DNA of 64,000 nt from Pirellulaceae bacterium (lineage in GTDB: Bacteria; Planctomycetota; Planctomycetia; Pirellulales; Pirellulaceae). The notes under the pieces were generated by a model. The model saw only the letters and a program-made list of their open reading frames with translations. It made no database searches and was not told where the DNA came from. The DNA lies in NCBI GenBank assembly GCA_026004795.1, contig BPJV01000009.1, positions 1 to 64,000 of the forward strand. The letters are read 5' to 3'. Positions 1 to 64,000 of this stretch are shown piece after piece; within the stretch, counting starts at the first letter, position 1; each line of letters opens with the position of its first letter. The position numbers and the translations under genes are program-made.

Positions 1-754
1 ATCCGGAAAACGGTACCAAAGCGGATTTCCCGGCCGCCGCGACCAGCAGCAGACTACCAACCAACAAGGCATGCGACGGAGTGATGGCCGCCACGCCCTC
101 GGGCCAGATCCCCGCCCCCATCATCACGGAGAAATCACCCTCTCCGGTCAATCGATGCGTGGCCAGGGCGGCAACCAGAAAAGCCGCATCCGCCAGCCGA
201 TAAATGGACCATACTCTCTGGCCGTTCAGAACTGGGTTTTCCCGTTCGTGGAAATAGGCAATCAGCAATGCGGAGGACAACCCGACCAATTCCCAACCGA
301 AGAACAGGGTTTCGATCGTGCCCGCCAGAGCCGAGATCACCATCCCAGCGAAGAAGAATGAATAACAGAGGAAGAAACGGTTATAACCTCGCTCTCGGTG
401 CAAGTAGCGTCGGGTGAAAGCCCCCACCACGCTGCACAGCACGAATACCAAGATGGTGAATGGAACGCTCAGTCGATCGAACACGAACTTGAGATGGAAA
501 TGAAAATGCTCAGGTTCGATAGCGATCCAATCCCCCAACTCGATCGGTACGTAATGCTGCCCCCAGGCCAGCATCCCGATCAGCACGCAACATGCAGCCA
601 ACAGACCTATGACCCCAGCAGCAGCCGTCAGGCGCGCCGTGGTAGCTTCCGTCAGCGGGCGTCCAAAAAGCGTGGGAACACCTAGCGCAACGACCAGCGC
701 GGCAGGGCCGGCCACGACGACTGCTCCCAAGTAGAAGTAAATCGAGTCCAACAC
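1..754 (-). CDS. DabB/NuoL-like proton-conducting membrane subunit (partial)
   Basis: The reading frame on the minus strand encodes a polytopic membrane protein of the NuoL/MrpA proton-translocating family; its 3' part lies left of the window. About 251 codons are present. Visible family segments are [32 protein letters not shown] (the conserved Glu in a membrane helix) and [17 protein letters not shown]. The start is taken as GTG at 754, because an in-frame stop lies just upstream and a GAGGAA Shine-Dalgarno sequence sits about 6 nt before it. It follows the DabA gene on the same strand after a 90-nt gap. This matches the two-gene DAB inorganic-carbon accumulation system, in which DabB is the membrane cation-coupling subunit. 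A true complex I NuoL is less likely, because no nuo genes are visible and DabA is adjacent. What lies further left cannot be seen. Confidence 0.85.
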
Positions 755-844
755 GTCTGTATTTCCTCATATCCGATATTGCTATTTCGCGTATACAGGC
801 TTGATTCGCGCCGTTGCACCATCTCCCATTCCCAGATCAATCCG

Positions 845-3800
845 CTATACCGAACGCGGTGGAATCACTGATGCCGGAGCCAGGTGGTCGCGCCAACCGC
901 GATACCATTCGACCGACGACGCGACTTGGGGCAGCCGATGCGACTCGGGGCGATAGCGCGCAAAACCGTCCTGGCCATAGAGCTGGATCTCATTCCGCTG
1001 CGCATCGTACAGGGCCAGTTGCACCCAGCGATTGCGAACCAATCTGCCGATGTTGGGCAACTTTTCCATGATTCGCGTCATCGTTTCCGGCGATGTTTCG
1101 ATAACGAACAGGATTCGCATCGGCTCGTGGATCTCGACCATCTGAGCCGACAGCCCCGGCCGACTATCACTGCCCGCCCCAGTCATCACTCCGGCCAGGC
1201 CGGCCAGGTTGTGGGGCAGCTTGGATCCGCAACCGTAGCCTTCGTTGTCTACGGTGGAAAAGTAATATTCGAGATTGATACCCGCGCAGACAGGAATCGC
1301 CGCACTCAGGATCCGTGTCAGGATCGTGGCTTCCTCGTCATCGATCCCAGGATCATACGATGTCAGAAATGCACGCCGGTCCAGATACAATCCGCGGCTC
1401 CACTCGCGACGTCCCACGAAGCACAAAGCATCAGTTGCGTGATTGTATTCCGGCCGCGCCTGGGACAGATCCTCGGCTCGTTGTTCCACATGCTGCAACG
1501 CCTCTGCATAACCCAAGTCCAGCGGAGCCGATTCGAATCGTCGACAACGTTCGTGCGCATTGCGGGCTCGCGCATCATGAATACTGCGTTCCATTCGGCG
1601 AAACAGAGCGCGATGGGTTCGTGGCAGGAGGTCGAGATCGAAGTATTCGACTTCATCGTTGCACGTATTGTGATATGCCCCCAGGAACCGTACATCCTCG
1701 GGGATCTCGATCCCCGCCTGTTGGACCAATCTTCTGACGCGGGGATCGTTGGCCATGGCCGCGAAAGCGCGAGCGTTTGGACCACCACGGCCACCACTGC
1801 ATGCGCCGCAATTGTAGGCAGACTCATGGGGATTGTTCATGCTGCTGCTGCCATGCCCGACAAACAAAATCAACGGCGAAAAGTCCCGCACCAATCCGAT
1901 ATCTTGCAACGTGCGCTGGACGATCAGAGCCATCTCTTCCACCGTGTACCCCTGGGCATCTTCATCCGGGCCCGGTTCCGGAGTGAACCGCTCGATCCGC
2001 AATTCGGTTGCGGGCGGATTGACGAACGAACCGAACAATTCCCTCATGCGTGCCGTCAAACGCGGCGCCAAGATGCGAGCCACCAAGGGGAAGGTGGCCA
2101 ACGATCCGAGCACACCAGTCAGTGCCCCGCCCAACAGCGTGCGGGAGCGGGAGTGCAGGTAGTGCGTAATGCGACCGAGCAACTGCCGCCTTTGCGAGCG
2201 CCGTTGGCTGACATCGATGGCGGAGAGCATCGGCTCCTCTTGGACATAATGGTCGGGAGTGATGACGATCGGGCACAAGGGGCGAAAATGCGCTTCGGTC
2301 GCTCCCCGGTAGTACATCGCGACCGCGTAGAACCCGGCCGCACCAAATGTCTCACATTCGGGATCGACCTCTTCCAAGTGGCGGCGGAACGACTCTTCCC
2401 GGTCATCGATGCAGCAGACAACTTGATACGCGGGCCGACCGGGAGTCCGTGGCGCGGTGGGACCATCTCCCTCTACGCGGTTGTGGTTGATGATGCCATC
2501 GAGGATCTCATTGCGGTACTTGCGCTCATAAGCAAGCTGAAAGACGCGCCGCCGCTCCAAACCATCAAAGCTGTTAATTTCCTGCAGCAACTGTCGCCAC
2601 TGCTCGGGCGCCAAATGCACCAGATCTTCCGGACTCCAGCCGCGGACCTGTGCCAATTGAAAGACGGTGAATGCCTGCTGCAGTTCGGTTGCATGCTCGG
2701 GCGTCGATGGCCGATAGGTCCTTGCAAATCGCTCCCGAAGTGCGGACAACTCTCTTTCGTGAAAGTATTGCCGAGCCATCCACTGCAATGCGTAGCGTTC
2801 CAGTGTTAGACGTACTGCCAAATATTCGACCAAACTTCCTGGGGGTGCTGGACGGGGAGTCCAGGGAGCATTCGTCTCCATTTGCCACATCAAACCAGCC
2901 CAACCACGCAAGGCCAACAGGTTCTGCAAGACGAAGTCGTCTACCGCCTCCGCAGGAATGCTGAGCCTGTCCATATTGCGTTGGATCAACTGCCACGCAT
3001 CGATGCCCTCGTCCAGCACCTCCTGCATTTCCTCCTGCAACCCTTTCATCCAAGGAGGAGCAACTGCCTTGCGGCAAGAATACAAAGTGGCGAATGATCG
3101 CAGCAAACCATCTTCCCGAGCAGGTACATCCCAATCCGCGAAACCCTGATCGAGGTACGCCGCACAAAAACGAATGAGCACATCGTTTACCAGTCGGTCG
3201 GGATCGATACCGGTTTCCGAAAGGATGCCATCACGCAACCGTTGAAAACCGCTGGCCGCCGATTCTCTCGATGCGGGAGATCGCGTTCCTTGTTGAATGC
3301 TCAGAGACGCACCCTCGTGCGGAGAGCTACTCTGGACAGAGCGCACGCCATGCAAGCAGACCCTCCACAGAAAGCGGAGAAAGAAGGACTCCCACTGTTG
3401 CTCCGACCAGGACTCGACGCGGTGCCGCCCGAGATCTTCGCACAATTCATCCAGGAGGTGGCGAGCCAGGACCTCCGTGCCATTTCCATTGGCCTGCAAG
3501 TCCCGCATCACCCAGTGTTTCGTCTCGATGACCATATGGTCGCGCAAGGCGGGTTCGACTTCGGGACGAAACCGGTCCAGCGCGTCGGTCTCCGCGATCA
3601 GCCATTGGAGTTCCACATCCGGCGCGATCTTGATGGGGAACTGGAGCATCGCCAACCGCAGCGAATAACGGGTGCCAAAGGAGGCTACGAAGATCCCGCC
3701 CGACTCCCCCAAATCGTCCATCAGTACGGCCTGCAAATCTTCGACTCGAAGCCGTCCTTGTTCGAACAGGCGGCGGAATTCTTCCTCGCTCAGGTACGGT

Positions 3801-4027
3801 TCGCACCCATACAACCTCAGCCCTTCCAGCACCGCTTGCTCGAACGGCAGCTCCTCGAAGGCATGCAACGTGTTGTGATGTACGAATACGGAGATCGGAC
3901 CTTGCGAGGGCAATAGGTGCGCGGCGTGTTCAATAGCGTGCTGCAGACGTTCGCGCGACAACGCGAAGTGCTGGGTGGCTAGAACAAGATTGCTGGGGGG
4001 ATCCGCTGACGCAGAGTCTGCTGGCAT
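845..4027 (-). CDS. dabA: DabA (DUF2309/UPF0753), inorganic carbon transporter catalytic subunit
   Basis: This is a 1060-residue protein of the DUF2309 family. DabA is a beta-carbonic-anhydrase-like zinc subunit that works with a NuoL-type partner to accumulate bicarbonate. The likely zinc and catalytic residues are visible: CCIDDREE around residues 538-545 (Cys and Asp), and GHGSSSMNNPHESAYNCGAC around 724-743 (His and Cys). Length and motif order match full-length members. The ATG at 4027 has only a weak purine-rich stretch before it. The DabB/NuoL-like gene follows 90 nt downstream, so the order is A then B. The IS66 left end lies about 170 bp upstream and may have displaced or altered the original promoter. 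Family assignment is firm; carbon uptake as the role in this organism is by family knowledge. Confidence 0.93.
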   Translation of the reverse strand: MPADSASADPPSNLVLATQHFALSRERLQHAIEHAAHLLPSQGPISVFVHHNTLHAFEELPFEQAVLEGLRLYGCEPYLSEEEFRRLFEQGRLRVEDLQAVLMDDLGESGGIFVASFGTRYSLRLAMLQFPIKIAPDVELQWLIAETDALDRFRPEVEPALRDHMVIETKHWVMRDLQANGNGTEVLARHLLDELCEDLGRHRVESWSEQQWESFFLRFLWRVCLHGVRSVQSSSPHEGASLSIQQGTRSPASRESAASGFQRLRDGILSETGIDPDRLVNDVLIRFCAAYLDQGFADWDVPAREDGLLRSFATLYSCRKAVAPPWMKGLQEEMQEVLDEGIDAWQLIQRNMDRLSIPAEAVDDFVLQNLLALRGWAGLMWQMETNAPWTPRPAPPGSLVEYLAVRLTLERYALQWMARQYFHERELSALRERFARTYRPSTPEHATELQQAFTVFQLAQVRGWSPEDLVHLAPEQWRQLLQEINSFDGLERRRVFQLAYERKYRNEILDGIINHNRVEGDGPTAPRTPGRPAYQVVCCIDDREESFRRHLEEVDPECETFGAAGFYAVAMYYRGATEAHFRPLCPIVITPDHYVQEEPMLSAIDVSQRRSQRRQLLGRITHYLHSRSRTLLGGALTGVLGSLATFPLVARILAPRLTARMRELFGSFVNPPATELRIERFTPEPGPDEDAQGYTVEEMALIVQRTLQDIGLVRDFSPLILFVGHGSSSMNNPHESAYNCGACSGGRGGPNARAFAAMANDPRVRRLVQQAGIEIPEDVRFLGAYHNTCNDEVEYFDLDLLPRTHRALFRRMERSIHDARARNAHERCRRFESAPLDLGYAEALQHVEQRAEDLSQARPEYNHATDALCFVGRREWSRGLYLDRRAFLTSYDPGIDDEEATILTRILSAAIPVCAGINLEYYFSTVDNEGYGCGSKLPHNLAGLAGVMTGAGSDSRPGLSAQMVEIHEPMRILFVIETSPETMTRIMEKLPNIGRLVRNRWVQLALYDAQRNEIQLYGQDGFARYRPESHRLPQVASSVEWYRGWRDHLAPASVIPPRSV

Positions 4028-4197
4028 TCTCGATGGTTCTTGCGGTAATGTCGATGGCTACCCCACCACGGCGATCCGAAACCACCGTTGGTGCCTTAGA
4101 GTACGATGTACGCCACGGACGACTGCTCTGTTGCAGTTGTGAAGCGCATCATGGTTGTACCGCGTCGATCGACCGTTGGCACAAATTATTAAATCTT

Positions 4198-4219
4198 TTG
4201 TGAGTTTGCGGTAAGCGTG
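4198..4219 (+). repeat. IS66 left terminal inverted repeat
   Basis: These 22 bp read identically to the reverse complement of 7248-7269. The repeat contains TTTGCGGTAAGCGTG; the GTAAGCG portion is the hallmark tip of IS66 ends. Identity falls off directly inside the element. Confidence 0.9.
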
Positions 4220-4290
4220 TGTGAGGATTTTTGGGAGAACGGGTAGGCTGGAGGTGGGTTTGATGCTCTAGCCGAAAGGAGCGCCGTTCC

Positions 4291-4776
4291 ATGGAACAGT
4301 TGAGTGCACATAACGAGCGTCTTGCTGCAACTAACGATTTTACTGCAACTAACGATCGGCTTACTGCAACGAACGATCGTCTTTTCGAGCAGGCCGCGGA
4401 GGCGTTCAGGCAGTGGAGGGGGGCGAAGTCGGGACGCGGGCGGATTCCAGATGAACTATGGGATTTGGCGTGTCAGGTCGCTCGCAGGCACGGCGTCGCG
4501 AAGACCGCCGGAGCGCTGAAGCTCGATTACTATACCTTGCAAAGACGGTTGGACGGTCGTGGTGGAGCCCGGGGTAAGGCCGTTGACACTCCAAAGAAGC
4601 GTCGTCGTGGCAGTGCGGGGGCGTTCGTGGAGCTGGCTCCGGTAACGAACATCAGTCCGCAGGCGGAGTGCGAATTGGAATTCGAGAACGGCCGCGGTAC
4701 CAAGCTGACCCTGCGTTGGAAGGGAAGCACACCGCCCGACCTGGCTGCGCTCAGCCAACTGGTCCGCCAGGAGTAG
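4291..4776 (+). CDS. tnpA: IS66 accessory protein TnpA
   Basis: This is a 161-residue IS66-family TnpA-type protein, thought to help transposition as a small DNA-binding accessory. The central segment DELWDLACQVARRHGVAKTA resembles a helix-turn-helix. The C-terminal part (ECELEFENGRGTKLTLRWKG) is the strand-rich end usual for this family. The N-terminus is odd: residues 11-31 are nearly pure repeats of TATNDRL. The upstream sequence GAAAGGAGCGCC gives a good ribosome-binding site for the ATG at 4291. tnpB starts 5 nt after its stop, consistent with one transcript. Confidence 0.85.
   Translation: MEQLSAHNERLAATNDFTATNDRLTATNDRLFEQAAEAFRQWRGAKSGRGRIPDELWDLACQVARRHGVAKTAGALKLDYYTLQRRLDGRGGARGKAVDTPKKRRRGSAGAFVELAPVTNISPQAECELEFENGRGTKLTLRWKGSTPPDLAALSQLVRQE
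4321..4383 (+). repeat. 21-bp in-frame tandem repeat in tnpA
   Basis: Three near-identical 21-bp units encode LAATNDF, TATNDRL and TATNDRL at the N-terminus of TnpA. The seven-residue period suggests a short coiled coil whose length could vary by slippage. Confidence 0.8.
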
Positions 4777-4781
4777 CGGCC

Positions 4782-5147
4782 ATGCTGCAGATCACCCCGC
4801 ACATGCGTCTGCTGGTGGCGGTCGAGCCGGCTGATTTTCGCAAGGGCATCGACGGGTTGGTACGGCTGTGCAAGGACGTGCTCGATGAAGATCCTCTGGA
4901 CGGCGCCGTGTTCGTGTTCCGCAACCGCCGGGCCACGGCCATCAAGGTGCTGATGTACGACGGCCAGGGGTTTTGGCTGTGCCAGAAACGGCTGTCGACC
5001 GGACGCTTCCGGCACTGGCCCGACGGCGTCAAGGACGCGGCAGCCGCATCGCTGGCCGCCCATCAACTGTTGGTTCTGTTGGCGGCGGGGAATCCCGAGC
5101 GAACCGAAGCTCCGGAGGACTGGCGGCCGGTGCGGCGCGGCGCCTAG
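4782..5147 (+). CDS. tnpB: IS66 Orf2 protein TnpB
   Basis: This is a 121-residue IS66 Orf2-like protein. Diagnostic segments are PADFRKGIDGLVRLCKDV, DGAVFVFRNRRATAIKVL and GFWLCQKRLSTGRF, which are highly conserved in TnpB. The ATG at 4782 was preferred because the family begins just before the MRLLVAVEPADFRKGIDG block, and because tnpA ends 5 nt before. An open frame further upstream in the same phase overlaps tnpA and is not needed. The protein is required with TnpA and TnpC for transposition in studied IS66 members. Confidence 0.9.
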   Translation: MLQITPHMRLLVAVEPADFRKGIDGLVRLCKDVLDEDPLDGAVFVFRNRRATAIKVLMYDGQGFWLCQKRLSTGRFRHWPDGVKDAAAASLAAHQLLVLLAAGNPERTEAPEDWRPVRRGA

Positions 5148-5412
5148 CGGCCCGGGGCACTCCAGGCTGGTCATTTTTTCGAAAATTGACGTTCTACCAT
5201 TTCGCCGAAATGGGATAAAACGATGGCGGCTTCGTCGACTGCTTAATAGTCCGGGCGGCTCGGTCTCCCGGGCGGCGCAGCTGCCGTGCGGCGCAGCTGC
5301 CGAGCGGCTGAGTACCTCGTGTGTTCCAGTTGCTCGTGTGTCTCAGCAGCGGCAGCACGAAGCGGTCTTCAACGATTCCCGCGCTCTGACTTGCAAATCG
5401 GTGGACGTCTCG

Positions 5413-7107
5413 ATGGCTGGCTCGGCAAAACGGAAACGACCATCACGACGATCAGGCTCATCGCGGCCGGAGGTGCAAGTGGTCGACATCACGATCGACG
5501 ACTTGAACCGGCTGCTGGACCGGATCGAGCAGCGGAAGTTGGAAGAGTCGGACTACGACCTGCTGCTGAAAGTGCTGCGGTCGTACGACTATGTGATGAG
5601 CCTGTTGCGTGACGACCACGTCCGGCTAAGTCGGCTCAAGCGAGTGTTGTTCGGCAACACCGAGACGCTGAAGAACGTGATCGGTCGCGGCAAGTCGGAC
5701 GATCAGGCGGCGGCCGAGGGGGCTGAGACGGACGGCGCTGCCGCGTCGGAACCAGCGTCGCCGGCCTCGCCCGCTCAGCCCGGACATGGACGCAACGGGG
5801 CCGACCAATACCAGGCGGCGCGAGAGGTCCGCGTCGAGCACGATCGATTGCGACCTGACGACATCTGCCCGGAGTGCGGTGACGGCAAGCTCTACGAGAT
5901 CGGTCCGCGGGTGGTGGTGCGGGTCAGCGGCCAGCCGCCGTTGGCAGCGACGGTCTATCGGCTGCAGCGATTGCGATGCACTCTGTGCGGACAGTTGTTC
6001 CACGCCGAGACGCCGCCCGAAGCGCAGGGACAGAAGTACGACGAGACGTCCGCGGCCATGATTGCTCTGTTGAAATACGGGTCGGGGTTGCCTTTCAACC
6101 GACTGGCACGGCTGGAGGAGGCGTTGGGCACGCCCCTCCCGCCGTCGACGCAGTGGCAAATCGTTGCCACCTACCTGCCCATCCCCAAGCTGGTTTACCA
6201 CGCCTTGATCCATGAGACATCGCATTGGGACTTGTATCACAACGACGACACGTCGATCAAGATCCTGAATAAGCTGGGCTTGGAAAAACCGGATAGCGGC
6301 TCAGGTCGAACTCGCACCGGCACGTTCACTTCGACGGTGGTTGCCCGCCGAGAAGGGCTCGATGCTGCGCTCTTTTTCAGCGGGCATCGGCATGCGGGCG
6401 AAAACCTGGCAGCGGTGCTGCGCGATCGACCGGAAGAACTGGCTGCGCCGATCCAGATGTGCGATGCGTTGTCGCGGAACATGCCCGATGAGCTGCGAGC
6501 GATCGTGGCCCATTGTCTGGCCCACGCGCGGCGGAACTTCGTGGACCTGGTCGACGTGTTCCCCGACGAGGCGGAGTATGTGATCCGGCAGCTCAGTCAC
6601 GTCTACCGCGTGGATGCCGAGGCGCGGCGTAAGGGATTGTCTCCCCAGAAGCGGCTGGCGTTGCACCGAGCCAAGAGCCAACGGGTGATGGACGGCCTGC
6701 ACAAATGGCTGACCCGGCAATTGGACGACCGGCTTGTGGAGCCGAATTCAGCGCTGGGGCACGCGATCAACTACATGCTCAAGCACTGGGAGCGGCTGAC
6801 CCAGTTCTTGCGAGTTCCCGGTGCTCCTCTGGATAACAACGTGGCCGAGCGTGCCCTGAAGAAATCGATTTTGCACCGCAAGAACTCGCTCTTCTATCGC
6901 TCAGCCAACGGAGCAGAGGCGGGCGACGTCTACATGACGCTGATCCATACGTGCGAATTGAATCGCATCAATCCTTATCAATATCTGGTAGCGTTGCTTC
7001 GCCACGCCGACGACGTGGCCTCCCAGCCCCATGCCTGGCTCCCTTGGAACTACGCTCGGCGTCAAACCGAGCTTGCCCAGGCGGGCGTGACCCCCCAAAG
7101 CGTCTAA
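5413..7107 (+). CDS. tnpC: IS66 transposase TnpC (DDE type)
   Basis: This is the transposase proper, about 564 residues from the ATG at 5413; an in-frame GTG at 5338 would add 25 residues. An N-terminal helical leucine-rich part is followed by a zinc-binding segment (CPECGDGKL and CTLCGQ). The DDE catalytic core follows, with candidate acids in HNDDTSIKIL, in MCDALSRN and in NNVAERALK (Glu). The conserved CLAHARRNFVDL and HRKNSLFYRS blocks are present. The frame is intact, so the element may still be active. A 15-bp direct repeat (5272-5286 and 5288-5302) and a hairpin (5197-5213) lie in the 265-bp gap after tnpB; their role is unknown. Confidence 0.92.
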   Translation: MAGSAKRKRPSRRSGSSRPEVQVVDITIDDLNRLLDRIEQRKLEESDYDLLLKVLRSYDYVMSLLRDDHVRLSRLKRVLFGNTETLKNVIGRGKSDDQAAAEGAETDGAAASEPASPASPAQPGHGRNGADQYQAAREVRVEHDRLRPDDICPECGDGKLYEIGPRVVVRVSGQPPLAATVYRLQRLRCTLCGQLFHAETPPEAQGQKYDETSAAMIALLKYGSGLPFNRLARLEEALGTPLPPSTQWQIVATYLPIPKLVYHALIHETSHWDLYHNDDTSIKILNKLGLEKPDSGSGRTRTGTFTSTVVARREGLDAALFFSGHRHAGENLAAVLRDRPEELAAPIQMCDALSRNMPDELRAIVAHCLAHARRNFVDLVDVFPDEAEYVIRQLSHVYRVDAEARRKGLSPQKRLALHRAKSQRVMDGLHKWLTRQLDDRLVEPNSALGHAINYMLKHWERLTQFLRVPGAPLDNNVAERALKKSILHRKNSLFYRSANGAEAGDVYMTLIHTCELNRINPYQYLVALLRHADDVASQPHAWLPWNYARRQTELAQAGVTPQSV

Positions 7108-7247
7108 ATCCAGCCAACCGCCAGCCCCGGCAACCCGCTAGTTCCGGGCTATCACCCCCTCCCACCACCACAAGCACCACCACCACCATCTAGGTCGCTC
7201 AGGCCACCAATCACCCGCCCAATTCCATCCAAGATTTTTCCAGCCCG

Positions 7248-7269
7248 CACGCTTACCGCAAACTCACAA
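7248..7269 (-). repeat. IS66 right terminal inverted repeat
   Basis: This is the perfect 22-bp inverted partner of 4198-4219. It ends 3 bp before the first in-frame ATG of the truncated hydrolase gene. Confidence 0.9.
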
Positions 7270-7272
7270 CCG

Positions 7273-8124
7273 ATGATGGTCTATGTCTGTCCGCGTGAGC
7301 CGAACGCATCTCAGATCGCGCATGTCGCGAAATCAATAAAAGCGACTGCTGAGACTTATGTGGTCGACGATGTGATGGTGGTTTTCCCGGAAACTTGCGT
7401 GAATTGGACAGTCGAAGGTGAAGAGAGTGAGGGGCAACGGGCCCTTATCGAACTGTCCACATCTTCGCAGGCTATGATCCTTTTGGGCGCTTGGTTTCCA
7501 ACGGCCGGTGAAGGCTATCGCAATGCGGTTGTTGTCCTCGAAAATGGTACCGTGGCGGCCGTCGTCGACAAGATGCACCAAGTTCCGTTTGTGGAGAGCC
7601 GTCCCGTGGGAACGGCGTTGCTAAAAAAGTTGGGGTGGATACCGACGGCGGCGATCCGAGATGTGGCGCCGACACAGAGGTTGGAGATCGATGCATGGAA
7701 ACGTGGCAAGCTCGCAGTCTCCCTTGGAGTTTGTTATGACATCTTTTTCGGTGGAACGTTTCGGCGGTTCCCAGCGAGAACAGTTGGTCTGTCGGTATGC
7801 TGTCTCGATGAAAGTTTCGATAGCACGGGCGTATTTAGGAAACTGTCGTCGCTGCATGCACGCCTGAGAGCGGTGGAATTCCGACAACCGATGGTGAGGA
7901 GTTCGCTTGGTGGTCGAAGCGGCGTGACGGATCCTGACGGAAGCCAACTCGATCCCGTCGAAGTCACTGAAGCGTATTCCGTTTACTTGGTTCGACCGCG
8001 GTTCACGGAAACCGTTTACGAACGGTGGGGCGACTGGTTTCCGTTGCTGTGTTGTGGAGTTGGGATAGTTGCCGCCAGCATCACCCTTACTCGTGCTTGT
8101 GCGGTATGGGGCAACGGGCGATGA
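7273..8124 (+). pseudogene. 5'-truncated apolipoprotein N-acyltransferase-like (Lnt) carbon-nitrogen hydrolase
   Basis: The 283-residue frame holds most of a carbon-nitrogen hydrolase domain with the Glu-Lys-Cys triad: Glu in VVFPETCVNW, Lys in DKMHQVPFVESRP and Cys in LGVCYDIFFGG. The order, the DPDGSQLDP segment and a C-terminal membrane helix (WFPLLCCGVGIVAASITL) match the C-terminal half of Lnt, which transfers the third acyl chain onto lipoproteins. The N-terminal membrane domain of about 200 residues is absent. The coding sequence begins right at the IS66 border, and the DNA left of the element shows no trace of it. The stop overlaps the next start (ATGA, 8121-8124). It may be a dead gene or a short expressed remnant; an intact stand-alone hydrolase is less likely given the breakpoint. 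Confidence 0.75.
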
Positions 8125-9878
8125 ATGGTAGGTGGACCTCAAGGGCGGCGTTGATGGGGTTAACTTCGCTCCAGGCCATTTGCTTGTTGGCTGTGGCCTG
8201 GGGCACGGGGCCGGGTTGGGACGAGTGGGGGCACTTGCCTAGCGGCTTGTATCAGCTGCAGTACGGCGATCCTACGCCGTATTGTGTCAATCCGCCGCTG
8301 ACGCGACTAATCGGTGCTGCGCCGGTGTGGCTGGCCGGAGGGGGCATCGACTACGAACCGCTACCTCGCTCTCCAGGGTTTCGCCCTGAAGGCCCGTTGG
8401 GGTGGTTGTACATCGTACAACACGGGGAACGCGCATTTACGTGGATGTCCGTCGCGCGCACGGCCGTCATCCCCATCGCACTGTTCGGGACGTACCTGAT
8501 ATGGATGGTAGGGACGCGGTTGTTCGACGAGCGTACTGGTAGAATCGCGGCGGCGCTATGGGCTTTCTCGCCGACGGTGCTGACCTTCGGTGCCTCGATT
8601 ACACCGGACGCGACGGCGGCCGTGTTCGGTCTGTTGGCCGCCTGGCGGTTCTACGTTTGGCTCCGCATCGGCACGATCAATACCGCGTGGTGGTTGGGAA
8701 TTGCCACAGGATTGGCCATGCTGAGCAAAGCGACCTGGCTAATCCTACCGCCCATGATGGCGCTGATGACCATCGGTTACGGGGTGATCTGTCCGAGACG
8801 GTGGCAGTGGAGCCAACGATGGAAGCAAGGCGCGGGCATTGCCGCCGTGTGCTGGGTGGTGATCCATGCGGCGTACGAATTCCAGGGGACGCTGGTACCG
8901 CTGGAAAAGTTCGAATTCGTTAGCGATTTGTTGCGCGGTGATGATTCCAGTGCCTCCCAAAGCAGCAGCAGCGGGAACCGCTTTCGCGGTACCTGGTTGG
9001 GCCGACTGCCGTCACCGTTGCCGGCCGCGTATCTTCGAGGCATTGACATTCAAAAGTCCGATTTTGAAGGGAGAATGCAGTCGTATTTTTTTGGTCAGTG
9101 GCGAGACGGCGGCTGGTGGTACTATTACCTCGTCGGTCTGTGGCTGAAGGAACCGGTCGCCCTGTGGTTGATGGTGGTGATCGGGCTGATCGAGTGGGGG
9201 AAGCAACGATTTCGCTTGGGGAATCGAACTCGCCTGGTCGCCCGGGGCATCGTACTGACTCCCGGCATCGCATTGCTCGCGTTCGTCAGCAGCCAAACCG
9301 GTTTCAATCACCATTTGCGGTACGTACTGCCGTTTCTGCCGTGCTTCTATCTGCTCATCGCCGCCGGTGTGGCATCGCTGCGCGGTAGGCGGCGGTATCT
9401 GATCATCGCCTTGGTTGTCTGGTATGCCGCCAGCAGCCTATCGGTGTTGCCGCGCAGCTACGCTTACTTTACCGAAGCCATTGGCGGACCATCTCAAGGT
9501 TGGAAGTACCTGGAAAATAGCAATCTGGATTGGGGACAAGACATCTTAACGGTGAAGGCGTGGGTGGAGGCTAATCCAGATAAGCGTCCGATTTTTTTCG
9601 TATACTCAATTCCGATAATTGATTTTCATAAACTCGGAATCGATGCCGAACATGGTGGGCCGGCCACGTCGCCCCAAGGCCCTACCCAGCCGGGATGGTG
9701 GGTGGTGTGCGCCTCCCCGATGATGCGACCTGAGAATCGTTGGTTTCGGGAGCATGAACCGACCGAACGGCTGTCGGTGACGACTTCGGTGTATTACATC
9801 AGCCCCGAAGTGGCTCAGCGTAACCGCGAGGCTTCCGTCAACGAATCATTGACACGAACAACACAAAGCGGGTCATAA
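8121..9878 (+). CDS. GT39/PMT-like membrane glycosyltransferase
   Basis: The predicted protein has 585 residues and many membrane helices, with the layout of GT39/PMT/ArnT-type transferases that move sugar from a lipid carrier onto proteins or lipids. The early luminal loop WDEWGHLPSGLYQLQYGDPT carries the acidic pair expected near the active site, followed by NPPLTRLIG. The distal part (WKYLENSNLDWGQDILTVKAW) is a soluble tail conserved in this class. The ATG at 8121 was chosen because it forms an ATGA overlap with the preceding hydrolase remnant. An upstream in-phase start at 8025 would read into that gene. The DUF1559 gene follows after 87 nt, and a second GT39-like gene comes after it. 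Confidence 0.82.
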   Translation: MNGRWTSRAALMGLTSLQAICLLAVAWGTGPGWDEWGHLPSGLYQLQYGDPTPYCVNPPLTRLIGAAPVWLAGGGIDYEPLPRSPGFRPEGPLGWLYIVQHGERAFTWMSVARTAVIPIALFGTYLIWMVGTRLFDERTGRIAAALWAFSPTVLTFGASITPDATAAVFGLLAAWRFYVWLRIGTINTAWWLGIATGLAMLSKATWLILPPMMALMTIGYGVICPRRWQWSQRWKQGAGIAAVCWVVIHAAYEFQGTLVPLEKFEFVSDLLRGDDSSASQSSSSGNRFRGTWLGRLPSPLPAAYLRGIDIQKSDFEGRMQSYFFGQWRDGGWWYYYLVGLWLKEPVALWLMVVIGLIEWGKQRFRLGNRTRLVARGIVLTPGIALLAFVSSQTGFNHHLRYVLPFLPCFYLLIAAGVASLRGRRRYLIIALVVWYAASSLSVLPRSYAYFTEAIGGPSQGWKYLENSNLDWGQDILTVKAWVEANPDKRPIFFVYSIPIIDFHKLGIDAEHGGPATSPQGPTQPGWWVVCASPMMRPENRWFREHEPTERLSVTTSVYYISPEVAQRNREASVNESLTRTTQSGS

Positions 9879-9965
9879 CGGTTGCCGGTAAAGAAACATG
9901 ATGTCGCGTGGCAGTAGGCAGAGTTGGGAGCTGGTTGATTAGCAAAACGTTACGGGGGTGGAGAG

Positions 9966-10904
9966 ATGATGGGTCGCGAGCGTGGAAGAGGTGGGGAGAA
10001 TCGGAACCGGCATGAATGGGCGGTAGGCCATGCTAAGCAGCGGTCGGCTTTCACCCTGGTGGAGTTGCTGGTGGTGATTGCGATCATTGGCGTGCTGGTC
10101 GGCTTGTTGCTGCCGGCCGTGCAGGCGGTGCGCGAGGCGGCGCGGAAAACGCAGTGCTCGAACAATGCCAAGCAGATCGGACTGGCGCTGCAGAATTTTC
10201 ACGGCAACCACCGGTTGCTCCCCGGCAACGGCGGACCGGTCGATGGCAATACGTTGAAAATCCTCGGCGGACCGGACATCCAGCCTTCGACGTTTACCTT
10301 TGAAGATGCGATCGAACGCCAGTGGGGGGTGGGCGACCCGTCGCGACGGCCGCGGCAGCAGCCCGGTCCGTGGTGTTTTTCGATCTTGCCGTTTCTCGAA
10401 CAACAGAATGCTTATCAGCAAGGGGCTTGCTACGCGGTGCAGCCGGTGTTCCGCTGCCCGTCGCGGGCTCGCGGCGCTCCGGCCACCACGGTCGATGACA
10501 ACTACGGCCAGTATCAGTCGGGCGGTCTGGTGTTCGAAAAGACCGATTACGCAGGCAACCTGCGCACCATGCCCAACGTGGGCCGAAATGTGCGGTTCGC
10601 CGAGATCGTCGATGGGCTGAGCGAAACGATCCTGGTGGGTGAGAAGGCGTTCGATCCGCACATTCAAGTCGAAACGAGCTGGTTTTGGGATGAACCGATC
10701 TGGATCGGCGGATCGCAGGGAACCAGCCGTGAAGGGACGAGGAACGTGCCATCGCGACCCGGCGCGCCTTTCCGACTCAACTGGGGATCGGCCCACAGCG
10801 GCGGTTCGCATTTCACCTTTGGCGACGGGCATGTCGAGCTGATTGCGTTCGAGGTGGACCAGGCCGTGTTGACCGCGCGTTTGACACCGGCGGCCGGTGA
10901 TTGA
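9966..10904 (+). CDS. DUF1559 prepilin-like protein
   Basis: This 312-residue protein has a type IV prepilin N-terminal methylation and membrane segment ([20 protein letters not shown], around residues 28-47). The planctomycete DUF1559 body follows, with [20 protein letters not shown] and the C-terminal [17 protein letters not shown]. Such proteins are expected to be cleaved by a prepilin peptidase and to be anchored or assembled outside the cytoplasmic membrane; their role is largely unknown. ATG at 9966 or 9969 follows GGAGAG. The next gene begins 1 nt after the stop, so it is tightly coupled to a glycosyltransferase. Confidence 0.92.
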
Positions 10905-10905
10905 C

Positions 10906-12210
10906 ATGCGACGAGTACCGATCTGGCACGTGTTCGATCGGGATGTGCTGGCGGCCGTGTTGATCGTGGGCCTGTTGGCCGGCATCGCGGCGTGGAATCG
11001 GGTCGAGCGGCTGGAGTGGTTGGGACCGGACCAGATCGATCACTTGGGGGCGGAGTACGATTCGATTGCACAAGCGATTCGCCAGGGGCGCGGGTTCGCC
11101 GACCCGTTTCGCACCGAGTCCGGTCCGACGGCCTGGATGCCGCCCGTGTTGCCTGCCATCACGGCGCTGTTGTACTGGTTGACCGGGGACGATCGCCAAC
11201 AGGTGGTGTGGATCGTTTACGCATTGCAATTGCTGGTCCTCACCTGGACCGCCTGGTTGGTGCTGCGCCAGGCCAGAGCTTTGGGAGTGTGGTCAGTTGG
11301 CGTGGTAGCGTTGGTGGTACTACTGGTAAGCAACTTTCACGAGCTGTTTCAACTGACGCACGATTGCTGGCTGGTTTTGCTGGCGATCAATGGGATGTGG
11401 CTGGGCTTGGCTCGTTTCGATCGACTGAGTACATGGTGGCACTTTGCCGGGTGGGGCGCGTGGGGAGGCGTGTTGGCCTTGGTCAGTCCGGTTCTCGGAT
11501 TCACCTGGGCGGTGTCGACGGCGGTGCGGCTGCGTCCGGTTGCCGGCGCCAGCATGATCCGATGGAAGAAATTGTTTATTGTCGCCGGAGTGGCCGGGGT
11601 GGTAGTGTCTCCCTGGTTGGTGCGCAATCGCCTGGTATTGGGAGCGTGGGTACCGATCAAATCGAATGGAATCTACGAAGTGTGGCAATCGCTGTGCACG
11701 GACGATGATGGGGTGTTGGACGGCATCACGATGAGCAGGCATCCATGGGCGTCGGCGGGGGCGCAGCGGCGGGAATACGTCAAGAAGGGCGAAATGGCCT
11801 TTGTGCGCGATCGCTGGGAGCCGGTGTGGGAGTTCATGCGTGAGGAGCCATTGCGGACGGCGGAAAAGGTGCTCAATCGAATGGCCGCGGCGACGGTGGA
11901 TTACCGCCCGTCTTACCGGTTATGGATTCGATCCTCCTGGTTTATCGCCGTGCAAGAGGTTGTTCATGTGCTGCCGATCGCAGGGCTGGTGGTCAGCCTG
12001 TTTCTGCTCGACCTCCCCTGGGATCCACGTTTTCGTGCTGCGGTAGCCATTTACGCGACCTACCTGTTGCCCTATGTCTTGATCAGCTATTACGAACGCT
12101 ATGGCGTGCCATTGATTGGCTTGAAGTGTGTGTTCGTGGTGTTTGCCGCTCATGCGGTGGAGCGAAAACTTTCGGCGACTGAGCAACGTCCTCAACAGTC
12201 TTCGTCGTAA
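10906..12210 (+). CDS. GT39/PMT-like membrane glycosyltransferase
   Basis: About 434 residues with roughly eight or more hydrophobic helices and an N-terminal loop containing LGAEYDSIAQAIRQGRGFAD, followed by TAWMPPVLPAITALLYWL. This is the pattern of dolichyl-phosphate-mannose-type transferases in bacteria. The ATG at 10906 is 1 nt after the DUF1559 stop; a GTG at 10897 in the same frame would overlap it. The tight junction suggests co-translation with the prepilin-like protein. The donor and acceptor cannot be named from sequence. The C-terminal tail after the last helix is short and rich in Gln and Ser. Confidence 0.75.
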   Translation: MRRVPIWHVFDRDVLAAVLIVGLLAGIAAWNRVERLEWLGPDQIDHLGAEYDSIAQAIRQGRGFADPFRTESGPTAWMPPVLPAITALLYWLTGDDRQQVVWIVYALQLLVLTWTAWLVLRQARALGVWSVGVVALVVLLVSNFHELFQLTHDCWLVLLAINGMWLGLARFDRLSTWWHFAGWGAWGGVLALVSPVLGFTWAVSTAVRLRPVAGASMIRWKKLFIVAGVAGVVVSPWLVRNRLVLGAWVPIKSNGIYEVWQSLCTDDDGVLDGITMSRHPWASAGAQRREYVKKGEMAFVRDRWEPVWEFMREEPLRTAEKVLNRMAAATVDYRPSYRLWIRSSWFIAVQEVVHVLPIAGLVVSLFLLDLPWDPRFRAAVAIYATYLLPYVLISYYERYGVPLIGLKCVFVVFAAHAVERKLSATEQRPQQSSS

Positions 12211-12590
12211 ACCGCTGGGCCATGCTCTCCATGACGGGGGAGGTGGAGCAGGCAAGTCGGCAAGTGTCTTCCCCACGAGCCAATGGCGGGGGAGGTGAAG
12301 TGCAGAGGGGAGGAGAGGCAGCAAACGGATAGGTGCGCAAGAAAACCGCCGACAAATGAAGCGACACGACGATACGTCTCTGCCCTTGGCGAGGCCAGTG
12401 GGTAGGCCTGCCCATCGTCAGGGCTTCGTGGTGGCTACTGCCGTCCGATGCGGGGAGGCGAGCTGGTCGCGGATTCCCAACGGCAGTTCCCGGACCGACA
12501 CGCCGTTTTCAAATCCGCAGAAAGCGGTTACAGTCTCGTCTCGACAATGGCCTGGGGAAGGACAACGCGCGGGATGGGGAAAGCGGTGCC
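12211..12590. other. Intergenic, no supported gene
   Basis: These 380 bp separate the glycosyltransferase and the EamA-like permease. Short open frames exist on both strands, but none has a family signature or a good ribosome-binding site. A near-palindrome around 12400 (TGGGTAGGCCTGCCCA) is the only visible structure. Confidence 0.5.
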
Positions 12591-13541
12591 GTGGGGGGAG
12601 TGGAGAGCGAAACGTTTCCGTGGTATCTGGTTCTTCCCTTGTCGGCCAGCGTGTTGTTCGTATGCGGGCTGTTGTTTCTGAAAGCGGCCGGGGGACGAGG
12701 AGTACGTTCCTGGACCGTCACGTTTTGGGCCAATCAGTGGTCTGCCTTGTTGTTTTCGGGGCTGTGGGTTCTGGGTGGTGAGATTCCTGGTTGGACCCTG
12801 TGGTGGCAACCAGCGGCTATTGCTGGGCTGTTCATTCTCGGGCAAGTGTTGACCTTTGCTACGATCGAACATGGGGACGTGTCGGTAGCAACTCCGATTT
12901 TGGGTTCCAAGGTGATCTTGGTGGCCTGCCTACTGGCTCTGGTGGTGGGCCAGTCCTTACGGTCCGAAGAGTGGTGGGCGGTGGGACTTGCTGCCCTTGG
13001 AGTGGGATTGGTGCAGTGGATGCCGCGTCGTCGACAGTCCATTCACTCGGGAGATGCGGCTGCCATCATGCCCTCGGCGCACCGACCGGTGATCACTGTG
13101 GTGCTCGCGCTGTTGGCTTCGCTGGCATTCGCCACGTTCGATGTAGCAGTGCAGAGTTGGTCACCGCATTGGGGTACGGGGCGTCTGATTCCCATCTCTT
13201 TCCTGTTGGTCGCCATCCTTTCGTGCGGATTCTGGCCTGCCGTGCAAACGTGGTCGTCATGGCCGAGGATCGTCAAGGGACAATTCCTGGCCGGAACGTG
13301 GTTGATCGCTCTGCAGGGGTTGTGCATCGTGGCGACGTTATCGGTCTTTGGCGACGCGGCTAGAGTGAACGTGGTCTATTCGCTGCGAGGGATGTGGGGA
13401 GTACTCCTGGCGTGGTGGGTGGCACGACGGTGGGGAGGCAGTGAAGCTGATCTGGGGCGTTTCGTGATGTTCCTACGTCTTGCCGGGGCTGGCCTATTGA
13501 CCCTGGCCGTGGCCTTGGTGATTGTGGCGGCGACAGGTTGA
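12591..13541 (+). CDS. EamA/DMT-superfamily permease
   Basis: This 316-residue membrane protein has about ten helices arranged as two similar halves, the pattern of drug/metabolite transporters. Typical segments are FATIEHGDVSVATPILGSKV at the end of the first half and VNVVYSLRGMWGVLLAWW in the second. The start is uncertain: GTG at 12591 has a GGGGAAAG stretch before it, and GTG at 12600 is an alternative. It seems to be a single-gene unit after a 380-bp gap. The substrate cannot be inferred. Confidence 0.75.
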   Translation: MGGVESETFPWYLVLPLSASVLFVCGLLFLKAAGGRGVRSWTVTFWANQWSALLFSGLWVLGGEIPGWTLWWQPAAIAGLFILGQVLTFATIEHGDVSVATPILGSKVILVACLLALVVGQSLRSEEWWAVGLAALGVGLVQWMPRRRQSIHSGDAAAIMPSAHRPVITVVLALLASLAFATFDVAVQSWSPHWGTGRLIPISFLLVAILSCGFWPAVQTWSSWPRIVKGQFLAGTWLIALQGLCIVATLSVFGDAARVNVVYSLRGMWGVLLAWWVARRWGGSEADLGRFVMFLRLAGAGLLTLAVALVIVAATG

Positions 13542-13850
13542 TGCTGCTTCGACGGGCCAATTGCCGCAGAAGAGTCGGTACAATCTTAGCAAAGCAAGAA
13601 CTTCGGCGCGCCCGCGTACTCTCCGTAGCTTAGCGAACTATTGAACTCCATGGCTGATCGCACCAACTGCTCTTTCCACCTAAGTCCTTGTGTAAGCAAA
13701 ACGAACCGGGGGCAGACGAGCCAGGCTGCGGGCGACCACGCGGTGACCAGGGGGGCACCTGCTGCCGCAGAGGCCTGGCCGTTGGCACTGTCGGCGAGAT
13801 CGCGAGCAGGTGGTGATCGTCGCCGGGAGCACTGGTTCGTGGGAAACTCG

Positions 13851-16646
13851 ATGCGGCTCCTGGTCCTCGGTTTGCTGGTCTTGCTTGGCGGTTGCAGTGG
13901 GTGTCGGCGGGACGAGCAACTTTCCAAGAAGGAACTGGAAGAGCGTGCTCGGCAGCGTCAGGAAGATCTAGTGGTCGACGAATTGGTTTCCGTACCGCCG
14001 GATATTGGAGCGAAGATCCTACACGTCAAAGGAGGACACTGGGTCGAAACACAGCAGCAATACAAATCGAATCGCGAGGATTTGCAAGTAATGGCCACCG
14101 GCACTATCCTCGTCGGAGACGAGGAGGTGATGCTTCCGGCCACCAACTTCGTTAACAGTTACGCGCGTCGAACCAGCCTGCCGAAAGGCCAAGCCAAGCT
14201 GGTGGAGCTACGTTTCTTTTTCCCATTCCTGGGGGAGGAGCAGGTGGAGGAGTCGCTGGTCGTCGTCCGGAAGCGACCGACGTTCCGCACCGAGCTACTT
14301 CACTGGCCGCTGATGACGCCGGTGCAATCCAGCCCCAGCTTGAAGCCTGTTAACGAACTGAAGGAGCACGAATTCTTGCTCTACGCCATGGGGCCGGAGG
14401 CGGCGAGCTATGATTTTCTTACGGCGCTGGACGCCGTGTATTGGCGTGGAGATGAACTGCTAGCTGGAGAACGGACGCGAAGCTACTTTGTGGTTAAAGT
14501 AAAACCCACGGACAATAAGTATCGGTTTCCACGGTCGATGCTGAGCCTCACGCCGGTAGCAGTGATTCTCTGGGATGACGTGGCCCCTGCGGAGTTGTCG
14601 AGCGATCAGCAGCGTGCCATCCTCGACTGGGTGCACTGGGGAGGCCAATTGATCGTCAGCGGTCCAAGCAGTTGGAGCCGACTGCAAGGCAGTTTTCTTT
14701 CGCCCTATCTGCCGGTTCGCGCCGCCGAATCGACGAATTTGGCGACCGATGATTTCGCACAGATTTCCCAGACGTGGAAAGTCACCGATCTGGCACGGCA
14801 TCCGGCCGAGGCACCGATCGAAGTTACCGGCCCACCGATGGCCGGTCTGCGATTCACGCTCAGTGAGTCGGGGGAGTGGCTCCCAGGATCCGGGCAGATG
14901 GTAGCTGAGGCGCCGGTAGGTCGCGGTCGCATTGTGGTGACTGCTTTCCCGTTGCGCGATCCGCGGGTTTTTCAGTGGCATTATTTTTCCAATTTCTTCT
15001 CGACCGGGATTTTGCGACGACATGCAAGAACGATGCAGCACGATCGGGAAACGGCTTCTTTTATCCAGGTCTGGACAGCTCCGTTTACCGGACGTGAAAA
15101 GGATCCTCGGTTGCATTCCAATGTGCGGTTGTTGTCGCGCGACCTGCCGCTGATCCGGCTGCGCGACCGAGAGGCTATCTCCTCCCGGATGAACGACGGC
15201 GATCCGTCGATCACCAGCGGCAGGGGCGGCGCGACCGAACTGCCTCCATCGCTGTTGGCACAGTCGATCCGCACGGCGGTGGAGAGGCAACGGCAGAGCA
15301 GCACGTTGCCGACGGTGGATGGAAGTCGACAAGAGACAGCACCGCGCCGCCGAGGCGAGGATATCACCCACATCGCGGAACAGTCGACTCGTCCCGAGTT
15401 CCGATCCACCAGTCGCGAGGGATTGAACTTACCGCCCGTCGATGCGCCCGGGGGCGAGGCGATGCAGTGGGGAGGGCGGGGAGCCGCTTGGAATGACTTT
15501 TCGGGGTTGTCCCAGGAAGCGTTGCAGGCATTGCGCGCTGCTGCCGGTGTGGAACTCCCTTCGCGGCAGACGATGATTCGGTTGCTCATCGGCTATTTGA
15601 TCGTCTTGGTCCCGATCAATTGGCTCGTTTTCCGCGTCTTGGGGCGGCTGGAGTGGGCCTGGATCGCGGCCCCGGTATTAGCGGGAATGGGAGTCGTGGT
15701 GGTCATGAAAGTCGCCCGCCTGGACATCGGATTCGCACGACGAACCACCGAGGTTTCGGTGTTGGAGATGCATGGCGGTTATCCGCGCGGTCATCTGACG
15801 CAGTATGTGGCGTTGTACACCTCCCTGTCGACCAACTATGTCATCGACTTTCCGGAAAACGATGCCGTGGCGCTGCCTCTGAGCGATTTGTCCCGGTCGC
15901 TGCGGCGAGCCGGAAGTGAGCAGCGGAGGTTGCGCACCACGTATGGCCGGGCTGCGGGCGTGCGACTGGAACCGCTGACCGTCTACTCCAACTCCACGGA
16001 GTTGCTGCACGCCGAACAGATCGTGGAATTCACCGGGGCCCTGCAATTGGGCCGACGAGCGGGGGCACCGGCAGCAGGGTCGGCGGTGAAGAACTCGACT
16101 ACGCTCGATCTGTATGGTGCGGCGATTTTGGAAAGAGACGCCTCCGACCAACTTCGCATGGCCTGGATCGGCGACCTACCCGCCGGGGCGACGATCGACT
16201 TGCAGCTAGAACCACTCGATATTGGCAAATTGTGGCGGCGTTGGGCGGCGGATCCCATAACGCAACCCGATGCCCCCCCGCCAGAAGCCCTGGCCGGGGC
16301 GGAGACCGACGCCTTGTGGATCGGCGGAGTGTTGCGTGCCCTGGTGCACAAGACACCCCTGATGCCTGGCCAAGCGAAACTGTTTGCTTATACCAACGAG
16401 CGTTTCAGCAAGCTGGAGATCGCTCCGCGAGAGGACCAGTATGATGGTCGTTGCCTGGTGGTGGTCCACTTGACGCCGGCCAAGCTGCCGCCGGTTCGAC
16501 CCGATGCAGCTATTCTGAGTCGTCCCACGAATGAAGAGGTCAACGAGGATCAGACGGAACGGTTGCGAGCGGATCGTGAACTACGGGAAGAAGCCAATTC
16601 AAGGCTGAATACGGCCCCCGATTCAATCGACAACTCCAACCGTTAG
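13851..16646 (+). CDS. Large lipoprotein with glutamine-amidotransferase-like domain and membrane helices
   Basis: From ATG 13851 the protein has 931 residues and starts with a lipoprotein signal (MRLLVLGLLVLLGGCSGC). An in-frame TTG at 13641 would add 70 residues without hydrophobic character and was not chosen. Around residues 230-285 a segment (SSDQQRAILDWVHWGGQLIV) looks like the GATase-1-like fold found in GldG- and DUF4159-type proteins. Two adjacent membrane helices lie around 575-623 (LLIGYLIVLVPINWLVF). The remainder is not recognised. It precedes an ABC ATPase by 23 nt, so it may be the envelope partner of an ABC exporter. No permease gene is seen next to it. Confidence 0.7.
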   Translation: MRLLVLGLLVLLGGCSGCRRDEQLSKKELEERARQRQEDLVVDELVSVPPDIGAKILHVKGGHWVETQQQYKSNREDLQVMATGTILVGDEEVMLPATNFVNSYARRTSLPKGQAKLVELRFFFPFLGEEQVEESLVVVRKRPTFRTELLHWPLMTPVQSSPSLKPVNELKEHEFLLYAMGPEAASYDFLTALDAVYWRGDELLAGERTRSYFVVKVKPTDNKYRFPRSMLSLTPVAVILWDDVAPAELSSDQQRAILDWVHWGGQLIVSGPSSWSRLQGSFLSPYLPVRAAESTNLATDDFAQISQTWKVTDLARHPAEAPIEVTGPPMAGLRFTLSESGEWLPGSGQMVAEAPVGRGRIVVTAFPLRDPRVFQWHYFSNFFSTGILRRHARTMQHDRETASFIQVWTAPFTGREKDPRLHSNVRLLSRDLPLIRLRDREAISSRMNDGDPSITSGRGGATELPPSLLAQSIRTAVERQRQSSTLPTVDGSRQETAPRRRGEDITHIAEQSTRPEFRSTSREGLNLPPVDAPGGEAMQWGGRGAAWNDFSGLSQEALQALRAAAGVELPSRQTMIRLLIGYLIVLVPINWLVFRVLGRLEWAWIAAPVLAGMGVVVVMKVARLDIGFARRTTEVSVLEMHGGYPRGHLTQYVALYTSLSTNYVIDFPENDAVALPLSDLSRSLRRAGSEQRRLRTTYGRAAGVRLEPLTVYSNSTELLHAEQIVEFTGALQLGRRAGAPAAGSAVKNSTTLDLYGAAILERDASDQLRMAWIGDLPAGATIDLQLEPLDIGKLWRRWAADPITQPDAPPPEALAGAETDALWIGGVLRALVHKTPLMPGQAKLFAYTNERFSKLEIAPREDQYDGRCLVVVHLTPAKLPPVRPDAAILSRPTNEEVNEDQTERLRADRELREEANSRLNTAPDSIDNSNR

Positions 16647-16669
16647 CCATCCTACCTGAATGAGTAGAC

Positions 16670-17596
16670 ATGATCGAGCTGCATGAATTTGGCAAGGATT
16701 ATGGTGAGTTCACAGCCGTCGAATCGTTGACGCTGAAGATCGACGCCGGTGAGATGTTTGGCTTTATCGGTCCCAACGGGGCGGGTAAGAGCACGACCAT
16801 TCGCTACCTGGCGACACTACTAAAACCTTCGCGAGGGGATGGTACGGTCAACGGTTTCAGCGTCAATCGCCAACCGATGGAAGTCCGCCGCAGTATCGGC
16901 TACATGCCCGATGACTTTGGCGTGTACGACGGCATGAAGGTGTGGGAGTTCCTCGACTTCTTTGCCGTGGCATACAAAATCGGCCGCAGCCAGCGCAAGC
17001 AAGTGATCTTGGACGTGTTGGAACTGCTCGATCTGTCCCACAAGCGAGATGACTATGTCAACGGCCTGTCGCGAGGCATGAAGCAGCGTCTGTGCTTGGC
17101 CAAGACTCTGGTTCACGATCCTCCGGTGCTGATCCTCGACGAACCGACCAGCGGCTTGGACCCGCGGGCGCGGATCGAGGTCAAGGCGCTTCTCAAAGAG
17201 TTGCGTCGGATGGGCAAGACGATCCTGATCAGCAGCCACATTCTCTCTGAGCTGGCCGATTGTTGCTCCTCGATCGGAATTATCGAGCGCGGCCAACTGC
17301 TACTCAGTGGGCCCATCGAAGCGGTGTACAAGCAAATACGCCGCAACCGTGTGGTGGATATCCGTTTCCTGGATCGTGTGGAGGCTGGCGTATCGATCTT
17401 GCGCTCGTGCCCGGAGCTGCGGGACATCGACATCAACGGCAACCAAGTGGTCGCGGAGCTGGAAGCGAGCGACGAGCGGTTGGCGGAAATCCTCGCCCAC
17501 CTGATTTCCGAAAAGATACCTATCCGCTCGTTCCATGATAAGGAACCGACGTTGGAAGACGTCTTCATGATGGTCACCAAGGGACTGGTCAGCTAA
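16670..17596 (+). CDS. ABC transporter ATP-binding protein
   Basis: This 308-residue ATPase has Walker A (GPNGAGKSTT), the signature LSRGMKQRL, Walker B with the catalytic Glu (VLILDEPTSGLD) and the switch His (ISSHILSEL). It matches the DrrA/CcmA/NatA-type exporter ATPases, with the usual C-terminal extension (about residues 220-308) ending in EPTLEDVFMMVTKGLVS. The start ATG at 16670 follows the preceding lipoprotein by 23 nt, indicating one operon. A permease partner is not encoded next to it and may be elsewhere. Confidence 0.93.
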   Translation: MIELHEFGKDYGEFTAVESLTLKIDAGEMFGFIGPNGAGKSTTIRYLATLLKPSRGDGTVNGFSVNRQPMEVRRSIGYMPDDFGVYDGMKVWEFLDFFAVAYKIGRSQRKQVILDVLELLDLSHKRDDYVNGLSRGMKQRLCLAKTLVHDPPVLILDEPTSGLDPRARIEVKALLKELRRMGKTILISSHILSELADCCSSIGIIERGQLLLSGPIEAVYKQIRRNRVVDIRFLDRVEAGVSILRSCPELRDIDINGNQVVAELEASDERLAEILAHLISEKIPIRSFHDKEPTLEDVFMMVTKGLVS

Positions 17597-18017
17597 CGGT
17601 GGGGTTTCCGATTTGCGAGAATGGGTAGAATGGACAGAATGCCCGGGGTTTGCGACTTCGTCTGTTTAGGACGCTCCGCGCGAACCGATGGTGCAGACAG
17701 CGGGGCGCTTTAGGGTGGGTACCCCATCGGTCGCACCTGCTGGCGGTTGCCTGAACGTGGACAGAACGTAGTGCCTAAGCAGCAGTGCGGAGGGCTGGAT
17801 CGACCGCCCCATCACCTGCTGTGCTTCATGTTCTTGAATTCCGAGTCCACTCCCGTGGGTGACCGATCGAGTTAGCTTGCCATGTACCACTACCGCCCCC
17901 GATGGGATCACCCCCGGACGGTGGCCCGGATTGCCGGGCAGGACCGCCTGAGGGGCGGGGAGTAGCAGACCGGAAAGAATAGTCGTCATTGCCCAAGATC
18001 GAAGCGAGGGGAAGATC
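17597..18017. other. Intergenic, no supported gene
   Basis: 421 bp before the serine acetyltransferase gene. A minus-strand frame of 117 codons covers most of it, but it has no family match, no convincing ribosome-binding site and ends over the start of the next gene. The 3' end (CGAAGCGAGGGGAAG, 18001-18015) holds the ribosome-binding site of the next gene. Confidence 0.5.
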
Positions 18018-18986
18018 ATGGCTTCCGATGTGCGTCTAAAGGAACAATTGCCAAGTCTGACGTCGAAAATCGTCGCCTCCTATTCCCCCGATGATCGCAT
18101 CAATCACTTGGGCCACTGTCCGCTTCCCAAGTACGATGTGGTGGTTTCCATCCTGGAGGATCTCAAGGACATCATTTACCCAGGATTTCGCCGGCGGGAG
18201 GGGTTGCACATCGGCAATGTGATGTACCATGTGGGCAATTTGATCGACGGATTGCATGACAAACTGACCACCCAGATCGCTCGCGCGTTGTTGCACGATG
18301 ATCGCGTGCGCAATCGCATGAGCGATTGCGAGAATCAGGTCGACTACGAGGCCAAGGGGCAGGCGATCGCCATCCGTTTTCTCGAAGAGATTCCCAAGAT
18401 CCGATCGCTGCTTTCCACCGACGTCGAGGCGGCGTACGAAGGAGATCCGGCGGTCAGCAGTCGTGATGAGGTCGTTTTCTGCTACCCTGGTCTGGAGGCG
18501 GTGACCGTGTATCGCATCGCCCATGAGCTGCTCCAACTTGGGGTGCCGTTCATCCCGCGCATGATGACCGAGTGGGCGCACCGTCAGACCGGTATCGACA
18601 TCCATCCCGGAGCCACCATCGGACCGTACTTTTTCATCGACCATGGCACCGGGGTGGTCATCGGAGAGACGTGTGAAATCGGCGCGCATGTTAAGCTTTA
18701 CCAAGGGGTAACTTTGGGGGCGCTCAGTTTTCCCACGGATGCCCATGGGCAGTTGATTCGGGGGCAAAAGCGTCATCCGACGATCGAGGATCGAGTGGTC
18801 ATCTATGCCAATGCCACCGTGCTTGGCGGCAAAACGGTTGTTGGCCACGATAGCGTGATCGGATCCTCGGTGTGGCTGACCAGCAGTGTGGCCCCTCATA
18901 GCACTGTCCTGCTCGAAAAACCAAAACTGCGGGTGCGTGGCGGTTTGCCGGATGAGCTTACCCCCGAGGCCAACTACCAGATCTAG
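18018..18986 (+). CDS. cysE: Serine O-acetyltransferase (EpsC/CysE family)
   Basis: This 322-residue enzyme is predicted to transfer acetyl from acetyl-CoA to L-serine, giving O-acetylserine for cysteine synthesis in the cytosol. The N-terminal helical part (residues 1-190) is followed by the left-handed beta-helix with hexapeptide turns. That part includes [20 protein letters not shown], which carries the catalytic His, then [12 protein letters not shown] and KLYQGVTLG. The size is that of the longer plant-like/EpsC form. ATG at 18018 is preceded by GAGGGGAAG. The metallophosphoesterase on the other strand ends only 10 bp after its stop. Confidence 0.93.
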
Positions 18987-18996
18987 ACCGCCATCG

Positions 18997-20286
18997 CTAA
19001 GAAACGACCGCAGCACCGCGGACGGCAATCCCCTGTCGGCTGTCAGCGGTCGCCAATAGCTCGGACGCATCGGTCCCGGTCTGGGCATGGTTGGTCAAGG
19101 TCAGTAGGCTGACCTCGGGCCGACAACGGAATCGCAGCGGATGAATTCCGGAGACGCCTCGCGAAACGTGCATCAAGGTTGGCGGCAGATAAAAAACGCC
19201 AGAGGCGAATTTGCTCCCGAACCAACTCGGGGCGACGATTGGGCCCAGCCCCGGGATACGAATCTGTCCCCCATGCGTGTGGCCTGCCAGCATCAGATCG
19301 GCATGGCAGCGACGGGCCCAGCCGATTTGATCCGGCGAATGGCTGACGGCGATCCGCAGCGTGGATGCGGCAGGAGCCACCTGCCGTGTGACCTCGGTTT
19401 CCTGGGACGCATTGTGGTGCCGCTCAAACCAAGGACGCTCCGTCCCCAGCAGTTCGATCGTCAGTTTTGCCGTCGGCGCTTGGAGGCGATAATCCCTTGC
19501 GCCCAGATCCATCCATCCCAGGGCACGCAGGCAGCCAACCAACGGCGCAATGCTGCTCAGACGCAATTCATGGTTTCCCAGGACGAACCCGCATCCCCAC
19601 GGGGCGGCGAGCTGTCCGAGCAGTTCTTCCACCCACGGTAGGCATGCATCCACATCCACCACATCACCGCTGAGAATCACTAGATCGGGCTCATGTCGTT
19701 GCATTTGATGCAGCAAGAACCGATAGTGTTCTGGTCGCAATTGGCCGGTGAAGTGGAGATCCGATAGGTGGGCGATGCGCAGGCCTTCCGCCGCCGGCAG
19801 CTCGCGTGGGAGCATCAACCACTTGTGATTCAGTTCAATCTCACCGACCTGGTTTCCCGGAATCTTGCCCAACCACCGCGCGTCGCGACTGGCGAATGAA
19901 CCTTCGGCCAGCCGCGCATGGACATCGATCCGTTCACCACGCTGACGCAACAGATGGCGAGGAGGAATCAACCACCACCGCGATTCCAACCAGCCGATCG
20001 CCAGAATGCTGCCCACTGCTAAGGCCCATAGCCCGTACCAAGCGAAAAGCCTTGTGGATGGCGGCCACCATCCTCCTTGGCGTATCCAGGGGACGAGCAT
20101 CTCCCAATCGACGCGAACAATCGCCATGGGGATCGCGACGCTAGAAACGAGGATCGCCTTCTCGATCCGTTTCACCCAGCGTCGCGAGAATCCACAAGCG
20201 TTGATGCGGTTGATGCCAAAAACCGTGATGCCGCCATGGGCGAGCAGCACGGCAACGATAACCAACCACGGCCTGAAATCGCGCAT
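18997..20286 (-). CDS. Membrane-anchored metallophosphoesterase
   Basis: This 429-residue protein has three hydrophobic segments in the first 105 residues and a calcineurin-like phosphoesterase domain after them. Metal-binding motifs are complete: HLSDLHF (around 173-179), LSGDVVD (205-211), GNHE (237-240) and AGHTHGG (334-340). This is the YaeI/YkuE-type layout, whose members act on lipid-linked or envelope phosphoesters; the substrate here is unknown. It starts 6 nt after the stop of the upstream PAS/GAF gene on the same strand, so the two are probably co-transcribed. Confidence 0.88.
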   Translation of the reverse strand: MRDFRPWLVIVAVLLAHGGITVFGINRINACGFSRRWVKRIEKAILVSSVAIPMAIVRVDWEMLVPWIRQGGWWPPSTRLFAWYGLWALAVGSILAIGWLESRWWLIPPRHLLRQRGERIDVHARLAEGSFASRDARWLGKIPGNQVGEIELNHKWLMLPRELPAAEGLRIAHLSDLHFTGQLRPEHYRFLLHQMQRHEPDLVILSGDVVDVDACLPWVEELLGQLAAPWGCGFVLGNHELRLSSIAPLVGCLRALGWMDLGARDYRLQAPTAKLTIELLGTERPWFERHHNASQETEVTRQVAPAASTLRIAVSHSPDQIGWARRCHADLMLAGHTHGGQIRIPGLGPIVAPSWFGSKFASGVFYLPPTLMHVSRGVSGIHPLRFRCRPEVSLLTLTNHAQTGTDASELLATADSRQGIAVRGAAVVS

Positions 20287-20292
20287 CCGTGC

Positions 20293-22032
20293 CTACACTG
20301 CTTGGGCTTGATGTTGATCGATCACGAACTCGACGACGTTGAGAAGTTGAGCCAACTTGAATGGTTTGTAGAGTAGACACTTGGGATGCAAGCCATCTTG
20401 GCGTGCCTTCACGATGGAATGCCCCGGGTCCCACCCGAAGCCGGTCATCAAGGCGATGGGGACAGGGTCGGTGATCTGCTTTAGGCGGAGCATGAGCTGA
20501 TAACCGCTGTAATCGGGCAATTTGATAGCCGCGATGACCACATCGTAGGGGGCATCGATGCGGCTATTGCGATACATCTTCACCGCCTCGTCACCACTGT
20601 GGGCCGACTCCACCGTGCAGCCGAATTTTTCCAGTAAATTGTGGGCATCGCTGAGGACCTGCAGATCGGAGTCGACGACGAGGATGCGACGCCCCTTGAG
20701 CTTCTCATGCAACTGCTTCGAACATCCTGCCGGTAGGGCTTCTACCGGAGCCATCGTTTGCCCGATCTTCTGAATCACTTGACGAATGTCTCGAGCATTG
20801 CGCACGATGCGCTGCAATCGTTCGACAGCCTCGGGGTCTTCACCGATATACTTCTCGATGACATTGACGGCATCGTTAAGAATCTGATTGATCGGTAGTG
20901 CTACCGCGCTGTGGATTGCTTCGCAGCTTTGGTGAGCCGCTTCATTGCGCTGGGCCACCAACAGCTCCAGGGTGTTCAACGCTTGAGCCACATCGCGAGA
21001 AAAGATTTCCAAGAATTGCATGTCGTTTTCGTCGAATGCATTGACCTGGTTGCTCTCGACGTTGATCGTACCGATGACCGTATCGTGGAGGATGAGGGGC
21101 ACGGTCAACGAGCTGCGCGCCCCCTCGAAAGCCTCCAGATAGAGGGGATCTTGATGGGTATCTGCACACAGGTAGCTGCGCCCTGTGGCCGCCACGTATC
21201 CGGTGACTCCGTTGCCCTGGGGACGAGCATAAAGTTGACGATCGGCCGCTTCCTGGTTGATACCAACGCTCAGCAAGGGCATCAGATTGCCGCTTTTCTT
21301 TTCCAGCAACCGAATCTCGATCACTTCGACGTTGAGCAGATCGGCGGTGTAATGGCGGATGTTGTCCTTGAGCAGCTCGATTCGAGCCTGCGTGTCCATG
21401 GCGAAGATCTCATCGGGCTTCAGATCGGCCAACATCCGGCCAGCCTGATGGATCGCCGCCAACTTCTGCTGCTGCAGCGCCTCACGGGTGACGTCGGAGA
21501 TCGTCGCCACCAGCGCGGCGCGCTCGGTGGCCACGTCCTTCAGCGGGGCGACGTGCACCTCGTAATAACGATGGTCCGAGGTCACCAAGGTGCTCGAACT
21601 GCTGCCGCCGGTAACCAACGCCGTGTGAAAAGGACAGAAATCCGGCCCAATGATCTCCACATCGCCGAGCAGCGAATAAAAAGATTGTCCGGTGGGTACC
21701 TCGTCGCATGCCGACCATTCCATGGCTTTCTTGTTACACCATGTAACGCGCAGGTCGGCATCGAGCAGGACGACTCCCTCGGGCATGCCATTGAGCGCGT
21801 ACTCGCTTTGCAATAAGCGGACAACAAAATCGTCCGATCCCACCGCTGACTTATCGTGTTGCCCCGTGTCGAAATAGACGGCATCAAAGCGCTGCGTCGA
21901 AATACGCGCTACCGCATCGACCGGACCGTCGGCGACTTCGACCGTCCAACCATCGACGTGCTTCGGAGCCAGATTGGTATCTCGCTGCTCCGGCGATACA
22001 TCTACCCACAAGATTCGACGTTGTTCAGACAA
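20293..22032 (-). CDS. PAS-GAF-receiver signalling protein with degenerate receiver
   Basis: 579 residues. Order: an N-terminal receiver-like remnant (1-65), a PAS domain (around 75-190, with GVVLLDADLRVTWCNKKAME), a GAF domain (around 200-365), a helical dimerisation-like stretch (375-435) and a C-terminal receiver (448-579). No histidine kinase ATPase domain follows the helices. In the C-terminal receiver the acidic start (VVDSD), the Thr (ALMTGFG) and the Lys (LLYKPFK) are kept. The phosphoacceptor Asp is replaced by Ala at residue 502 (VVIAAIKLPD; codon 20527-20529). It is probably a non-phosphorylated sensory or scaffold protein, followed closely by the metallophosphoesterase gene. Confidence 0.85.
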   Translation of the reverse strand: MSEQRRILWVDVSPEQRDTNLAPKHVDGWTVEVADGPVDAVARISTQRFDAVYFDTGQHDKSAVGSDDFVVRLLQSEYALNGMPEGVVLLDADLRVTWCNKKAMEWSACDEVPTGQSFYSLLGDVEIIGPDFCPFHTALVTGGSSSSTLVTSDHRYYEVHVAPLKDVATERAALVATISDVTREALQQQKLAAIHQAGRMLADLKPDEIFAMDTQARIELLKDNIRHYTADLLNVEVIEIRLLEKKSGNLMPLLSVGINQEAADRQLYARPQGNGVTGYVAATGRSYLCADTHQDPLYLEAFEGARSSLTVPLILHDTVIGTINVESNQVNAFDENDMQFLEIFSRDVAQALNTLELLVAQRNEAAHQSCEAIHSAVALPINQILNDAVNVIEKYIGEDPEAVERLQRIVRNARDIRQVIQKIGQTMAPVEALPAGCSKQLHEKLKGRRILVVDSDLQVLSDAHNLLEKFGCTVESAHSGDEAVKMYRNSRIDAPYDVVIAAIKLPDYSGYQLMLRLKQITDPVPIALMTGFGWDPGHSIVKARQDGLHPKCLLYKPFKLAQLLNVVEFVIDQHQAQAV

Positions 22033-22588
22033 GTAGATGCTCCTGCCCAGGTACCACTACGACCGCCACGCTGGTCTCGGTATTTGATACCGATCGGCAG
22101 CCACCGACCCCGTACTTCAACCCCAGCTTCCAGGTGGCGATCAACTCTCGGCGAGCAACTCCAAAACGGTTGCACCACTACTCCTAAGTATAGAAATGCG
22201 ACACGTCGGCAGCAATCCAATCGCCCGACCGATTCCCCAGCGACTCCCCACTTGCTGCTGCCCGCACGAATCGGCCTCTGGCTAACGATTCGAGAGCCCC
22301 TAGGTAGGGGACAAACCCTCCGGCATGCGGCCCCCTCCGGGACTCAAAACCCACAGAATAGCCAGAGTGGAGCAAGTGGGGAACGTGAAGGAATTTGATA
22401 AAACATGTGCTCTACGCTAGCTTTGCCGACAGCGGATGCTAAACTCAGTACAAGCGAAGTGGGCTGAATGCCCCACCCTGGTCACTCTGGACTTACCTTG
22501 CTGAGGTCAACGGGGACTGACGAAAGCGTCGTTGCCCCATATTTTCTGTTCGCCGTTTCCGGTTTCCTAGTTTCGAGAGGAGAGCTCC
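22033..22588. other. Intergenic between divergent genes
   Basis: 556 bp separate the minus-strand sensory gene from the plus-strand YTV gene, so promoters for both should lie here. The only clear site is the GAGAGGAGAG ribosome-binding site at 22574-22583. A TTGATA at 22394-22399 with TAGCTT 17 nt later is a weak promoter candidate. No coding signal was found. Confidence 0.5.
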
Positions 22589-23959
22589 ATGAAGTTTCGT
22601 CCGATTTGTTCCTTGCTGGGGTTGGCGGTGGCATTCGCCGTCAGTTCAGCATACGCCGACTGTGGCAACTGTGGTGGTTGCACCGATTGCGGTGCAGTGA
22701 GCAGTTCCCCATGTGGTGACTGTGGCGGGTGTGGTGATTGTGGTGTTGCCCAAGTCACTCGCAAGGTGTTGGTCCCCGAGTACATCACGGAGACCAAGAC
22801 GATCACCGTTACCGAGATGCAACCTCAAACGCAACAGCGGACGATCAAAGTGGTCCGCCAAGTGCCGCGCGAGGAGAAGCGCACACGCACCGTAACGAAG
22901 TGTGTTCCCCGCGAGGTGCAAAAGACCGAAACCTACACGGTGATGGTTCCTTCGAAACAGACCCAAGAATACACGGTCCGCGTCCCTGTCGTCTCGTATG
23001 TTGAGGAAACGTTTACCGTTCGCGTCCCCAAGATGGAAACCAAGGTCGTCGAGTACACGGTACGCGTGCCGGAGTACAAGGACGTGGAAGTCACTTACAA
23101 CGTGTGCGAACCGTACACCGAGGAAGTCACCCGTACCCGCACCGTTTGCCGTCGCGTTCCCGTGACCACGTCGCGCACGGTGACTCGGGATCTGGGGCAT
23201 TACGAGTGCCAGACGGTCGAAGTTCCGGTTGCTCCCTGTGCTTCTCATGGAGCTCGACGTTTGGGCCTGTTCCATCGCCACCATGGCTGCGGTGGATGTG
23301 GTGCATGCGATAGCTGCGCACCGGCATGCTCGACCGGTTGTGATAGTTGCTGCGCACCGGCTACCCGTACGGTTACGCGACGCGTGTGGGTACCGAACAT
23401 CGTTACCGAGCAGGTTCCGTGCACCACGTACAAGCTGGAGCGCGTGGAAGAGCCCTACACTTGCACGGTAACCAAGTACCGTACCGTGCCCAAGACGAAG
23501 ACCGTTCGTCAATGCTCCTACCGCACCGAGACCCGCACCCGTGAGGTTCAGGTGTGCACTTGGGTAGAAGAACAACGTACGCGGAAAGTGCCGAAGTGCG
23601 AGTACAAAGAAGAAACTCGAACTCGTGAAGTGTGCGTCATGGTTCCTGAAGAGCGAACTCGCGAGTACACCGTCGTCGAGTACGATCAAGTTCAAGAAGA
23701 ACAAGAATACACCGTAACGATTTGCGATCGCGTCGAAGAGGAGAAGACGATCGACGTGACGGTTTGTGTGCCGGTACAGGTGGAAAAAGAGGTTCAAGTT
23801 CGTCGCTGTGTGATGGTCGAAAAAGAAGTGACCGTTCCGGCGAGCAGCGGTTGTGGTGCTGCCAGCGGTTGTGGTGCCGGTGCAGCATGCGGAACGCCTT
23901 GCTGCAAGCGACGTGGCGGATTGTTCCACCACCTGCATGCCCGCCATTGCGGCTGCTAG
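22589..23959 (+). CDS. YTV-motif Cys-rich cell-wall protein
   Basis: This is a 456-residue secreted protein with a signal peptide (MKFRPICSLLGLAVAFAVSSAYA). Three Cys/Gly-rich clusters stand at the N-terminus (CGNCGGCTDCG), in the middle (HHGCGGCGACDSCAP) and at the C-terminus. Between them run two long blocks of imperfect repeats of about 20 residues, rich in Tyr-Thr-Val, Val-Pro, Lys, Arg and Glu (for example QEYTVRVPVVSYVEETFTVR). This is the planctomycete YTV-domain type, linked to the proteinaceous cell wall, where the cysteines probably cross-link. An excellent ribosome-binding site (GAGAGGAGAG) precedes the ATG. It stands alone and is followed by a strong hairpin. Confidence 0.9.
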   Translation: MKFRPICSLLGLAVAFAVSSAYADCGNCGGCTDCGAVSSSPCGDCGGCGDCGVAQVTRKVLVPEYITETKTITVTEMQPQTQQRTIKVVRQVPREEKRTRTVTKCVPREVQKTETYTVMVPSKQTQEYTVRVPVVSYVEETFTVRVPKMETKVVEYTVRVPEYKDVEVTYNVCEPYTEEVTRTRTVCRRVPVTTSRTVTRDLGHYECQTVEVPVAPCASHGARRLGLFHRHHGCGGCGACDSCAPACSTGCDSCCAPATRTVTRRVWVPNIVTEQVPCTTYKLERVEEPYTCTVTKYRTVPKTKTVRQCSYRTETRTREVQVCTWVEEQRTRKVPKCEYKEETRTREVCVMVPEERTREYTVVEYDQVQEEQEYTVTICDRVEEEKTIDVTVCVPVQVEKEVQVRRCVMVEKEVTVPASSGCGAASGCGAGAACGTPCCKRRGGLFHHLHARHCGC

Positions 23960-24046
23960 GGTTGGTCTGCAGATCAAACCTTGGTCTCGGATCTCAGCCT
24001 CAGAGTTGACGAACGAGTATCGACCAAGCCCAAGATGATTGCACGC

Positions 24047-24076
24047 ACGGGCCGGTGTCGTCAGACGCCGGCCCGT
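24047..24076 (+). terminator. GC-rich hairpin after YTV gene
   Basis: The arms ACGGGCCGGTG and CGCCGGCCCGT pair over 11 bp with one G-T pair around an 8-nt loop. No T-run follows, so this is a terminator or an mRNA-end stabiliser rather than a classic intrinsic terminator. Confidence 0.55.
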
Positions 24077-24114
24077 TGACGTTGAGAGCCCCCCGTTCCC
24101 GGGTCGACCTTCTT

Positions 24115-24164
24115 TCTCGCTCCCCCTGCTGCGTAGCCCGTCTCGCTCCCCCCGTTGCGTAGCC
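24115..24164 (+). repeat. 24-bp tandem direct repeat, period 26
   Basis: Two copies of a TCTCGCTCCCCC-GCTGCGTAGCC-type unit differ at two positions (CTGC against CGTT in the middle). No function is evident. Confidence 0.7.
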
Positions 24165-24354
24165 ATCCACGCGACCTTCGACTGCCGTGATGGCGTGGAT
24201 GCTGGACCGACCGCAGCGTTTTCTCCCACCATCTGCCGCCTCGGCCTCGACCGTTGAACATGGTCTGCATTGGTGGCACAATAATGTTGTTGGAATTGCC
24301 GGCAATACGGAATTGTGACAAGCATCTTCCCCTTGGGCCGATTGGAGCACCTTC

Positions 24355-25182
24355 ATGGCTGATGACGCCGCGCCACGAAACGATTCTCCGGAGAATCAAC
24401 AATCGACGCCAATACCGCCATCATCTTCGGCTACCGTCGGCAATGCTCCGGGAGCCGCCCCGACGATTGCTGTGTCGACGGACGTGCAGGTGCGCGATTG
24501 GCTGCTGAGCCTTGCTATCGGCGGCGTGTGCAGCTGGCTGCTGTATTGCTTTCCCGTGTACACCTGGAGGGTTCCCGATCGGCTTGCCGATGTCAGCCCC
24601 ATGAGTCCACAAGAGCTGCAGGATGAGCTGGCGGAAGTGGAGCGAAGCAACCTGTGGAAAAACGCGACCGTGCGCTACCTGCTTGCCGGGCTGGGCTGGG
24701 GGGTAGCAGGGGTAATCCTGTTCCGCAGACAAGCCGCTCGCCGACTCACGGCGATCCTGTTGGCCCTAGCGGTGGGAGTCATCGGTGGCGCGGCTGCAGG
24801 GGCGATAGGACTGGCCGTGCGGCAGTTTATCAACTCAGGCGGACTGTTGCCCTTGTTGAACTTGGATGGTCGTTCGCTGGTGGCCGACGGGATGGTGCAA
24901 GCGTTGGTCACCGTGTTGGTGCTGTCGCCCATCATCCTGCTCGCCTCGATCGCCCCGCCAGCCGGACGCGTGCGGGCGCCCTGGGCTCCGATCATCGCCG
25001 GGTTGCTGGTTGGCTTCATTACTCCACTGTTCGTAGGCCTGGCCTTTTCACGGATAAATACCGGCCGGTATCCCCAAGACAGCATCATCTATATCGCCAT
25101 CTGGGATGCTTTGATCGTGATACTCACCGGTCTATTCATCGCTCGGGCCACTCCCCCAACCTCCGCGACCACGACCAAGTGA
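24355..25182 (+). CDS. Hypothetical polytopic membrane protein
   Basis: 275 residues. A Pro/Ser/Thr-rich cytoplasmic start (1-50) leads to about six hydrophobic helices. A short acidic helical loop around 80-100 (SPQELQDELAEVERSN) follows the first helix. I do not recognise a family. Its stop overlaps the start of the following FG-GAP lipoprotein by one base (TGATG), so the two are very likely translated together. It may be the membrane partner of that surface protein. Confidence 0.7.
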   Translation: MADDAAPRNDSPENQQSTPIPPSSSATVGNAPGAAPTIAVSTDVQVRDWLLSLAIGGVCSWLLYCFPVYTWRVPDRLADVSPMSPQELQDELAEVERSNLWKNATVRYLLAGLGWGVAGVILFRRQAARRLTAILLALAVGVIGGAAAGAIGLAVRQFINSGGLLPLLNLDGRSLVADGMVQALVTVLVLSPIILLASIAPPAGRVRAPWAPIIAGLLVGFITPLFVGLAFSRINTGRYPQDSIIYIAIWDALIVILTGLFIARATPPTSATTTK

Positions 25183-27035
25183 TGGCTCTGTCTCGTACGG
25201 GCTTTGCTTTGTGCATGAGATGCGGCACGACGCTTGTTCTAATCTTGCTGCTGCCAGGATGCCAACATCGGTCGGAGGTGTCAGACCATCGAGCGGCCAG
25301 CGCTACGCCGAAGATCGCCACTGACGAATCCGGTCAGAACGTCACGTTGCGTGACGGCCGGCACCACCAGTCAGGAGGTCCACCAGCAACTCAGGCAGTG
25401 CCGGAAGATCCCCAGACATCCAGTGTCCGCATTGCCGACTCCAGCCCCTTTGTGGACCAGGCCGAAGAGCTAGGCGTGCGGTTTCGATTTCATTGCGGAC
25501 GTGAAGCAGACGAGTACGCCATCATTGAGTCCCTGGGCGGCGGCGCAGCAATTCTCGACTTTGATGGGGATGGATGGGAAGATGCCTTCTTCCCGGGAGG
25601 TGGCAGCCTCGCTGAACAAAGAATAACGCCGAAGTCATCGGGCCTGTTCAAAAACGTTGCGGGGCAGCATTTTGTCGACATCGCTCCTCTGGCGAATGTA
25701 GCCTCCTCCCCACTCTACCTTCATGGGGCCTATGCCGCGGATGTTGACAACGATGGATTGCCCGACCTGGCAGTCAGCGGGTACGGCGGAGTCCAGCTTT
25801 ACCGGAACCAAGGAGACGGAACTTTTCTTCCCTTCCTCATGTTGCAAGGGCAGGTGACGCCGGATTGGTGCACCGGCTTGGCCTGGTTGGATAGCGATGC
25901 CGACGGGGATTTGGATCTTTATGTCACCAGGTATGTCGATTGGAGCTGGGACCATCATCCCCGATGCATTGCCACCGATGGTCGTTCGCCAGAGGTTTGC
26001 CCACCCCGCGAGTTTTCCCCACTTCCAGACTCGCTGTTCATCAATGACGGCGCGGGGCAGTTTACCGAGCTCGGTCCGGAGATTGGCTTGCGCAGCGACG
26101 GCAAAGGACTCGGAGTAGTGGCGTTCGATGCGAACGCCGATGGCCGCCTTGATCTGTACGTCGCCAACGATACGACGGACAACTTTTTGTATGTACAACA
26201 GCCTGACGGAACGTTCGCGGAATCTGCCGTGATTTCTGGTGTCGCCGGCGATGAGTTCGGGGTAAGCACGGGAAGTATGGGAATCGCGATTTTTGACGCC
26301 AACCTCGATCGATTGCCCGATCTCCTGGTGACCAACTTTGAACGCGAACTACCAGCGCTGTACCGCAATCAGGGCAATGGCTTGTTTCTCCACGCCAGCC
26401 GCTCGATGGGGTTGGCGGCGTTAGAAGCGATTTATGTGGGATTTGGTTGTGCACCCGTCGATTTCGACTTCGATGGCGACCCGGATGCAATACTAGCCAA
26501 CGGCCATGTATCTTATCACTCGATCCATGCACCATACCGGCAGACGTTGTTGTTGCTAGAAAACTTAGACGGCCAACGCTTCCAACGATTCCCTGCCTCA
26601 GGGTATTTTTCCAGACCTTTGACTGGCCGTGGAGTTGCGATCAGCGATGTAAATGGCGATGGCAGCGAGGACATTGTCGTCACCCACCAGGACGATCCGA
26701 TCGCCATTTTAGTCCGTACGCAACGTCCATCCGTGCCGTGGGCGTCCGTTCGTTTGATAGGGGTAGCCTCTAATCGAGACGCGATTGGATGTGTGGTCAC
26801 CACGCATTTCCCGGAAGAGATATCGAGAAGAAGCTGGGTCGTTGGCGGCGGTTCCTATCTTTCTAGCTCAAGTCGTTCCCTAACTGTTTACTGGCCACCT
26901 GGGGCGAACGGTCCGGCAACGATCGAGGTACAATGGCCTAGCGGACGCGGTGAGATTTTTGTGGTGAACGCGTTTGCAACCCACGTACTCATCGAAGGTA
27001 AGGGGGGAGCCACAGATCCGGTTCAGCGTGAGTGA
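25182..27035 (+). CDS. FG-GAP/ASPIC-UnbV (CRTAC1-like) lipoprotein
   Basis: 617 residues from ATG 25182, which overlaps the upstream stop (TGATG). A lipoprotein signal ends in LLPGC. Seven FG-GAP/VCBS repeats with calcium-loop motifs follow, among them DFDGDGWEDAFFP, DVDNDGLPDLAVSG, DSDADGDLDLYVT and DVNGDGSEDIVVTH. This fits a seven-bladed beta-propeller. A C-terminal ASPIC/UnbV-like part ends around GGGSYLSSSSRSLTVYWPPG. A Cys pair (PRC and EVC, around residues 260-275) also occurs in the paralogue at 32120-33901. Expected location is the outer face of a membrane. The ligand is unknown. A TPR lipoprotein gene follows. Confidence 0.88.
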   Translation: MALSRTGFALCMRCGTTLVLILLLPGCQHRSEVSDHRAASATPKIATDESGQNVTLRDGRHHQSGGPPATQAVPEDPQTSSVRIADSSPFVDQAEELGVRFRFHCGREADEYAIIESLGGGAAILDFDGDGWEDAFFPGGGSLAEQRITPKSSGLFKNVAGQHFVDIAPLANVASSPLYLHGAYAADVDNDGLPDLAVSGYGGVQLYRNQGDGTFLPFLMLQGQVTPDWCTGLAWLDSDADGDLDLYVTRYVDWSWDHHPRCIATDGRSPEVCPPREFSPLPDSLFINDGAGQFTELGPEIGLRSDGKGLGVVAFDANADGRLDLYVANDTTDNFLYVQQPDGTFAESAVISGVAGDEFGVSTGSMGIAIFDANLDRLPDLLVTNFERELPALYRNQGNGLFLHASRSMGLAALEAIYVGFGCAPVDFDFDGDPDAILANGHVSYHSIHAPYRQTLLLLENLDGQRFQRFPASGYFSRPLTGRGVAISDVNGDGSEDIVVTHQDDPIAILVRTQRPSVPWASVRLIGVASNRDAIGCVVTTHFPEEISRRSWVVGGGSYLSSSSRSLTVYWPPGANGPATIEVQWPSGRGEIFVVNAFATHVLIEGKGGATDPVQRE

Positions 27036-27165
27036 CCGTCGGAAAGTACCGCTGGGGAATGGCGGTTTTGGCCAGTGGTCAGCGTGCGGCTGCATAAGAA
27101 ATTGCCAATCCCAATATCGACCAGACCTGATCAAATTTGCTAGAGAGGCGAAGCAAGGTGTCGAA

Positions 27166-28536
27166 GTGAGTAATCAGTCACGAGTCCTGACACTGCTGAT
27201 GGCTTGCTGGCAATCGTATGTTTTCTGCGGATGCACTCGCCGGGAAGAAAATTCTCTAGAGCAAGGAAACGTTAGCGCCCGCTCCTCCACGTCGGCGACG
27301 TCGACAGCCGAAGTCGATGCGTCGCAACCGCCAGTGGACAATACCCGCCCTGGAGAACGCAGTCTCGCTTTCAGCCCTGAGCGGGACGAGCGCACTTCCG
27401 TCCACGCATCAGTCAGTCCTATGCCGTCGGCACGCCACCCAATTGACACGATCCCAGAGGGAGAAGACTACCATCGCGCTCTGGAAGCCATAGAACACGG
27501 CGATGTGCCAATCGCTCGCCAAATCGCCGCTCGATTGGCCGCTCACCCCACCTACTCTCCTTTGGCCCGCGCGATTCACGCCTACGAATCAGTGCACCAA
27601 GACGATTATCACAGCGCTTTGCAGATGGCCGAAGAGCTGTCCACGATCCCCGTCATGCGTCGCGAGGCCTATGTGATTGCCGGAGAGGTCTTTCAACGAA
27701 AGGGACAGTGGATGGCCGCCCTTGACGCGTTTCAACAAGCTTTGAAGGAGGATCCGAATTGTTTGCGAGCGCACCGATGGTTGGCGGTGCTCTATTACGA
27801 CACGGGAGCGATGCGCCTGGCCACCAACCACTTGCGTCGGGTAGCGGAATTGGATTCCCGCGATACGCGTTCCTTGATGCTTAGTGGCCGCATTTTTGCC
27901 GACTACGAACAGTTCTCAGATGCGATCGAAGATTATCAGAAAGTCCTCCAACGGGAGCTATCGATAGCAGACGAGATGGCCGTGCGTCTCGAATTGGCCG
28001 ACGCTCTCATCCATTTGCGGCGATTAGACGAAGCACAGGACGTGCTATCCCAGTGCCCAACGGATTTGCCTGCCACGATGGCGTTAAGAGCATCTTTAGC
28101 CGAGGCGATCGGCGATTTGGAAATGGCTCGTGACTTAGCAGCAGAGGCCTTCCGACGCTCGCCCGACAACATCAAAGCCCAACTCATTCTCGGTCGTGTC
28201 CTGGTGGCCATGGAAGCTTGGGAGAGTGCCATTGAAGTGCTCCGCCAAGCCGTCAATAGCCACCCTTATGACCATCGCTTTCGCACGCTCCTCGGTCGTT
28301 CTCTGATCAGCAGTGGCCGGGATGTGGAGGGAAAACAAGAAATCGCCAGAGCGACCGAACTAAAGGATCTGTTCCTCCAGTTTGCCGATCTCCACCAGGA
28401 AGCAATTCGCCATCCCCACGACGCGAATATCCGGAAAACACTAGCAGAGTACGCCCGCCGTTTAGGAAAGATGGAGCTTGCCGCCGCATGGGAGCGAGCT
28501 GCCGAAGCGCTCGCCGCCCCCTCTCCCTCCGATTGA
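27166..28536 (+). CDS. TPR lipoprotein
   Basis: The GTG at 27166 was chosen because AAGG lies 7 nt upstream and it gives a lipoprotein signal, with lipobox VFCGC at about residue 22. A longer frame from 26974 would have no signal peptide and would overlap the previous gene. The 456-residue product has a low-complexity Ser/Thr/Pro linker (25-95), then about ten TPR-like helical pairs, such as VFQRKGQWMAALDAFQQALK and AFRRSPDNIKAQLILGRVLV. It would serve as a surface scaffold. It follows the FG-GAP lipoprotein by 130 nt and resembles the TPR gene at 30865 in context. Confidence 0.85.
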   Translation: MSNQSRVLTLLMACWQSYVFCGCTRREENSLEQGNVSARSSTSATSTAEVDASQPPVDNTRPGERSLAFSPERDERTSVHASVSPMPSARHPIDTIPEGEDYHRALEAIEHGDVPIARQIAARLAAHPTYSPLARAIHAYESVHQDDYHSALQMAEELSTIPVMRREAYVIAGEVFQRKGQWMAALDAFQQALKEDPNCLRAHRWLAVLYYDTGAMRLATNHLRRVAELDSRDTRSLMLSGRIFADYEQFSDAIEDYQKVLQRELSIADEMAVRLELADALIHLRRLDEAQDVLSQCPTDLPATMALRASLAEAIGDLEMARDLAAEAFRRSPDNIKAQLILGRVLVAMEAWESAIEVLRQAVNSHPYDHRFRTLLGRSLISSGRDVEGKQEIARATELKDLFLQFADLHQEAIRHPHDANIRKTLAEYARRLGKMELAAAWERAAEALAAPSPSD

Positions 28537-28844
28537 GGCATTAAATTGGCGACAATCCTCCCAGAGTTTTTCCACATCCGTGCACATATAGGAAAAACCG
28601 ACGACAGCCCAGCAACGTCGCTTTCTCTTCCATTCCTGCGCGAAAATGACATTCCAGAGGGGCATCTCGTCCCCTAATCGCTGCGCTCGAGCATGCTCGA
28701 GAGAATTGACGGTAATGATTTTTGATTTTTTTCTGTGCCGCTTGTGGATCTCCGCCAAGGAATCGCATTCCTTAGCATAGAGAGCTTTCGTTTTGCTCAT
28801 CCCCCTCGGGTCTTGGTAGCCATCGCTAGTGGAGGTTATTCGCA
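28537..28844. other. Intergenic with 16-bp perfect palindrome
   Basis: 308 bp upstream of the DUF1559 gene. CTCGAGCATGCTCGAG (28686-28701) is a perfect palindrome, followed about 20 nt later by T-rich sequence. The TGGAGG before the next ATG is its ribosome-binding site. No coding signal is seen. Confidence 0.6.
28686..28701. repeat. 16-bp perfect palindrome
   Basis: CTCGAGCATGCTCGAG reads the same on both strands. It lies about 145 bp upstream of the DUF1559 start. It could be an operator, or only chance in GC-rich DNA. Confidence 0.6.
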
Positions 28845-29879
28845 ATGAGCAGTCATCGGAAAAGGGCGTTTACGCTCGTAGAGTTGTTGGTGGTCATCGC
28901 CATTATTGGCATCTTGGTCGGATTGCTTCTACCTGCCGTGCAGGCGGCCCGTGAAGCGGCGCGGCGCATGAGTTGCTCGAATAATTTAAAGCAGATTGGA
29001 TTGGCGATTCACAACTACGAGAGTGCGCACAAACAGTATCCAACGGGGACCATGGACCAAAACCCGGCCAATGTGCCTGGCAACCGGCCATGGCAGGCTG
29101 GAGATCATCGCAAGGGGACGGTGTTGGTGAAACTGTTGCCCATGCTAGAACAAACGGCTTTATACAATACGATTGATTTTCGATTTGACGTCGTCGCCCA
29201 GTTGAATGCCCAGGCGCCGTTCAATGATGGTCGGCCCGACATGCGACAGGTGCCGATGGGCATCTATCGGTGCCCCAGCGACGGCACCAGTTCCACGAGG
29301 CTGAGCCGCCAAGATCAGTTGTACAACTACTCCCTGAGTATCGGCAACCAAAACATGTCTGCTCAGGGGGGATGGTGCAATTTGCACCCGAATAACTCGT
29401 ACCAAACGAGATCCCAAGGGATCCTAGGAGGCAATTTATTTGGTAATGGCGGTGCCGGGCACGGCAATAGCAACACAGGGCGAAACATAAGTGGTGTCAT
29501 CAGCCGCTATTCTTACGGCGCGAAGTTTTCCGAATTGACCGACGGAACCTCCAATGTCATTGCCGGCGGGGAAATACTTCCCAGCTGCCATGATCACCAT
29601 CGTGGCGGTTGGTACAACGCGAACGGCCAGTGGACTTCGACGACCTCGCGCATTAATTTCAACACATGCGGAAAACAGGGGATTGCGGATAACCAGCAAA
29701 ACTGCAATGACTATCGCAATTGGATGACCTCGGGTGGTTTTAAATCGGACCACACGGGAGGCGCGCAGTTTGTCTTCGGCGATGGATCAATTCATTTCTT
29801 GTCTGAGAATATCGACTATTTGACGTACCAGCAACTCGGATCCAAGAATGATGGGGAGACGGTAAGCAACTGGGAATAA
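28845..29879 (+). CDS. DUF1559 prepilin-like protein
   Basis: A 344-residue planctomycete prepilin-like protein. The methylation/membrane segment [20 protein letters not shown] lies at residues 7-26. Next comes LLPAVQAAREAARRMSCSNN. The body has several Cys and Asn-rich loops, and the C-terminus carries the hallmark HTGGAQFVFGDGSIHFLSE. A good TGGAGG lies 12 nt before the ATG at 28845. It is followed, after a hairpin, by a small lipoprotein gene, a pairing often seen for this family in planctomycetes. Confidence 0.95.
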   Translation: MSSHRKRAFTLVELLVVIAIIGILVGLLLPAVQAAREAARRMSCSNNLKQIGLAIHNYESAHKQYPTGTMDQNPANVPGNRPWQAGDHRKGTVLVKLLPMLEQTALYNTIDFRFDVVAQLNAQAPFNDGRPDMRQVPMGIYRCPSDGTSSTRLSRQDQLYNYSLSIGNQNMSAQGGWCNLHPNNSYQTRSQGILGGNLFGNGGAGHGNSNTGRNISGVISRYSYGAKFSELTDGTSNVIAGGEILPSCHDHHRGGWYNANGQWTSTTSRINFNTCGKQGIADNQQNCNDYRNWMTSGGFKSDHTGGAQFVFGDGSIHFLSENIDYLTYQQLGSKNDGETVSNWE

Positions 29880-30082
29880 GAGCAATCCGTTCTCCCCAGA
29901 ATCGGCTTGTCGAAAGTGAGTGCCTTACGGCGATCTGCACCGGACGGTTTGTAGTGCCGGTTTCAAGACGTGGGGCTCGCTGTCTCGATGCCGTTATCGA
30001 GCTCAGCCTCGGATGAATTCCGCGTTACGAAAGGCGGTCGCCTGGGGCTTGAATTGTTCCGAATTTGACGTCCATCCGTTTG

Positions 30083-30114
30083 TGGTTGAGGTGGTGAATC
30101 TGCCGCCTCAACCA
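30083..30114 (+). terminator. 12-bp stem hairpin between DUF1559 and lipoprotein genes
   Basis: TGGTTGAGGTGG pairs with CCGCCTCAACCA (one G-T pair) around an 8-nt loop. Only a weak TTTT follows 6 nt later. It may be a partial terminator or a processing site that sets different expression of the two genes. Confidence 0.5.
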
Positions 30115-30143
30115 TAATGGTTTTACCAAGAGGTGTTCGGTAG

Positions 30144-30623
30144 ATGCGAATTGCAGGGTTAGTTTGCGCGCTTTTGTGTAATGCCATGTTGGTTGGTTGT
30201 GGGTCGGGTGGTCCGGATCCGGTACCCGTTTCAGGAAAGGTGCTTTATCAAGGCAAGCCGGTCGCCGACGCGACGGTGACCTTTTTGAGCACCTCCGGTG
30301 GGCGATCGGCCAGTGGTAAAACAGCAGCTGATGGAACGTTTACGCTCACAACGAACAAGACCGGCGACGGTGCCGTTCCGGGAGACTACATTGTCACCAT
30401 CAGCAAGGTAGCGGCGAAAGGAGCTTCCGCGGGACCAATTAATATCGAGAACGGTGAGTATGGCGAGGATTACGGCCGGATGATGGATGCGGTGGCGACG
30501 GGGGATATGTCGAAGTTTCTCAAGGACGAGTTGCCCGCAAAATACGGTGATCCTGCGCAGTCGGGTTTGCGACGAACGGTCACGGCAGAGGGGCCGAACG
30601 AGTTCGAGTTCAACTTGGAGTAG
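30144..30623 (+). CDS. Small carboxypeptidase-regulatory-like lipoprotein
   Basis: 159 residues. The lipoprotein signal MRIAGLVCALLCNAMLVGC is followed by an Ig-like, carboxypeptidase-regulatory-type domain (VPVSGKVLYQGKPVADATVT, then GKTAADGTFTLTT and PGDYIVTISK). Such small lipoproteins regularly follow DUF1559 genes in planctomycetes and may work with them; the function is unknown. It sits 30 nt after the hairpin behind the DUF1559 gene and is closed by a strong terminator. Confidence 0.88.
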   Translation: MRIAGLVCALLCNAMLVGCGSGGPDPVPVSGKVLYQGKPVADATVTFLSTSGGRSASGKTAADGTFTLTTNKTGDGAVPGDYIVTISKVAAKGASAGPINIENGEYGEDYGRMMDAVATGDMSKFLKDELPAKYGDPAQSGLRRTVTAEGPNEFEFNLE

Positions 30624-30643
30624 CCGGTTCGATAGGTGAGGTG

Positions 30644-30688
30644 AGCCGGCTGGAGCGACTCGCGGTGGCGAGCATCAGCCGGCTTTTT
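30644..30688 (+). terminator. Rho-independent terminator
   Basis: AGCCGGCT at both ends of the stem (30644-30651 and 30677-30684), with an inner CTCGC/GCGAG stem, directly followed by TTTT. It ends the DUF1559-lipoprotein unit. Confidence 0.85.
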
Positions 30689-30864
30689 CCGTTGGCGGAG
30701 GCCCCCCGCCGCGTGCCGCAGTGGCGATCGAATTCGTCGCTGGGGCATCGTGTCGATCCCAGGATACCTCCAGATGCACTACCCTAAATGCAGGTGGGGT
30801 CGCTAACTTGACGTATTGTAGGGTAATGGTCCGTAGGGCCGTACCGGGTTAATCGAACAAGGCG

Positions 30865-32118
30865 ATGGTGTCCGGGCGATCAATACGACTTCGATTTTGG
30901 CTTTTGGGGTGCCTGCTGTTGGGCTGCGGATGGGCTGCTTGGGCAGTCGATTTGCCCGGTCAATGGCGAGCCGTGCACGCGAGTCGCCTGCTGGATCAAC
31001 TGCGTGGTCGGGAGAGTCTGGAAGTCCTGCGGTATCAGCCCGGGCAGCGTCCGACTGAGGGAAAGGAAGCCGAGCTGGTGATCCGTGCTCTGTTGCAATT
31101 GAATCGTGCCCATGAAGTGCAGCAGGTGATGGGGGTCAGTCACGACAGCCCGCATACCTCAGTATCGCGATTGCTGTGCCTGGCTGCCCGCGCCCAGGTG
31201 GGGGATCGGTCTGCCTCCGAGCAATTATTGGCGGGGCAGGAAGAGAGCGTCGCGTTCCCCGAGGTCTATGAAGCTTTGGTGCGGTGTGCCGAGTACCACG
31301 CGGATTGGCATCGCCTGGGGGTGTTACTGGATCTGCTTGAACGCCAGCCTGCCCTGCAAACGATCGTCGCCTACCATCGGGGACGAAGCGCTGAACTGCA
31401 GGAGGATTTCCACGAGGCTGTGGAGCATTACCGGCAGGCCGTACAGAGGCATACGCATTTTGCCCGCGCTCGCTTCCGTATGGCGAAATGCTTGATGGAA
31501 CTCCAGCGATTCGAGGAGGCTGCCAAGGTCTTGGAGACACTTCTCGGCGGGCCATATCGATCGATCGCGAGCATCGAATCGGCGGTATGCTGGTGGGAGC
31601 TTGGTCAGCCACGCCGTGGTCTAGAGCTGGTGGAGGCCACGCTAACCGAACCCCTGGGTGAGGTCGTGCTGCGGTATATGGAACTTGATGAATTCTGCGA
31701 TCGAGATCGCGCCGCGCTGGTCGCTGCCCGCTGTTGGGACGCCATGAATGATCCGCAAAGGGTGGTCGATTTGTGCCGACGAGTTCTCGCGTCGAATCAT
31801 CGCAGTTTCGAGGCGCGCAGCCTATTGATCAAGAACTTGCAACACCAAGGACGCATCGAGGAAGCGCAGGAAATCGCTGCGGTTCACCAACAGATGCTCG
31901 AGAATCGTCAGCGGTGCGCCGAGCTTCGCAATGAGATCGAGGCGGATCCCGGCAATCCGCAATTGCGGCTGGAGTTGGCCCGGCGGTATTGGGAAACCGA
32001 ATCGGAGGCCGAGGGGCGACTGGCACTTCAGGAACTATTGGCACGGCACCCGGATTTTCAGCCCGCGCTGGAATTGCATCGTCAATGGCAGACCGCTAAC
32101 ACCAAGCTTCGCGACTAA
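30865..32118 (+). CDS. TPR protein, signal-anchored or lipoprotein
   Basis: 417 residues. The N-terminus (LRFWLLGCLLLGCGWAAWAV) is a membrane signal that contains a possible lipobox (LLLGC). The rest is a helical TPR array, for example ELQEDFHEAVEHYRQAVQRH, FRMAKCLMELQRFEEAAKVL and RSLLIKNLQHQGRIEEAQEI. ATG at 30865 has AAGG just upstream. It begins a three-gene set: the FG-GAP/ASPIC lipoprotein starts 1 nt after its stop, and the cytochrome gene overlaps that one. It is thus the second TPR-plus-ASPIC pair in 12 kb. No enzymatic motif is seen. Confidence 0.85.
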   Translation: MVSGRSIRLRFWLLGCLLLGCGWAAWAVDLPGQWRAVHASRLLDQLRGRESLEVLRYQPGQRPTEGKEAELVIRALLQLNRAHEVQQVMGVSHDSPHTSVSRLLCLAARAQVGDRSASEQLLAGQEESVAFPEVYEALVRCAEYHADWHRLGVLLDLLERQPALQTIVAYHRGRSAELQEDFHEAVEHYRQAVQRHTHFARARFRMAKCLMELQRFEEAAKVLETLLGGPYRSIASIESAVCWWELGQPRRGLELVEATLTEPLGEVVLRYMELDEFCDRDRAALVAARCWDAMNDPQRVVDLCRRVLASNHRSFEARSLLIKNLQHQGRIEEAQEIAAVHQQMLENRQRCAELRNEIEADPGNPQLRLELARRYWETESEAEGRLALQELLARHPDFQPALELHRQWQTANTKLRD

Positions 32119-32119
32119 C

Positions 32120-33901
32120 ATGCAATACGGCAGTCCGTTCTTACCGACGATGATGCTGGTCGTAGTGAGCATCGCTGTGGTGCCGGCATGTGACACGGCT
32201 GTCGAAAAGCGGGAACGTGCGCTCGCTGCGTCCTCCGCATCGGCGCATCGTGTTGAAACAGCCACTCGCACCGACGGCTTGCGTGACGGCAGAACAGCGT
32301 TGCGGTTTCAGTCGCGCCAGCCGAGCGAATTGAGACGATGCACCTTTGACAACGGCCGCAGTGGTGGGTTGAACACGATTTTTGAGATCGTTGGCGGAGG
32401 GGTTGCAGCGACGGATATCGATCTTGATGGGCAGATCGATCTGTTGTTCAGCTTGGGCGGTACCATCGATCCTCAGCGGCAGCAGGTCGAAGGGAATGGC
32501 TGGCATGTGCTGCGCAATCAGGGGCGTTGGCAGATGCGCGCCGCTTCGTCCGAGCTGTGCGCCCTCGCCCGCGGTCGCTACCTCCACGGTTTCGTAGTCG
32601 CGGATTTCGACCAGGACGGGTTCGACGATATCGCCGCTTACGGATGGGGTGGGCTATGGCTGTGGATCAACCAGGGTGACGGAACTTTCTCAGAGATGCC
32701 TGAGGCACTTCTCGGGCCGCAACCGCCATGGGTTACCGCTGCCGCCGCCGGAGATTTCGATGCCGATGGCAATTTGGATGTGTACCTGGGCAGCTACGTA
32801 GACTGGTCGTTCAACAACAACCCGGTGTGTCCGGACCGTCTCGGTCGCGATGATGTGTGTTCCCCCACGGCATTCCGTGGACATCCCAATCGAGTTTGGC
32901 TCAGTGACGGGCGGGGAGCATGGCGATGTGGCCAGTCGCTGTTCCGGCATCCGACCGATGGCAAGACGCTGGGAGTTGTCGTCGGTCGTTGGATCGAATC
33001 TCCCTGGCCACAGATCTACGTGGCCAACGATTTGGAGCCTAACTTTTTCATGGCCCGCGATGCGGAAACGTATGCTGATCGCGGGCTGCTATCAGGGTTG
33101 GCCGTGGACGACACCGGTGTTCCCAACGGTAGCATGGGAATCGCGGTAGCCGATTTTGATCATGACTTGCGCGAGGATTTGTTTGTCAGCAATTTCGAGC
33201 ATGAGATGATGGGGCTGTACCTGAATCGCGGTGGCGGCCTGTTCGACCATAGCAGCCGCACTGGTAAGTTGAACTTTGCAGAGAATCGGGCTGTGGGATT
33301 CGGCGTGCTGTCGGAAGATTGGGACGGCGATGGTGACTTCGACGTGTTGGTCGTATGCGGTCACGTTCACTATCATCCTGATTCGGGTAGTATGGAGCAG
33401 AGGCCGTTATTGCTGGTCAATGATGGGCAGGCGCGATTCCAGCGGGTTCAGCCGGCCGACGATTTTTTTCGCTTGCCACGCGTCGGTCGTGGGGCAGCCA
33501 GCGCGGATCTGGACGGCGATGGTGATCCGGACATCATTGCCACGCAGTTGCTGGGGCCGCCGCAGCTGATCGAGACGCACCGTCCCGGCGATACCTGTTG
33601 GTTGAATGTGCGGCCGGTGGGGACGCTCAGCCCGAGGACTCCTGTTGGCACACGCATCGAGCTCGACGTGGGACCGTTCCAACAGGTGAGGCAGTTGACC
33701 AGTGGTGGGAGTTACCTGTCCCATGCGGAATCGGTCGTGAGGTTTACCTGGCTGCCGCAACATCAGCGGTCGGATGCGTTGCCGGTGCGACTACGCGTCC
33801 ACTGGCCGAGTGGACGGGTTTCCAAGCATGAATTTGCATCGTGGAATCGGTTGGTCGTGGTCGTAGAACCAGGAGGCAGCACTCCATGGGGCGAAGAGTA
33901 A
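32120..33901 (+). CDS. FG-GAP/ASPIC-UnbV (CRTAC1-like) lipoprotein, paralogue
   Basis: 593 residues from ATG 32120, 1 nt after the TPR gene. The signal has a possible lipobox (VVPAC). Seven propeller repeats can be counted: DIDLDGQIDLLFSLG, DFDQDGFDDIAAYG, DFDADGNLDVYLGS, a degenerate one (SPWPQIYVANDL), DFDHDLREDLFVSN, DWDGDGDFDVLVVCG and DLDGDGDPDIIATQ. The ASPIC/UnbV-type C-terminus includes GTRIELDVGPFQQVRQLTSG. Blocks such as SYVDWSFNNNPVC and GSMGIAVADFD align with the protein at 25182-27035, so the two are paralogues. It overlaps the cytochrome gene by 16 bp. Confidence 0.88.
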   Translation: MQYGSPFLPTMMLVVVSIAVVPACDTAVEKRERALAASSASAHRVETATRTDGLRDGRTALRFQSRQPSELRRCTFDNGRSGGLNTIFEIVGGGVAATDIDLDGQIDLLFSLGGTIDPQRQQVEGNGWHVLRNQGRWQMRAASSELCALARGRYLHGFVVADFDQDGFDDIAAYGWGGLWLWINQGDGTFSEMPEALLGPQPPWVTAAAAGDFDADGNLDVYLGSYVDWSFNNNPVCPDRLGRDDVCSPTAFRGHPNRVWLSDGRGAWRCGQSLFRHPTDGKTLGVVVGRWIESPWPQIYVANDLEPNFFMARDAETYADRGLLSGLAVDDTGVPNGSMGIAVADFDHDLREDLFVSNFEHEMMGLYLNRGGGLFDHSSRTGKLNFAENRAVGFGVLSEDWDGDGDFDVLVVCGHVHYHPDSGSMEQRPLLLVNDGQARFQRVQPADDFFRLPRVGRGAASADLDGDGDPDIIATQLLGPPQLIETHRPGDTCWLNVRPVGTLSPRTPVGTRIELDVGPFQQVRQLTSGGSYLSHAESVVRFTWLPQHQRSDALPVRLRVHWPSGRVSKHEFASWNRLVVVVEPGGSTPWGEE

Positions 33902-36198
33902 TCGCTGTCCAGCCGCTCCTGCTCGATCGCCCGGGACGTCGTCGGGGCCGCCCAACAATGGTCTGGATGACTGCCATGGGCCAGGTCTTGGTCGTGGTTT
34001 GTCTGGCGGGGTGTGGACGATCTGGGACTCAGCTCGATCCTCCCCACACTTCGCAGTCGTTGGAAGCGATGGAAGTGGAATCGGAAGCCAACTCAACGGC
34101 GGCTGCGGGGGAACATTCCCCCAGGCCAATGCGGCTCGATCTCGGTCCCTTTCAGCTCGCGTTGCCTCAGAACCCCGGCTACGTTGGCTACGAATCTTGC
34201 CGAGCTTGTCATGCCGAACGCGTGGCCGTTTGCGAACGAACGCCGCATTTTCAGACTTGCCGCTACCCGCAACCGGAGCGGATGCCGGCGGCGTTCTTTG
34301 AGCCGAACGTCGTCGACCGCCGGTTGTGCTTGGAGGACGCGGGCGTGTGCTTCGAAATGCACGCCACCGATGGAGTATTCACCCAAACTGCGATCGCCCG
34401 ACGAGGGGCAATGGAAGAACGTGTCACTTCGACCATCGATTTGATCTACGGTGCGAAAGACACGTCCGATGAAGTCTACTTGTCCTGGCATCCGGACGGA
34501 ACCATGCGCGAGTTGCCAGTGGCTTGGGTGCACGCACGAGGTGCTTGGGGGGCTGCCGGATTCGATCGCCTGGGCCATGGTGATTTCGCTCGTGAGCTGA
34601 CCGTCCGGTGCTTCGAATGTCACAATACCTGGTTTCAACACGTTCCAGGAACTCTAGGGACATACTCCCGGGAGGGGTTTCTTCCCGGCGTGACCTGTGA
34701 ACGGTGTCATGGGCCTGCTAGAGAGCATGTCGAATATCACCAGCAGCATCCTGACGCCAGCGCTCGCTACATTGTCTATCCAGGCACTTTCTCACGTCAA
34801 CAATTGCTGGATCTTTGTTTGCAATGCCACTCGAACTCCATTCGCCACCGTGGCCCTCCCTTGAGTTATCGACCGGGGGAACCGGTAGAAAAGCACTATC
34901 GCTATGTGCATCCACGATTCGAGGAGGATGACCATGTGGCCGATCAGATCAGCGATTTGCGGGCCAGTGCATGTTTTCGGAACAGCGACCTGACCTGCAT
35001 CACCTGTCACGATCCGCATCGTACGGACCAGCCGGCAAGCGGTACTACCTACCGCGCGATCTGCCACCAGTGCCATCAGCATCCGGGATGTCAGAAATCG
35101 AGCGACATTCCAGCGGCGGTAAAAGATCGATGCACCGATTGCCACATGCGAAAATACGTGAAAATCAACGTGAACTTCGATTTGGCCAACGATAGCTATG
35201 TGCCACCCCTAGAGCGCACGCGGCATGAGATTCGGATCGATCCGATCGCTACCAAAGAAACGCTCCTCCGCTGGTATCGCAGCAACCTCGCCTCGGATCG
35301 CAATGCTTTCGGGGACGATACGCGTGAACAAGTAGGGAAGTTGGAGGCGGATTTACTCGCCTATTGGAGAGAAGAAGGCAGCGCACTGGCTCGACAGGGG
35401 CGCTACCTCGCCGCCATCGCCGCGATCCGCGAGGGATTGCGCATCAAGCCAGATGAACCTCAGCTGGTGCAGGATTTGTCTCACTACGTTTCTCAACGTC
35501 GCCACTGGGATGACCTATGGACAGCAGCGGAGCATGCCATGCGCGAAGATGCGCGAGACAAAGCAAGGCAACTCTTTGCGGCGATTATCGAGTTGTCACC
35601 TTATGACGCCTTGGCCCATGGACGGTTGGGAACGCTGCATTTCTGGCAGGGAGATCGCCAGCGAGCGATCGCATTGTGGCGGAAATGCAGTGACCTAAAC
35701 CCTGATGAACAGTATGGCGTGTCGATGCAAGCATGGGAGGCATGGACACGTGGAGATGCCCATCAGGCAGCCGCTCTTTATGAAGCGGCAGACGCTATCG
35801 AACCGTTCAACTCCCAACTGAATACCAAATGGGCGCGAGCCTTGATCGCCATCGGGCACATGGACCGAGCTTTCACGCGTTTGGAGGTTGCATTGCAAAG
35901 CAACCCTAGAAACATCGAGGCGTTGCGGATCATGAGTCTACTGGCGCTGCGTCAGGGGCGCCCCGATCGGGCTCAAGCTGCCGCGGAGGATGCGGTGCGA
36001 CTATCGCAGCAAACCAATATCGATGACCTGATGACACTGGCGGAAATCTATCGCCATCGCGGGATGGCTGGCCGGGCCCACATAACCGCCGAAACCGCAC
36101 TTCGACTGGCGACCGCCAGCGATCCGTCTGCAGCGAACGAAATCAAGACATGGTTACGAACGGAATTGCACCGCGACCACCAAGAAACAAGCCGGTGA
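33886..36198 (+). CDS. Heptaheme c-type cytochrome fused to TPR domain, lipoprotein
   Basis: 770 residues from ATG 33886, picked because AGGAGG lies 9 nt upstream; ATG 33958 is an alternative nearer the hydrophobic segment. The signal ends in VCLAGC. Seven CxxCH heme motifs occur in the first 440 residues: CRACH, CFECH, CERCH, CLQCH, CITCH, CHQCH and CTDCH. This is the cytochrome c554/c' (DmsE/NrfB-like) multiheme type. After residue about 500 come TPR helical repeats such as GSALARQGRYLAAIAAIREG and GRLGTLHFWQGDRQRAIALW. It would move electrons outside the cytoplasmic membrane while binding partners through the TPRs; donor and acceptor are unknown. It is the last gene of the TPR-ASPIC-cytochrome set. 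Confidence 0.9.
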   Translation: MGRRVIAVQPLLLDRPGRRRGRPTMVWMTAMGQVLVVVCLAGCGRSGTQLDPPHTSQSLEAMEVESEANSTAAAGEHSPRPMRLDLGPFQLALPQNPGYVGYESCRACHAERVAVCERTPHFQTCRYPQPERMPAAFFEPNVVDRRLCLEDAGVCFEMHATDGVFTQTAIARRGAMEERVTSTIDLIYGAKDTSDEVYLSWHPDGTMRELPVAWVHARGAWGAAGFDRLGHGDFARELTVRCFECHNTWFQHVPGTLGTYSREGFLPGVTCERCHGPAREHVEYHQQHPDASARYIVYPGTFSRQQLLDLCLQCHSNSIRHRGPPLSYRPGEPVEKHYRYVHPRFEEDDHVADQISDLRASACFRNSDLTCITCHDPHRTDQPASGTTYRAICHQCHQHPGCQKSSDIPAAVKDRCTDCHMRKYVKINVNFDLANDSYVPPLERTRHEIRIDPIATKETLLRWYRSNLASDRNAFGDDTREQVGKLEADLLAYWREEGSALARQGRYLAAIAAIREGLRIKPDEPQLVQDLSHYVSQRRHWDDLWTAAEHAMREDARDKARQLFAAIIELSPYDALAHGRLGTLHFWQGDRQRAIALWRKCSDLNPDEQYGVSMQAWEAWTRGDAHQAAALYEAADAIEPFNSQLNTKWARALIAIGHMDRAFTRLEVALQSNPRNIEALRIMSLLALRQGRPDRAQAAAEDAVRLSQQTNIDDLMTLAEIYRHRGMAGRAHITAETALRLATASDPSAANEIKTWLRTELHRDHQETSR

Positions 36199-36370
36199 CC
36201 GCCGCAGCCAATCTGGTCCTTGCTTCTCGAAGCCTCCCTCCCTACTGCCACTGTTTCACGAGAGTACGATTGCCGCGTGCGGGCCGATTGCGGTAGGCGC
36301 GGACCCCTTGGTTGGGGGTGGCAAGGCAGTCGGGTTCTATTATGATGTAGATAGTAAACACCGATAAATC

Positions 36371-36443
36371 GCCCCGTTCGTCTAGTGGCCCAGGACGCCG
36401 GGTTCTCAGTCCGGTAACAGGGGTTCGACTCCCCTACGGGGTA
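36371..36443 (+). tRNA. tRNA-Glu (CTC)
   Basis: A full cloverleaf can be folded. The acceptor arm is GCCCCGT with ACGGGGT (G1-U72), the D arm is in GTCTAGTGGCCCAGGAC, the anticodon loop is TTCTCAG with CTC, and the T arm is CAGGGGTTCGACTCCCC. Discriminator A; CCA is not encoded. Anticodon CTC reads GAG (Glu). Confidence 0.95.
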
Positions 36444-36970
36444 CTGGTGCACCTATTTGCAAAAGGCTGGGGCCATCCTCAGCCTTATTTTTATTGGGTT
36501 TTCGCGATTCGTGATGATTGCTGATGGGGCCGGAATTGTCCGTGATGGGGGGACATATGGGGGGACGAAAACTTGTTGCCCGCTCCCAGTGCTCATCGGT
36601 CTCGTGGTGGCTGCTGGTCAAAGGGCGATTCAGGGGCTAAGCACCGCTTGGTTGGACGTGCTGTTTGGTCCAATATGGCAGCGGAAGTCGCTCACTCGGC
36701 TGCGGTTGTGACGGGTCGTCCCCCTCCTGAAGATGTCGAATTCTGCCATGGCGTATCGAGGCATGAGGGGAGTCGACGGCAGTAGATCATGGACAGGTGG
36801 TCCATGATGTCTTTTCGGTTGCGCGGGGGCTTTGTCGGAAGCAGAGGCCGTCTCCATTTTCCGTGCTCCACTTCTTTGCAGAGGCGTGGTGAGGAGGCAT
36901 GATACAGGGGTGCGAGCGGCGATGAGCGGCTGGACTGTCCGTGGCGGTGTAGAGGATGAGGAAGAGTGGC
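36444..36970. other. Intergenic, no supported gene
   Basis: 527 bp between tRNA-Glu and the OleA-like gene. Short frames on both strands lack family signatures. No repeat of the tRNA 3' end is seen, so there is no sign of an integrated element. The end holds the GAGGAAGAG ribosome-binding site of the next gene. Confidence 0.5.
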
Positions 36971-38113
36971 ATGACGATGGTGTTTAGGAATGTCGCCGTG
37001 GAAGCAATCGGGTTTGAGCTTCCTCCGGAAGTGGTGTCCTCGGAATCGATCGAGCGACGTCTGGCTGAGCTTTATGCTCGACTGAAGTTGCCGACCGGAA
37101 GATTGGAATTGATGAGCGGCATTGCCGAGCGACGTTTCTTCCCCGTTGGTGAAAGTATTGGCGGCCCGAGTGTGCGGAGTGCGCGGCGTGCCTTGGAGGG
37201 AGCGGGAATTCCTCCGGAGCAGATCGGATGCCTCATCCATGCTAGTGTCTGTAGAGACTATCTCGAACCGGCAACGGCCAGCCGAGTTCATGCGGGGCTT
37301 GGCCTCTCCTCCTCCTGCTGGGTTTACGACGTGTCCAATGCGTGCCTGGGACTGCTCAATGGTCTGGTGCAGATTGCCACCATGATCGAGGCGGGGGCGA
37401 TAAAGGCTGGGATCGTGGTGGGGACCGAGAGTGCGCGCAATCTGGTGGAAGCGACCGTCGCATTTCTCAACGAGAACACGGAACTGACACGCCAGACGGT
37501 GAAACCTCACTTTGCCTCGTTGACGATCGGTTCCGGAAGCTGCGCCCTTCTATTGGTGCATCGCGATTTGACGCGCACGGGCAATTGGCTACGGCGAGCC
37601 GTCGCCCGGGCGGAATGCGACCATCATGACCTGTGCCAAAGCGATACCGATCAGGCGGGGTCGGCGATGCAGCCGCTGATGCAGACCGATTCCGAAGAGT
37701 TGTTGGAGGCTGGAGTCGCGGTGGGGCAGCGCACTTTTGAGGCACTATTGGCCAACGGCTTAACAAGAGATGACATCGACGCCACCATTTGCCATCAGGT
37801 CGGTTCGGCGCACCGGCGTCGCATGCTCGAGGCTCTGCAATTGGATGCTCAACGCGACGTGGCCACGTTTCCGTGGCTAGGCAACACCGGTTCGGTCGCC
37901 CTGCCGACGGCTTTAGCGATGGGAGTGCTCGCCGGCCGAGTTCGGCCATCCGACAGAGTGGCTCTTCTGGGCATTGGTTCGGGGATCAATTCCGTGATGC
38001 TGCACGCTGAATTCAACCACCCCATGGTGTTCGGTGATCTTGATGACAACGCACGGCAGCACATCGAGCGCATGAATAGCATCGCACCGGCCGCGCAACC
38101 GACGGCCCGGTAG
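36971..38113 (+). CDS. OleA-like 3-oxoacyl-ACP synthase III family thiolase
   Basis: 380 residues. Catalytic Cys125 lies in SNACLGLLNG, His275 in ICHQVGSAHR and Asn305 in WLGNTGSVALP, the KAS III-fold triad. The segment SVCRDYLEPATASRVHAGLG and the end VALLGIGSGIN match OleA, which condenses two fatty acyl-CoAs head to head in long-chain olefin synthesis, more closely than FabH. ATG 36971 is preferred to 36956 because GAGGAAGAG sits 4 nt upstream. No oleB, oleC or oleD gene is next to it, so the product of the pathway is uncertain. The sulfatase on the other strand ends 193 bp downstream. Confidence 0.85.
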   Translation: MTMVFRNVAVEAIGFELPPEVVSSESIERRLAELYARLKLPTGRLELMSGIAERRFFPVGESIGGPSVRSARRALEGAGIPPEQIGCLIHASVCRDYLEPATASRVHAGLGLSSSCWVYDVSNACLGLLNGLVQIATMIEAGAIKAGIVVGTESARNLVEATVAFLNENTELTRQTVKPHFASLTIGSGSCALLLVHRDLTRTGNWLRRAVARAECDHHDLCQSDTDQAGSAMQPLMQTDSEELLEAGVAVGQRTFEALLANGLTRDDIDATICHQVGSAHRRRMLEALQLDAQRDVATFPWLGNTGSVALPTALAMGVLAGRVRPSDRVALLGIGSGINSVMLHAEFNHPMVFGDLDDNARQHIERMNSIAPAAQPTAR

Positions 38114-38306
38114 CGGTGAACCGTAGTCAGGTGGAGCCCGCGGCGGGCATGAAGCACCTTGCCGCCGATCTGACGGCGACCGTGGGGCATCCAGGGCAAC
38201 CGTCGATTCCCGTACCTTGATGGACAGGGCAGGGAAGCGACGGTGAGCAGGAAGAAGACCGCCAACGGCTCTGCCCTGCGACTTTTGCCCACCACCGGCA
38301 TACCGG

Positions 38307-39965
38307 TTACGGACTTTTATTCGCTGCTCGCTGCACCCACTGCTGCAAGTCCATGAGCTGGCCCTGCGAAGATGGCTTCATGGAGCGGCAGGCTCGATGC
38401 GACCGCGCACCGTGGGTGCGGGCCCATTCGTCGTAGGCAGCAGCCAGTTCCGCGACTCGCTGGGGGAATTCTGCTGCGCGATTCTGGGTTTCGCAACGAT
38501 CGGCCGCCAGGTGGTACAACTCCCAATCGCCGGATCGAGCTGCTACTAGTTTCCAGTCGCCGGAGCGAACTCCATGATTGCCGTTGAATTCCCAGAACAT
38601 GGGCGGCGCGCGATGAGCGAGTTGCGGATCTTGCAGGGCGGGGAGCAACGATTGTCCCACGAGCGGCCAAACCTCTTGTCCGTCGATCTGCTCCGGATAA
38701 TCCGCCTGGGCGACTTCCAGCAAGGTGGGCATGATATCGACGATGTGACCAGGAAACCGACTTATGGCCCCTGTGGTAGACATCCCTTGAGGCCAATGAA
38801 CGATCAACGGCGTGGCCGTGCCCCCCTCATGGGCATACTGTTTGTAAAGTCGTAGCGGGGTGTTGCACATGTTTGCCCATCGAGCATCGTAGGCTATATC
38901 GCTGTCCGGCCCGCCGGGCCGAAGCTCCTCGGAACGGATCCGCCAGTAGGGACAGGCGCCATTGTCGGAAAGAAAAATCAGCAAGGTGTTGTCGAGCTGT
39001 CCTCGTTGTTCCAGAAAAGCAACCAATCGTCCGATGTTCTGGTCCAGTCGATCGACCATCGCGGCATAGACTTCCATCATGGGTACCAAGAAGGCACGTT
39101 GCTCTTGATTTAGCGTCTCCCAGGGTTCGACCTGCGGATCGCGTTGGGATAACGTCCACGACTCGCCAGCGGCGATGCCCAGGTTCTGCATCCGTTGCCA
39201 TCGCTGTTGCCGGATGACATCCCAACCGGAGTCATACGCCGAACGGTATTTGGCGATGTCCTCGGGGAGGGCATGAAGCGGAAAGTGGGGAGCATTGTAG
39301 GCCAGGTACAGGAAGAAGGGCTCCTCAAACTGGCTGTCCTCTCGCAGGAACTGCAGGGCGTAATCGGTAATCGCGTCGGTGGAGTAGAAGTCGGGCGGCG
39401 GGAGATAAACTTGTCGCCCAAGACGCATCATGTTCTCTTGCTTTTGCCAGTCGGTTCCCGTGAAATAGTTGATCGCACCACCGAGGAATCCGAAGAACCG
39501 CTGAAATCCACGGTCCATGGGGTGCCCGTGCAAGTGCCATTTCCCGCTCATGTACGTCCGGTAGCCGGCACGCCGTAACACCTCGGCTAAGGTGACGTTG
39601 CCATCGGCGCGCAGCAGTTTTGTTTGGTGGTGCCACAAACCAGTCAGCAGCGACGCTCGCGTTTCCGAACACTTGGCGTTGTTATGAAAGTCGACGAAAC
39701 GTACTCCGCTCGACGCCAACGCATCCAAATTCGGTGTCTCGATTTCTCCGCCGTAGCAGCCGAGGTCGGAGTACCCCATGTCGTCACACAGGATGAGGAC
39801 GATATGGGGACGCTGCTGAGAAAACAATGCGCTGCATGAAAGCAGCCACAACAAGCAGGAAAGAAATATCCCCTGTCCGCGAATCGGCGATAGCAGCAGC
39901 CCCCACGGCATGGACCTGACGAGTGTCCGGTTGTCATCGGCGGGTAAACCGATCAAGGAAAACAT
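38307..39965 (-). CDS. Sulfatase (alkaline-phosphatase superfamily) with atypical C-S-E-T-R motif
   Basis: About 552 residues, secreted by a signal peptide (FLSCLLWLLSCSALFSQQ). It has the sulfatase metal-site start HIVLILCDDMGYSDLGCYGG and the later LIFLSDNGACP. The position of the formylglycine motif reads CSETRASLLTG (Cys codon at 39669-39671). Type I sulfatases need C-x-[PA]-x-R, and here Glu replaces Pro/Ala. The Cys and Arg are kept, so activation may be altered. ATG 39965 follows AAGGGG; ATG 40028 and ATG 39911 are alternative starts. It would hydrolyse a sulfate ester, often on algal polysaccharides in planctomycetes; the substrate is unknown. Confidence 0.88.
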   Translation of the reverse strand: MFSLIGLPADDNRTLVRSMPWGLLLSPIRGQGIFLSCLLWLLSCSALFSQQRPHIVLILCDDMGYSDLGCYGGEIETPNLDALASSGVRFVDFHNNAKCSETRASLLTGLWHHQTKLLRADGNVTLAEVLRRAGYRTYMSGKWHLHGHPMDRGFQRFFGFLGGAINYFTGTDWQKQENMMRLGRQVYLPPPDFYSTDAITDYALQFLREDSQFEEPFFLYLAYNAPHFPLHALPEDIAKYRSAYDSGWDVIRQQRWQRMQNLGIAAGESWTLSQRDPQVEPWETLNQEQRAFLVPMMEVYAAMVDRLDQNIGRLVAFLEQRGQLDNTLLIFLSDNGACPYWRIRSEELRPGGPDSDIAYDARWANMCNTPLRLYKQYAHEGGTATPLIVHWPQGMSTTGAISRFPGHIVDIMPTLLEVAQADYPEQIDGQEVWPLVGQSLLPALQDPQLAHRAPPMFWEFNGNHGVRSGDWKLVAARSGDWELYHLAADRCETQNRAAEFPQRVAELAAAYDEWARTHGARSHRACRSMKPSSQGQLMDLQQWVQRAANKSP

Positions 39966-40170
39966 GGTCGAGTGCCCCTTGTGCAGGTTGGGTGAACGGA
40001 CAATGCTCGCAGCAGACCGCTCGGCCAAGCGGACGTGTGCAACAGTCCGTCAGGAGGTGAGACCTGGCATTATATCAGCCCGCAAGTCAGGCAGGGCGCA
40101 CGAAGAGCAACGGGAGGGGGCGTACTGAGCAGGTTCCCCGGCAGCTGAACAGAGGCAAGAGAAAGAAAAG

Positions 40171-40243
40171 AGGCGTCGGCGGGAGTCGAACCCGCGAATA
40201 ACGGATTTGCAATCCGCTGCCTTAGCCACTTGGCTACGACGCC
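40171..40243 (-). tRNA. tRNA-Cys (GCA)
   Basis: On the minus strand, acceptor GGCGTCG pairs with CGACGCC. The D arm is AGCCAAGTGGCT, the anticodon loop ATTGCAAAT shows GCA, and the T arm is GCGGGTTCGACTCCCGC. Discriminator U, as usual for tRNA-Cys. CCA is not encoded. Confidence 0.95.
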
Positions 40244-40741
40244 TTGAGATTTGGTACCTTTTCTCGATCCAGAGCACTACGGATGGTGCCAGTACCGAGT
40301 TCCAATAATTCCCTCGCAGGGTCCTCCATCGACGGAGGCCGGCAGGAAACCGTCACTGCACCGGCGACCAGTGCGATGCGGTCGCCATGCAGCTACCGCC
40401 CATGGGCTTCAGGCGAGCCCGACCGGCAAAGTTTTCCGGCTGCGCAACCTTTTCTAACCAAGTCGATTGACGCAGTCAAGCCGGGCGTAGTGGTTAGATC
40501 GGCAGGACAGGGGCTGGGCTTGATACTTTTTCATCACCGTTTTCTCGCGGTGAGGCGGGCTGATGCCCTACCTCGCGGCGGGCAAGCGGGGTGGCTTGGC
40601 AACCTGGAAGACACATCCCTGAGAAAATAGGTTCACTAGCACCTCACCCCCCGTTTTCATGCGTCACCGTTGTCATATAACAAACCTCCAACGCTGTTGG
40701 AAACTGGAAAAACTGGCTTTTTGACGGGAAACGGTTGTACG
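40244..40741. other. Intergenic, no supported gene
   Basis: 498 bp upstream of gnd, presumably with its promoter. Open frames here lack family features. GGGAAACGG just before ATG 40742 may serve as ribosome-binding site. Confidence 0.5.
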
Positions 40742-42226
40742 ATGAGCGAGCAAAAATCAGACATCGGTTTGATCGGCTTGGCGGTCATGGGGGAAAACCT
40801 GGCACTGAATATGGAGAGCCGAGGTTATCGCGTCTCGGTCTACAACCGTACCGTGGAAAAGGTCGATCAGTTCATCAACGGCCGCGCGCAGGGAAAGAAT
40901 TTTCAAGGCTGCCATTCGATCGAGGAATTAGTCGCGTCGCTTAAGCGTCCGCGGTTGGTAATGATGATGGTCAAGGCAGGGCCCGCGGTCGATGCCTTGA
41001 TCGATCAGTTGCTACCGCATATGGAGCCGGGAGATGTGATCATTGACGGTGGCAACGAGCACTATGCCAACACCGAGCGGCGTACCCAGTACGTGGAAAG
41101 CAAAGGGCTGCTGTACGTTGGGTGCGGTGTCTCAGGTGGCGAAGAGGGGGCGTTGAAAGGCCCCAGCCTGATGCCGGGAGGCAGTGAGGAGGCGTGGCCT
41201 TTGATCAAACCGATTTTTCAGGCGATCGCGGCGAAGGTTGGTCCCAACAAGGATATCCCCTGTTGCGAATGGCTTGGCCCCCGTGGCGCAGGCCACTACG
41301 TGAAGATGGTCCACAACGGGATCGAATACGGGGACATGCAGCTGATCTGCGAAACCTACCACATTTTGAAAGAGGTGGTTGGCCTGAGCAACGAGGAATT
41401 GTACGACGTCTTCGACCAGTGGAATCGCGGTGAGCTGGAAAGCTACTTGATCGAGATCACCCGCGACATCTTTTCGGTGAAGGATGATCAGCCCGGCGGG
41501 GACGGATATCTGGTGGACAAGATTCTTGACGTCGCTGGCGCGAAAGGCACTGGGAAATGGATGAGCCAGCTGGCGCTTGACTTGGGGGTCCCCAGCACGT
41601 TGGTGACCATGGCGGTCTTCGCGCGGGCGCTGTCGGCGGCCAAGGAGGCACGCGTGCGGGCGAGCAAGGTTTTGCCGCCTCCGGCAGAGGATCACAACCC
41701 ACCGTTTGCTGCCGCGGTGAAGGAGTTGCTGAAGGAGCGCGAACAGTTCATCGAATCGGTGCGCCGTGCGTTGTATGCCTCGAAGATCTGCAGCTACGCG
41801 CAAGGGTTCGTGCAATTGCAGGCTGCCAGCCAGGAGCACGATTGGAATCTCAACTACGGGACCTGTGCCTTGCTGTGGCGCGGCGGGTGCATCATTCGTG
41901 CGCAGTTCTTGGACCGGATCAAGGAGGCGTTCGATGCACAACCCGATCTAGAGAATCTGCTACTATCCCCCTATTTCACGCAAATCATTGAAAAAAACCA
42001 GGAGGCCTGGCGAGCGGCCGTGCTGGTGGCGACGCAGCTCGGGGTTCCCACGCCAGCGTTCAGCACAGCGTTGAATTACTACGACAGTTATCGCCGCGAA
42101 CGCCTGCCGGCGAACCTGTTGCAAGCCCAGCGTGATTACTTCGGTGCTCATACTTATCAGCGAATTGATCGACCGGGCGTGTTTCATACCGATTGGCTGA
42201 AATTGCGGCGGCCGCCGCGCGATTAG
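40742..42226 (+). CDS. gnd: 6-phosphogluconate dehydrogenase, decarboxylating
   Basis: 494 residues. It oxidises 6-phosphogluconate to ribulose 5-phosphate and CO2 with NADP in the oxidative pentose phosphate pathway. The Rossmann start IGLIGLAVMGENLALNMESR, the substrate-site blocks VGCGVSGGEEGALKGPSLMP and GAGHYVKMVHNGIEYGDMQL (catalytic Lys), and the C-terminal FHTDW are all present. It has the long form's size. ATG 40742 replaces a frame-compatible start at 40670. zwf follows 77 nt later on the same strand, so the two successive pathway genes likely form an operon. Confidence 0.97.
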   Translation: MSEQKSDIGLIGLAVMGENLALNMESRGYRVSVYNRTVEKVDQFINGRAQGKNFQGCHSIEELVASLKRPRLVMMMVKAGPAVDALIDQLLPHMEPGDVIIDGGNEHYANTERRTQYVESKGLLYVGCGVSGGEEGALKGPSLMPGGSEEAWPLIKPIFQAIAAKVGPNKDIPCCEWLGPRGAGHYVKMVHNGIEYGDMQLICETYHILKEVVGLSNEELYDVFDQWNRGELESYLIEITRDIFSVKDDQPGGDGYLVDKILDVAGAKGTGKWMSQLALDLGVPSTLVTMAVFARALSAAKEARVRASKVLPPPAEDHNPPFAAAVKELLKEREQFIESVRRALYASKICSYAQGFVQLQAASQEHDWNLNYGTCALLWRGGCIIRAQFLDRIKEAFDAQPDLENLLLSPYFTQIIEKNQEAWRAAVLVATQLGVPTPAFSTALNYYDSYRRERLPANLLQAQRDYFGAHTYQRIDRPGVFHTDWLKLRRPPRD

Positions 42227-42303
42227 CCTGCACCTGACCTCACGCCACGTTCGCGCTACTTGACCGCGCCGCTCGCTAACGTCCTTGGGAGGGAAGAAAC
42301 CCG

Positions 42304-43755
42304 ATGCCACACACGATGGTGATTTTTGGGGCTTCTGGCGATCTGACCAGTCGCAAACTGATCCCGGCCCTCTATCGTCTGTTTCGACAGCAACGATTGC
42401 CGGCGCAGACGCGCATCGTCGGGGTTTCACGAACGAAGTTTTCCGACGAGCAGTGGCGTGGCGAACTTGCCGAATCGATGCGCAAATTCATCGGCAAGGA
42501 GTTCGATGAAGCGGCATGGAAGGAATTCTCACAGTGGGTGTTCTACCAACCTGGCGACATCAAAGCGGAAGAGGATTTTCGCCATCTCGCCGCGCGGCTG
42601 GAAGAGCTTGAAGGGGGCCAGCCAACCGACCGCGTCTACTACGTGGCGACGATGCCCCAGTTGTACCAACTGGTCGCTGCTCAGCTTGGTAAGACGGGCA
42701 TGGCGGACGACACCCAGGCGGCACGACGTATCGTCATCGAGAAACCGTTCGGGACCGATTTGAAATCTGCTCGCGAACTGAATCAAGCCCTTTTCAAAGT
42801 GTTTCGCGAGAGCCAGATCTACCGCATCGACCATTATTTGGGCAAGGAAACCGTGCAGAACATCATGGTGTTGCGATTCGGTAACACCATCTTCGAGCCC
42901 CTGTGGAATCGCCACTATATCGATCACGTCCAAATCACCGTCGCCGAAGAGGTGCTCGTGGGGCGGCGCGGCGATTACTACGACAAGTCGGGCGTGCTGC
43001 GCGACATGTTCCAGAACCACCTCTTTCAGTTGATGATGATCACGGCCATGGAAGGGCCGGTGAAGTTCAACGCCGATTTGGTGCGTGATGAAAAAGTCAA
43101 GGTACTGCAAGCGGTGCGTCCGTTCGTGGGCGCTGATTTCGCAGACTGTGGTGTGCGGGGACAATACGAAGGCTACCGGCAAGAGGAGGGCGTGGATCCG
43201 GAAAGCCCCACCGAGACCTATGCCGCCTTGCGACTGCATATCGACAACTGGCGATGGAATGGAGTGCCGTTTTATCTGCGGAGTGCCAAGGCGATGAGCT
43301 GCCGCACGACGCAGATCGTCATCGTGTTCCGTGAACCACCGCATTGCTTGTTCGGTACCGATTCGCGAGCCAAACACCTGACCAATCGGTTGGTCATCCA
43401 GATCCAGCCTGCTGAGGGCATTCAGATTCACTTCCAATCGAAAGTGCCGGATGCTGGAATGAAACTGCGGCTCAGCCAACTCGATTTCCGCTTTGATAAG
43501 TCCAATGGTCCCATGCCCGACGCCTATCAGCGGTTACTACAAGATGTGCTCCAAGGCGATGCCAGCCTTTTCGCCCGCAGCGATGAAGTCGAATTGGCGT
43601 GGCAAATCATTGACCCCATCATCGCTGCCTGGCGCAGTCCCGCTGCTCCCCCCCTTCACACCTATCCGGTCGGCAGTTGGGGGCCCGAGGCAGCACGGGA
43701 ATGGATGGAACGACAAGGAAGGGAATGGTTCGACGTATGCCCGGTAATCCACTAG
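42304..43755 (+). CDS. zwf: Glucose-6-phosphate 1-dehydrogenase
   Basis: 483 residues. First enzyme of the oxidative pentose phosphate pathway, turning glucose 6-phosphate into 6-phosphogluconolactone. The NADP-binding start VIFGASGDLTSRKLIPALY and the active-site block YRIDHYLGKETVQN (catalytic His, Lys) are intact, as are EKPFGTD and the YYDKSGVLRDMFQNHLFQL helix. A GGGAGGGAAG ribosome-binding site precedes ATG 42304. It follows gnd by 77 nt. The lactonase gene (pgl) is not visible nearby. Confidence 0.97.
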   Translation: MPHTMVIFGASGDLTSRKLIPALYRLFRQQRLPAQTRIVGVSRTKFSDEQWRGELAESMRKFIGKEFDEAAWKEFSQWVFYQPGDIKAEEDFRHLAARLEELEGGQPTDRVYYVATMPQLYQLVAAQLGKTGMADDTQAARRIVIEKPFGTDLKSARELNQALFKVFRESQIYRIDHYLGKETVQNIMVLRFGNTIFEPLWNRHYIDHVQITVAEEVLVGRRGDYYDKSGVLRDMFQNHLFQLMMITAMEGPVKFNADLVRDEKVKVLQAVRPFVGADFADCGVRGQYEGYRQEEGVDPESPTETYAALRLHIDNWRWNGVPFYLRSAKAMSCRTTQIVIVFREPPHCLFGTDSRAKHLTNRLVIQIQPAEGIQIHFQSKVPDAGMKLRLSQLDFRFDKSNGPMPDAYQRLLQDVLQGDASLFARSDEVELAWQIIDPIIAAWRSPAAPPLHTYPVGSWGPEAAREWMERQGREWFDVCPVIH

Positions 43756-43803
43756 CAACAAAGGTGCTAGCCTGGCCATCCGATAGAAGGGTATATTGCA
43801 TCT

Positions 43804-44532
43804 ATGCCTTACCCTCCTTCCCTGTTGCCAGTTCACCGCGAGCACGAACCGTGTCCGTACCTGCCGGCAGAAACGGCATGCATGCCGTTGTATATCGCCG
43901 GACGTGGCCTCTCGCCTAGCGATGTGGACCGTCTGTGGGCGCAGGGCTACCGCAGGGCCGGCTTTTTTTTCTATCAAACTCAATGCCCAAGCTGCCGAGC
44001 TTGCGTCCCTATTCGCCTCCCCGTCGATGCGTTTCGGCCCAGTCGCTCTCAGCGACGAGCTTGGCGACGAGCAAAAGGCTCAGTTGAGGTAGTCATCCAT
44101 GATCCACTCGTCGACCAACGGCGGATCGAGCTGATCAACAAGCATCGGCACCAGCGGCAACTCGATGGTGGACGGCCCCCATTGTCGACCCACGACTACG
44201 TCGACTTTTTGGTCCAATCGTCTTGCGACACCCGCGAATTCGCTTACTACATGGAGCAACGGCTCGTGGGCGTAGCGATTCTCGACGTGGGAGACGACTC
44301 CTGTTCGGCAGTCTACACGTATTACGATCCCGATTATTCGTACTTGAGCTTGGGGACGTTCAGCATCTTGAACCAGATTGAATTCTGCCAACAACACGGA
44401 GCCCGCTGGTTGTATCTCGGCTTCTACATCGCTGGCCATCCCCATATGGCCTATAAAGCGCGTTACCGCCCCCATGAACTGCGTCTCGACGGTCGCTGGC
44501 GGCGTGTGGAAGAGAGCGTGGATCCTACCTGA
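43804..44532 (+). CDS. bpt: Bpt/Ate-family aminoacyl-tRNA-protein transferase
   Basis: 242 residues. Members move an amino acid (leucine in Bpt, arginine in Ate1) from tRNA to the N-terminus of proteins, marking them for ClpAP-type degradation. The conserved CPYLP near the N-terminus and the Cys cluster CPSCRACVPIRLPVDAF are present. The GNAT-like C-terminal half has YYDPDYSYLSLGTFSILNQI and YLGFYIAGHPHMAYKARYRP. The acidic tail is short. It starts 48 nt after zwf, and the VWA gene overlaps its stop (TGATG). I cannot tell Bpt from Ate specificity by eye. Confidence 0.92.
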   Translation: MPYPPSLLPVHREHEPCPYLPAETACMPLYIAGRGLSPSDVDRLWAQGYRRAGFFFYQTQCPSCRACVPIRLPVDAFRPSRSQRRAWRRAKGSVEVVIHDPLVDQRRIELINKHRHQRQLDGGRPPLSTHDYVDFLVQSSCDTREFAYYMEQRLVGVAILDVGDDSCSAVYTYYDPDYSYLSLGTFSILNQIEFCQQHGARWLYLGFYIAGHPHMAYKARYRPHELRLDGRWRRVEESVDPT

Positions 44533-45707
44533 TGAAGGCTGGGTATCGTGTTCCGGAACCACTCCTGATGAGAAAGAGTAGGGTAGAATGGCAATGGGCA
44601 TCATCCCACCGCGGCCAACGATTCATGCCGCTTCGACAGTTTGTTTCTCCCCAGACCGATTCCATCCAGCTACGTGTTATGCCGTCTTCCACTCAGCGCA
44701 CCAGAAAAAAACCAATTCTCGCGCGGCGTGAGATTCCTCGGCCGATGCATTTTTGGCCCGCCAAACGACGCATGACAGCATTGGTGTTCTCGGTCATCTT
44801 TCACGTGGCAGTACTCACTACGGCTGGCGTCCTATGGGTGGGAGCCCCTCGGGGAACCGGAGCGCCTGATGATCGCGCGGTGGGAGTGGCGGTCGTATAC
44901 GAGTCCGTCTCCGGTGAGGAAGAGTACTTTCTCACCAATGATGGTGCCCAATCTTCTACTCCGACCAACAGCGGTGAGGGGACGTTGGCAGCGGCTCTTC
45001 CCAGCTCGACAGCAGCAGCCACTGCCGAGGAACTGCTCAGCGATTTGCTCCCCGGCGATGTGTCCGTAGGCGGGGATGACCTGTTAGCCGCAACTGGGAG
45101 TCTCGGCCTGGATGAGGGTGGTGCCGCCATGGGGAAGCGAGGTGAAATCCCCAAGGCTCGTACGTCGGTCTTCGGAGTCGAGGGTGAAGGGACGCGGTTC
45201 CTCTATGTGTTCGATCGATCCGATAGCATGAATGGCTACGGTGGAGCTCCATTGCGAGCAGCCAAGGCCGAATTGATTCAGAGTCTTTCCACGCTCGCCC
45301 CTCAGCATCAGTTCCAAATCGTTTTCTACAATGACTCCCCCTTACCATTTGGTGGGATGCGACACGGAGCGCCCCGACTATTCAAGGGAGATGAGGCGGT
45401 CAAACAATCGGCCATCTCGTTCGTCCAGGGAGTTACCGCGATCGGTGGGACCCGGCACCTTGATGCTCTACGCATGGGGTTGGCCATGGGACCGGACTGT
45501 CTGTTCTTCCTTACCGATGCCGATCAACCAGCGCTCAATGTTCGTCATTTAGACGACATCGAAATGCAAGCAAGTCGTTCGGGTACGACCATCCATGCGA
45601 TCCAATTCGGCGTGGGGCCCCGGCAAGGAACCAACTGGATCGAGGAATTAGCAGGCCGTACTGGAGGCCGATACCGCTACGTGGATGTTACTCGCCTGGC
45701 ACCCTAA
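44532..45707 (+). CDS. VWA-domain protein with one membrane helix
   Basis: Up to 391 residues; ATG 44532 overlaps the previous stop. The conserved region may begin later, at ATG 44622, 44679 or 44745. A single hydrophobic helix (ALVFSVIFHVAVLTTAGVLWV) is followed by an Ala/Gly/Ser-rich linker and a von Willebrand A domain. The domain has the metal-ion site VFDRSDSM (DxSxS), a Thr in IGGTRHLDAL and an Asp in FLTDADQ. It would face the periplasm and bind a metal-dependent ligand. Coupling to the protein transferase gene may be only transcriptional. The end carries a short hairpin over the stop codon. Confidence 0.82.
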   Translation: MKAGYRVPEPLLMRKSRVEWQWASSHRGQRFMPLRQFVSPQTDSIQLRVMPSSTQRTRKKPILARREIPRPMHFWPAKRRMTALVFSVIFHVAVLTTAGVLWVGAPRGTGAPDDRAVGVAVVYESVSGEEEYFLTNDGAQSSTPTNSGEGTLAAALPSSTAAATAEELLSDLLPGDVSVGGDDLLAATGSLGLDEGGAAMGKRGEIPKARTSVFGVEGEGTRFLYVFDRSDSMNGYGGAPLRAAKAELIQSLSTLAPQHQFQIVFYNDSPLPFGGMRHGAPRLFKGDEAVKQSAISFVQGVTAIGGTRHLDALRMGLAMGPDCLFFLTDADQPALNVRHLDDIEMQASRSGTTIHAIQFGVGPRQGTNWIEELAGRTGGRYRYVDVTRLAP

Positions 45708-45725
45708 TCCGTGAAGCACGGGATT
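45706..45725 (+). terminator. Hairpin overlapping the VWA stop
   Basis: AATCCGTG and CACGGGATT pair with one bulged base around a 3-nt loop. No T-run follows, so terminator function is uncertain. Confidence 0.4.
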
Positions 45726-46069
45726 CGTGAGGTCCAAGGACCAATCTAGTGCCCGTAGCCAAGGATCGACCGGTGGGGTATTTGATGCTTTGCATTGGCC
45801 GATGCGGAACCTGAAATACCTAGGGGCGTCAATTTAGCATCCCCGAATGGCGGCGGTAAGCTTGACCTCGTTCTGCCCCTGCACGGACCGATCAGCGGCG
45901 ACTCTTGGCAGTTCTATTGCCGAATCGATGGGAGCCGAGCTACTCATGCTGTGGACTCGACCACGGCAATGGGCCTATTGGAAGGCTTGCTCGTGAGGCC
46001 GTTGCTCGCGCCAACAGATTATGGGAATCGCCTCCCTGTCGAGTCGGCCCTCAGGCGACGAACGCCGTT
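45708..46069. other. Intergenic between convergent genes
   Basis: 362 bp between the VWA gene and the DnaJ-like gene. One plus-strand frame (45795-46181) has no family signature and runs into the DnaJ-like gene; I treat it as chance. Confidence 0.5.
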
Positions 46070-46717
46070 TTACCAACAAGCACACACTTTAACCTTGAGT
46101 CGGAGCACACGATTCTCCAGCTCAGGAACTCTCATCAGAATTACTTGGCCGCGGCGCAAGCCAGGGGGCAGGCGAAGGTGAATCGTACGTGATTCGATAA
46201 CCTTTCCCGATCCGTGGCACTGTGGGCAATGGGAGGATTGCAGTGCGGCCTGTTCCGCGCATCGGGCACACCGAACCGGCCATTTGACGACCAGTTCGCA
46301 GTCGGCTCCGAAGCGCACTTCCTCCGGCGTAATTGGCAGTTCTGCATCGATGGATGGAGCCGCCACCAGATCGGGGGCCGCCTGACCGAGTGTGGCGTAT
46401 GGGGAGCAACCGGCCCGCGTCTGCTCTCCTGCTTCGCGCAGCTCCCGGCCCTGGGGCACTGGAGTGATGCGCACGTATCTCCATTGGGAACGTCGTTGGC
46501 GGTCGTAGTCGGTTCGCCGCTCAGGATCGGACAGTGTCTCGTAGGCCGCCAGAATCTGCTTGAACTGGCGAGCGTCCCGCTCCGTGCCGTCGGCAAGGTC
46601 CGGGTGATAACGTTTGGCCAAGGCAAAGAAGGCCAATGCTATTTGACGTTCGGTGGCATCTGGTGGTACGCCGAGAATTGCGTAAAGGTCTGGAATACGT
46701 TCCCTTTCGTTTTCCAT
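46070..46717 (-). CDS. Short DnaJ-like co-chaperone with one zinc-knuckle remnant
   Basis: 215 residues from ATG 46717, after GGTAGGTG; an ORF extension to 46840 has no domain support. The J domain (residues 8-75) carries the HPD motif in KRYHPDLADG, needed to stimulate DnaK. The central part is not recognised. A CxxC pair, CARC and CPQC, with HGSGKVI, is like one half of the DnaJ zinc finger. The DnaJ C-terminal substrate domain seems truncated at LKVKVCACW. It points away from the Hsp20 cluster and is likely part of the same stress response, though on its own transcript. Confidence 0.82.
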   Translation of the reverse strand: MENERERIPDLYAILGVPPDATERQIALAFFALAKRYHPDLADGTERDARQFKQILAAYETLSDPERRTDYDRQRRSQWRYVRITPVPQGRELREAGEQTRAGCSPYATLGQAAPDLVAAPSIDAELPITPEEVRFGADCELVVKWPVRCARCAEQAALQSSHCPQCHGSGKVIESRTIHLRLPPGLRRGQVILMRVPELENRVLRLKVKVCACW

Positions 46718-47278
46718 GGCTCTGCACCTACCGGAGAAGAACCATCCTACGAATGGCTTGGTGGTCAAGATCGACGCCAGGTGCTCAAAACCCTGACAGG
46801 TTGGCCCTCTGGCGACTGGCCGGTACTCGCTAGCGCCCAACCCGTGAAGAGACCGTAGGCCACAGCCCGGTTGGCCGTATGCCCCGTGCGGTGCACTTTG
46901 GGACGCAACCTGTTCGGCCCTACGGCCCCGCCTCCGTCGACAAGGGTCAACCCCGTGGACGACGGAATCGATGGCTCCTACTACCTAACCTTTCTGGGAA
47001 ACCCCGCCAGCTCCAGCCAGCCATTGGCCCAACCTGGAGCAAACGGTGTTCCCGACTTGGGAGAGCTGCCGCCAGGTCGCGTCGAGGGCAGGAAACAGCA
47101 TCCTTCTCGGGCGGAAGACGCGTTGGTTTCGAACAACAAACGCCCGCAGCCGCTGATTTGCCAGCACTTACACAGGTAGGCACACGTGTCGAAATTGACC
47201 GACACGCACCAATTGACGCGACAATTTTTCCCTCGACGCTTCTCAGAGGTTACCTAAGATTCTCCGTAGTTTCAGATT

Positions 47279-47298
47279 GGAAATAATCCATTATTTCC
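47279..47298. promoter_or_regulatory. Inverted repeat upstream of sigma-54 promoter
   Basis: GGAAATAA and TTATTTCC are perfect 8-bp arms around TCCA, about 127 bp before the -24 element. The position suits an enhancer site for a sigma-54 activator. Confidence 0.5.
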
Positions 47299-47359
47299 TT
47301 CCCATCGCGGCGGTGGTATTGCCAGTTAAGCACGGCTAAGAAGCACATCCACCACACCT

Positions 47360-47385
47360 GCGATACCGACAGTTCGTCGTATCGC
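47360..47385. promoter_or_regulatory. Second inverted repeat upstream of sigma-54 promoter
   Basis: GCGATAC and GTATCGC, with inner GAC/GTC pairing and one bulge, lie about 40 bp before the -24 element. A regulator site is possible. Confidence 0.45.
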
Positions 47386-47422
47386 TAGCTGCCCCACCGA
47401 CCGATTTCCTCGCATTCGCGTT

Positions 47423-47440
47423 TTGGCACGCTTCTTGCAT
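47423..47440 (+). promoter_or_regulatory. Sigma-54 (-24/-12) promoter of Hsp20 cluster
   Basis: TTGGCACGCTTCTTGCAT matches the RpoN consensus TGGCAC-N5-TTGC exactly, with the GG and GC doublets at the right distance. It is about 126 bp before the first Hsp20 ATG. It needs an activator ATPase; one such gene, partial, lies at 63147-64000. Confidence 0.8.
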
Positions 47441-47565
47441 CGTCAGCCTCTTGGAATGCCGAAGAGCTGTCCAGGCGATGACGGCATTCGCTAACTAAGT
47501 CGTCCAGTGAATTTCAAGCGTATTGAACCACATCACATGTTCGTGAGGGAGAAGGAGGTGTAGCT

Positions 47566-48003
47566 ATGTTGAGTACCCGTTGGCAACCACGATCGATCTG
47601 GTCGGAGATGAATCGCCTGCGTGAGGAAATGGAACGCGCCTTTGGTGGCGCGGACTTGCGACGGTTCGATACCTATGTGTTTCCTCCGCTGAATCTATGG
47701 GAAGACGACAATAATTTGTACGTCGAAGCAGAGCTTCCTGGATTCGAGCTCAGTGATTTGGAAATCTACGTTAACGGAGACAATCAATTAGTGTTGAAAG
47801 GTGAGCGCAAGCCGCCGCAAATCGAGGGTGGCACCTGGCATCGCCAGGAACGCGGCTATGGTAGCTTCAATCGCATGGTTGAATTGCCCGAACACGTGGA
47901 TCCAGACAAGGTTGCTGCGGAATTCAAGAACGGCGTTCTGACCATTACTTTGCCGAAACGGGAAGAAGCCAAGCCGCGCCGAATCGAAGTCAAGGCGAGC
48001 TGA
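47566..48003 (+). CDS. Small heat shock protein Hsp20 (first of three)
   Basis: 145 residues. An ATP-independent holdase that keeps unfolding proteins soluble, forming oligomers in the cytosol. The N-terminal arm (IWSEMNRLREEMERAF) is followed by the alpha-crystallin domain with LYVEAELPGFELSDLEIYV and the hallmark FKNGVLTITLPKREEAKPR (A-x-x-x-n-G-v-L). A perfect AAGGAGGTG ribosome-binding site precedes ATG 47566. It is the first gene after the sigma-54 promoter. A 299-bp gap separates it from the second Hsp20. Confidence 0.95.
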   Translation: MLSTRWQPRSIWSEMNRLREEMERAFGGADLRRFDTYVFPPLNLWEDDNNLYVEAELPGFELSDLEIYVNGDNQLVLKGERKPPQIEGGTWHRQERGYGSFNRMVELPEHVDPDKVAAEFKNGVLTITLPKREEAKPRRIEVKAS

Positions 48004-48302
48004 TCGCTGGCGGTAGGCATGCGAGCGTCATGTCGACTCCGTGGCTGAGGAGTGGCACGACAGCAGCAATCTCGACGGCACGGTCGGCTCCGCAGCGCGG
48101 CCGTGTCGTCCTTGGGGCCCTGCGGACAGCGGCCATCTGCCGAAAGGCAGGAGAGTCTTAAGCAGGGCGTCGTTAAACAGACTGGTTTATTTTGATCGGC
48201 TGGCGGCGGGTACTCGTGGCAGCAGTTCGTCGCCAGCAATCGTCGATCGCTAATTCAACGGTTTGGTCCGTACACGATTACGTGCAAGAGGAGGAAGAAG
48301 AG

Positions 48303-48701
48303 ATGGCAGATACGGTAGTGAAAACGGAACAACAGCCCGCAGAAGTGGCAACGGCAGAGCGCACTCGGAGTGGACAAACCTACAGCCCTCGATTTGATAT
48401 CGTGGAAACCGCAGACGAACTAGTGCTGATGGGAGATCTTCCCGGTGTTTCCCCCGAATCGCTTGACGTGCAGTTCGAGAACAACGTGCTGACCATCGTG
48501 GGGAAAGTGGAACCGCGATATCGAGATGTCAATTTGCTGTATGCCGAGTACGGAATTGGCGATTTCTTCCGCCAGTTCACCATCGGCGAGACCATCGATG
48601 CGTCTCGGATTAGCGCTGAGTTGCACAATGGAGTCCTTACGCTTCATCTCCCGAAAACGGAAGCGGTTAAGCCACGCCGCATTGAGATCAAAGCCGTGTG
48701 A
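48303..48701 (+). CDS. Small heat shock protein Hsp20 (second of three)
   Basis: 132 residues from ATG 48303 after AGGAGGAAG. A short Glu/Thr-rich start leads to the alpha-crystallin domain: FDIVETADELVLMGDLPGVS and LHNGVLTLHLPKTEAVKPRR. It diverges strongly from the first and third copies, with a shorter N-terminal arm. It likely forms mixed or distinct oligomers. Same strand and order, so probably the same operon, although an extra promoter in the 299-bp gap is possible. Confidence 0.94.
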   Translation: MADTVVKTEQQPAEVATAERTRSGQTYSPRFDIVETADELVLMGDLPGVSPESLDVQFENNVLTIVGKVEPRYRDVNLLYAEYGIGDFFRQFTIGETIDASRISAELHNGVLTLHLPKTEAVKPRRIEIKAV

Positions 48702-48765
48702 TGGGGAGGAGTTGGAGTTAACGACGAGTAGGGTTGAGCACGAACCATGCAAAGGAGGTGACGCC

Positions 48766-49296
48766 ATGTTCAAAAGCTTGATTCCTTGGAAGCGTAAGAG
48801 TGGTGAAGTCCAAGTGCAGAGAAGCGAGCCGACACGCGTGAGCGGGGAAGGCCTTTATGGCCCGCTGGCATTACGTGAAGAGTTTGATGCGCTGCTGAAT
48901 CGCTTCTTCGACGAACAGTGGCTGACGAGCCGGTTGTTCAACAATTTCCCGCGATTGTGGGAAGAGTCACCAGTGATGAACTGGAATTGGGATAGCGGTT
49001 GGCAGGATGAACAAAAGCATTTCGTCTATCGTGCCGAATTGCCCGGTTTCGAGCCGGATGAGTTTGACATCAAGTCCAATGGTAGCGTGCTGACTATCCG
49101 CGCGGAGCACAAAGAGGAAAAGAAGGGCACTAACGGCACGTCCTACCGTTACGGCTCCTTCGTACGTACCTTGCCGCTGCCTCAAGGAAGTGATGACGCG
49201 AACATCGAGGCCAACTATCGAAGTGGCATCCTTGAAATCCGAGTACCCAAGAGTGAGTCAGCGCAAGGGAAGCGAATCGAGGTGAAAAGCGCCTAA
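48766..49296 (+). CDS. Small heat shock protein Hsp20 (third of three)
   Basis: 176 residues, with a longer basic N-terminal arm (MFKSLIPWKRKSGEVQVQ) than the other two. Alpha-crystallin domain: HFVYRAELPGFEPDEFDIKS and YRSGILEIRVPKSESAQGKR; the usual Asn-Gly is Ser-Gly here. AAAGGAGGTGACG before ATG 48766 is a near-perfect ribosome-binding site. The 64-bp gap from the second gene supports an operon, closed by a likely terminator at 49347. Confidence 0.94.
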   Translation: MFKSLIPWKRKSGEVQVQRSEPTRVSGEGLYGPLALREEFDALLNRFFDEQWLTSRLFNNFPRLWEESPVMNWNWDSGWQDEQKHFVYRAELPGFEPDEFDIKSNGSVLTIRAEHKEEKKGTNGTSYRYGSFVRTLPLPQGSDDANIEANYRSGILEIRVPKSESAQGKRIEVKSA

Positions 49297-49647
49297 GTGC
49301 CGCGTCACTCTGGTGGTGGGAAGACCGCGCATGAGGTGCGGTGGCGAGACACCGGGATGGTGAGTCTATATTTTTTCTGGCGGGAGCCGCGGGACGAACC
49401 TTGTCGTAACGCGGCTCTTGTCGCTTGCTGGACGGCCAGCGCTAGGTGATCGTCCCTCCCACCAAATCGGTCATGAGCTGTGGGCACCAAAGCGGTCCAT
49501 GGCGAATGGGCGATGGAAAATGGGATGAGGTGTCTTCTCCGATCCAAACGAGAGGGCACTTTCTTTCCGAGAACTGTATAAGAATTCATCGACAAACGCA
49601 TTAGTTTTTCTAAGAAATCGTTTCTTCCATGATGGGAGACCAGCATC
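49297..49647. other. Intergenic with likely terminator
   Basis: 351 bp between the Hsp20 cluster and a small gene. It holds the hairpin with T-run (49347-49376). No coding signal is seen in the remainder. Confidence 0.5.
49347..49376 (+). terminator. Likely terminator after Hsp20 cluster
   Basis: AGACACC pairs with GGTGAGTCT (two-base bulge) around GGGAT, followed by TATATTTTTT. Confidence 0.5.
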
Positions 49648-49959
49648 ATGTTCGATCCGTGGGTGGACCGTGAATGGAAAGATCTTTGTCGTCGGTTAGA
49701 AGTGTGCGCTGAGCATTTGGGGGCGAAGGCGAATTGTGTCGACTCGTGCCTTCAGGCAGCCCACGACTTTGCCGCTCAGGACCCGCCGTCGCGGTATCCC
49801 GAACTGTTGGATGCGGTTCGCGCAGCTGCCGATCTGGCCAAGAGCTGGCAACGTGTGGCGGAAAAGGGAGAGGAACCCGCCGCCGATGTCGTGGAGGAAG
49901 CATTGGAAGAGACGTTCCCGGCCAGCGATGCCCCTAGCTGGTCACCCACTGAAATCTGA
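49648..49959 (+). CDS. Small hypothetical protein with PASD-type C-terminus
   Basis: 103 residues. Helical and Cys-containing (VCAEHLGAKANCVDSC), ending in VVEEALEETFPASDAPSWSP. This type of tail (E-x-F-P-A-S-D-x-P) recurs in short, uncharacterised bacterial proteins. ATG 49648 has GGGAG 10-14 nt upstream. It follows the Hsp20 cluster and may be stress-linked by position only. No function is claimed. Confidence 0.65.
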   Translation: MFDPWVDREWKDLCRRLEVCAEHLGAKANCVDSCLQAAHDFAAQDPPSRYPELLDAVRAAADLAKSWQRVAEKGEEPAADVVEEALEETFPASDAPSWSPTEI

Positions 49960-50396
49960 TCCGCCGGAAAACGTGCTGCGCCCCCTGCGAGCTGAAAGTG
50001 CTGGTGGGGACGAACGGGGTGTCAATTGAAGTTTCCGAAGTCGTTCCCGCTGCCCAGGCCGTGGCATCTTTCCCTGCTGTTCCTGTCCCTATTTCTCCTC
50101 GCCGTACATGGAGGTGGCTCATCGAATCGCCAGCGGCGCGGTACAACATGGGTATCCGAGAGATCGACATCGACCGGTCGATGTCGATGCTTCCGGTTTT
50201 CGCGCCGGTGGGTCGTCTGCGTCTGTGAGAGAGGTCTGCCTACACTGCCGAGGGGAGAACCGTGACCGTCTGGTGAATGCGGTTAGCCACCGAACGCCTG
50301 CGGTTGGCTCATCGGTAGATCGCCTCGGATGTTGATCTGGCCCAGGGAGATGGCTTCCGCGCCCTGGAACCAAGAAAAACGGGGAGAACTGAGAAC
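49960..50396. other. Intergenic with 26-bp perfect palindrome
   Basis: 437 bp before the M14 peptidase gene. Open frames on both strands lack signatures. The 26-bp palindrome at 50163-50188 is the notable feature. GGGGAG at 50381-50386 may be the ribosome-binding site for the next gene. Confidence 0.55.
50163..50188. repeat. 26-bp perfect palindrome
   Basis: The half-site ATCGACATCGACC is followed at once by its exact reverse complement, with no spacer. The length is well beyond chance for a 64-kb sequence. It lies about 209 bp before the M14 peptidase start. A protein-binding site or a cruciform is possible. Confidence 0.8.
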
Positions 50397-52070
50397 GTGC
50401 CAGCGAGGAATTGGGGTTGGAAGGCGATATTGCTCCTCGGTGCAGTTTGGTGGTCGGGGAACATTCTTCACGGGCAAACACGTGTCGAATTGCCTACCGT
50501 GGCAGAAGCGAGTGGCTTTCGGCGCACGGCTACCGGAATGGAGGTTGAGAGGTTTCTACGAGAGATCGCGTCGGCAACCGATGAAGCAACGCTACTGTCG
50601 CTGGGAACCACGGTAGAGGGGCGTAAGATCTGGGCGCTGGACGTTGCGGCTACCGGTCACCAGACTGGTGATGCTGGCACCTTAACTGTTCTCTTGCTCG
50701 GCGGCATCCATGCTGGAGAATGTGACGGGAAAGAAGCGCTGCTGGCTTTGGCACGCGATATAACGCTGGTCGAAAAGTCCGTATGGCGGCAAAGTTTGCG
50801 TTTGATCTTCGTCCCCAATTTCAATGCCGATGGCAACGAGCGGCGCAGTCGCCACCACCGTCCTGGACAGAGTGGTCCCAGCGAGGGGATGGGCGTACGT
50901 CACAACGCGCAACGGCTCGATCTCAACCGCGACTTTATCAAACTCGAAAGCCCAGAAGTGCGCGCGTTGGTGGGAGCGATCAACCGATTCGATGTCGACG
51001 TGTTGATCGACTTGCATACGACCAATGGCTCGCTGCATCAGTACGATTTGACCTATGCCATTCCTCACCATCCGGCAGCAAATCGAACGCTGACCGATTG
51101 GGCACGCCAGGAGCTAATGCCATCGGTTTCCGCGACCCTGTCGCGACAAGGGTTCACCACGTTTTTTTACGGCAATTTCGATGCCGCACACACCCGCTGG
51201 CAAACCTTCGGGCATGAGCCGAGATACAGCACGGAGTACATGGGACTGCGAGGCAAACTCGGAATTCTCGTCGAGTCCTACTCCTACAAGAGCTACCGCC
51301 GCCGCATTGAAGCCAGTTACGCGTTTGTCCGCACTACGTTGGCAGCCCTTCATGCCCATGCAACGCAGCTCAGGGAGAACTTCCAACACGAGAGAAGTGT
51401 TCCGCGGGCAGGTTCTACGTTGGCCACGCGCGCTCGTCTGGCCCTGACCAGTCCCAGCATCACTATTGCAGGTTTTAAGACGCCTGCCGGCGAACTGGTG
51501 TCTCCACCGTATGACGCCTCTGCGTTGCAGGCCAATGTTCCTACCACTTTTACCGTATCCTGGTGGGGACATGCGGAACCGACGATGGAAACCGATATCC
51601 CCGTGGCCTACGCCATTGATCCCGACGGTGCCTGGGCTGTGCAGCGGCTGATGCTGCATGGAATTCAAGTGCACCGCCTCTCCGTGGCCGGCGCGCTGAA
51701 GGCACGCCAACTCCGTGTCACTAGAATGACGCGGGAGAGCGAGAAACGCTTCGGGCATCACCGGTTGCTGGTCGACGTGGAAGAGGAGCCTCATGAATCG
51801 TTGGTTGCCGCCGGAAGTTTTGTGGTGGCCACGGACCAGCCGTTAGGAAAGTTGGCCGCCTATCTTCTGGAACCATCATCCGAGGACGGACTGACAGCCT
51901 GGAATTTCTTCGACCCGCATATCGTCTCCGGCCAGCTTCATCCAGTGCAACGAGTAGTTTCAGGCCTGCCGGAGACTGGCTTAAGTCTCGTCGAAGTTCT
52001 CTCCGCGCACCGAGATGTTAACAGTGGACAAGCTCTATCATCCAACGCGAGCGATCGAGTACGCGGCTGA
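50397..52070 (+). CDS. M14-family zinc carboxypeptidase-like, secreted
   Basis: 557 residues. A signal peptide (AILLLGAVWWSGNILHG) precedes an M14 domain: zinc ligands in LGGIHAGECDGKEAL (HxxE, around 103-110) and LIDLHTTNGS (His near 204), and the catalytic Glu candidate in LGILVESYSYKSY. M14 enzymes release C-terminal amino acids or cleave peptidoglycan peptides; specificity is unclear. The start is a GTG at 50397 after GGGGAG. The next gene begins 56 nt inside its 3' end, in another frame. Confidence 0.85.
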   Translation: MPARNWGWKAILLLGAVWWSGNILHGQTRVELPTVAEASGFRRTATGMEVERFLREIASATDEATLLSLGTTVEGRKIWALDVAATGHQTGDAGTLTVLLLGGIHAGECDGKEALLALARDITLVEKSVWRQSLRLIFVPNFNADGNERRSRHHRPGQSGPSEGMGVRHNAQRLDLNRDFIKLESPEVRALVGAINRFDVDVLIDLHTTNGSLHQYDLTYAIPHHPAANRTLTDWARQELMPSVSATLSRQGFTTFFYGNFDAAHTRWQTFGHEPRYSTEYMGLRGKLGILVESYSYKSYRRRIEASYAFVRTTLAALHAHATQLRENFQHERSVPRAGSTLATRARLALTSPSITIAGFKTPAGELVSPPYDASALQANVPTTFTVSWWGHAEPTMETDIPVAYAIDPDGAWAVQRLMLHGIQVHRLSVAGALKARQLRVTRMTRESEKRFGHHRLLVDVEEEPHESLVAAGSFVVATDQPLGKLAAYLLEPSSEDGLTAWNFFDPHIVSGQLHPVQRVVSGLPETGLSLVEVLSAHRDVNSGQALSSNASDRVRG

Positions 52071-54162
52071 GCCGCCAATCGACAGGATTGGCTGGCTGCC
52101 CCGCGGCGATCGCTACCTGGTGCACCACGATGGCGCCTACGTGGTGGTGGATGCGGCGACGGCAGCGGAGGCACCCTGGGAAGAAGGGGAGAACCTGGAA
52201 CAGGCTCTGGCTTCCCTGCCTGACTTCACCAGGGAGCAGGCGCGACGCGCCGTGCGGCCCGAGTTTTTCTCCGGCGACATGCGTCTGGCCTTAGTTGCCC
52301 ATGAAAACGACCTCTACCTGTACACGGCATCGACAGCTGACGTCAAACGGCTAACCCACTCTCCTGAAAAGGAGGAAGAATTGGCGAGGCTCAGCCCGAC
52401 CGGCGATCATGTGGCCTTCGTTCAAGACCATGATCTGTGGCTGGTCGACTGCCAATCCGGCGAGCTCCGTCGCGTGACAAGCGATGGTAGCCCCAACGTA
52501 CTCAATGGCATACTCGATTGGGTGTATCAAGAAGAACTGTACGGTCGTGGCAACTTCCAGGGCTTCTGGTGGAGTCCGGATGGCTCTCGCATCGCCTTTC
52601 TCCGCTTGGATGAAGAGGCAGTCCCTCAGTACCTGGTTCCCAACAGTTTACCGATCAGCCAACAACTGGAATCGACTCGCTACCCCAAGGCAGGTCAACC
52701 GCTGCCACAGGTCGTCGTCCGCGTCGCAGATGTCAGCTCGGGCGACATCAGCGACATCCCCTTGGCTGGATTTCCGGCCGAGGATCGTTTAGTGGGCAGG
52801 GTGACGTGGGCCCCCGACGGTACCCTGTGGATCCAGGTGCTCAATCGTGTTCAGAATCGGCAGGCGCTGCTCCGCGCTTCGCCCGATGGCCGTGCTGTGA
52901 CGGCAGTTGTCATCGAGGAGAGTCCCGGGTGGATCGAGATTCGTGGGACACCGCATTTTCTCCCCCAAGGGGATTTTCTATGGTTGAGCGACCTGCCCCA
53001 CGGGCGCACGCATTTGTTCCGAGTGAACCCCACCAGTGGAACCAAGGGTGCGCTAACGGCAGGAGACTGGGACGTAGTCGAGTTCATCTCCCTGTCCGAG
53101 GATGGACAGACCGCTTTCGTTGTGACCAATGCCTCGGGGCCAACCGGGCGGCAATTGTTGGCCGTGGATACGGAAACGGGGGATCAACGTCCGCTAACCA
53201 CCACTGCGGGAGTGCATGCGTGCCAAGTGGCTCCCTCGGGACGTTTTTTTATCGATCGATTCAGTACGATGGAGCAACCTCCGGTCCTGGCGGTCCATAA
53301 TGCGGAAGGAAAAATGTTGCATATCGCCGCCGCCCCGACCGATGATCGGTACCAAGCGCTAAAGATTGCACCGGCAAGACCGATCCGTATCGACGGACCG
53401 GACGGAGTCGAGTTGTCGGCGTTGGTGCTGCTGCCCGACGCGTTCGTCTCTGGACATCCGTCGCACAGGTTGCCCGTCCTGTTCTATGTTTACGGGGGCC
53501 CACAAGCTCCGGCGACGCTTAATCGATGGAATGGTCGCTTTTATTGGTGGCATCAATTCTTATGCCAACAGGGCTTCGCCGTAGTCCTCTGTGACAACCG
53601 TTCATCACTAGGCCGAGGCATCAAAGACTCGTGGTCGATCCGCAAGCGTTTCGGGAAAATCGAGCTGATGGATCTACACGCGGTGGTGGACTGGGTAAAA
53701 AAGCAACCATGGGCCGACGGAGAGCGATTGGGGGTTTGGGGGTGGAGCTTTGGAGGTTATTTGACGGCCTACGCCTTGACCCACAGCCCCGATGTTTTTC
53801 GCTGTGGCATGGCCGGGGCTCCCGTCACCGATTGGAGGAACTATGACGCAATTTACACCGAACGCTATATGGATTTGCCACAGCATAACAAGGAAGGATA
53901 CGCAGCAAGCTCTGTGGTTGCTGCGGCGGCGATGCTCTCCGGCCGTCTGCTGCTAGTCCATGGAGAGAGAGACGACAATGTGCATTTAAGCAACACGCTG
54001 CAATTGGCGCATGCCCTGCAACATGCTCAGAAACAGTTCGACCTGATGGTCTATCCCGGCAATCGCCATAGCATCACCGACCCGCCGCAGCGGTACCACC
54101 TGATGCGTCTGATGACCGACTTTCTGCACCGGCAGTTGCTCACTGGGAACGCGCAGCCATGA
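52015..54162 (+). CDS. Dipeptidyl-peptidase IV-like S9 serine peptidase
   Basis: 715 residues. An N-terminal DPP-IV-type beta-propeller (DWVYQEELYGRGNFQGFWWS, with the EE pair that binds the peptide N-terminus) leads to a C-terminal alpha/beta hydrolase. The triad: Ser in GWSFGGYLTAY (around 577), Asp in GERDDNVHL (around 652) and His in NRHSITDP (around 685). It removes X-Pro or similar dipeptides. No signal peptide is seen, unlike the upstream M14 enzyme, so it may be cytosolic. It overlaps that gene by 56 bp, and its stop overlaps the RluA start (ATGA). A later in-frame start would shorten the overlap. Confidence 0.9.
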   Translation: MLTVDKLYHPTRAIEYAAEPPIDRIGWLPRGDRYLVHHDGAYVVVDAATAAEAPWEEGENLEQALASLPDFTREQARRAVRPEFFSGDMRLALVAHENDLYLYTASTADVKRLTHSPEKEEELARLSPTGDHVAFVQDHDLWLVDCQSGELRRVTSDGSPNVLNGILDWVYQEELYGRGNFQGFWWSPDGSRIAFLRLDEEAVPQYLVPNSLPISQQLESTRYPKAGQPLPQVVVRVADVSSGDISDIPLAGFPAEDRLVGRVTWAPDGTLWIQVLNRVQNRQALLRASPDGRAVTAVVIEESPGWIEIRGTPHFLPQGDFLWLSDLPHGRTHLFRVNPTSGTKGALTAGDWDVVEFISLSEDGQTAFVVTNASGPTGRQLLAVDTETGDQRPLTTTAGVHACQVAPSGRFFIDRFSTMEQPPVLAVHNAEGKMLHIAAAPTDDRYQALKIAPARPIRIDGPDGVELSALVLLPDAFVSGHPSHRLPVLFYVYGGPQAPATLNRWNGRFYWWHQFLCQQGFAVVLCDNRSSLGRGIKDSWSIRKRFGKIELMDLHAVVDWVKKQPWADGERLGVWGWSFGGYLTAYALTHSPDVFRCGMAGAPVTDWRNYDAIYTERYMDLPQHNKEGYAASSVVAAAAMLSGRLLLVHGERDDNVHLSNTLQLAHALQHAQKQFDLMVYPGNRHSITDPPQRYHLMRLMTDFLHRQLLTGNAQP

Positions 54163-54908
54163 TTCCCATTCTGTGCGAGGATCCGTCATTCTTGGTAATC
54201 AACAAGCCAGCCGGATGGCTCTGTCAAGCACCACCGGGTGTCCCCAACTTGCAGGCTGAGTTGGCAGCGCAAATTAAACAGCGGGATGGGCATCCAGGGA
54301 ACCCGTTCGTCGGACTCCCCCACCGATTGGATCGTAGCACGACCGGCACGCTGTTGGTCGCGAGGCACCAGCGAGCCTTGAAACGTTTCTGCGCTCAGTT
54401 CCAATCGCGAAAAATCCGCAAGTGGTACCTGGCTGTCGTCGAAGGGGAACTTCCGCCTGGCGCACCGATGCGCTGGATCGACTATGTGCGCAAGCTACCC
54501 GGTCAGCCGGTCGCTGAGATCGTCCCCGATCGCGCGGCCGAGCATGCGCGAGAGGCTGTCTTGGAGGCGCACGTTCTAGCTGCCGCCGACGGATGTTCGC
54601 TGTTGAAAATCGACTTGCATACTGGAAGAATGCATCAGATCCGGATTCAAGCGGCCAGTCGGGGCTGGCCCGTCGTCGGCGATCAGCTTTACGGCGCCAA
54701 CCGTGTTCTGGCTCCGGTGGCAACGAGCGCTGACTCCGACACGGCTTATCGGGAGATGCGGATCGCCCTGCACGCAGCGCGCCTCGAATTCTTTCACCCG
54801 ACCACCGCGAAGAAAGTGCACGTTGTTGCTCCTTTACCTGAATACTGGCACGAATTGCCAGGAATAATGAAGGTGGCCAGCGACTGGCTGCAGCGCCCCG
54901 TGCCATGA
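54159..54908 (+). CDS. RluA-family RNA pseudouridine synthase
   Basis: 249 residues. It isomerises uridine to pseudouridine in rRNA or tRNA. The catalytic motif HRLDRSTTGTLLVARH has the essential Asp near residue 57. FLVINKPAGWL at the N-terminus and GRMHQIRIQAASRGWPVVGD are diagnostic for the RluA branch. There is no S4 domain. The ATGA overlap with the peptidase gene (54159-54162) indicates coupled translation, though there is no evident functional link. Confidence 0.92.
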   Translation: MIPILCEDPSFLVINKPAGWLCQAPPGVPNLQAELAAQIKQRDGHPGNPFVGLPHRLDRSTTGTLLVARHQRALKRFCAQFQSRKIRKWYLAVVEGELPPGAPMRWIDYVRKLPGQPVAEIVPDRAAEHAREAVLEAHVLAAADGCSLLKIDLHTGRMHQIRIQAASRGWPVVGDQLYGANRVLAPVATSADSDTAYREMRIALHAARLEFFHPTTAKKVHVVAPLPEYWHELPGIMKVASDWLQRPVP

Positions 54909-55056
54909 ACGACGACGGCAAGCTACTTTTCAGGACGACGAGAGAAAACGGGCTCGTCGAATTCTCCGCTGGAATTAGAATGACAGAGCGTTGCCCAACG
55001 GATCTTGCCTTTGTTCAGGCAAGAAATCACGACTGCTCCCTTGATTTGTCGACGTC

Positions 55057-55941
55057 ATGATGCGGATTCAGGACCTGTATACCCCCGATCGTCTGGTCGT
55101 CTCGTTTGAGCTGTTTCCCCCCAAGAACGATGCGGGGATGGATACACTAATGAAGTCGGTAGAAAAGCTCGCCGAGCATCGTCCCGAGTTTTTCACCTGC
55201 ACCTATGGGGCGGGCGGTTCGACGCGGCAACGGACGTTGGAGGTTGCTACGGCGGTGCGTGACCGGACCGGCTTGCCGGTCGCCTCCCACTTGACATGTG
55301 TGGGGTCGACGAGGGAACAGTTAAGGGAATACCTGCAGGCCGCCCAAAGCCGAGGTATCGATTACATCGTCGCCTTGCGGGGAGATCCACCCCGCGGTCA
55401 AGCTACCTTCAACGCCGTCGCCGGTGGTCTACGCTATGCCAATGAGCTGGTGGCCATGATTCGGGAGGAGTTCCCGAATTTCGGCATCTTTGTGGCCGGC
55501 TACCCCGAGGTACATCAAGAAGCCCCAAATGCGGCGGTCGATCTCCAAAATCTGGTGCGAAAAGTGGAAGCCGGTGCCGACGCCGTGCTCACGCAACTGT
55601 TCTACTGCAATGAAGATTACTTCCGTTTCCGCGACGCTTGCGAGCAAGCCGGTATCACTGTGCCGATTGTTCCGGGATTGTTGCCCGTGTTAAGTTTGAA
55701 CCAAGTACAACGAATCACGTCGTTGTGCAAAGCCAAACTTCCTGCCCCATTGCTCGAGCGTCTCTCCGCACACGAACAACCCGATTGGCAGTTCAACGTC
55801 GGCGTTGAACATGCAATTGCGCAGACGGAAGAACTGGTAGCCCAAGGAGTTCCCGGCTTCCACTTCTACGTCTTGAACCGCTCCGATGCTATCGATCGCA
55901 TCGTAGCTGCGATCCCGCAGCTGGCTAGCCGCGTCAACTGA
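55057..55941 (+). CDS. metF: Methylenetetrahydrofolate reductase
   Basis: 294 residues. It reduces 5,10-methylene-THF to 5-methyl-THF with FAD, supplying methyl groups for methionine synthesis. The TIM-barrel motifs are clear: VVSFELFPPKND (catalytic Glu), FFTCTYGAGGSTRQRT, DYIVALRGDPP and EAGADAVLTQLFY. Start ATG 55057 or 55060 (MMR). The 3' end overlaps the convergent HD-GYP gene by 8 bp. No riboswitch was seen in the 148 bp upstream. Confidence 0.96.
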   Translation: MMRIQDLYTPDRLVVSFELFPPKNDAGMDTLMKSVEKLAEHRPEFFTCTYGAGGSTRQRTLEVATAVRDRTGLPVASHLTCVGSTREQLREYLQAAQSRGIDYIVALRGDPPRGQATFNAVAGGLRYANELVAMIREEFPNFGIFVAGYPEVHQEAPNAAVDLQNLVRKVEAGADAVLTQLFYCNEDYFRFRDACEQAGITVPIVPGLLPVLSLNQVQRITSLCKAKLPAPLLERLSAHEQPDWQFNVGVEHAIAQTEELVAQGVPGFHFYVLNRSDAIDRIVAAIPQLASRVN

Positions 55942-57046
55942 CGGGCGTCGCGGCGAGAATTCCGGCGGGATTATTGGCCGGCGTGACGATGGGAGGGGTG
56001 GAACTGCAGAAAGCATGATTGTCGTCGAGATTGCGGCGGATCGCTTGAAAATCTTCCTCCCGCCGCAAGAACGCATCTACGACATCTGGATCAAAATGCG
56101 AGCCACGGCTTTCGATGATGATGCGCCGGGCCTGCTCATGCGACATCGCATCCTTGTAAACCCGCTTAGTCGTCAAGGCATCATACACATCCGCCAAGGC
56201 TACGATACGACCACACAGAGGAATGTCGATTCCCGCTAAGCCATTCGGATAGCCGGATCCGTCAAATTTTTCGTGATGGGTCGCGGCGATGTCACGTGCC
56301 AATCGCAGGTACTCGGCGGAAGGGCATGCCGTATAGGCGGCATCCAATGTCTTGCACCCGATGGTCACGTGTTGCTTCATGATCTCAAACTCGTCCGGCG
56401 TTAACCTTCCAGGCTTCAACAAGATGTTGTCCGGAATGCCTACCTTGCCGATGTCATGAAGTGGACTGGTCAAAAAGATGGCCCGGATAAAATCGTTATC
56501 GATTTCTTGCCGAAACTTGGGCATCTTACTCAATTCTTCAGCCAACAACTTGGAGTATTCACGCATGCGTTCCAGATGCGCCCCTGTCTCGCAGTCGCGA
56601 GATTCCGCCAGCTTGGCCAGAGAGAAGACGATCAGGTCCCGGTTCTCTAACGACACGATGCGTCGGGCCGTATTGAGACGAACATGCAACTCTACGGGCT
56701 CAAAAGGTTTGCACAAGAAGTCATCGGCGCCTGCTTGCAACCCCTTTACCAGATTCTCTTTGCCATGCAGCGAGCTCAACAGAATAATGTAGACATACTC
56801 GCCAAGGCGACGTGCCCGCAACTTACGGCACAATTCGATACCGCTCATTCCAGGCATCTGCCAATCGGAGATGACGATGCGGAAGTCACCATGACACACG
56901 CGATGGTAGGCATCTTCCCCGTTGGTTGCGGTCTCGACTTCGAAGTCCATGTCCTCCAAGACTGCCGCCAACATATCCCGACAGATGGGATCATCGTCAA
57001 CAACCAGAATTCGAGTAGGAACTTCCGTACGATGAGGAGTCATCAC
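55934..57046 (-). CDS. Response regulator with HD-GYP phosphodiesterase domain
   Basis: 370 residues. The receiver domain (12-130) has a full set: acidic VVDDD, phosphoacceptor Asp61 (SDWQMPG) and Lys113 (LCKPFEP). The HD-GYP domain (around 140-340) has HDIGKVGIPD (197-206) and HHEKFDGSGYPNG (257-269), typical of c-di-GMP hydrolases. It should lower c-di-GMP when phosphorylated. The HPt gene ends inside its start (overlap 57043-57046), so the pair is one unit. The C-terminal tail overlaps metF by 8 bp. Confidence 0.95.
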   Translation of the reverse strand: MMTPHRTEVPTRILVVDDDPICRDMLAAVLEDMDFEVETATNGEDAYHRVCHGDFRIVISDWQMPGMSGIELCRKLRARRLGEYVYIILLSSLHGKENLVKGLQAGADDFLCKPFEPVELHVRLNTARRIVSLENRDLIVFSLAKLAESRDCETGAHLERMREYSKLLAEELSKMPKFRQEIDNDFIRAIFLTSPLHDIGKVGIPDNILLKPGRLTPDEFEIMKQHVTIGCKTLDAAYTACPSAEYLRLARDIAATHHEKFDGSGYPNGLAGIDIPLCGRIVALADVYDALTTKRVYKDAMSHEQARRIIIESRGSHFDPDVVDAFLRREEDFQAIRRNLDDNHAFCSSTPPIVTPANNPAGILAATPVS

Positions 57047-57438
57047 GCCTTCTCCGTGGACGAAAGGGAACGATCACCTCCTTGCACAAACTCTGCGATG
57101 AACCGTTCCACGCGATCAAGTTCTTCGAATACCTCTCGAGCACAATCACGAATCTGCTGCAGGTCACCGTAGCGGGCGATGTCGTCCAATTGGGCAGCGA
57201 TCTGCGACAACGGGTTGGCGGCTACCGTCGCGGCTGCCCCTTTCACCTTGTGGGCAATTTGTGCCACGCGTTGAGGGTTGCCACTGGACACTGCCTCTTG
57301 CAATTGACTGCGGTCGTTCTGTACGCCCACGCGAAAGCTGGTCAGCATCCGATTTACCAGCTCTTGTCGGCCCATGCACCGATTGAGAAACGAATCCAGG
57401 TCGACGGAAGCCCCGGGTTGTGCGGAGGTGTGTTGCAT
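57043..57438 (-). CDS. HPt-domain phosphotransfer protein
   Basis: 131 residues from ATG 57438; a TTG at 57480 would add 14. A single HPt domain with the phosphorylatable His in AQIAHKVKGAAATVAA and the flanking helices (LNRCMGRQELVNRMLTSF). It relays phosphate between a hybrid kinase and a receiver. Its stop overlaps the HD-GYP regulator start by 4 bp (ATGA), so that regulator is the likely partner. The kinase is not in the visible neighbourhood. Confidence 0.88.
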   Translation of the reverse strand: MQHTSAQPGASVDLDSFLNRCMGRQELVNRMLTSFRVGVQNDRSQLQEAVSSGNPQRVAQIAHKVKGAAATVAANPLSQIAAQLDDIARYGDLQQIRDCAREVFEELDRVERFIAEFVQGGDRSLSSTEKA

Positions 57439-57723
57439 GTCGGCACCAATTCTTGCCTGAGGGATAGTTTCACGGGTCAACGGTATCAGTCGATACCATC
57501 AAGCGAGGCGGGGCAGCGGGCTTGTTCGTTGCAACCGTAGGTCGCCGATGGCGGGCAGTCAAATCCGGGGCCAGCAATTACCGCCCGCTCCATTGGGATG
57601 CCTCCTTGAAATGCGGGATCATGTGGATTGGAATAGATTTGTCGCCTGTGGCGGTCTTAAGGAGGTTTCTTGTTGTTGGCCTCTTGCCCCATCATCGTTC
57701 CATGGAACACCAGGAGTCAGGAA

Positions 57724-59379
57724 ATGAATCGATTGACGTGGAGGTGCTGGTTGGTTGTGGTGGGGCTGTCGATGGCCACCACGAGTGCCGCCGAGCGACC
57801 GAACATTCTGTTCATCATGTCCGATGATCACACCACCCAGGCCATTGGTGCCTATGCCACCGTCCTGAAACCGTTGAACCCCACTCCCAATCTCGATGAC
57901 TTGGCTCGACAAGGGATGGTGTTTGACAACGCGTTTTGCACCAACGCCATCTGCACTCCTTCACGAGCTTGCATCATCACGGGGCAATACAACCATGTGA
58001 ACGGAGTTTTTGATTTGGGAGGCCGGATCGCCCCTGAGAAGCAGATGCTGCCTATTTGCATGCGCGCAGCAGGCTACCAGACAGCAATTATCGGAAAATG
58101 GCATTTGAAGGAAGAACCGAATTTCGATTATTACAAGGTGCTTCCCGGGCAAGGGGACTACATGCATCCAGTTTTTCGAGTGCAAGGCCCACAGCCTTGG
58201 CCCCATAACACCATCCAGCATCAAGGCCAGCACTCCTCCGATGCCATTACCGATGCCACCCTGGAATGGTTACGCACCAAACGTGATCCGAGCAAGCCCT
58301 TCTTTCTCTGCCATCATTTCAAGGCGCCCCACGATTTCTTCGAGAACGCCCCTCGTTACCAGTCGTACCTGGCCGATGTCGAGATCCCCGAGCCCCCCAC
58401 GTTGTATGAAGTTCCTTCCACGTTCGGTTCTTTAGCCACTCGCGGCCATAACAATGAGTTGCGTCCTCACATCGGTACCTCGATCGGCAAACGCAATCCT
58501 CGCCGCTCCTATGCGACGGACCTGTTCCGCCTTTACCCGGAGGAATTTCCTCCCCATTACGATGTGGAAACGCTTTCCGAAGACGAGACTACCAGGTACG
58601 CCTACCAGGCCTATCTCCGCAAGTACTTGCGATGCGTCAAAGGCGTGGACGATAACCTGAAACGCATATTCGATTACCTGAAAGCCGAGGACTTGTGGGA
58701 TCAAACGCTGATCATCTATACGGGAGACCAAGGGTTCTGGCTGGGTGAGAAGGATTACCAGGACAAACGTTGGGCCTACGATCCATCGGAACGCATGCCG
58801 TTGATCGTCTGTTATCCACCAGCCATCCCTGCTGGTGCCCGATCCGATGCGATCGTCGAGAATGTCGACTTTCCCGCGTTGATGCTCGATTATGCAGGAG
58901 CGGAGATTCCTCAGTCGGTCCAGGGACGTTCGTTCCGTACTATTTGCGAAACGGGCGAGGAACCGGCTGACTGGAAAAAAGAAACGTATTATCGCTACTG
59001 GATGCATATGGCGCACCATGACAATCCCGGTGAGATGGCTATCCGCACGAAGACTCACAAGCTCATCTATTTCTACGGATGCGATTACCACGGCGAGAAT
59101 CAGACACCGCCGGGGTGGGAGCTTTATGACCTGGTGAAGGATCCCGATGAGTTGGTCAATGTCTACGATCACCCCGATTATCGAGAAGTGCGTGAACAAC
59201 TGAAGCAGCAGTTAGCGGAACTGAGGCAACGCGTCGGCGATGACGGAAGCCACTACCCTAAATGCGAAGCCGTGGTGCAGGAATTCTGGGATTATGACGA
59301 AGCGGACCGCGCCAAAGCGATCGAGATATCCCATCAGTTCAAGGCACGTCGGGAAGCCGAATTGGCAGGGCGTAAGTAA
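57724..59379 (+). CDS. Sulfatase (type I, canonical C-T-P-S-R)
   Basis: 551 residues. A signal peptide (RCWLVVVGLSMATTSAA) is followed by PNILFIMSDDHTTQAIGAYA, the formylglycine site CTPSRACIITGQYNHVNG and the GKWHLKEEPNFDYY and YTGDQGFWLGE blocks. This fits the N-sulfoglucosamine/iduronate-sulfatase-like branch. The Cys must be changed to formylglycine by a sulfatase-modifying enzyme, not seen here. ATG 57724 lies after CAGGAGTCAGGAA. It stands alone, and a weak hairpin (59388-59406) follows the stop. The substrate is unknown. Confidence 0.93.
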   Translation: MNRLTWRCWLVVVGLSMATTSAAERPNILFIMSDDHTTQAIGAYATVLKPLNPTPNLDDLARQGMVFDNAFCTNAICTPSRACIITGQYNHVNGVFDLGGRIAPEKQMLPICMRAAGYQTAIIGKWHLKEEPNFDYYKVLPGQGDYMHPVFRVQGPQPWPHNTIQHQGQHSSDAITDATLEWLRTKRDPSKPFFLCHHFKAPHDFFENAPRYQSYLADVEIPEPPTLYEVPSTFGSLATRGHNNELRPHIGTSIGKRNPRRSYATDLFRLYPEEFPPHYDVETLSEDETTRYAYQAYLRKYLRCVKGVDDNLKRIFDYLKAEDLWDQTLIIYTGDQGFWLGEKDYQDKRWAYDPSERMPLIVCYPPAIPAGARSDAIVENVDFPALMLDYAGAEIPQSVQGRSFRTICETGEEPADWKKETYYRYWMHMAHHDNPGEMAIRTKTHKLIYFYGCDYHGENQTPPGWELYDLVKDPDELVNVYDHPDYREVREQLKQQLAELRQRVGDDGSHYPKCEAVVQEFWDYDEADRAKAIEISHQFKARREAELAGRK

Positions 59380-59743
59380 TCCTACCGCAGGTCGTCGGCG
59401 GACCTGTTAACACATGCTCCGCACGGCACTCGACGGTCTGGGCAGTCCGCGGTGTCGGAATCATGAACGGCTCATTTCCCGCTGGCAATGTCATGTCCGC
59501 AAATCCGGCTCATCCGTCATCGCCAGTCCCACCGGTTTTGCGTCGCCGTGGCAATCCCCACGGCGAACAGGGAGTGCCGACGGTGAAGATCCGAGTCTGT
59601 GGCCACGTTGAATGCCTGCGGAGGTACGATCTGATCGCCGATGCCCATCCCGGCCCGTCGGCACCTGGGCTAGCTCACGATTACCAACCGTTTTGCTTGC
59701 GCGCGAGGCGCGAAGGAAGTGAAGCCGATTCGGATGTTCGCGG
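59380..59743. other. Intergenic between convergent genes
   Basis: 364 bp with a weak CAGGTC/GACCTG hairpin at 59388-59406. Open frames running through it are antisense to the protease gene and have no family signature. Confidence 0.5.
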
Positions 59744-61423
59744 CTACGGTACTTGCGGATCCACGGCTGGCGGGCTTACCGAATCGGGAAGTACAACCGT
59801 CGTCTGCGAACCATCGGTCAGCAGTAACTCCAGCCGGACCGGCCCTACCAAGGGAGCGACCTGCTGGAAGAAATCCTCAGGCGACTGGATCCGATTTCCC
59901 TCGACGGAAAGGATTCCTGCCCCAGGACGAATTCCCGCTTCCCATGCGGCTGAACCGCGTTCGACGGAAAGAATGGCGACGTGGGGCAACGGGGCCTTGG
60001 CCACGATTGGCCGTCGAAATGGATCAGTCGGCAGGGCGGTGGCATACTCAACGGCCAACCCGCGCCACTGTGGGGGAGGATGCAACGCATAGGCGGGCCG
60101 CCGTGTAGCCACATATTTCTTCGTCAACCTGGCCTCTAGTCGTACCGTGTTGCGGAGGCCGGTCTGACGATTGATGCGGTAAACGTGTAAGGGAATCGTT
60201 CTTCCCGGCTGCGCACGGCTCAAGGCCAAGAACAGATCATTCCGAGAGTCAATGTCCATCTCCGCTGCGCGATAGATGATATCGTCGGGTATCAATCCTG
60301 CCTCCTGGCCGGGCAACCCTGGGATAACGTTCACCACACGTGCACCACGAAGTCCCTGCTGTCGTTCGGCAATCCTTAGATCCTCCGGTTGAATTCCCAG
60401 AAATCCGTATTCGGGCAACTTGCCTTCCTTCATTCGGTCCACGATTCGCCGAAATAGCTCATCGACCGCGATGGCGAAGCCTGCCGGCCGCTCCAGCCCG
60501 CGAATGGCCACCATGGACGTCAGCAGGCCGATCATTTCTCCATCGGTGTTGATCAAGGCGCCTCCACTGCTGCCGATTCCCAACCGGGCATCGGTTTGGA
60601 TCAAGGTACCGAACTCGTGCAGAGACTCGCGCCCGACAAGCGAATCTTCACCGCTCTCGGCCGGTGCTCGTCGCCCTAGATTGGCCACGATCCCCAAGCT
60701 TGCCGAAGGTCGGCCATCACGGGCAACGGCTTCCGGATTTCCCAAAGCAATCACCAACTGTCCCTTTTTCAGAGAGGTGGTATCACCGAATCGGATCGGA
60801 GAAAGGCCGCTCGCATCGACTTTCAGCATGGCCAGATCGCTGAAGGGATCCGCGGCGAATACTTTCGCAGGTGTAACCACCACCTCGGCGGTATAGCCCT
60901 GGCCGGCATGCCACACGTAATAATCGTACTGCCGTGGATCATCGACCACGTGGGCGCAGGTGACAATGTATCCGTCGGCGGAAACGATGACGCCGCTCCC
61001 ATAGAAACGGGGCACAAAATCGGGGTCCAGCGGCGTCGACTCACCTCCCATGGCAAAACTCCGCAGGGGGCTTAACCGCGTTCGATCGGTCGGTTCCCGA
61101 TCGCGTCGCACCCGGGAAACGGCCACGACCGACAACTCCGCCTTGGCAATAGCTTGCACAAGGCTGGATTCTAGCGACGCAAGATTACCCCCGGATACGG
61201 TTGGCAAGGGAGCATCGCTTGCACCTGGAACGTCTCCCCGTTCAACGCCATTCTGTGCCGCGAGGGCTTCCTGTGCTCTGGTTCCCTCAAGTGGGAACGC
61301 GATGACAACCATGATGATTCCGACCAGGATGGCCTCTGCGACCGAGTGGAAGGCCGGCTCGAATCGTTGGAAGAGCACTGTGGGAACCCTCGTCAACACG
61401 CCTCGGCTGGTGTCCAACCCCAT
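59744..61423 (-). CDS. HtrA/DegP-like serine protease with PDZ domains
   Basis: 559 residues from ATG 61423, 1 nt after the recA stop; longer starts would overlap recA. A membrane segment (EAILVGIIMVVIAFPL) anchors a trypsin-like domain with His (VTCAHVVDD), Asp (DPFSDLAMLKV) and Ser (LGIGSSGGALI; Ser in place of the common Asn before the active Ser). One PDZ domain follows around residue 330-430 (GFLGIQPEDLRIAE), and a second around 480-555 (ILSVERGSAAWEAGIRPGAG). It would act in envelope protein quality control. Confidence 0.9.
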   Translation of the reverse strand: MGLDTSRGVLTRVPTVLFQRFEPAFHSVAEAILVGIIMVVIAFPLEGTRAQEALAAQNGVERGDVPGASDAPLPTVSGGNLASLESSLVQAIAKAELSVVAVSRVRRDREPTDRTRLSPLRSFAMGGESTPLDPDFVPRFYGSGVIVSADGYIVTCAHVVDDPRQYDYYVWHAGQGYTAEVVVTPAKVFAADPFSDLAMLKVDASGLSPIRFGDTTSLKKGQLVIALGNPEAVARDGRPSASLGIVANLGRRAPAESGEDSLVGRESLHEFGTLIQTDARLGIGSSGGALINTDGEMIGLLTSMVAIRGLERPAGFAIAVDELFRRIVDRMKEGKLPEYGFLGIQPEDLRIAERQQGLRGARVVNVIPGLPGQEAGLIPDDIIYRAAEMDIDSRNDLFLALSRAQPGRTIPLHVYRINRQTGLRNTVRLEARLTKKYVATRRPAYALHPPPQWRGLAVEYATALPTDPFRRPIVAKAPLPHVAILSVERGSAAWEAGIRPGAGILSVEGNRIQSPEDFFQQVAPLVGPVRLELLLTDGSQTTVVLPDSVSPPAVDPQVP

Positions 61424-61424
61424 G

Positions 61425-62561
61425 TCAACTATCCGTTGTCGCTTCTTCGGTATCCGCCTCCACCGCCTCATCGGCAATTGGATCCGGCCCCGCGTATCCA
61501 CCGGCAGCCATGATTTGTTCGCGGATTTCCGCCGCCACATCCTTATTTTCGATCAAGAAGGCACGGGCTTTTTCTTTCCCCTGCCCGAGGTAGACGTCAT
61601 TGTATTTGAACCAGGCTCCGCTGCGAGTAATCACCTTGTGGGCCGTCCCCAAGTCGAGCAAGTCGCCCTCATAGCTGATCCCGGAGTCGTGCATCATATC
61701 GAACTCTGCGACACGAAACGGCGGTGCCACTTTGTTCTTCACAATTTTGCACCGCACTCGCTGCCCGACGACCGTTTCGCCATCCTTCAACGCGCCGATC
61801 CTCCGTACATCGATGCGGCAGGAAGAGTAGAACTTGAGCGCCCGGCCTCCCGGCGTGGTCTCCGGACTCCCAAACATCACACCTACCTTCTCGCGTATCT
61901 GGTTGATAAAGATCACGACGGTCTTGCTCTTGGCAATCGCCCCCGTGAGCTTCCGCATGGACTGGCTCATCAACCGTGCCTGCAGGCCAACATGGGATTG
62001 TCCAATCTCACCATCCAATTCTTGTTTGGGAACCAGCGCCGCCACGGAGTCGACCACAATAACGTCCACCGCATTGCTCTTGACCAAATGCTCGGTGATC
62101 TGCATCGCTTCTTCACCAGAACTCGGTTGAGAAACCAGCAGCGTATCCAGCTCCACGCCAATCTTCTTGGCCCAGCTGGGGTCGAAGGCATGTTCGGCAT
62201 CGATGATCGCAGCGATGCCCCCCGCCCGCTGCGCTTGAGCACAGATATGCAAGGCCAGGGTCGTCTTACCACTGGACTCAGGACCGAACACCTCGATGAT
62301 CCGTCCGCGAGGCACCCCCATTCCCCCCAATGCCATGTCCAGTGACAAACTGCCGGTGGCAATGCCATCGATCTTGAGGGTCGCCTCCCCGCCGAGTGGC
62401 ATAATCGAGCCTTCGCCAAACTGTTTCTCAATCTGCTCTAGAGTTGTTTGCAAGCCAGGTTCCCGCTTCAAGAGTGCTTGCAAGCCCTCGTTTACCGGTG
62501 CCCCTTTCTTGCCCGCTGCATTCTTTTTCTTGGCCATCGTGCTTCTCGTTGCTGTTGCCAT
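61425..62561 (-). CDS. recA: Recombinase RecA
   Basis: 378 residues. It forms filaments on single-stranded DNA, drives strand exchange and, where present, triggers LexA cleavage. Walker A is [22 protein letters not shown] and [13 protein letters not shown] follow. The L1 and L2 DNA-binding regions are in [18 protein letters not shown] and [15 protein letters not shown]. The C-terminal tail is acidic. ATG 62561 has GGGAGG 11 nt upstream; ATG 62537 (MAKKK) is an alternative. The HtrA-like gene follows after 1 nt, an unusual pairing. No LexA box was recognised. Confidence 0.98.
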
Positions 62562-63146
62562 CTCCTGAATCCTCCCTTTCGGTTGCTCTTATTCTATCAG
62601 CTTCTCCGAGTTCCGGCATCGGCGCGATATTTTCCCATGCTTCCACCGCGCATGGATAATCTCGCTGCGCCGCGTGCCGAATAATGCCTACCGGCCAGCT
62701 ACCATCACCTCAGTTCGGCGAAGCGCTGTTAGGATAGCTGACGCATGCCTATTGTCGGCAGCGACTTGGACACCTTTGGTCTAGAAGACGGTCTAGGTCG
62801 GCGGGGCCTTACAAAAATCGAATCAGCAACCGGCAGGGAGCATCGATCGTTACCGCCCGGTGCGGTCGGGAAGGCTTGGCAACTCGTCGCTGCCCGCCTC
62901 TTGCCTTCAACCAGCCATCGGGAGGTCCCATGGGGACGGCGATGCGGTGGAGAGCTGTCGCCCCGTCCACCGCCTTTCCTTGGCCCCGCTCATAGCACGC
63001 TCCCCCAGCCGCTCGCTGGTTCTCCGCCGCGGGCCACCCGGTTTCCTGTCCAACGCCCTTATGCGTGAGGCGATGCATGTTGCCGGTGGCTTGAGGGGGA
63101 AGCGTTTCTTCTCCATGGGCCGCATTGTCCACCAGGGAGTCGACGC
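62562..63146. other. Intergenic, upstream of recA
   Basis: 585 bp between recA and the sigma-54 activator gene, both on the minus strand. It should hold the recA promoter (TAGAAT on the minus strand, about 30 bp before the ribosome-binding site, is a weak -10 candidate). No RNA gene or family-supported frame was recognised. Confidence 0.5.
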
Positions 63147-64000
63147 CTACCCGTTGCCGGTGTCTCGTTCCTGTGGCGACTCCAGGGAACGGAGTTTCTC
63201 GCGTAGCGTTCCCCGATGGATGCCAAGCACGCGGGCGGCATGTACACGGTTGTTCCCCACGTGCTGCAGCACGGCCTGCAGAACGACCGGTTCGATCGTA
63301 CCATGTAACCGGCTGAGCAACGACTCAGGGTCTTCCGCTTCGAGCTGGGCTTCAATCCAGGCGCGGGCGGCCCGACGCAACTGCGCAGTGACCGACGGTT
63401 TTTGGGGACTGGACGAAGGGCCAGGAGCTTGAGGCGGAGGGAAATCGGCGATTTTCAGTGGGCGGCCGCGGGCCACAATCGCTGCTCGCTCCACTGCGTG
63501 CTTCAATTCTCGCACATTACCGTACCATGGACGCTTTCGTAGATGGTCCAATAGTTCGTCGTCGACATCGACCGCATGCGGATATCCAATGCGATGCAGA
63601 AAGTATTGCGTCAAGGGAAGGATGTCCTCCACCCGCTCCCGCAGCGGGGGTAGGTGAATATGCATCCCGTTGAGCCGATAAAACAGATCTTCGCGAAAAG
63701 TGCCTTCCTGCACACATTGGCCAAGATCTTTGTTAGTGGCGGCGAGGATGCGCACATCACAGTACAAGGGCTTGACATCACCCACTCGGAAAAACTCGCC
63801 CTTCTCCAGTACACGCAATAGTTTAGCCTGCATGCCCAGCGGAAGCTCCGCGATCTCGTCGAGCAACACCGTGCCACCGTCTGCTTTCTCGAACAATCCT
63901 GCCCGATGCTCCACCGCCCCGGTAAACGCTCCGCGCACGTGACCAAACAATTCGCTTTCGATGAGATTCTCATTCAACGCCACCGGCGCGATCGGATAAT
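63147..64000 (-). CDS. Sigma-54-dependent activator (NtrC type), partial
   Basis: The right 285 codons of an AAA+ activator; its 5' part lies beyond the window. It shows [20 protein letters not shown] with the GAFTGA loop that contacts sigma-54, then Walker B ([13 protein letters not shown]), ATNKDL and the sensor [35 protein letters not shown] is present, and the C-terminal Fis-type helix-turn-helix is [20 protein letters not shown]. The sensory N-terminus cannot be seen. It is a candidate activator for the sigma-54 promoter at 47423, but many others may exist in the genome. Confidence 0.93.

What the first reader, a model, noticed from the sequence alone, without database searches (positions are those of the whole stretch)
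24355..36198. Duplicated ASPIC propeller-TPR surface module, one copy with a heptaheme cytochrome-TPR fusion
Two sets, about 6 kb apart, each pair a seven-bladed FG-GAP/ASPIC lipoprotein with a TPR lipoprotein. Set 1 adds a polytopic membrane protein (TGATG coupling). Set 2 adds a CxxCH-rich cytochrome with C-terminal TPRs (16-bp overlap). The two propellers share blocks (for example YVDWS and GSMGIA) and a Cys pair, so they are paralogues. The tight overlaps point to a stoichiometric complex at the cell surface with electron-transfer ability. I know of no named system of this make-up; the function is inference.
Basis: partly seen in the sequence, partly recalled or inferred. Interest (0 to 1): 0.75.

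Follow-up and report, generated by a model that had tools for sequence, protein, structure and literature searches.

The report
Planctomycete propeller–TPR–pilin–cytochrome gene module
Eight neighbouring genes of a planctomycete belong to a recurring, so far unnamed set of cell-envelope genes (two propeller proteins, two helical-repeat proteins, a pilin-like protein, a small lipoprotein and sometimes a seven-heme electron carrier), which probably build one envelope complex whose job is still untested.

Summary
The six genes are present with the stated couplings; the two propellers are paralogues (38% identity) and the cytochrome has seven CxxCH motifs plus C-terminal TPRs. In relatives the same components recur in changing order. 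L184 holds both propeller types, the cytochrome, TPR-A and the membrane protein on one 16-kb contig. A sister version (L197, L198, L200) runs on one strand as TPR–cytochrome–propeller–small membrane protein–DUF1559–propeller–TPR. Of 128 C554-cytochrome loci in 40 genomes, 15 lie within 6 kb of an ASPIC gene (1.4 expected). The cytochrome–propeller neighbourhood also occurs in Acidobacteriota, Bacteroidota and Gemmatimonadota. The cytochrome is optional: 9 of 41 examined propellers have one within 6 kb, and 5 of its 9 closest relatives show no ASPIC propeller in the held stretch. Most likely this is an envelope-anchored TPR/propeller scaffold with a pseudopilin, some versions carrying a heptaheme electron-transfer subunit. 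The module is well supported; surface location, stoichiometry and redox function are inference.

The parts
24355..25182 (+). P0006, 275-aa polytopic membrane protein, no Pfam or NCBIfam match; relatives beside PROP-A/TPR-A in L144 and beside TPR-A in L184
25182..27035 (+). P0001, propeller A: FG-GAP/ASPIC (CRTAC1-type) protein with lipobox; seven FG-GAP-type loops; overlaps the previous stop by one base (TGATG)
27166..28536 (+). P0002, TPR-A: TPR protein, start uncertain (GTG 27166 assumed), weak lipobox
28845..29879 (+).
30144..30623 (+). small lipoprotein-like protein with CarboxypepD_reg similarity below Pfam's cut-off, recurrent partner of the DUF1559 gene
30865..32118 (+). P0005, TPR-B: TPR protein with N-terminal hydrophobic segment or lipobox
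32120..33901 (+). P0003, propeller B: FG-GAP/ASPIC lipoprotein, paralogue of propeller A, one FG-GAP-type loop fewer
33886..36198 (+). P0004, heptaheme C554-type cytochrome (seven CxxCH, residues 105-420) with C-terminal TPR solenoid; lipobox; 16-bp overlap with propeller B, AGGAGG upstream of ATG 33886

Best explanation
The eight genes 24355-36198 are one cell-envelope module: two CRTAC1-type (FG-GAP/ASPIC) propeller lipoproteins, two membrane-anchored TPR solenoids, a DUF1559 pseudopilin, a small CarboxypepD_reg-like lipoprotein, a polytopic membrane protein and a heptaheme C554/OcwA-type cytochrome that carries its own TPR solenoid. Shown: gene content, overlaps, paralogy, recurrence of the same components in relatives, and the (predicted) folds of propeller A and of the cytochrome. 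Inferred: TPR solenoids and propellers form a scaffold on the periplasmic or outer face of the envelope, seated near a pseudopilin; the cytochrome docks to that scaffold through its TPRs and passes electrons between the periplasm and a partner or substrate held by the propellers. Versions without the cytochrome use the same scaffold for something else.
For: Co-location: 15 of 128 C554 loci within 6 kb of an ASPIC hit in 40 genomes of the order against 1.4 expected; 10 of the 14 C554 proteins with open frames of 900-1120 aa are beside ASPIC. DUF1559 lies within 3 kb of 23 of 36 propellers at 33 loci chosen by propeller similarity, or 26 of 41 when propeller places already held through the cytochrome search are added; by my arithmetic from the 68 matches in the own genome at most 4-5 expected. 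Genome-wide test: in 8 related genomes one match each to the window's DUF1559 passes E 1e-45, and in 7 of 8 it is the gene in the propeller-A locus (4 of the 8 genomes are one genus; the exception is G053). After removing 2 duplicate loci, 29 of 112 cytochromes have a propeller within 3 kb and 34 of 112 within 6 kb (these loci were chosen for a cytochrome). Recurrent sets: L184, L186, L187 (window type); L076, L079, L197, L198, L200 (sister type with cytochrome); L168, L182 (sister type without). Fusions: TPR+FG-GAP+ASPIC in one protein (L051, L060, L185) and C554+TPR in one gene whose frame overlaps an ASPIC gene by 4 bases (L047). Propeller A model: top PDB match murine CRTAC1 9etn, E 8.3e-28, TM 0.65/0.72. 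Cytochrome profile: best PDB sequence matches 6i5b and 4rkm (MccA), then 6r2q, 6qvm and cytochrome c554. L184 also holds a TPR + class-I cytochrome c protein inside the cluster. The own genome has a cytochrome c assembly gene (PF01578).
Against: The cytochrome is optional: within 6 kb of 3 of 36 propellers or 9 of 41 (a set that includes places fetched for a cytochrome; 26 further propeller places were not examined). Of the nine closest full-length relatives of P0004 (L184-L192), five (L188-L192) show no ASPIC propeller in the held stretch, though L188 and L189 have the DUF1559 pair and L188 ends at the cytochrome; L054 has none either. Gene order and strand vary. No MtrB-type porin in the own genome, so no known route across the outer membrane. 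No interface was predicted, since only single chains could be folded. Surface exposure was not tested.
Confidence: 0.5

Rival explanations
1. The core unit (propellers, TPRs, DUF1559 pseudopilin, small lipoprotein) is an adhesion, binding or secretion scaffold without redox function; the cytochrome is a lineage-specific passenger that uses the same membrane site or only the same promoter.
For: DUF1559 lies within 3 kb of 26 of 41 propellers, a cytochrome within 6 kb of 9 of 41; sets without a cytochrome in the held stretch exist (L144, L151, L152, L154, L168, L182). FG-GAP parts match GlcNAc-binding lectins by sequence, and lectins and integrins by fold.
Against: Cytochromes of this family sit beside propellers in several phyla far above chance, in some cases overlapping or within tens of bases (L197, L198, L200, L207, L216, L217, L245, L255), and a second type of C554-TPR protein repeats the pairing (10 of 14).
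Confidence: 0.3
2. The cytochrome is an enzyme (reductase or oxidase of a small substrate) and the propeller is its structural subunit, as in hydrazine synthase-like operons.
For: CRTAC1 genes beside HZS-like alpha and betagamma genes are in print (PMC12758564; passages and section 7); the profile matches the multiheme protein MccA; few non-CxxCH histidines are invariant in the 45-row set (H281, H378, H447), so not every heme has a fixed distal ligand there, and Cys363 is invariant.
Against: No chain named hydrazine synthase is among the PDB sequence matches; in the 20-row heme-domain set five non-CxxCH His are invariant, so missing ligands may be alignment noise; the neighbouring window genes that I scanned give no substrate.
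Confidence: 0.12
3. No joint function: expanded paralogous envelope families (13 ASPIC matches and 68 DUF1559 matches in this genome, some of the latter being two pieces of one gene) fall near each other by chance or through hitch-hiking.
For: Large families make neighbourhoods likelier; order is not fixed.
Against: Observed co-location is about tenfold over expectation, the DUF1559 at these loci is the genome's best match in 7 of 8 genomes, and fusions join the same domains.
Confidence: 0.05

Closest known systems
CRTAC1 / ASPIC-UnbV propeller family (PF07593; murine CRTAC1, PDB 9etn)
   Same: Same domain order and, for propeller A, predicted fold.
   Different: Bacterial lipoproteins in pairs with TPR and pilin-like genes; no known ligand.
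CRTAC1 gene beside HZS-like alpha and betagamma genes (Hagglund et al. 2025, PMC12758564)
   Same: A CRTAC1-type gene beside multiheme genes, some with C554 domains, in Planctomycetota and others (abstract, passages and section 7 seen).
   Different: No HZS-like match here; TPR-fused heptaheme protein, two propellers, DUF1559 and TPR partners are not described in the parts that I saw.
C554/OcwA/MtrA-type multiheme cytochromes (PDB 6i5b, 1bvb, 6r2q; names OcwA and MtrA recalled)
   Same: Profile match to these chains, heme-motif blocks included.
   Different: Seven hemes and a C-terminal TPR solenoid; no NCBIfam equivalog over its cut-off.
MtrCAB porin-cytochrome conduits (recalled)
   Same: Multiheme protein of the cell envelope.
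   Different: No MtrB_PioB match in the own genome; propeller and TPR partners instead.
DUF1559 / H-X9-DG prepilin-like proteins of planctomycetes (PF07596, TIGR04294)
   Same: The 28845-29879 protein matches both.
   Different: Here a subfamily tied to the propeller cluster.

Membership tests
CRTAC1/ASPIC-UnbV propellers | FG-GAP repeats followed by a C-terminal UnbV_ASPIC domain over Pfam's cut-off | tested here: met
   P0001 24.3 and P0003 31.4 bits against 23.4
CRTAC1/ASPIC-UnbV propellers | CRTAC1 fold | tested here: met
   9etn top match, TM 0.65/0.72 (P0001 model only, P0003 not modelled)
C554-type multiheme cytochromes | Cytochrome_C554 domain over cut-off and several CxxCH | tested here: met
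   21.0 bits against 20.8, marginal; 7 CxxCH; PDB profile match to 1bvb
Porin-cytochrome (MtrCAB-type) conduit | MtrB-type outer-membrane barrel in the genome | tested here: not met
   0 matches to PF11854 in the own genome, 96.8% complete
Hydrazine synthase-like complex | Sequence similarity to HZS alpha or betagamma subunits | tested here: not met
   no chain of that name among the PDB sequence matches; HZS subunits were not used as queries
Hydrazine synthase-like complex | Hydrazine-forming activity | not testable with these tools
   needs biochemistry
Type IV pilin / pseudopilin | Prepilin N-terminal cleavage/methylation domain | tested here: met
   28845-29879: TIGR02532 26.9 bits against 16.3 and TIGR04294 31 against 19
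Type IV pilin / pseudopilin | Polymerisation into a filament | not testable with these tools
   needs microscopy
Extracellular electron-transfer system | Surface location and reduction or oxidation of an external partner | not testable with these tools
   only lipobox/TM signals seen

The most novel reading that the evidence does not exclude
A so far undescribed envelope machine of planctomycetes, in which a pseudopilin base, TPR solenoids and a hetero-pair of CRTAC1-type propellers carry a heptaheme cytochrome and form a porin-independent route for electrons to or from the cell exterior; the cytochrome–propeller core spread across several phyla.
Probability: 0.22. Interest if true: 0.85.

Novelty: new variant of a known kind. 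Interest (0 to 1): 0.6.

Why it matters
DUF1559 proteins are a very large protein family of planctomycetes (68 paralogues in Planctopirus limnophila, PMC10632474, passage) and ASPIC propellers are numerous in some of them (up to 15 matches in one of 40 genomes); I know of no assigned job for either. Showing that they come as a set with TPR solenoids, and in some lineages with a heptaheme cytochrome, gives them a testable shared context: remove one, look for the others. It also adds to the HZS-like operons a further case of a CRTAC1-type propeller tied to a multiheme protein.

Tried and rejected
Two independent copies of one module: rejected, because both sets occur as one run or one cluster in L153 and L184. 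Recent tandem duplication of the propellers: rejected by the tree. DUF1559 pair as an unrelated insertion: rejected. MtrCAB-like conduit: no MtrB match. HZS membership: no sequence match. Whether a heme lacks a distal ligand was left open: coordinates of the model are not given out, and the counts differ between alignments. My first TPR profile search tagged nothing and was rerun with filters off; my longest-ORF gene picker lost genes on GC-rich contigs (L205, L227, L234, L242, L249) and was rerun with hits given priority; even so it misses the propeller places on L145 and L147. The fold search of the cytochrome shows only TPR/helical-repeat matches among the 50 rows listed, so it says nothing on the heme domain. 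Predictions of a complex were not possible (single chains only). Promoter-like sites are not above shuffles (4 against 4.7), terminator-like sites 17 against 11.2, sd 3.1; not used.

Limits of the counts: one search used 135 of 136 ASPIC rows (one below the cut-off dropped) and the 134 C554 rows, merged to 128 loci; contig ends were ignored, so the observed count is if anything low. One search counted 114 cytochromes at 117 loci; three loci were dropped because the script saw no cytochrome frame with five or more CxxCH (L080, L194, L205), and two of the 114 are the same loci fetched twice (L208 = L065, L213 = L056), hence 112. The 33 propeller-selected loci leave out propeller places already held through the cytochrome search, which lowers their cytochrome count; one search adds them back, which raises it. 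Of 67 distinct propeller places outside the own genome were held and recognised, 26 not examined. Two of the 33 loci (L155, L157) had also been hit by the cytochrome search. In L197, L198 and L200 only one TPR gene each of L198 (first) and L197 (last) was scanned by Pfam.
Full report
WHAT IS THERE. The window lies at G000:C9:1-64000 of a 5.59-Mb genome in 17 contigs with 13 ASPIC matches. On the + strand between 24355 and 36198 stand eight genes: membrane protein P0006, propeller A (P0001), TPR-A (P0002), a DUF1559 pilin-like protein, a small lipoprotein-like protein, TPR-B (P0005), propeller B (P0003) and a heptaheme C554-TPR cytochrome (P0004). Both propellers carry FG-GAP repeats and ASPIC over Pfam's cut-offs, share 38% identity and have seven (A) or six (B) FG-GAP-type loops. 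The cytochrome has seven CxxCH, as has each of the 45 aligned cytochromes.

FOLDS. AlphaFold2 gives P0004 a mean pLDDT of 87.2 (pTM 0.84), with the heme-motif part up to about residue 450 and a helical solenoid to the end, and P0001 83.3 (pTM 0.83). The closest solved structure to propeller A is murine CRTAC1, 9etn, E 8.3e-28, TM 0.65/0.72. For the cytochrome the fold search lists only TPR and other helical-repeat proteins in the 50 rows shown; a profile of the heme domain finds 6i5b, MccA, 6r2q, 6qvm and cytochrome c554 by sequence.

ONE MODULE, NOT TWO. The window and 160 fetched stretches were labelled with one script. L144 (same family) has membrane protein, propeller A and TPR-A in the window's order, the longest frames of the first two overlapping by one base, and beside them a DUF1559 gene 58% identical to the window's and a small lipoprotein. 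L153 has PROP-A, TPR-A, TPR-B, PROP-B in a row. L184, the closest cytochrome relative (45% in its best segment; 43% in the alignment), has a partial propeller closer to B, a propeller closer to A, the cytochrome, TPR-A and the membrane protein on one contig of 16 kb, plus a TPR-cytochrome c protein. L186 and L187 have cytochrome, DUF1559 pair, TPRs and propeller A; L185 has cytochrome, DUF1559 pair and a TPR-propeller fusion; L188 and L189 have cytochrome and DUF1559 pair without an ASPIC propeller in the held stretch. The tree of 64 propellers puts A with L184 and L144 (100/97) and B with L172 of the same genus (100/99), the five together at 96/93: an old duplication kept in place. The partial propeller of L184 was too short for the tree.

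THE DUF1559 GENE BELONGS. The window's DUF1559 protein scores at most 140 bits against other genes of its own genome. In eight related genomes searched whole, one match each passes E 1e-45; in seven (G164, G144, G147, G128, G151, G188, G171) it is the gene in the propeller-A locus, in G053 it lies on another contig than the propeller-A locus, although that locus (L152) also holds a DUF1559 gene at 281 bits by blastp. Four of the eight genomes are of one genus.

A SISTER VERSION. L197, L198 and L200 carry on one strand a 434-aa membrane-anchored protein (TPR by Pfam in L198), heptaheme cytochrome, propeller, a small membrane protein, DUF1559, second propeller and a further membrane-anchored protein (TPR by Pfam in L197), in L198 and L200 with a 4-base overlap of cytochrome and propeller frames; L079 and L076 carry the same kinds of gene in another order, L168 and L182 the set without cytochrome. 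Their two propellers fall into two separate clades, different from the window's pair. The same make-up has thus arisen or been kept with different propeller pairs. The small membrane proteins of L198 and L079 have no Pfam match, that of L182 matches CarboxypepD_reg weakly; their equivalence to the window's small lipoprotein is uncertain.

COUNTS. In 40 genomes of the order, 15 of 128 C554 loci lie within 6 kb of an ASPIC match against 1.4 expected; of 14 C554 proteins with open frames of 900-1120 aa, 10 do. At least one of these (G017, two C554 matches in one frame) resembles the HZS-like betagamma genes described in PMC12758564 and may be one of them; I did not test it. At 33 propeller-selected loci DUF1559 lies within 3 kb of 23 of 36 propellers and a cytochrome within 6 kb of 3 of 36; with propeller places held through the cytochrome search added, 26 of 41 and 9 of 41. 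At cytochrome-selected loci, 29 of 112 distinct cytochromes have a propeller within 3 kb and 34 of 112 within 6 kb; among the 76 distinct named ones 21 do. These include Acidobacteriota (L207, L212), Bacteroidota (L216, L217, L245, L255) and Gemmatimonadota (L219, L239). Single proteins that join TPR, FG-GAP and ASPIC (L051, L060, L185) or C554 and TPR beside an overlapping ASPIC gene (L047) tie the same parts together.

AGAINST. Of the nine closest full-length relatives of P0004 (L184-L192), five show no ASPIC propeller in the held stretch; L191 and L192 are held for about 9.7 kb on both sides, L188 and L190 for less. L054 has none within 7.8 kb. The cytochrome is a minority partner seen from the propeller side. 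Order and strand vary. No MtrB-type barrel is found. Nothing here shows surface location or redox activity; a cytochrome c assembly gene is present.

HOW IT PROBABLY WORKS. By inference from the folds: TPR solenoids and propellers are protein-binding scaffolds; anchored by lipid or TM segments next to a pseudopilin they could form a platform in the periplasm or at the outer membrane. Where present, the cytochrome's own TPR solenoid would dock to it and its seven hemes would carry electrons to or from what the platform holds. Earlier work on Gemmata put beta-propeller and alpha-solenoid proteins into pore-bearing membranes (PMC5287468, passages); the one propeller whose annotation I saw is called Na-Ca exchanger/integrin-beta4, not ASPIC, and that paper finds electron-transport proteins in other fractions, so this is only a lead.

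WHAT IS KNOWN. Searches for ASPIC/UnbV, CRTAC1, FG-GAP, DUF1559, heptaheme and multiheme cytochromes, pilin and propeller/TPR terms with planctomycetes (listings) showed no named system of this make-up in the library held (open-licence PubMed Central only). The nearest report is the CRTAC1 gene beside HZS-like genes (PMC12758564). DUF1559 is described as the largest paralogue group of Planctopirus limnophila, 68 members, two of them essential (PMC10632474, passage).

VERDICT. The gene set is well supported; the mechanism is a reasoned guess.

Noticed in passing
L078 (G144:C7), 4977-15365: A DUF1559–propeller–heptaheme cytochrome triplet stands twice in tandem with the same DUF1559 and propeller lengths, scores and starts; a very recent duplication or an assembly artefact.
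   Followed up: no
L047 (G000:C3), 4568-9393: 988-aa five-CxxCH C554-TPR protein overlapping an ASPIC propeller gene by four bases; the same pairing at similar spacing recurs in other genomes of the order.
   Followed up: partly
L050 (G000:C3:397000-416000): Second heptaheme cytochrome of this genome, flanked by two propellers and a TPR gene, with short ORFs nearby that look like transposon genes and a DUF1559/small lipoprotein pair.
   Followed up: partly
L184, 7452-9452 (-): Protein with TPR and class-I cytochrome c domains inside the propeller–cytochrome cluster.
   Followed up: partly
P0004 residue 363 (window 34972-34974): A cysteine outside the CxxCH motifs is invariant in the 45 aligned cytochromes; role unknown.
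   Followed up: no
22589-23959: 456-aa Cys-rich protein with many YTV-like repeats just upstream of the module; no Pfam match.
   Followed up: no
L158, L164, L172, L184, L186, L187, L189: A second FG-GAP protein of about 530-550 aa, without ASPIC where scanned (L158, L184, L186, L187), often joins the cluster; none was labelled beside the window's module.
   Followed up: partly
36371-36444: tRNA-Glu (CTC) directly downstream of the module, followed by a terminator-like hairpin.
   Followed up: no
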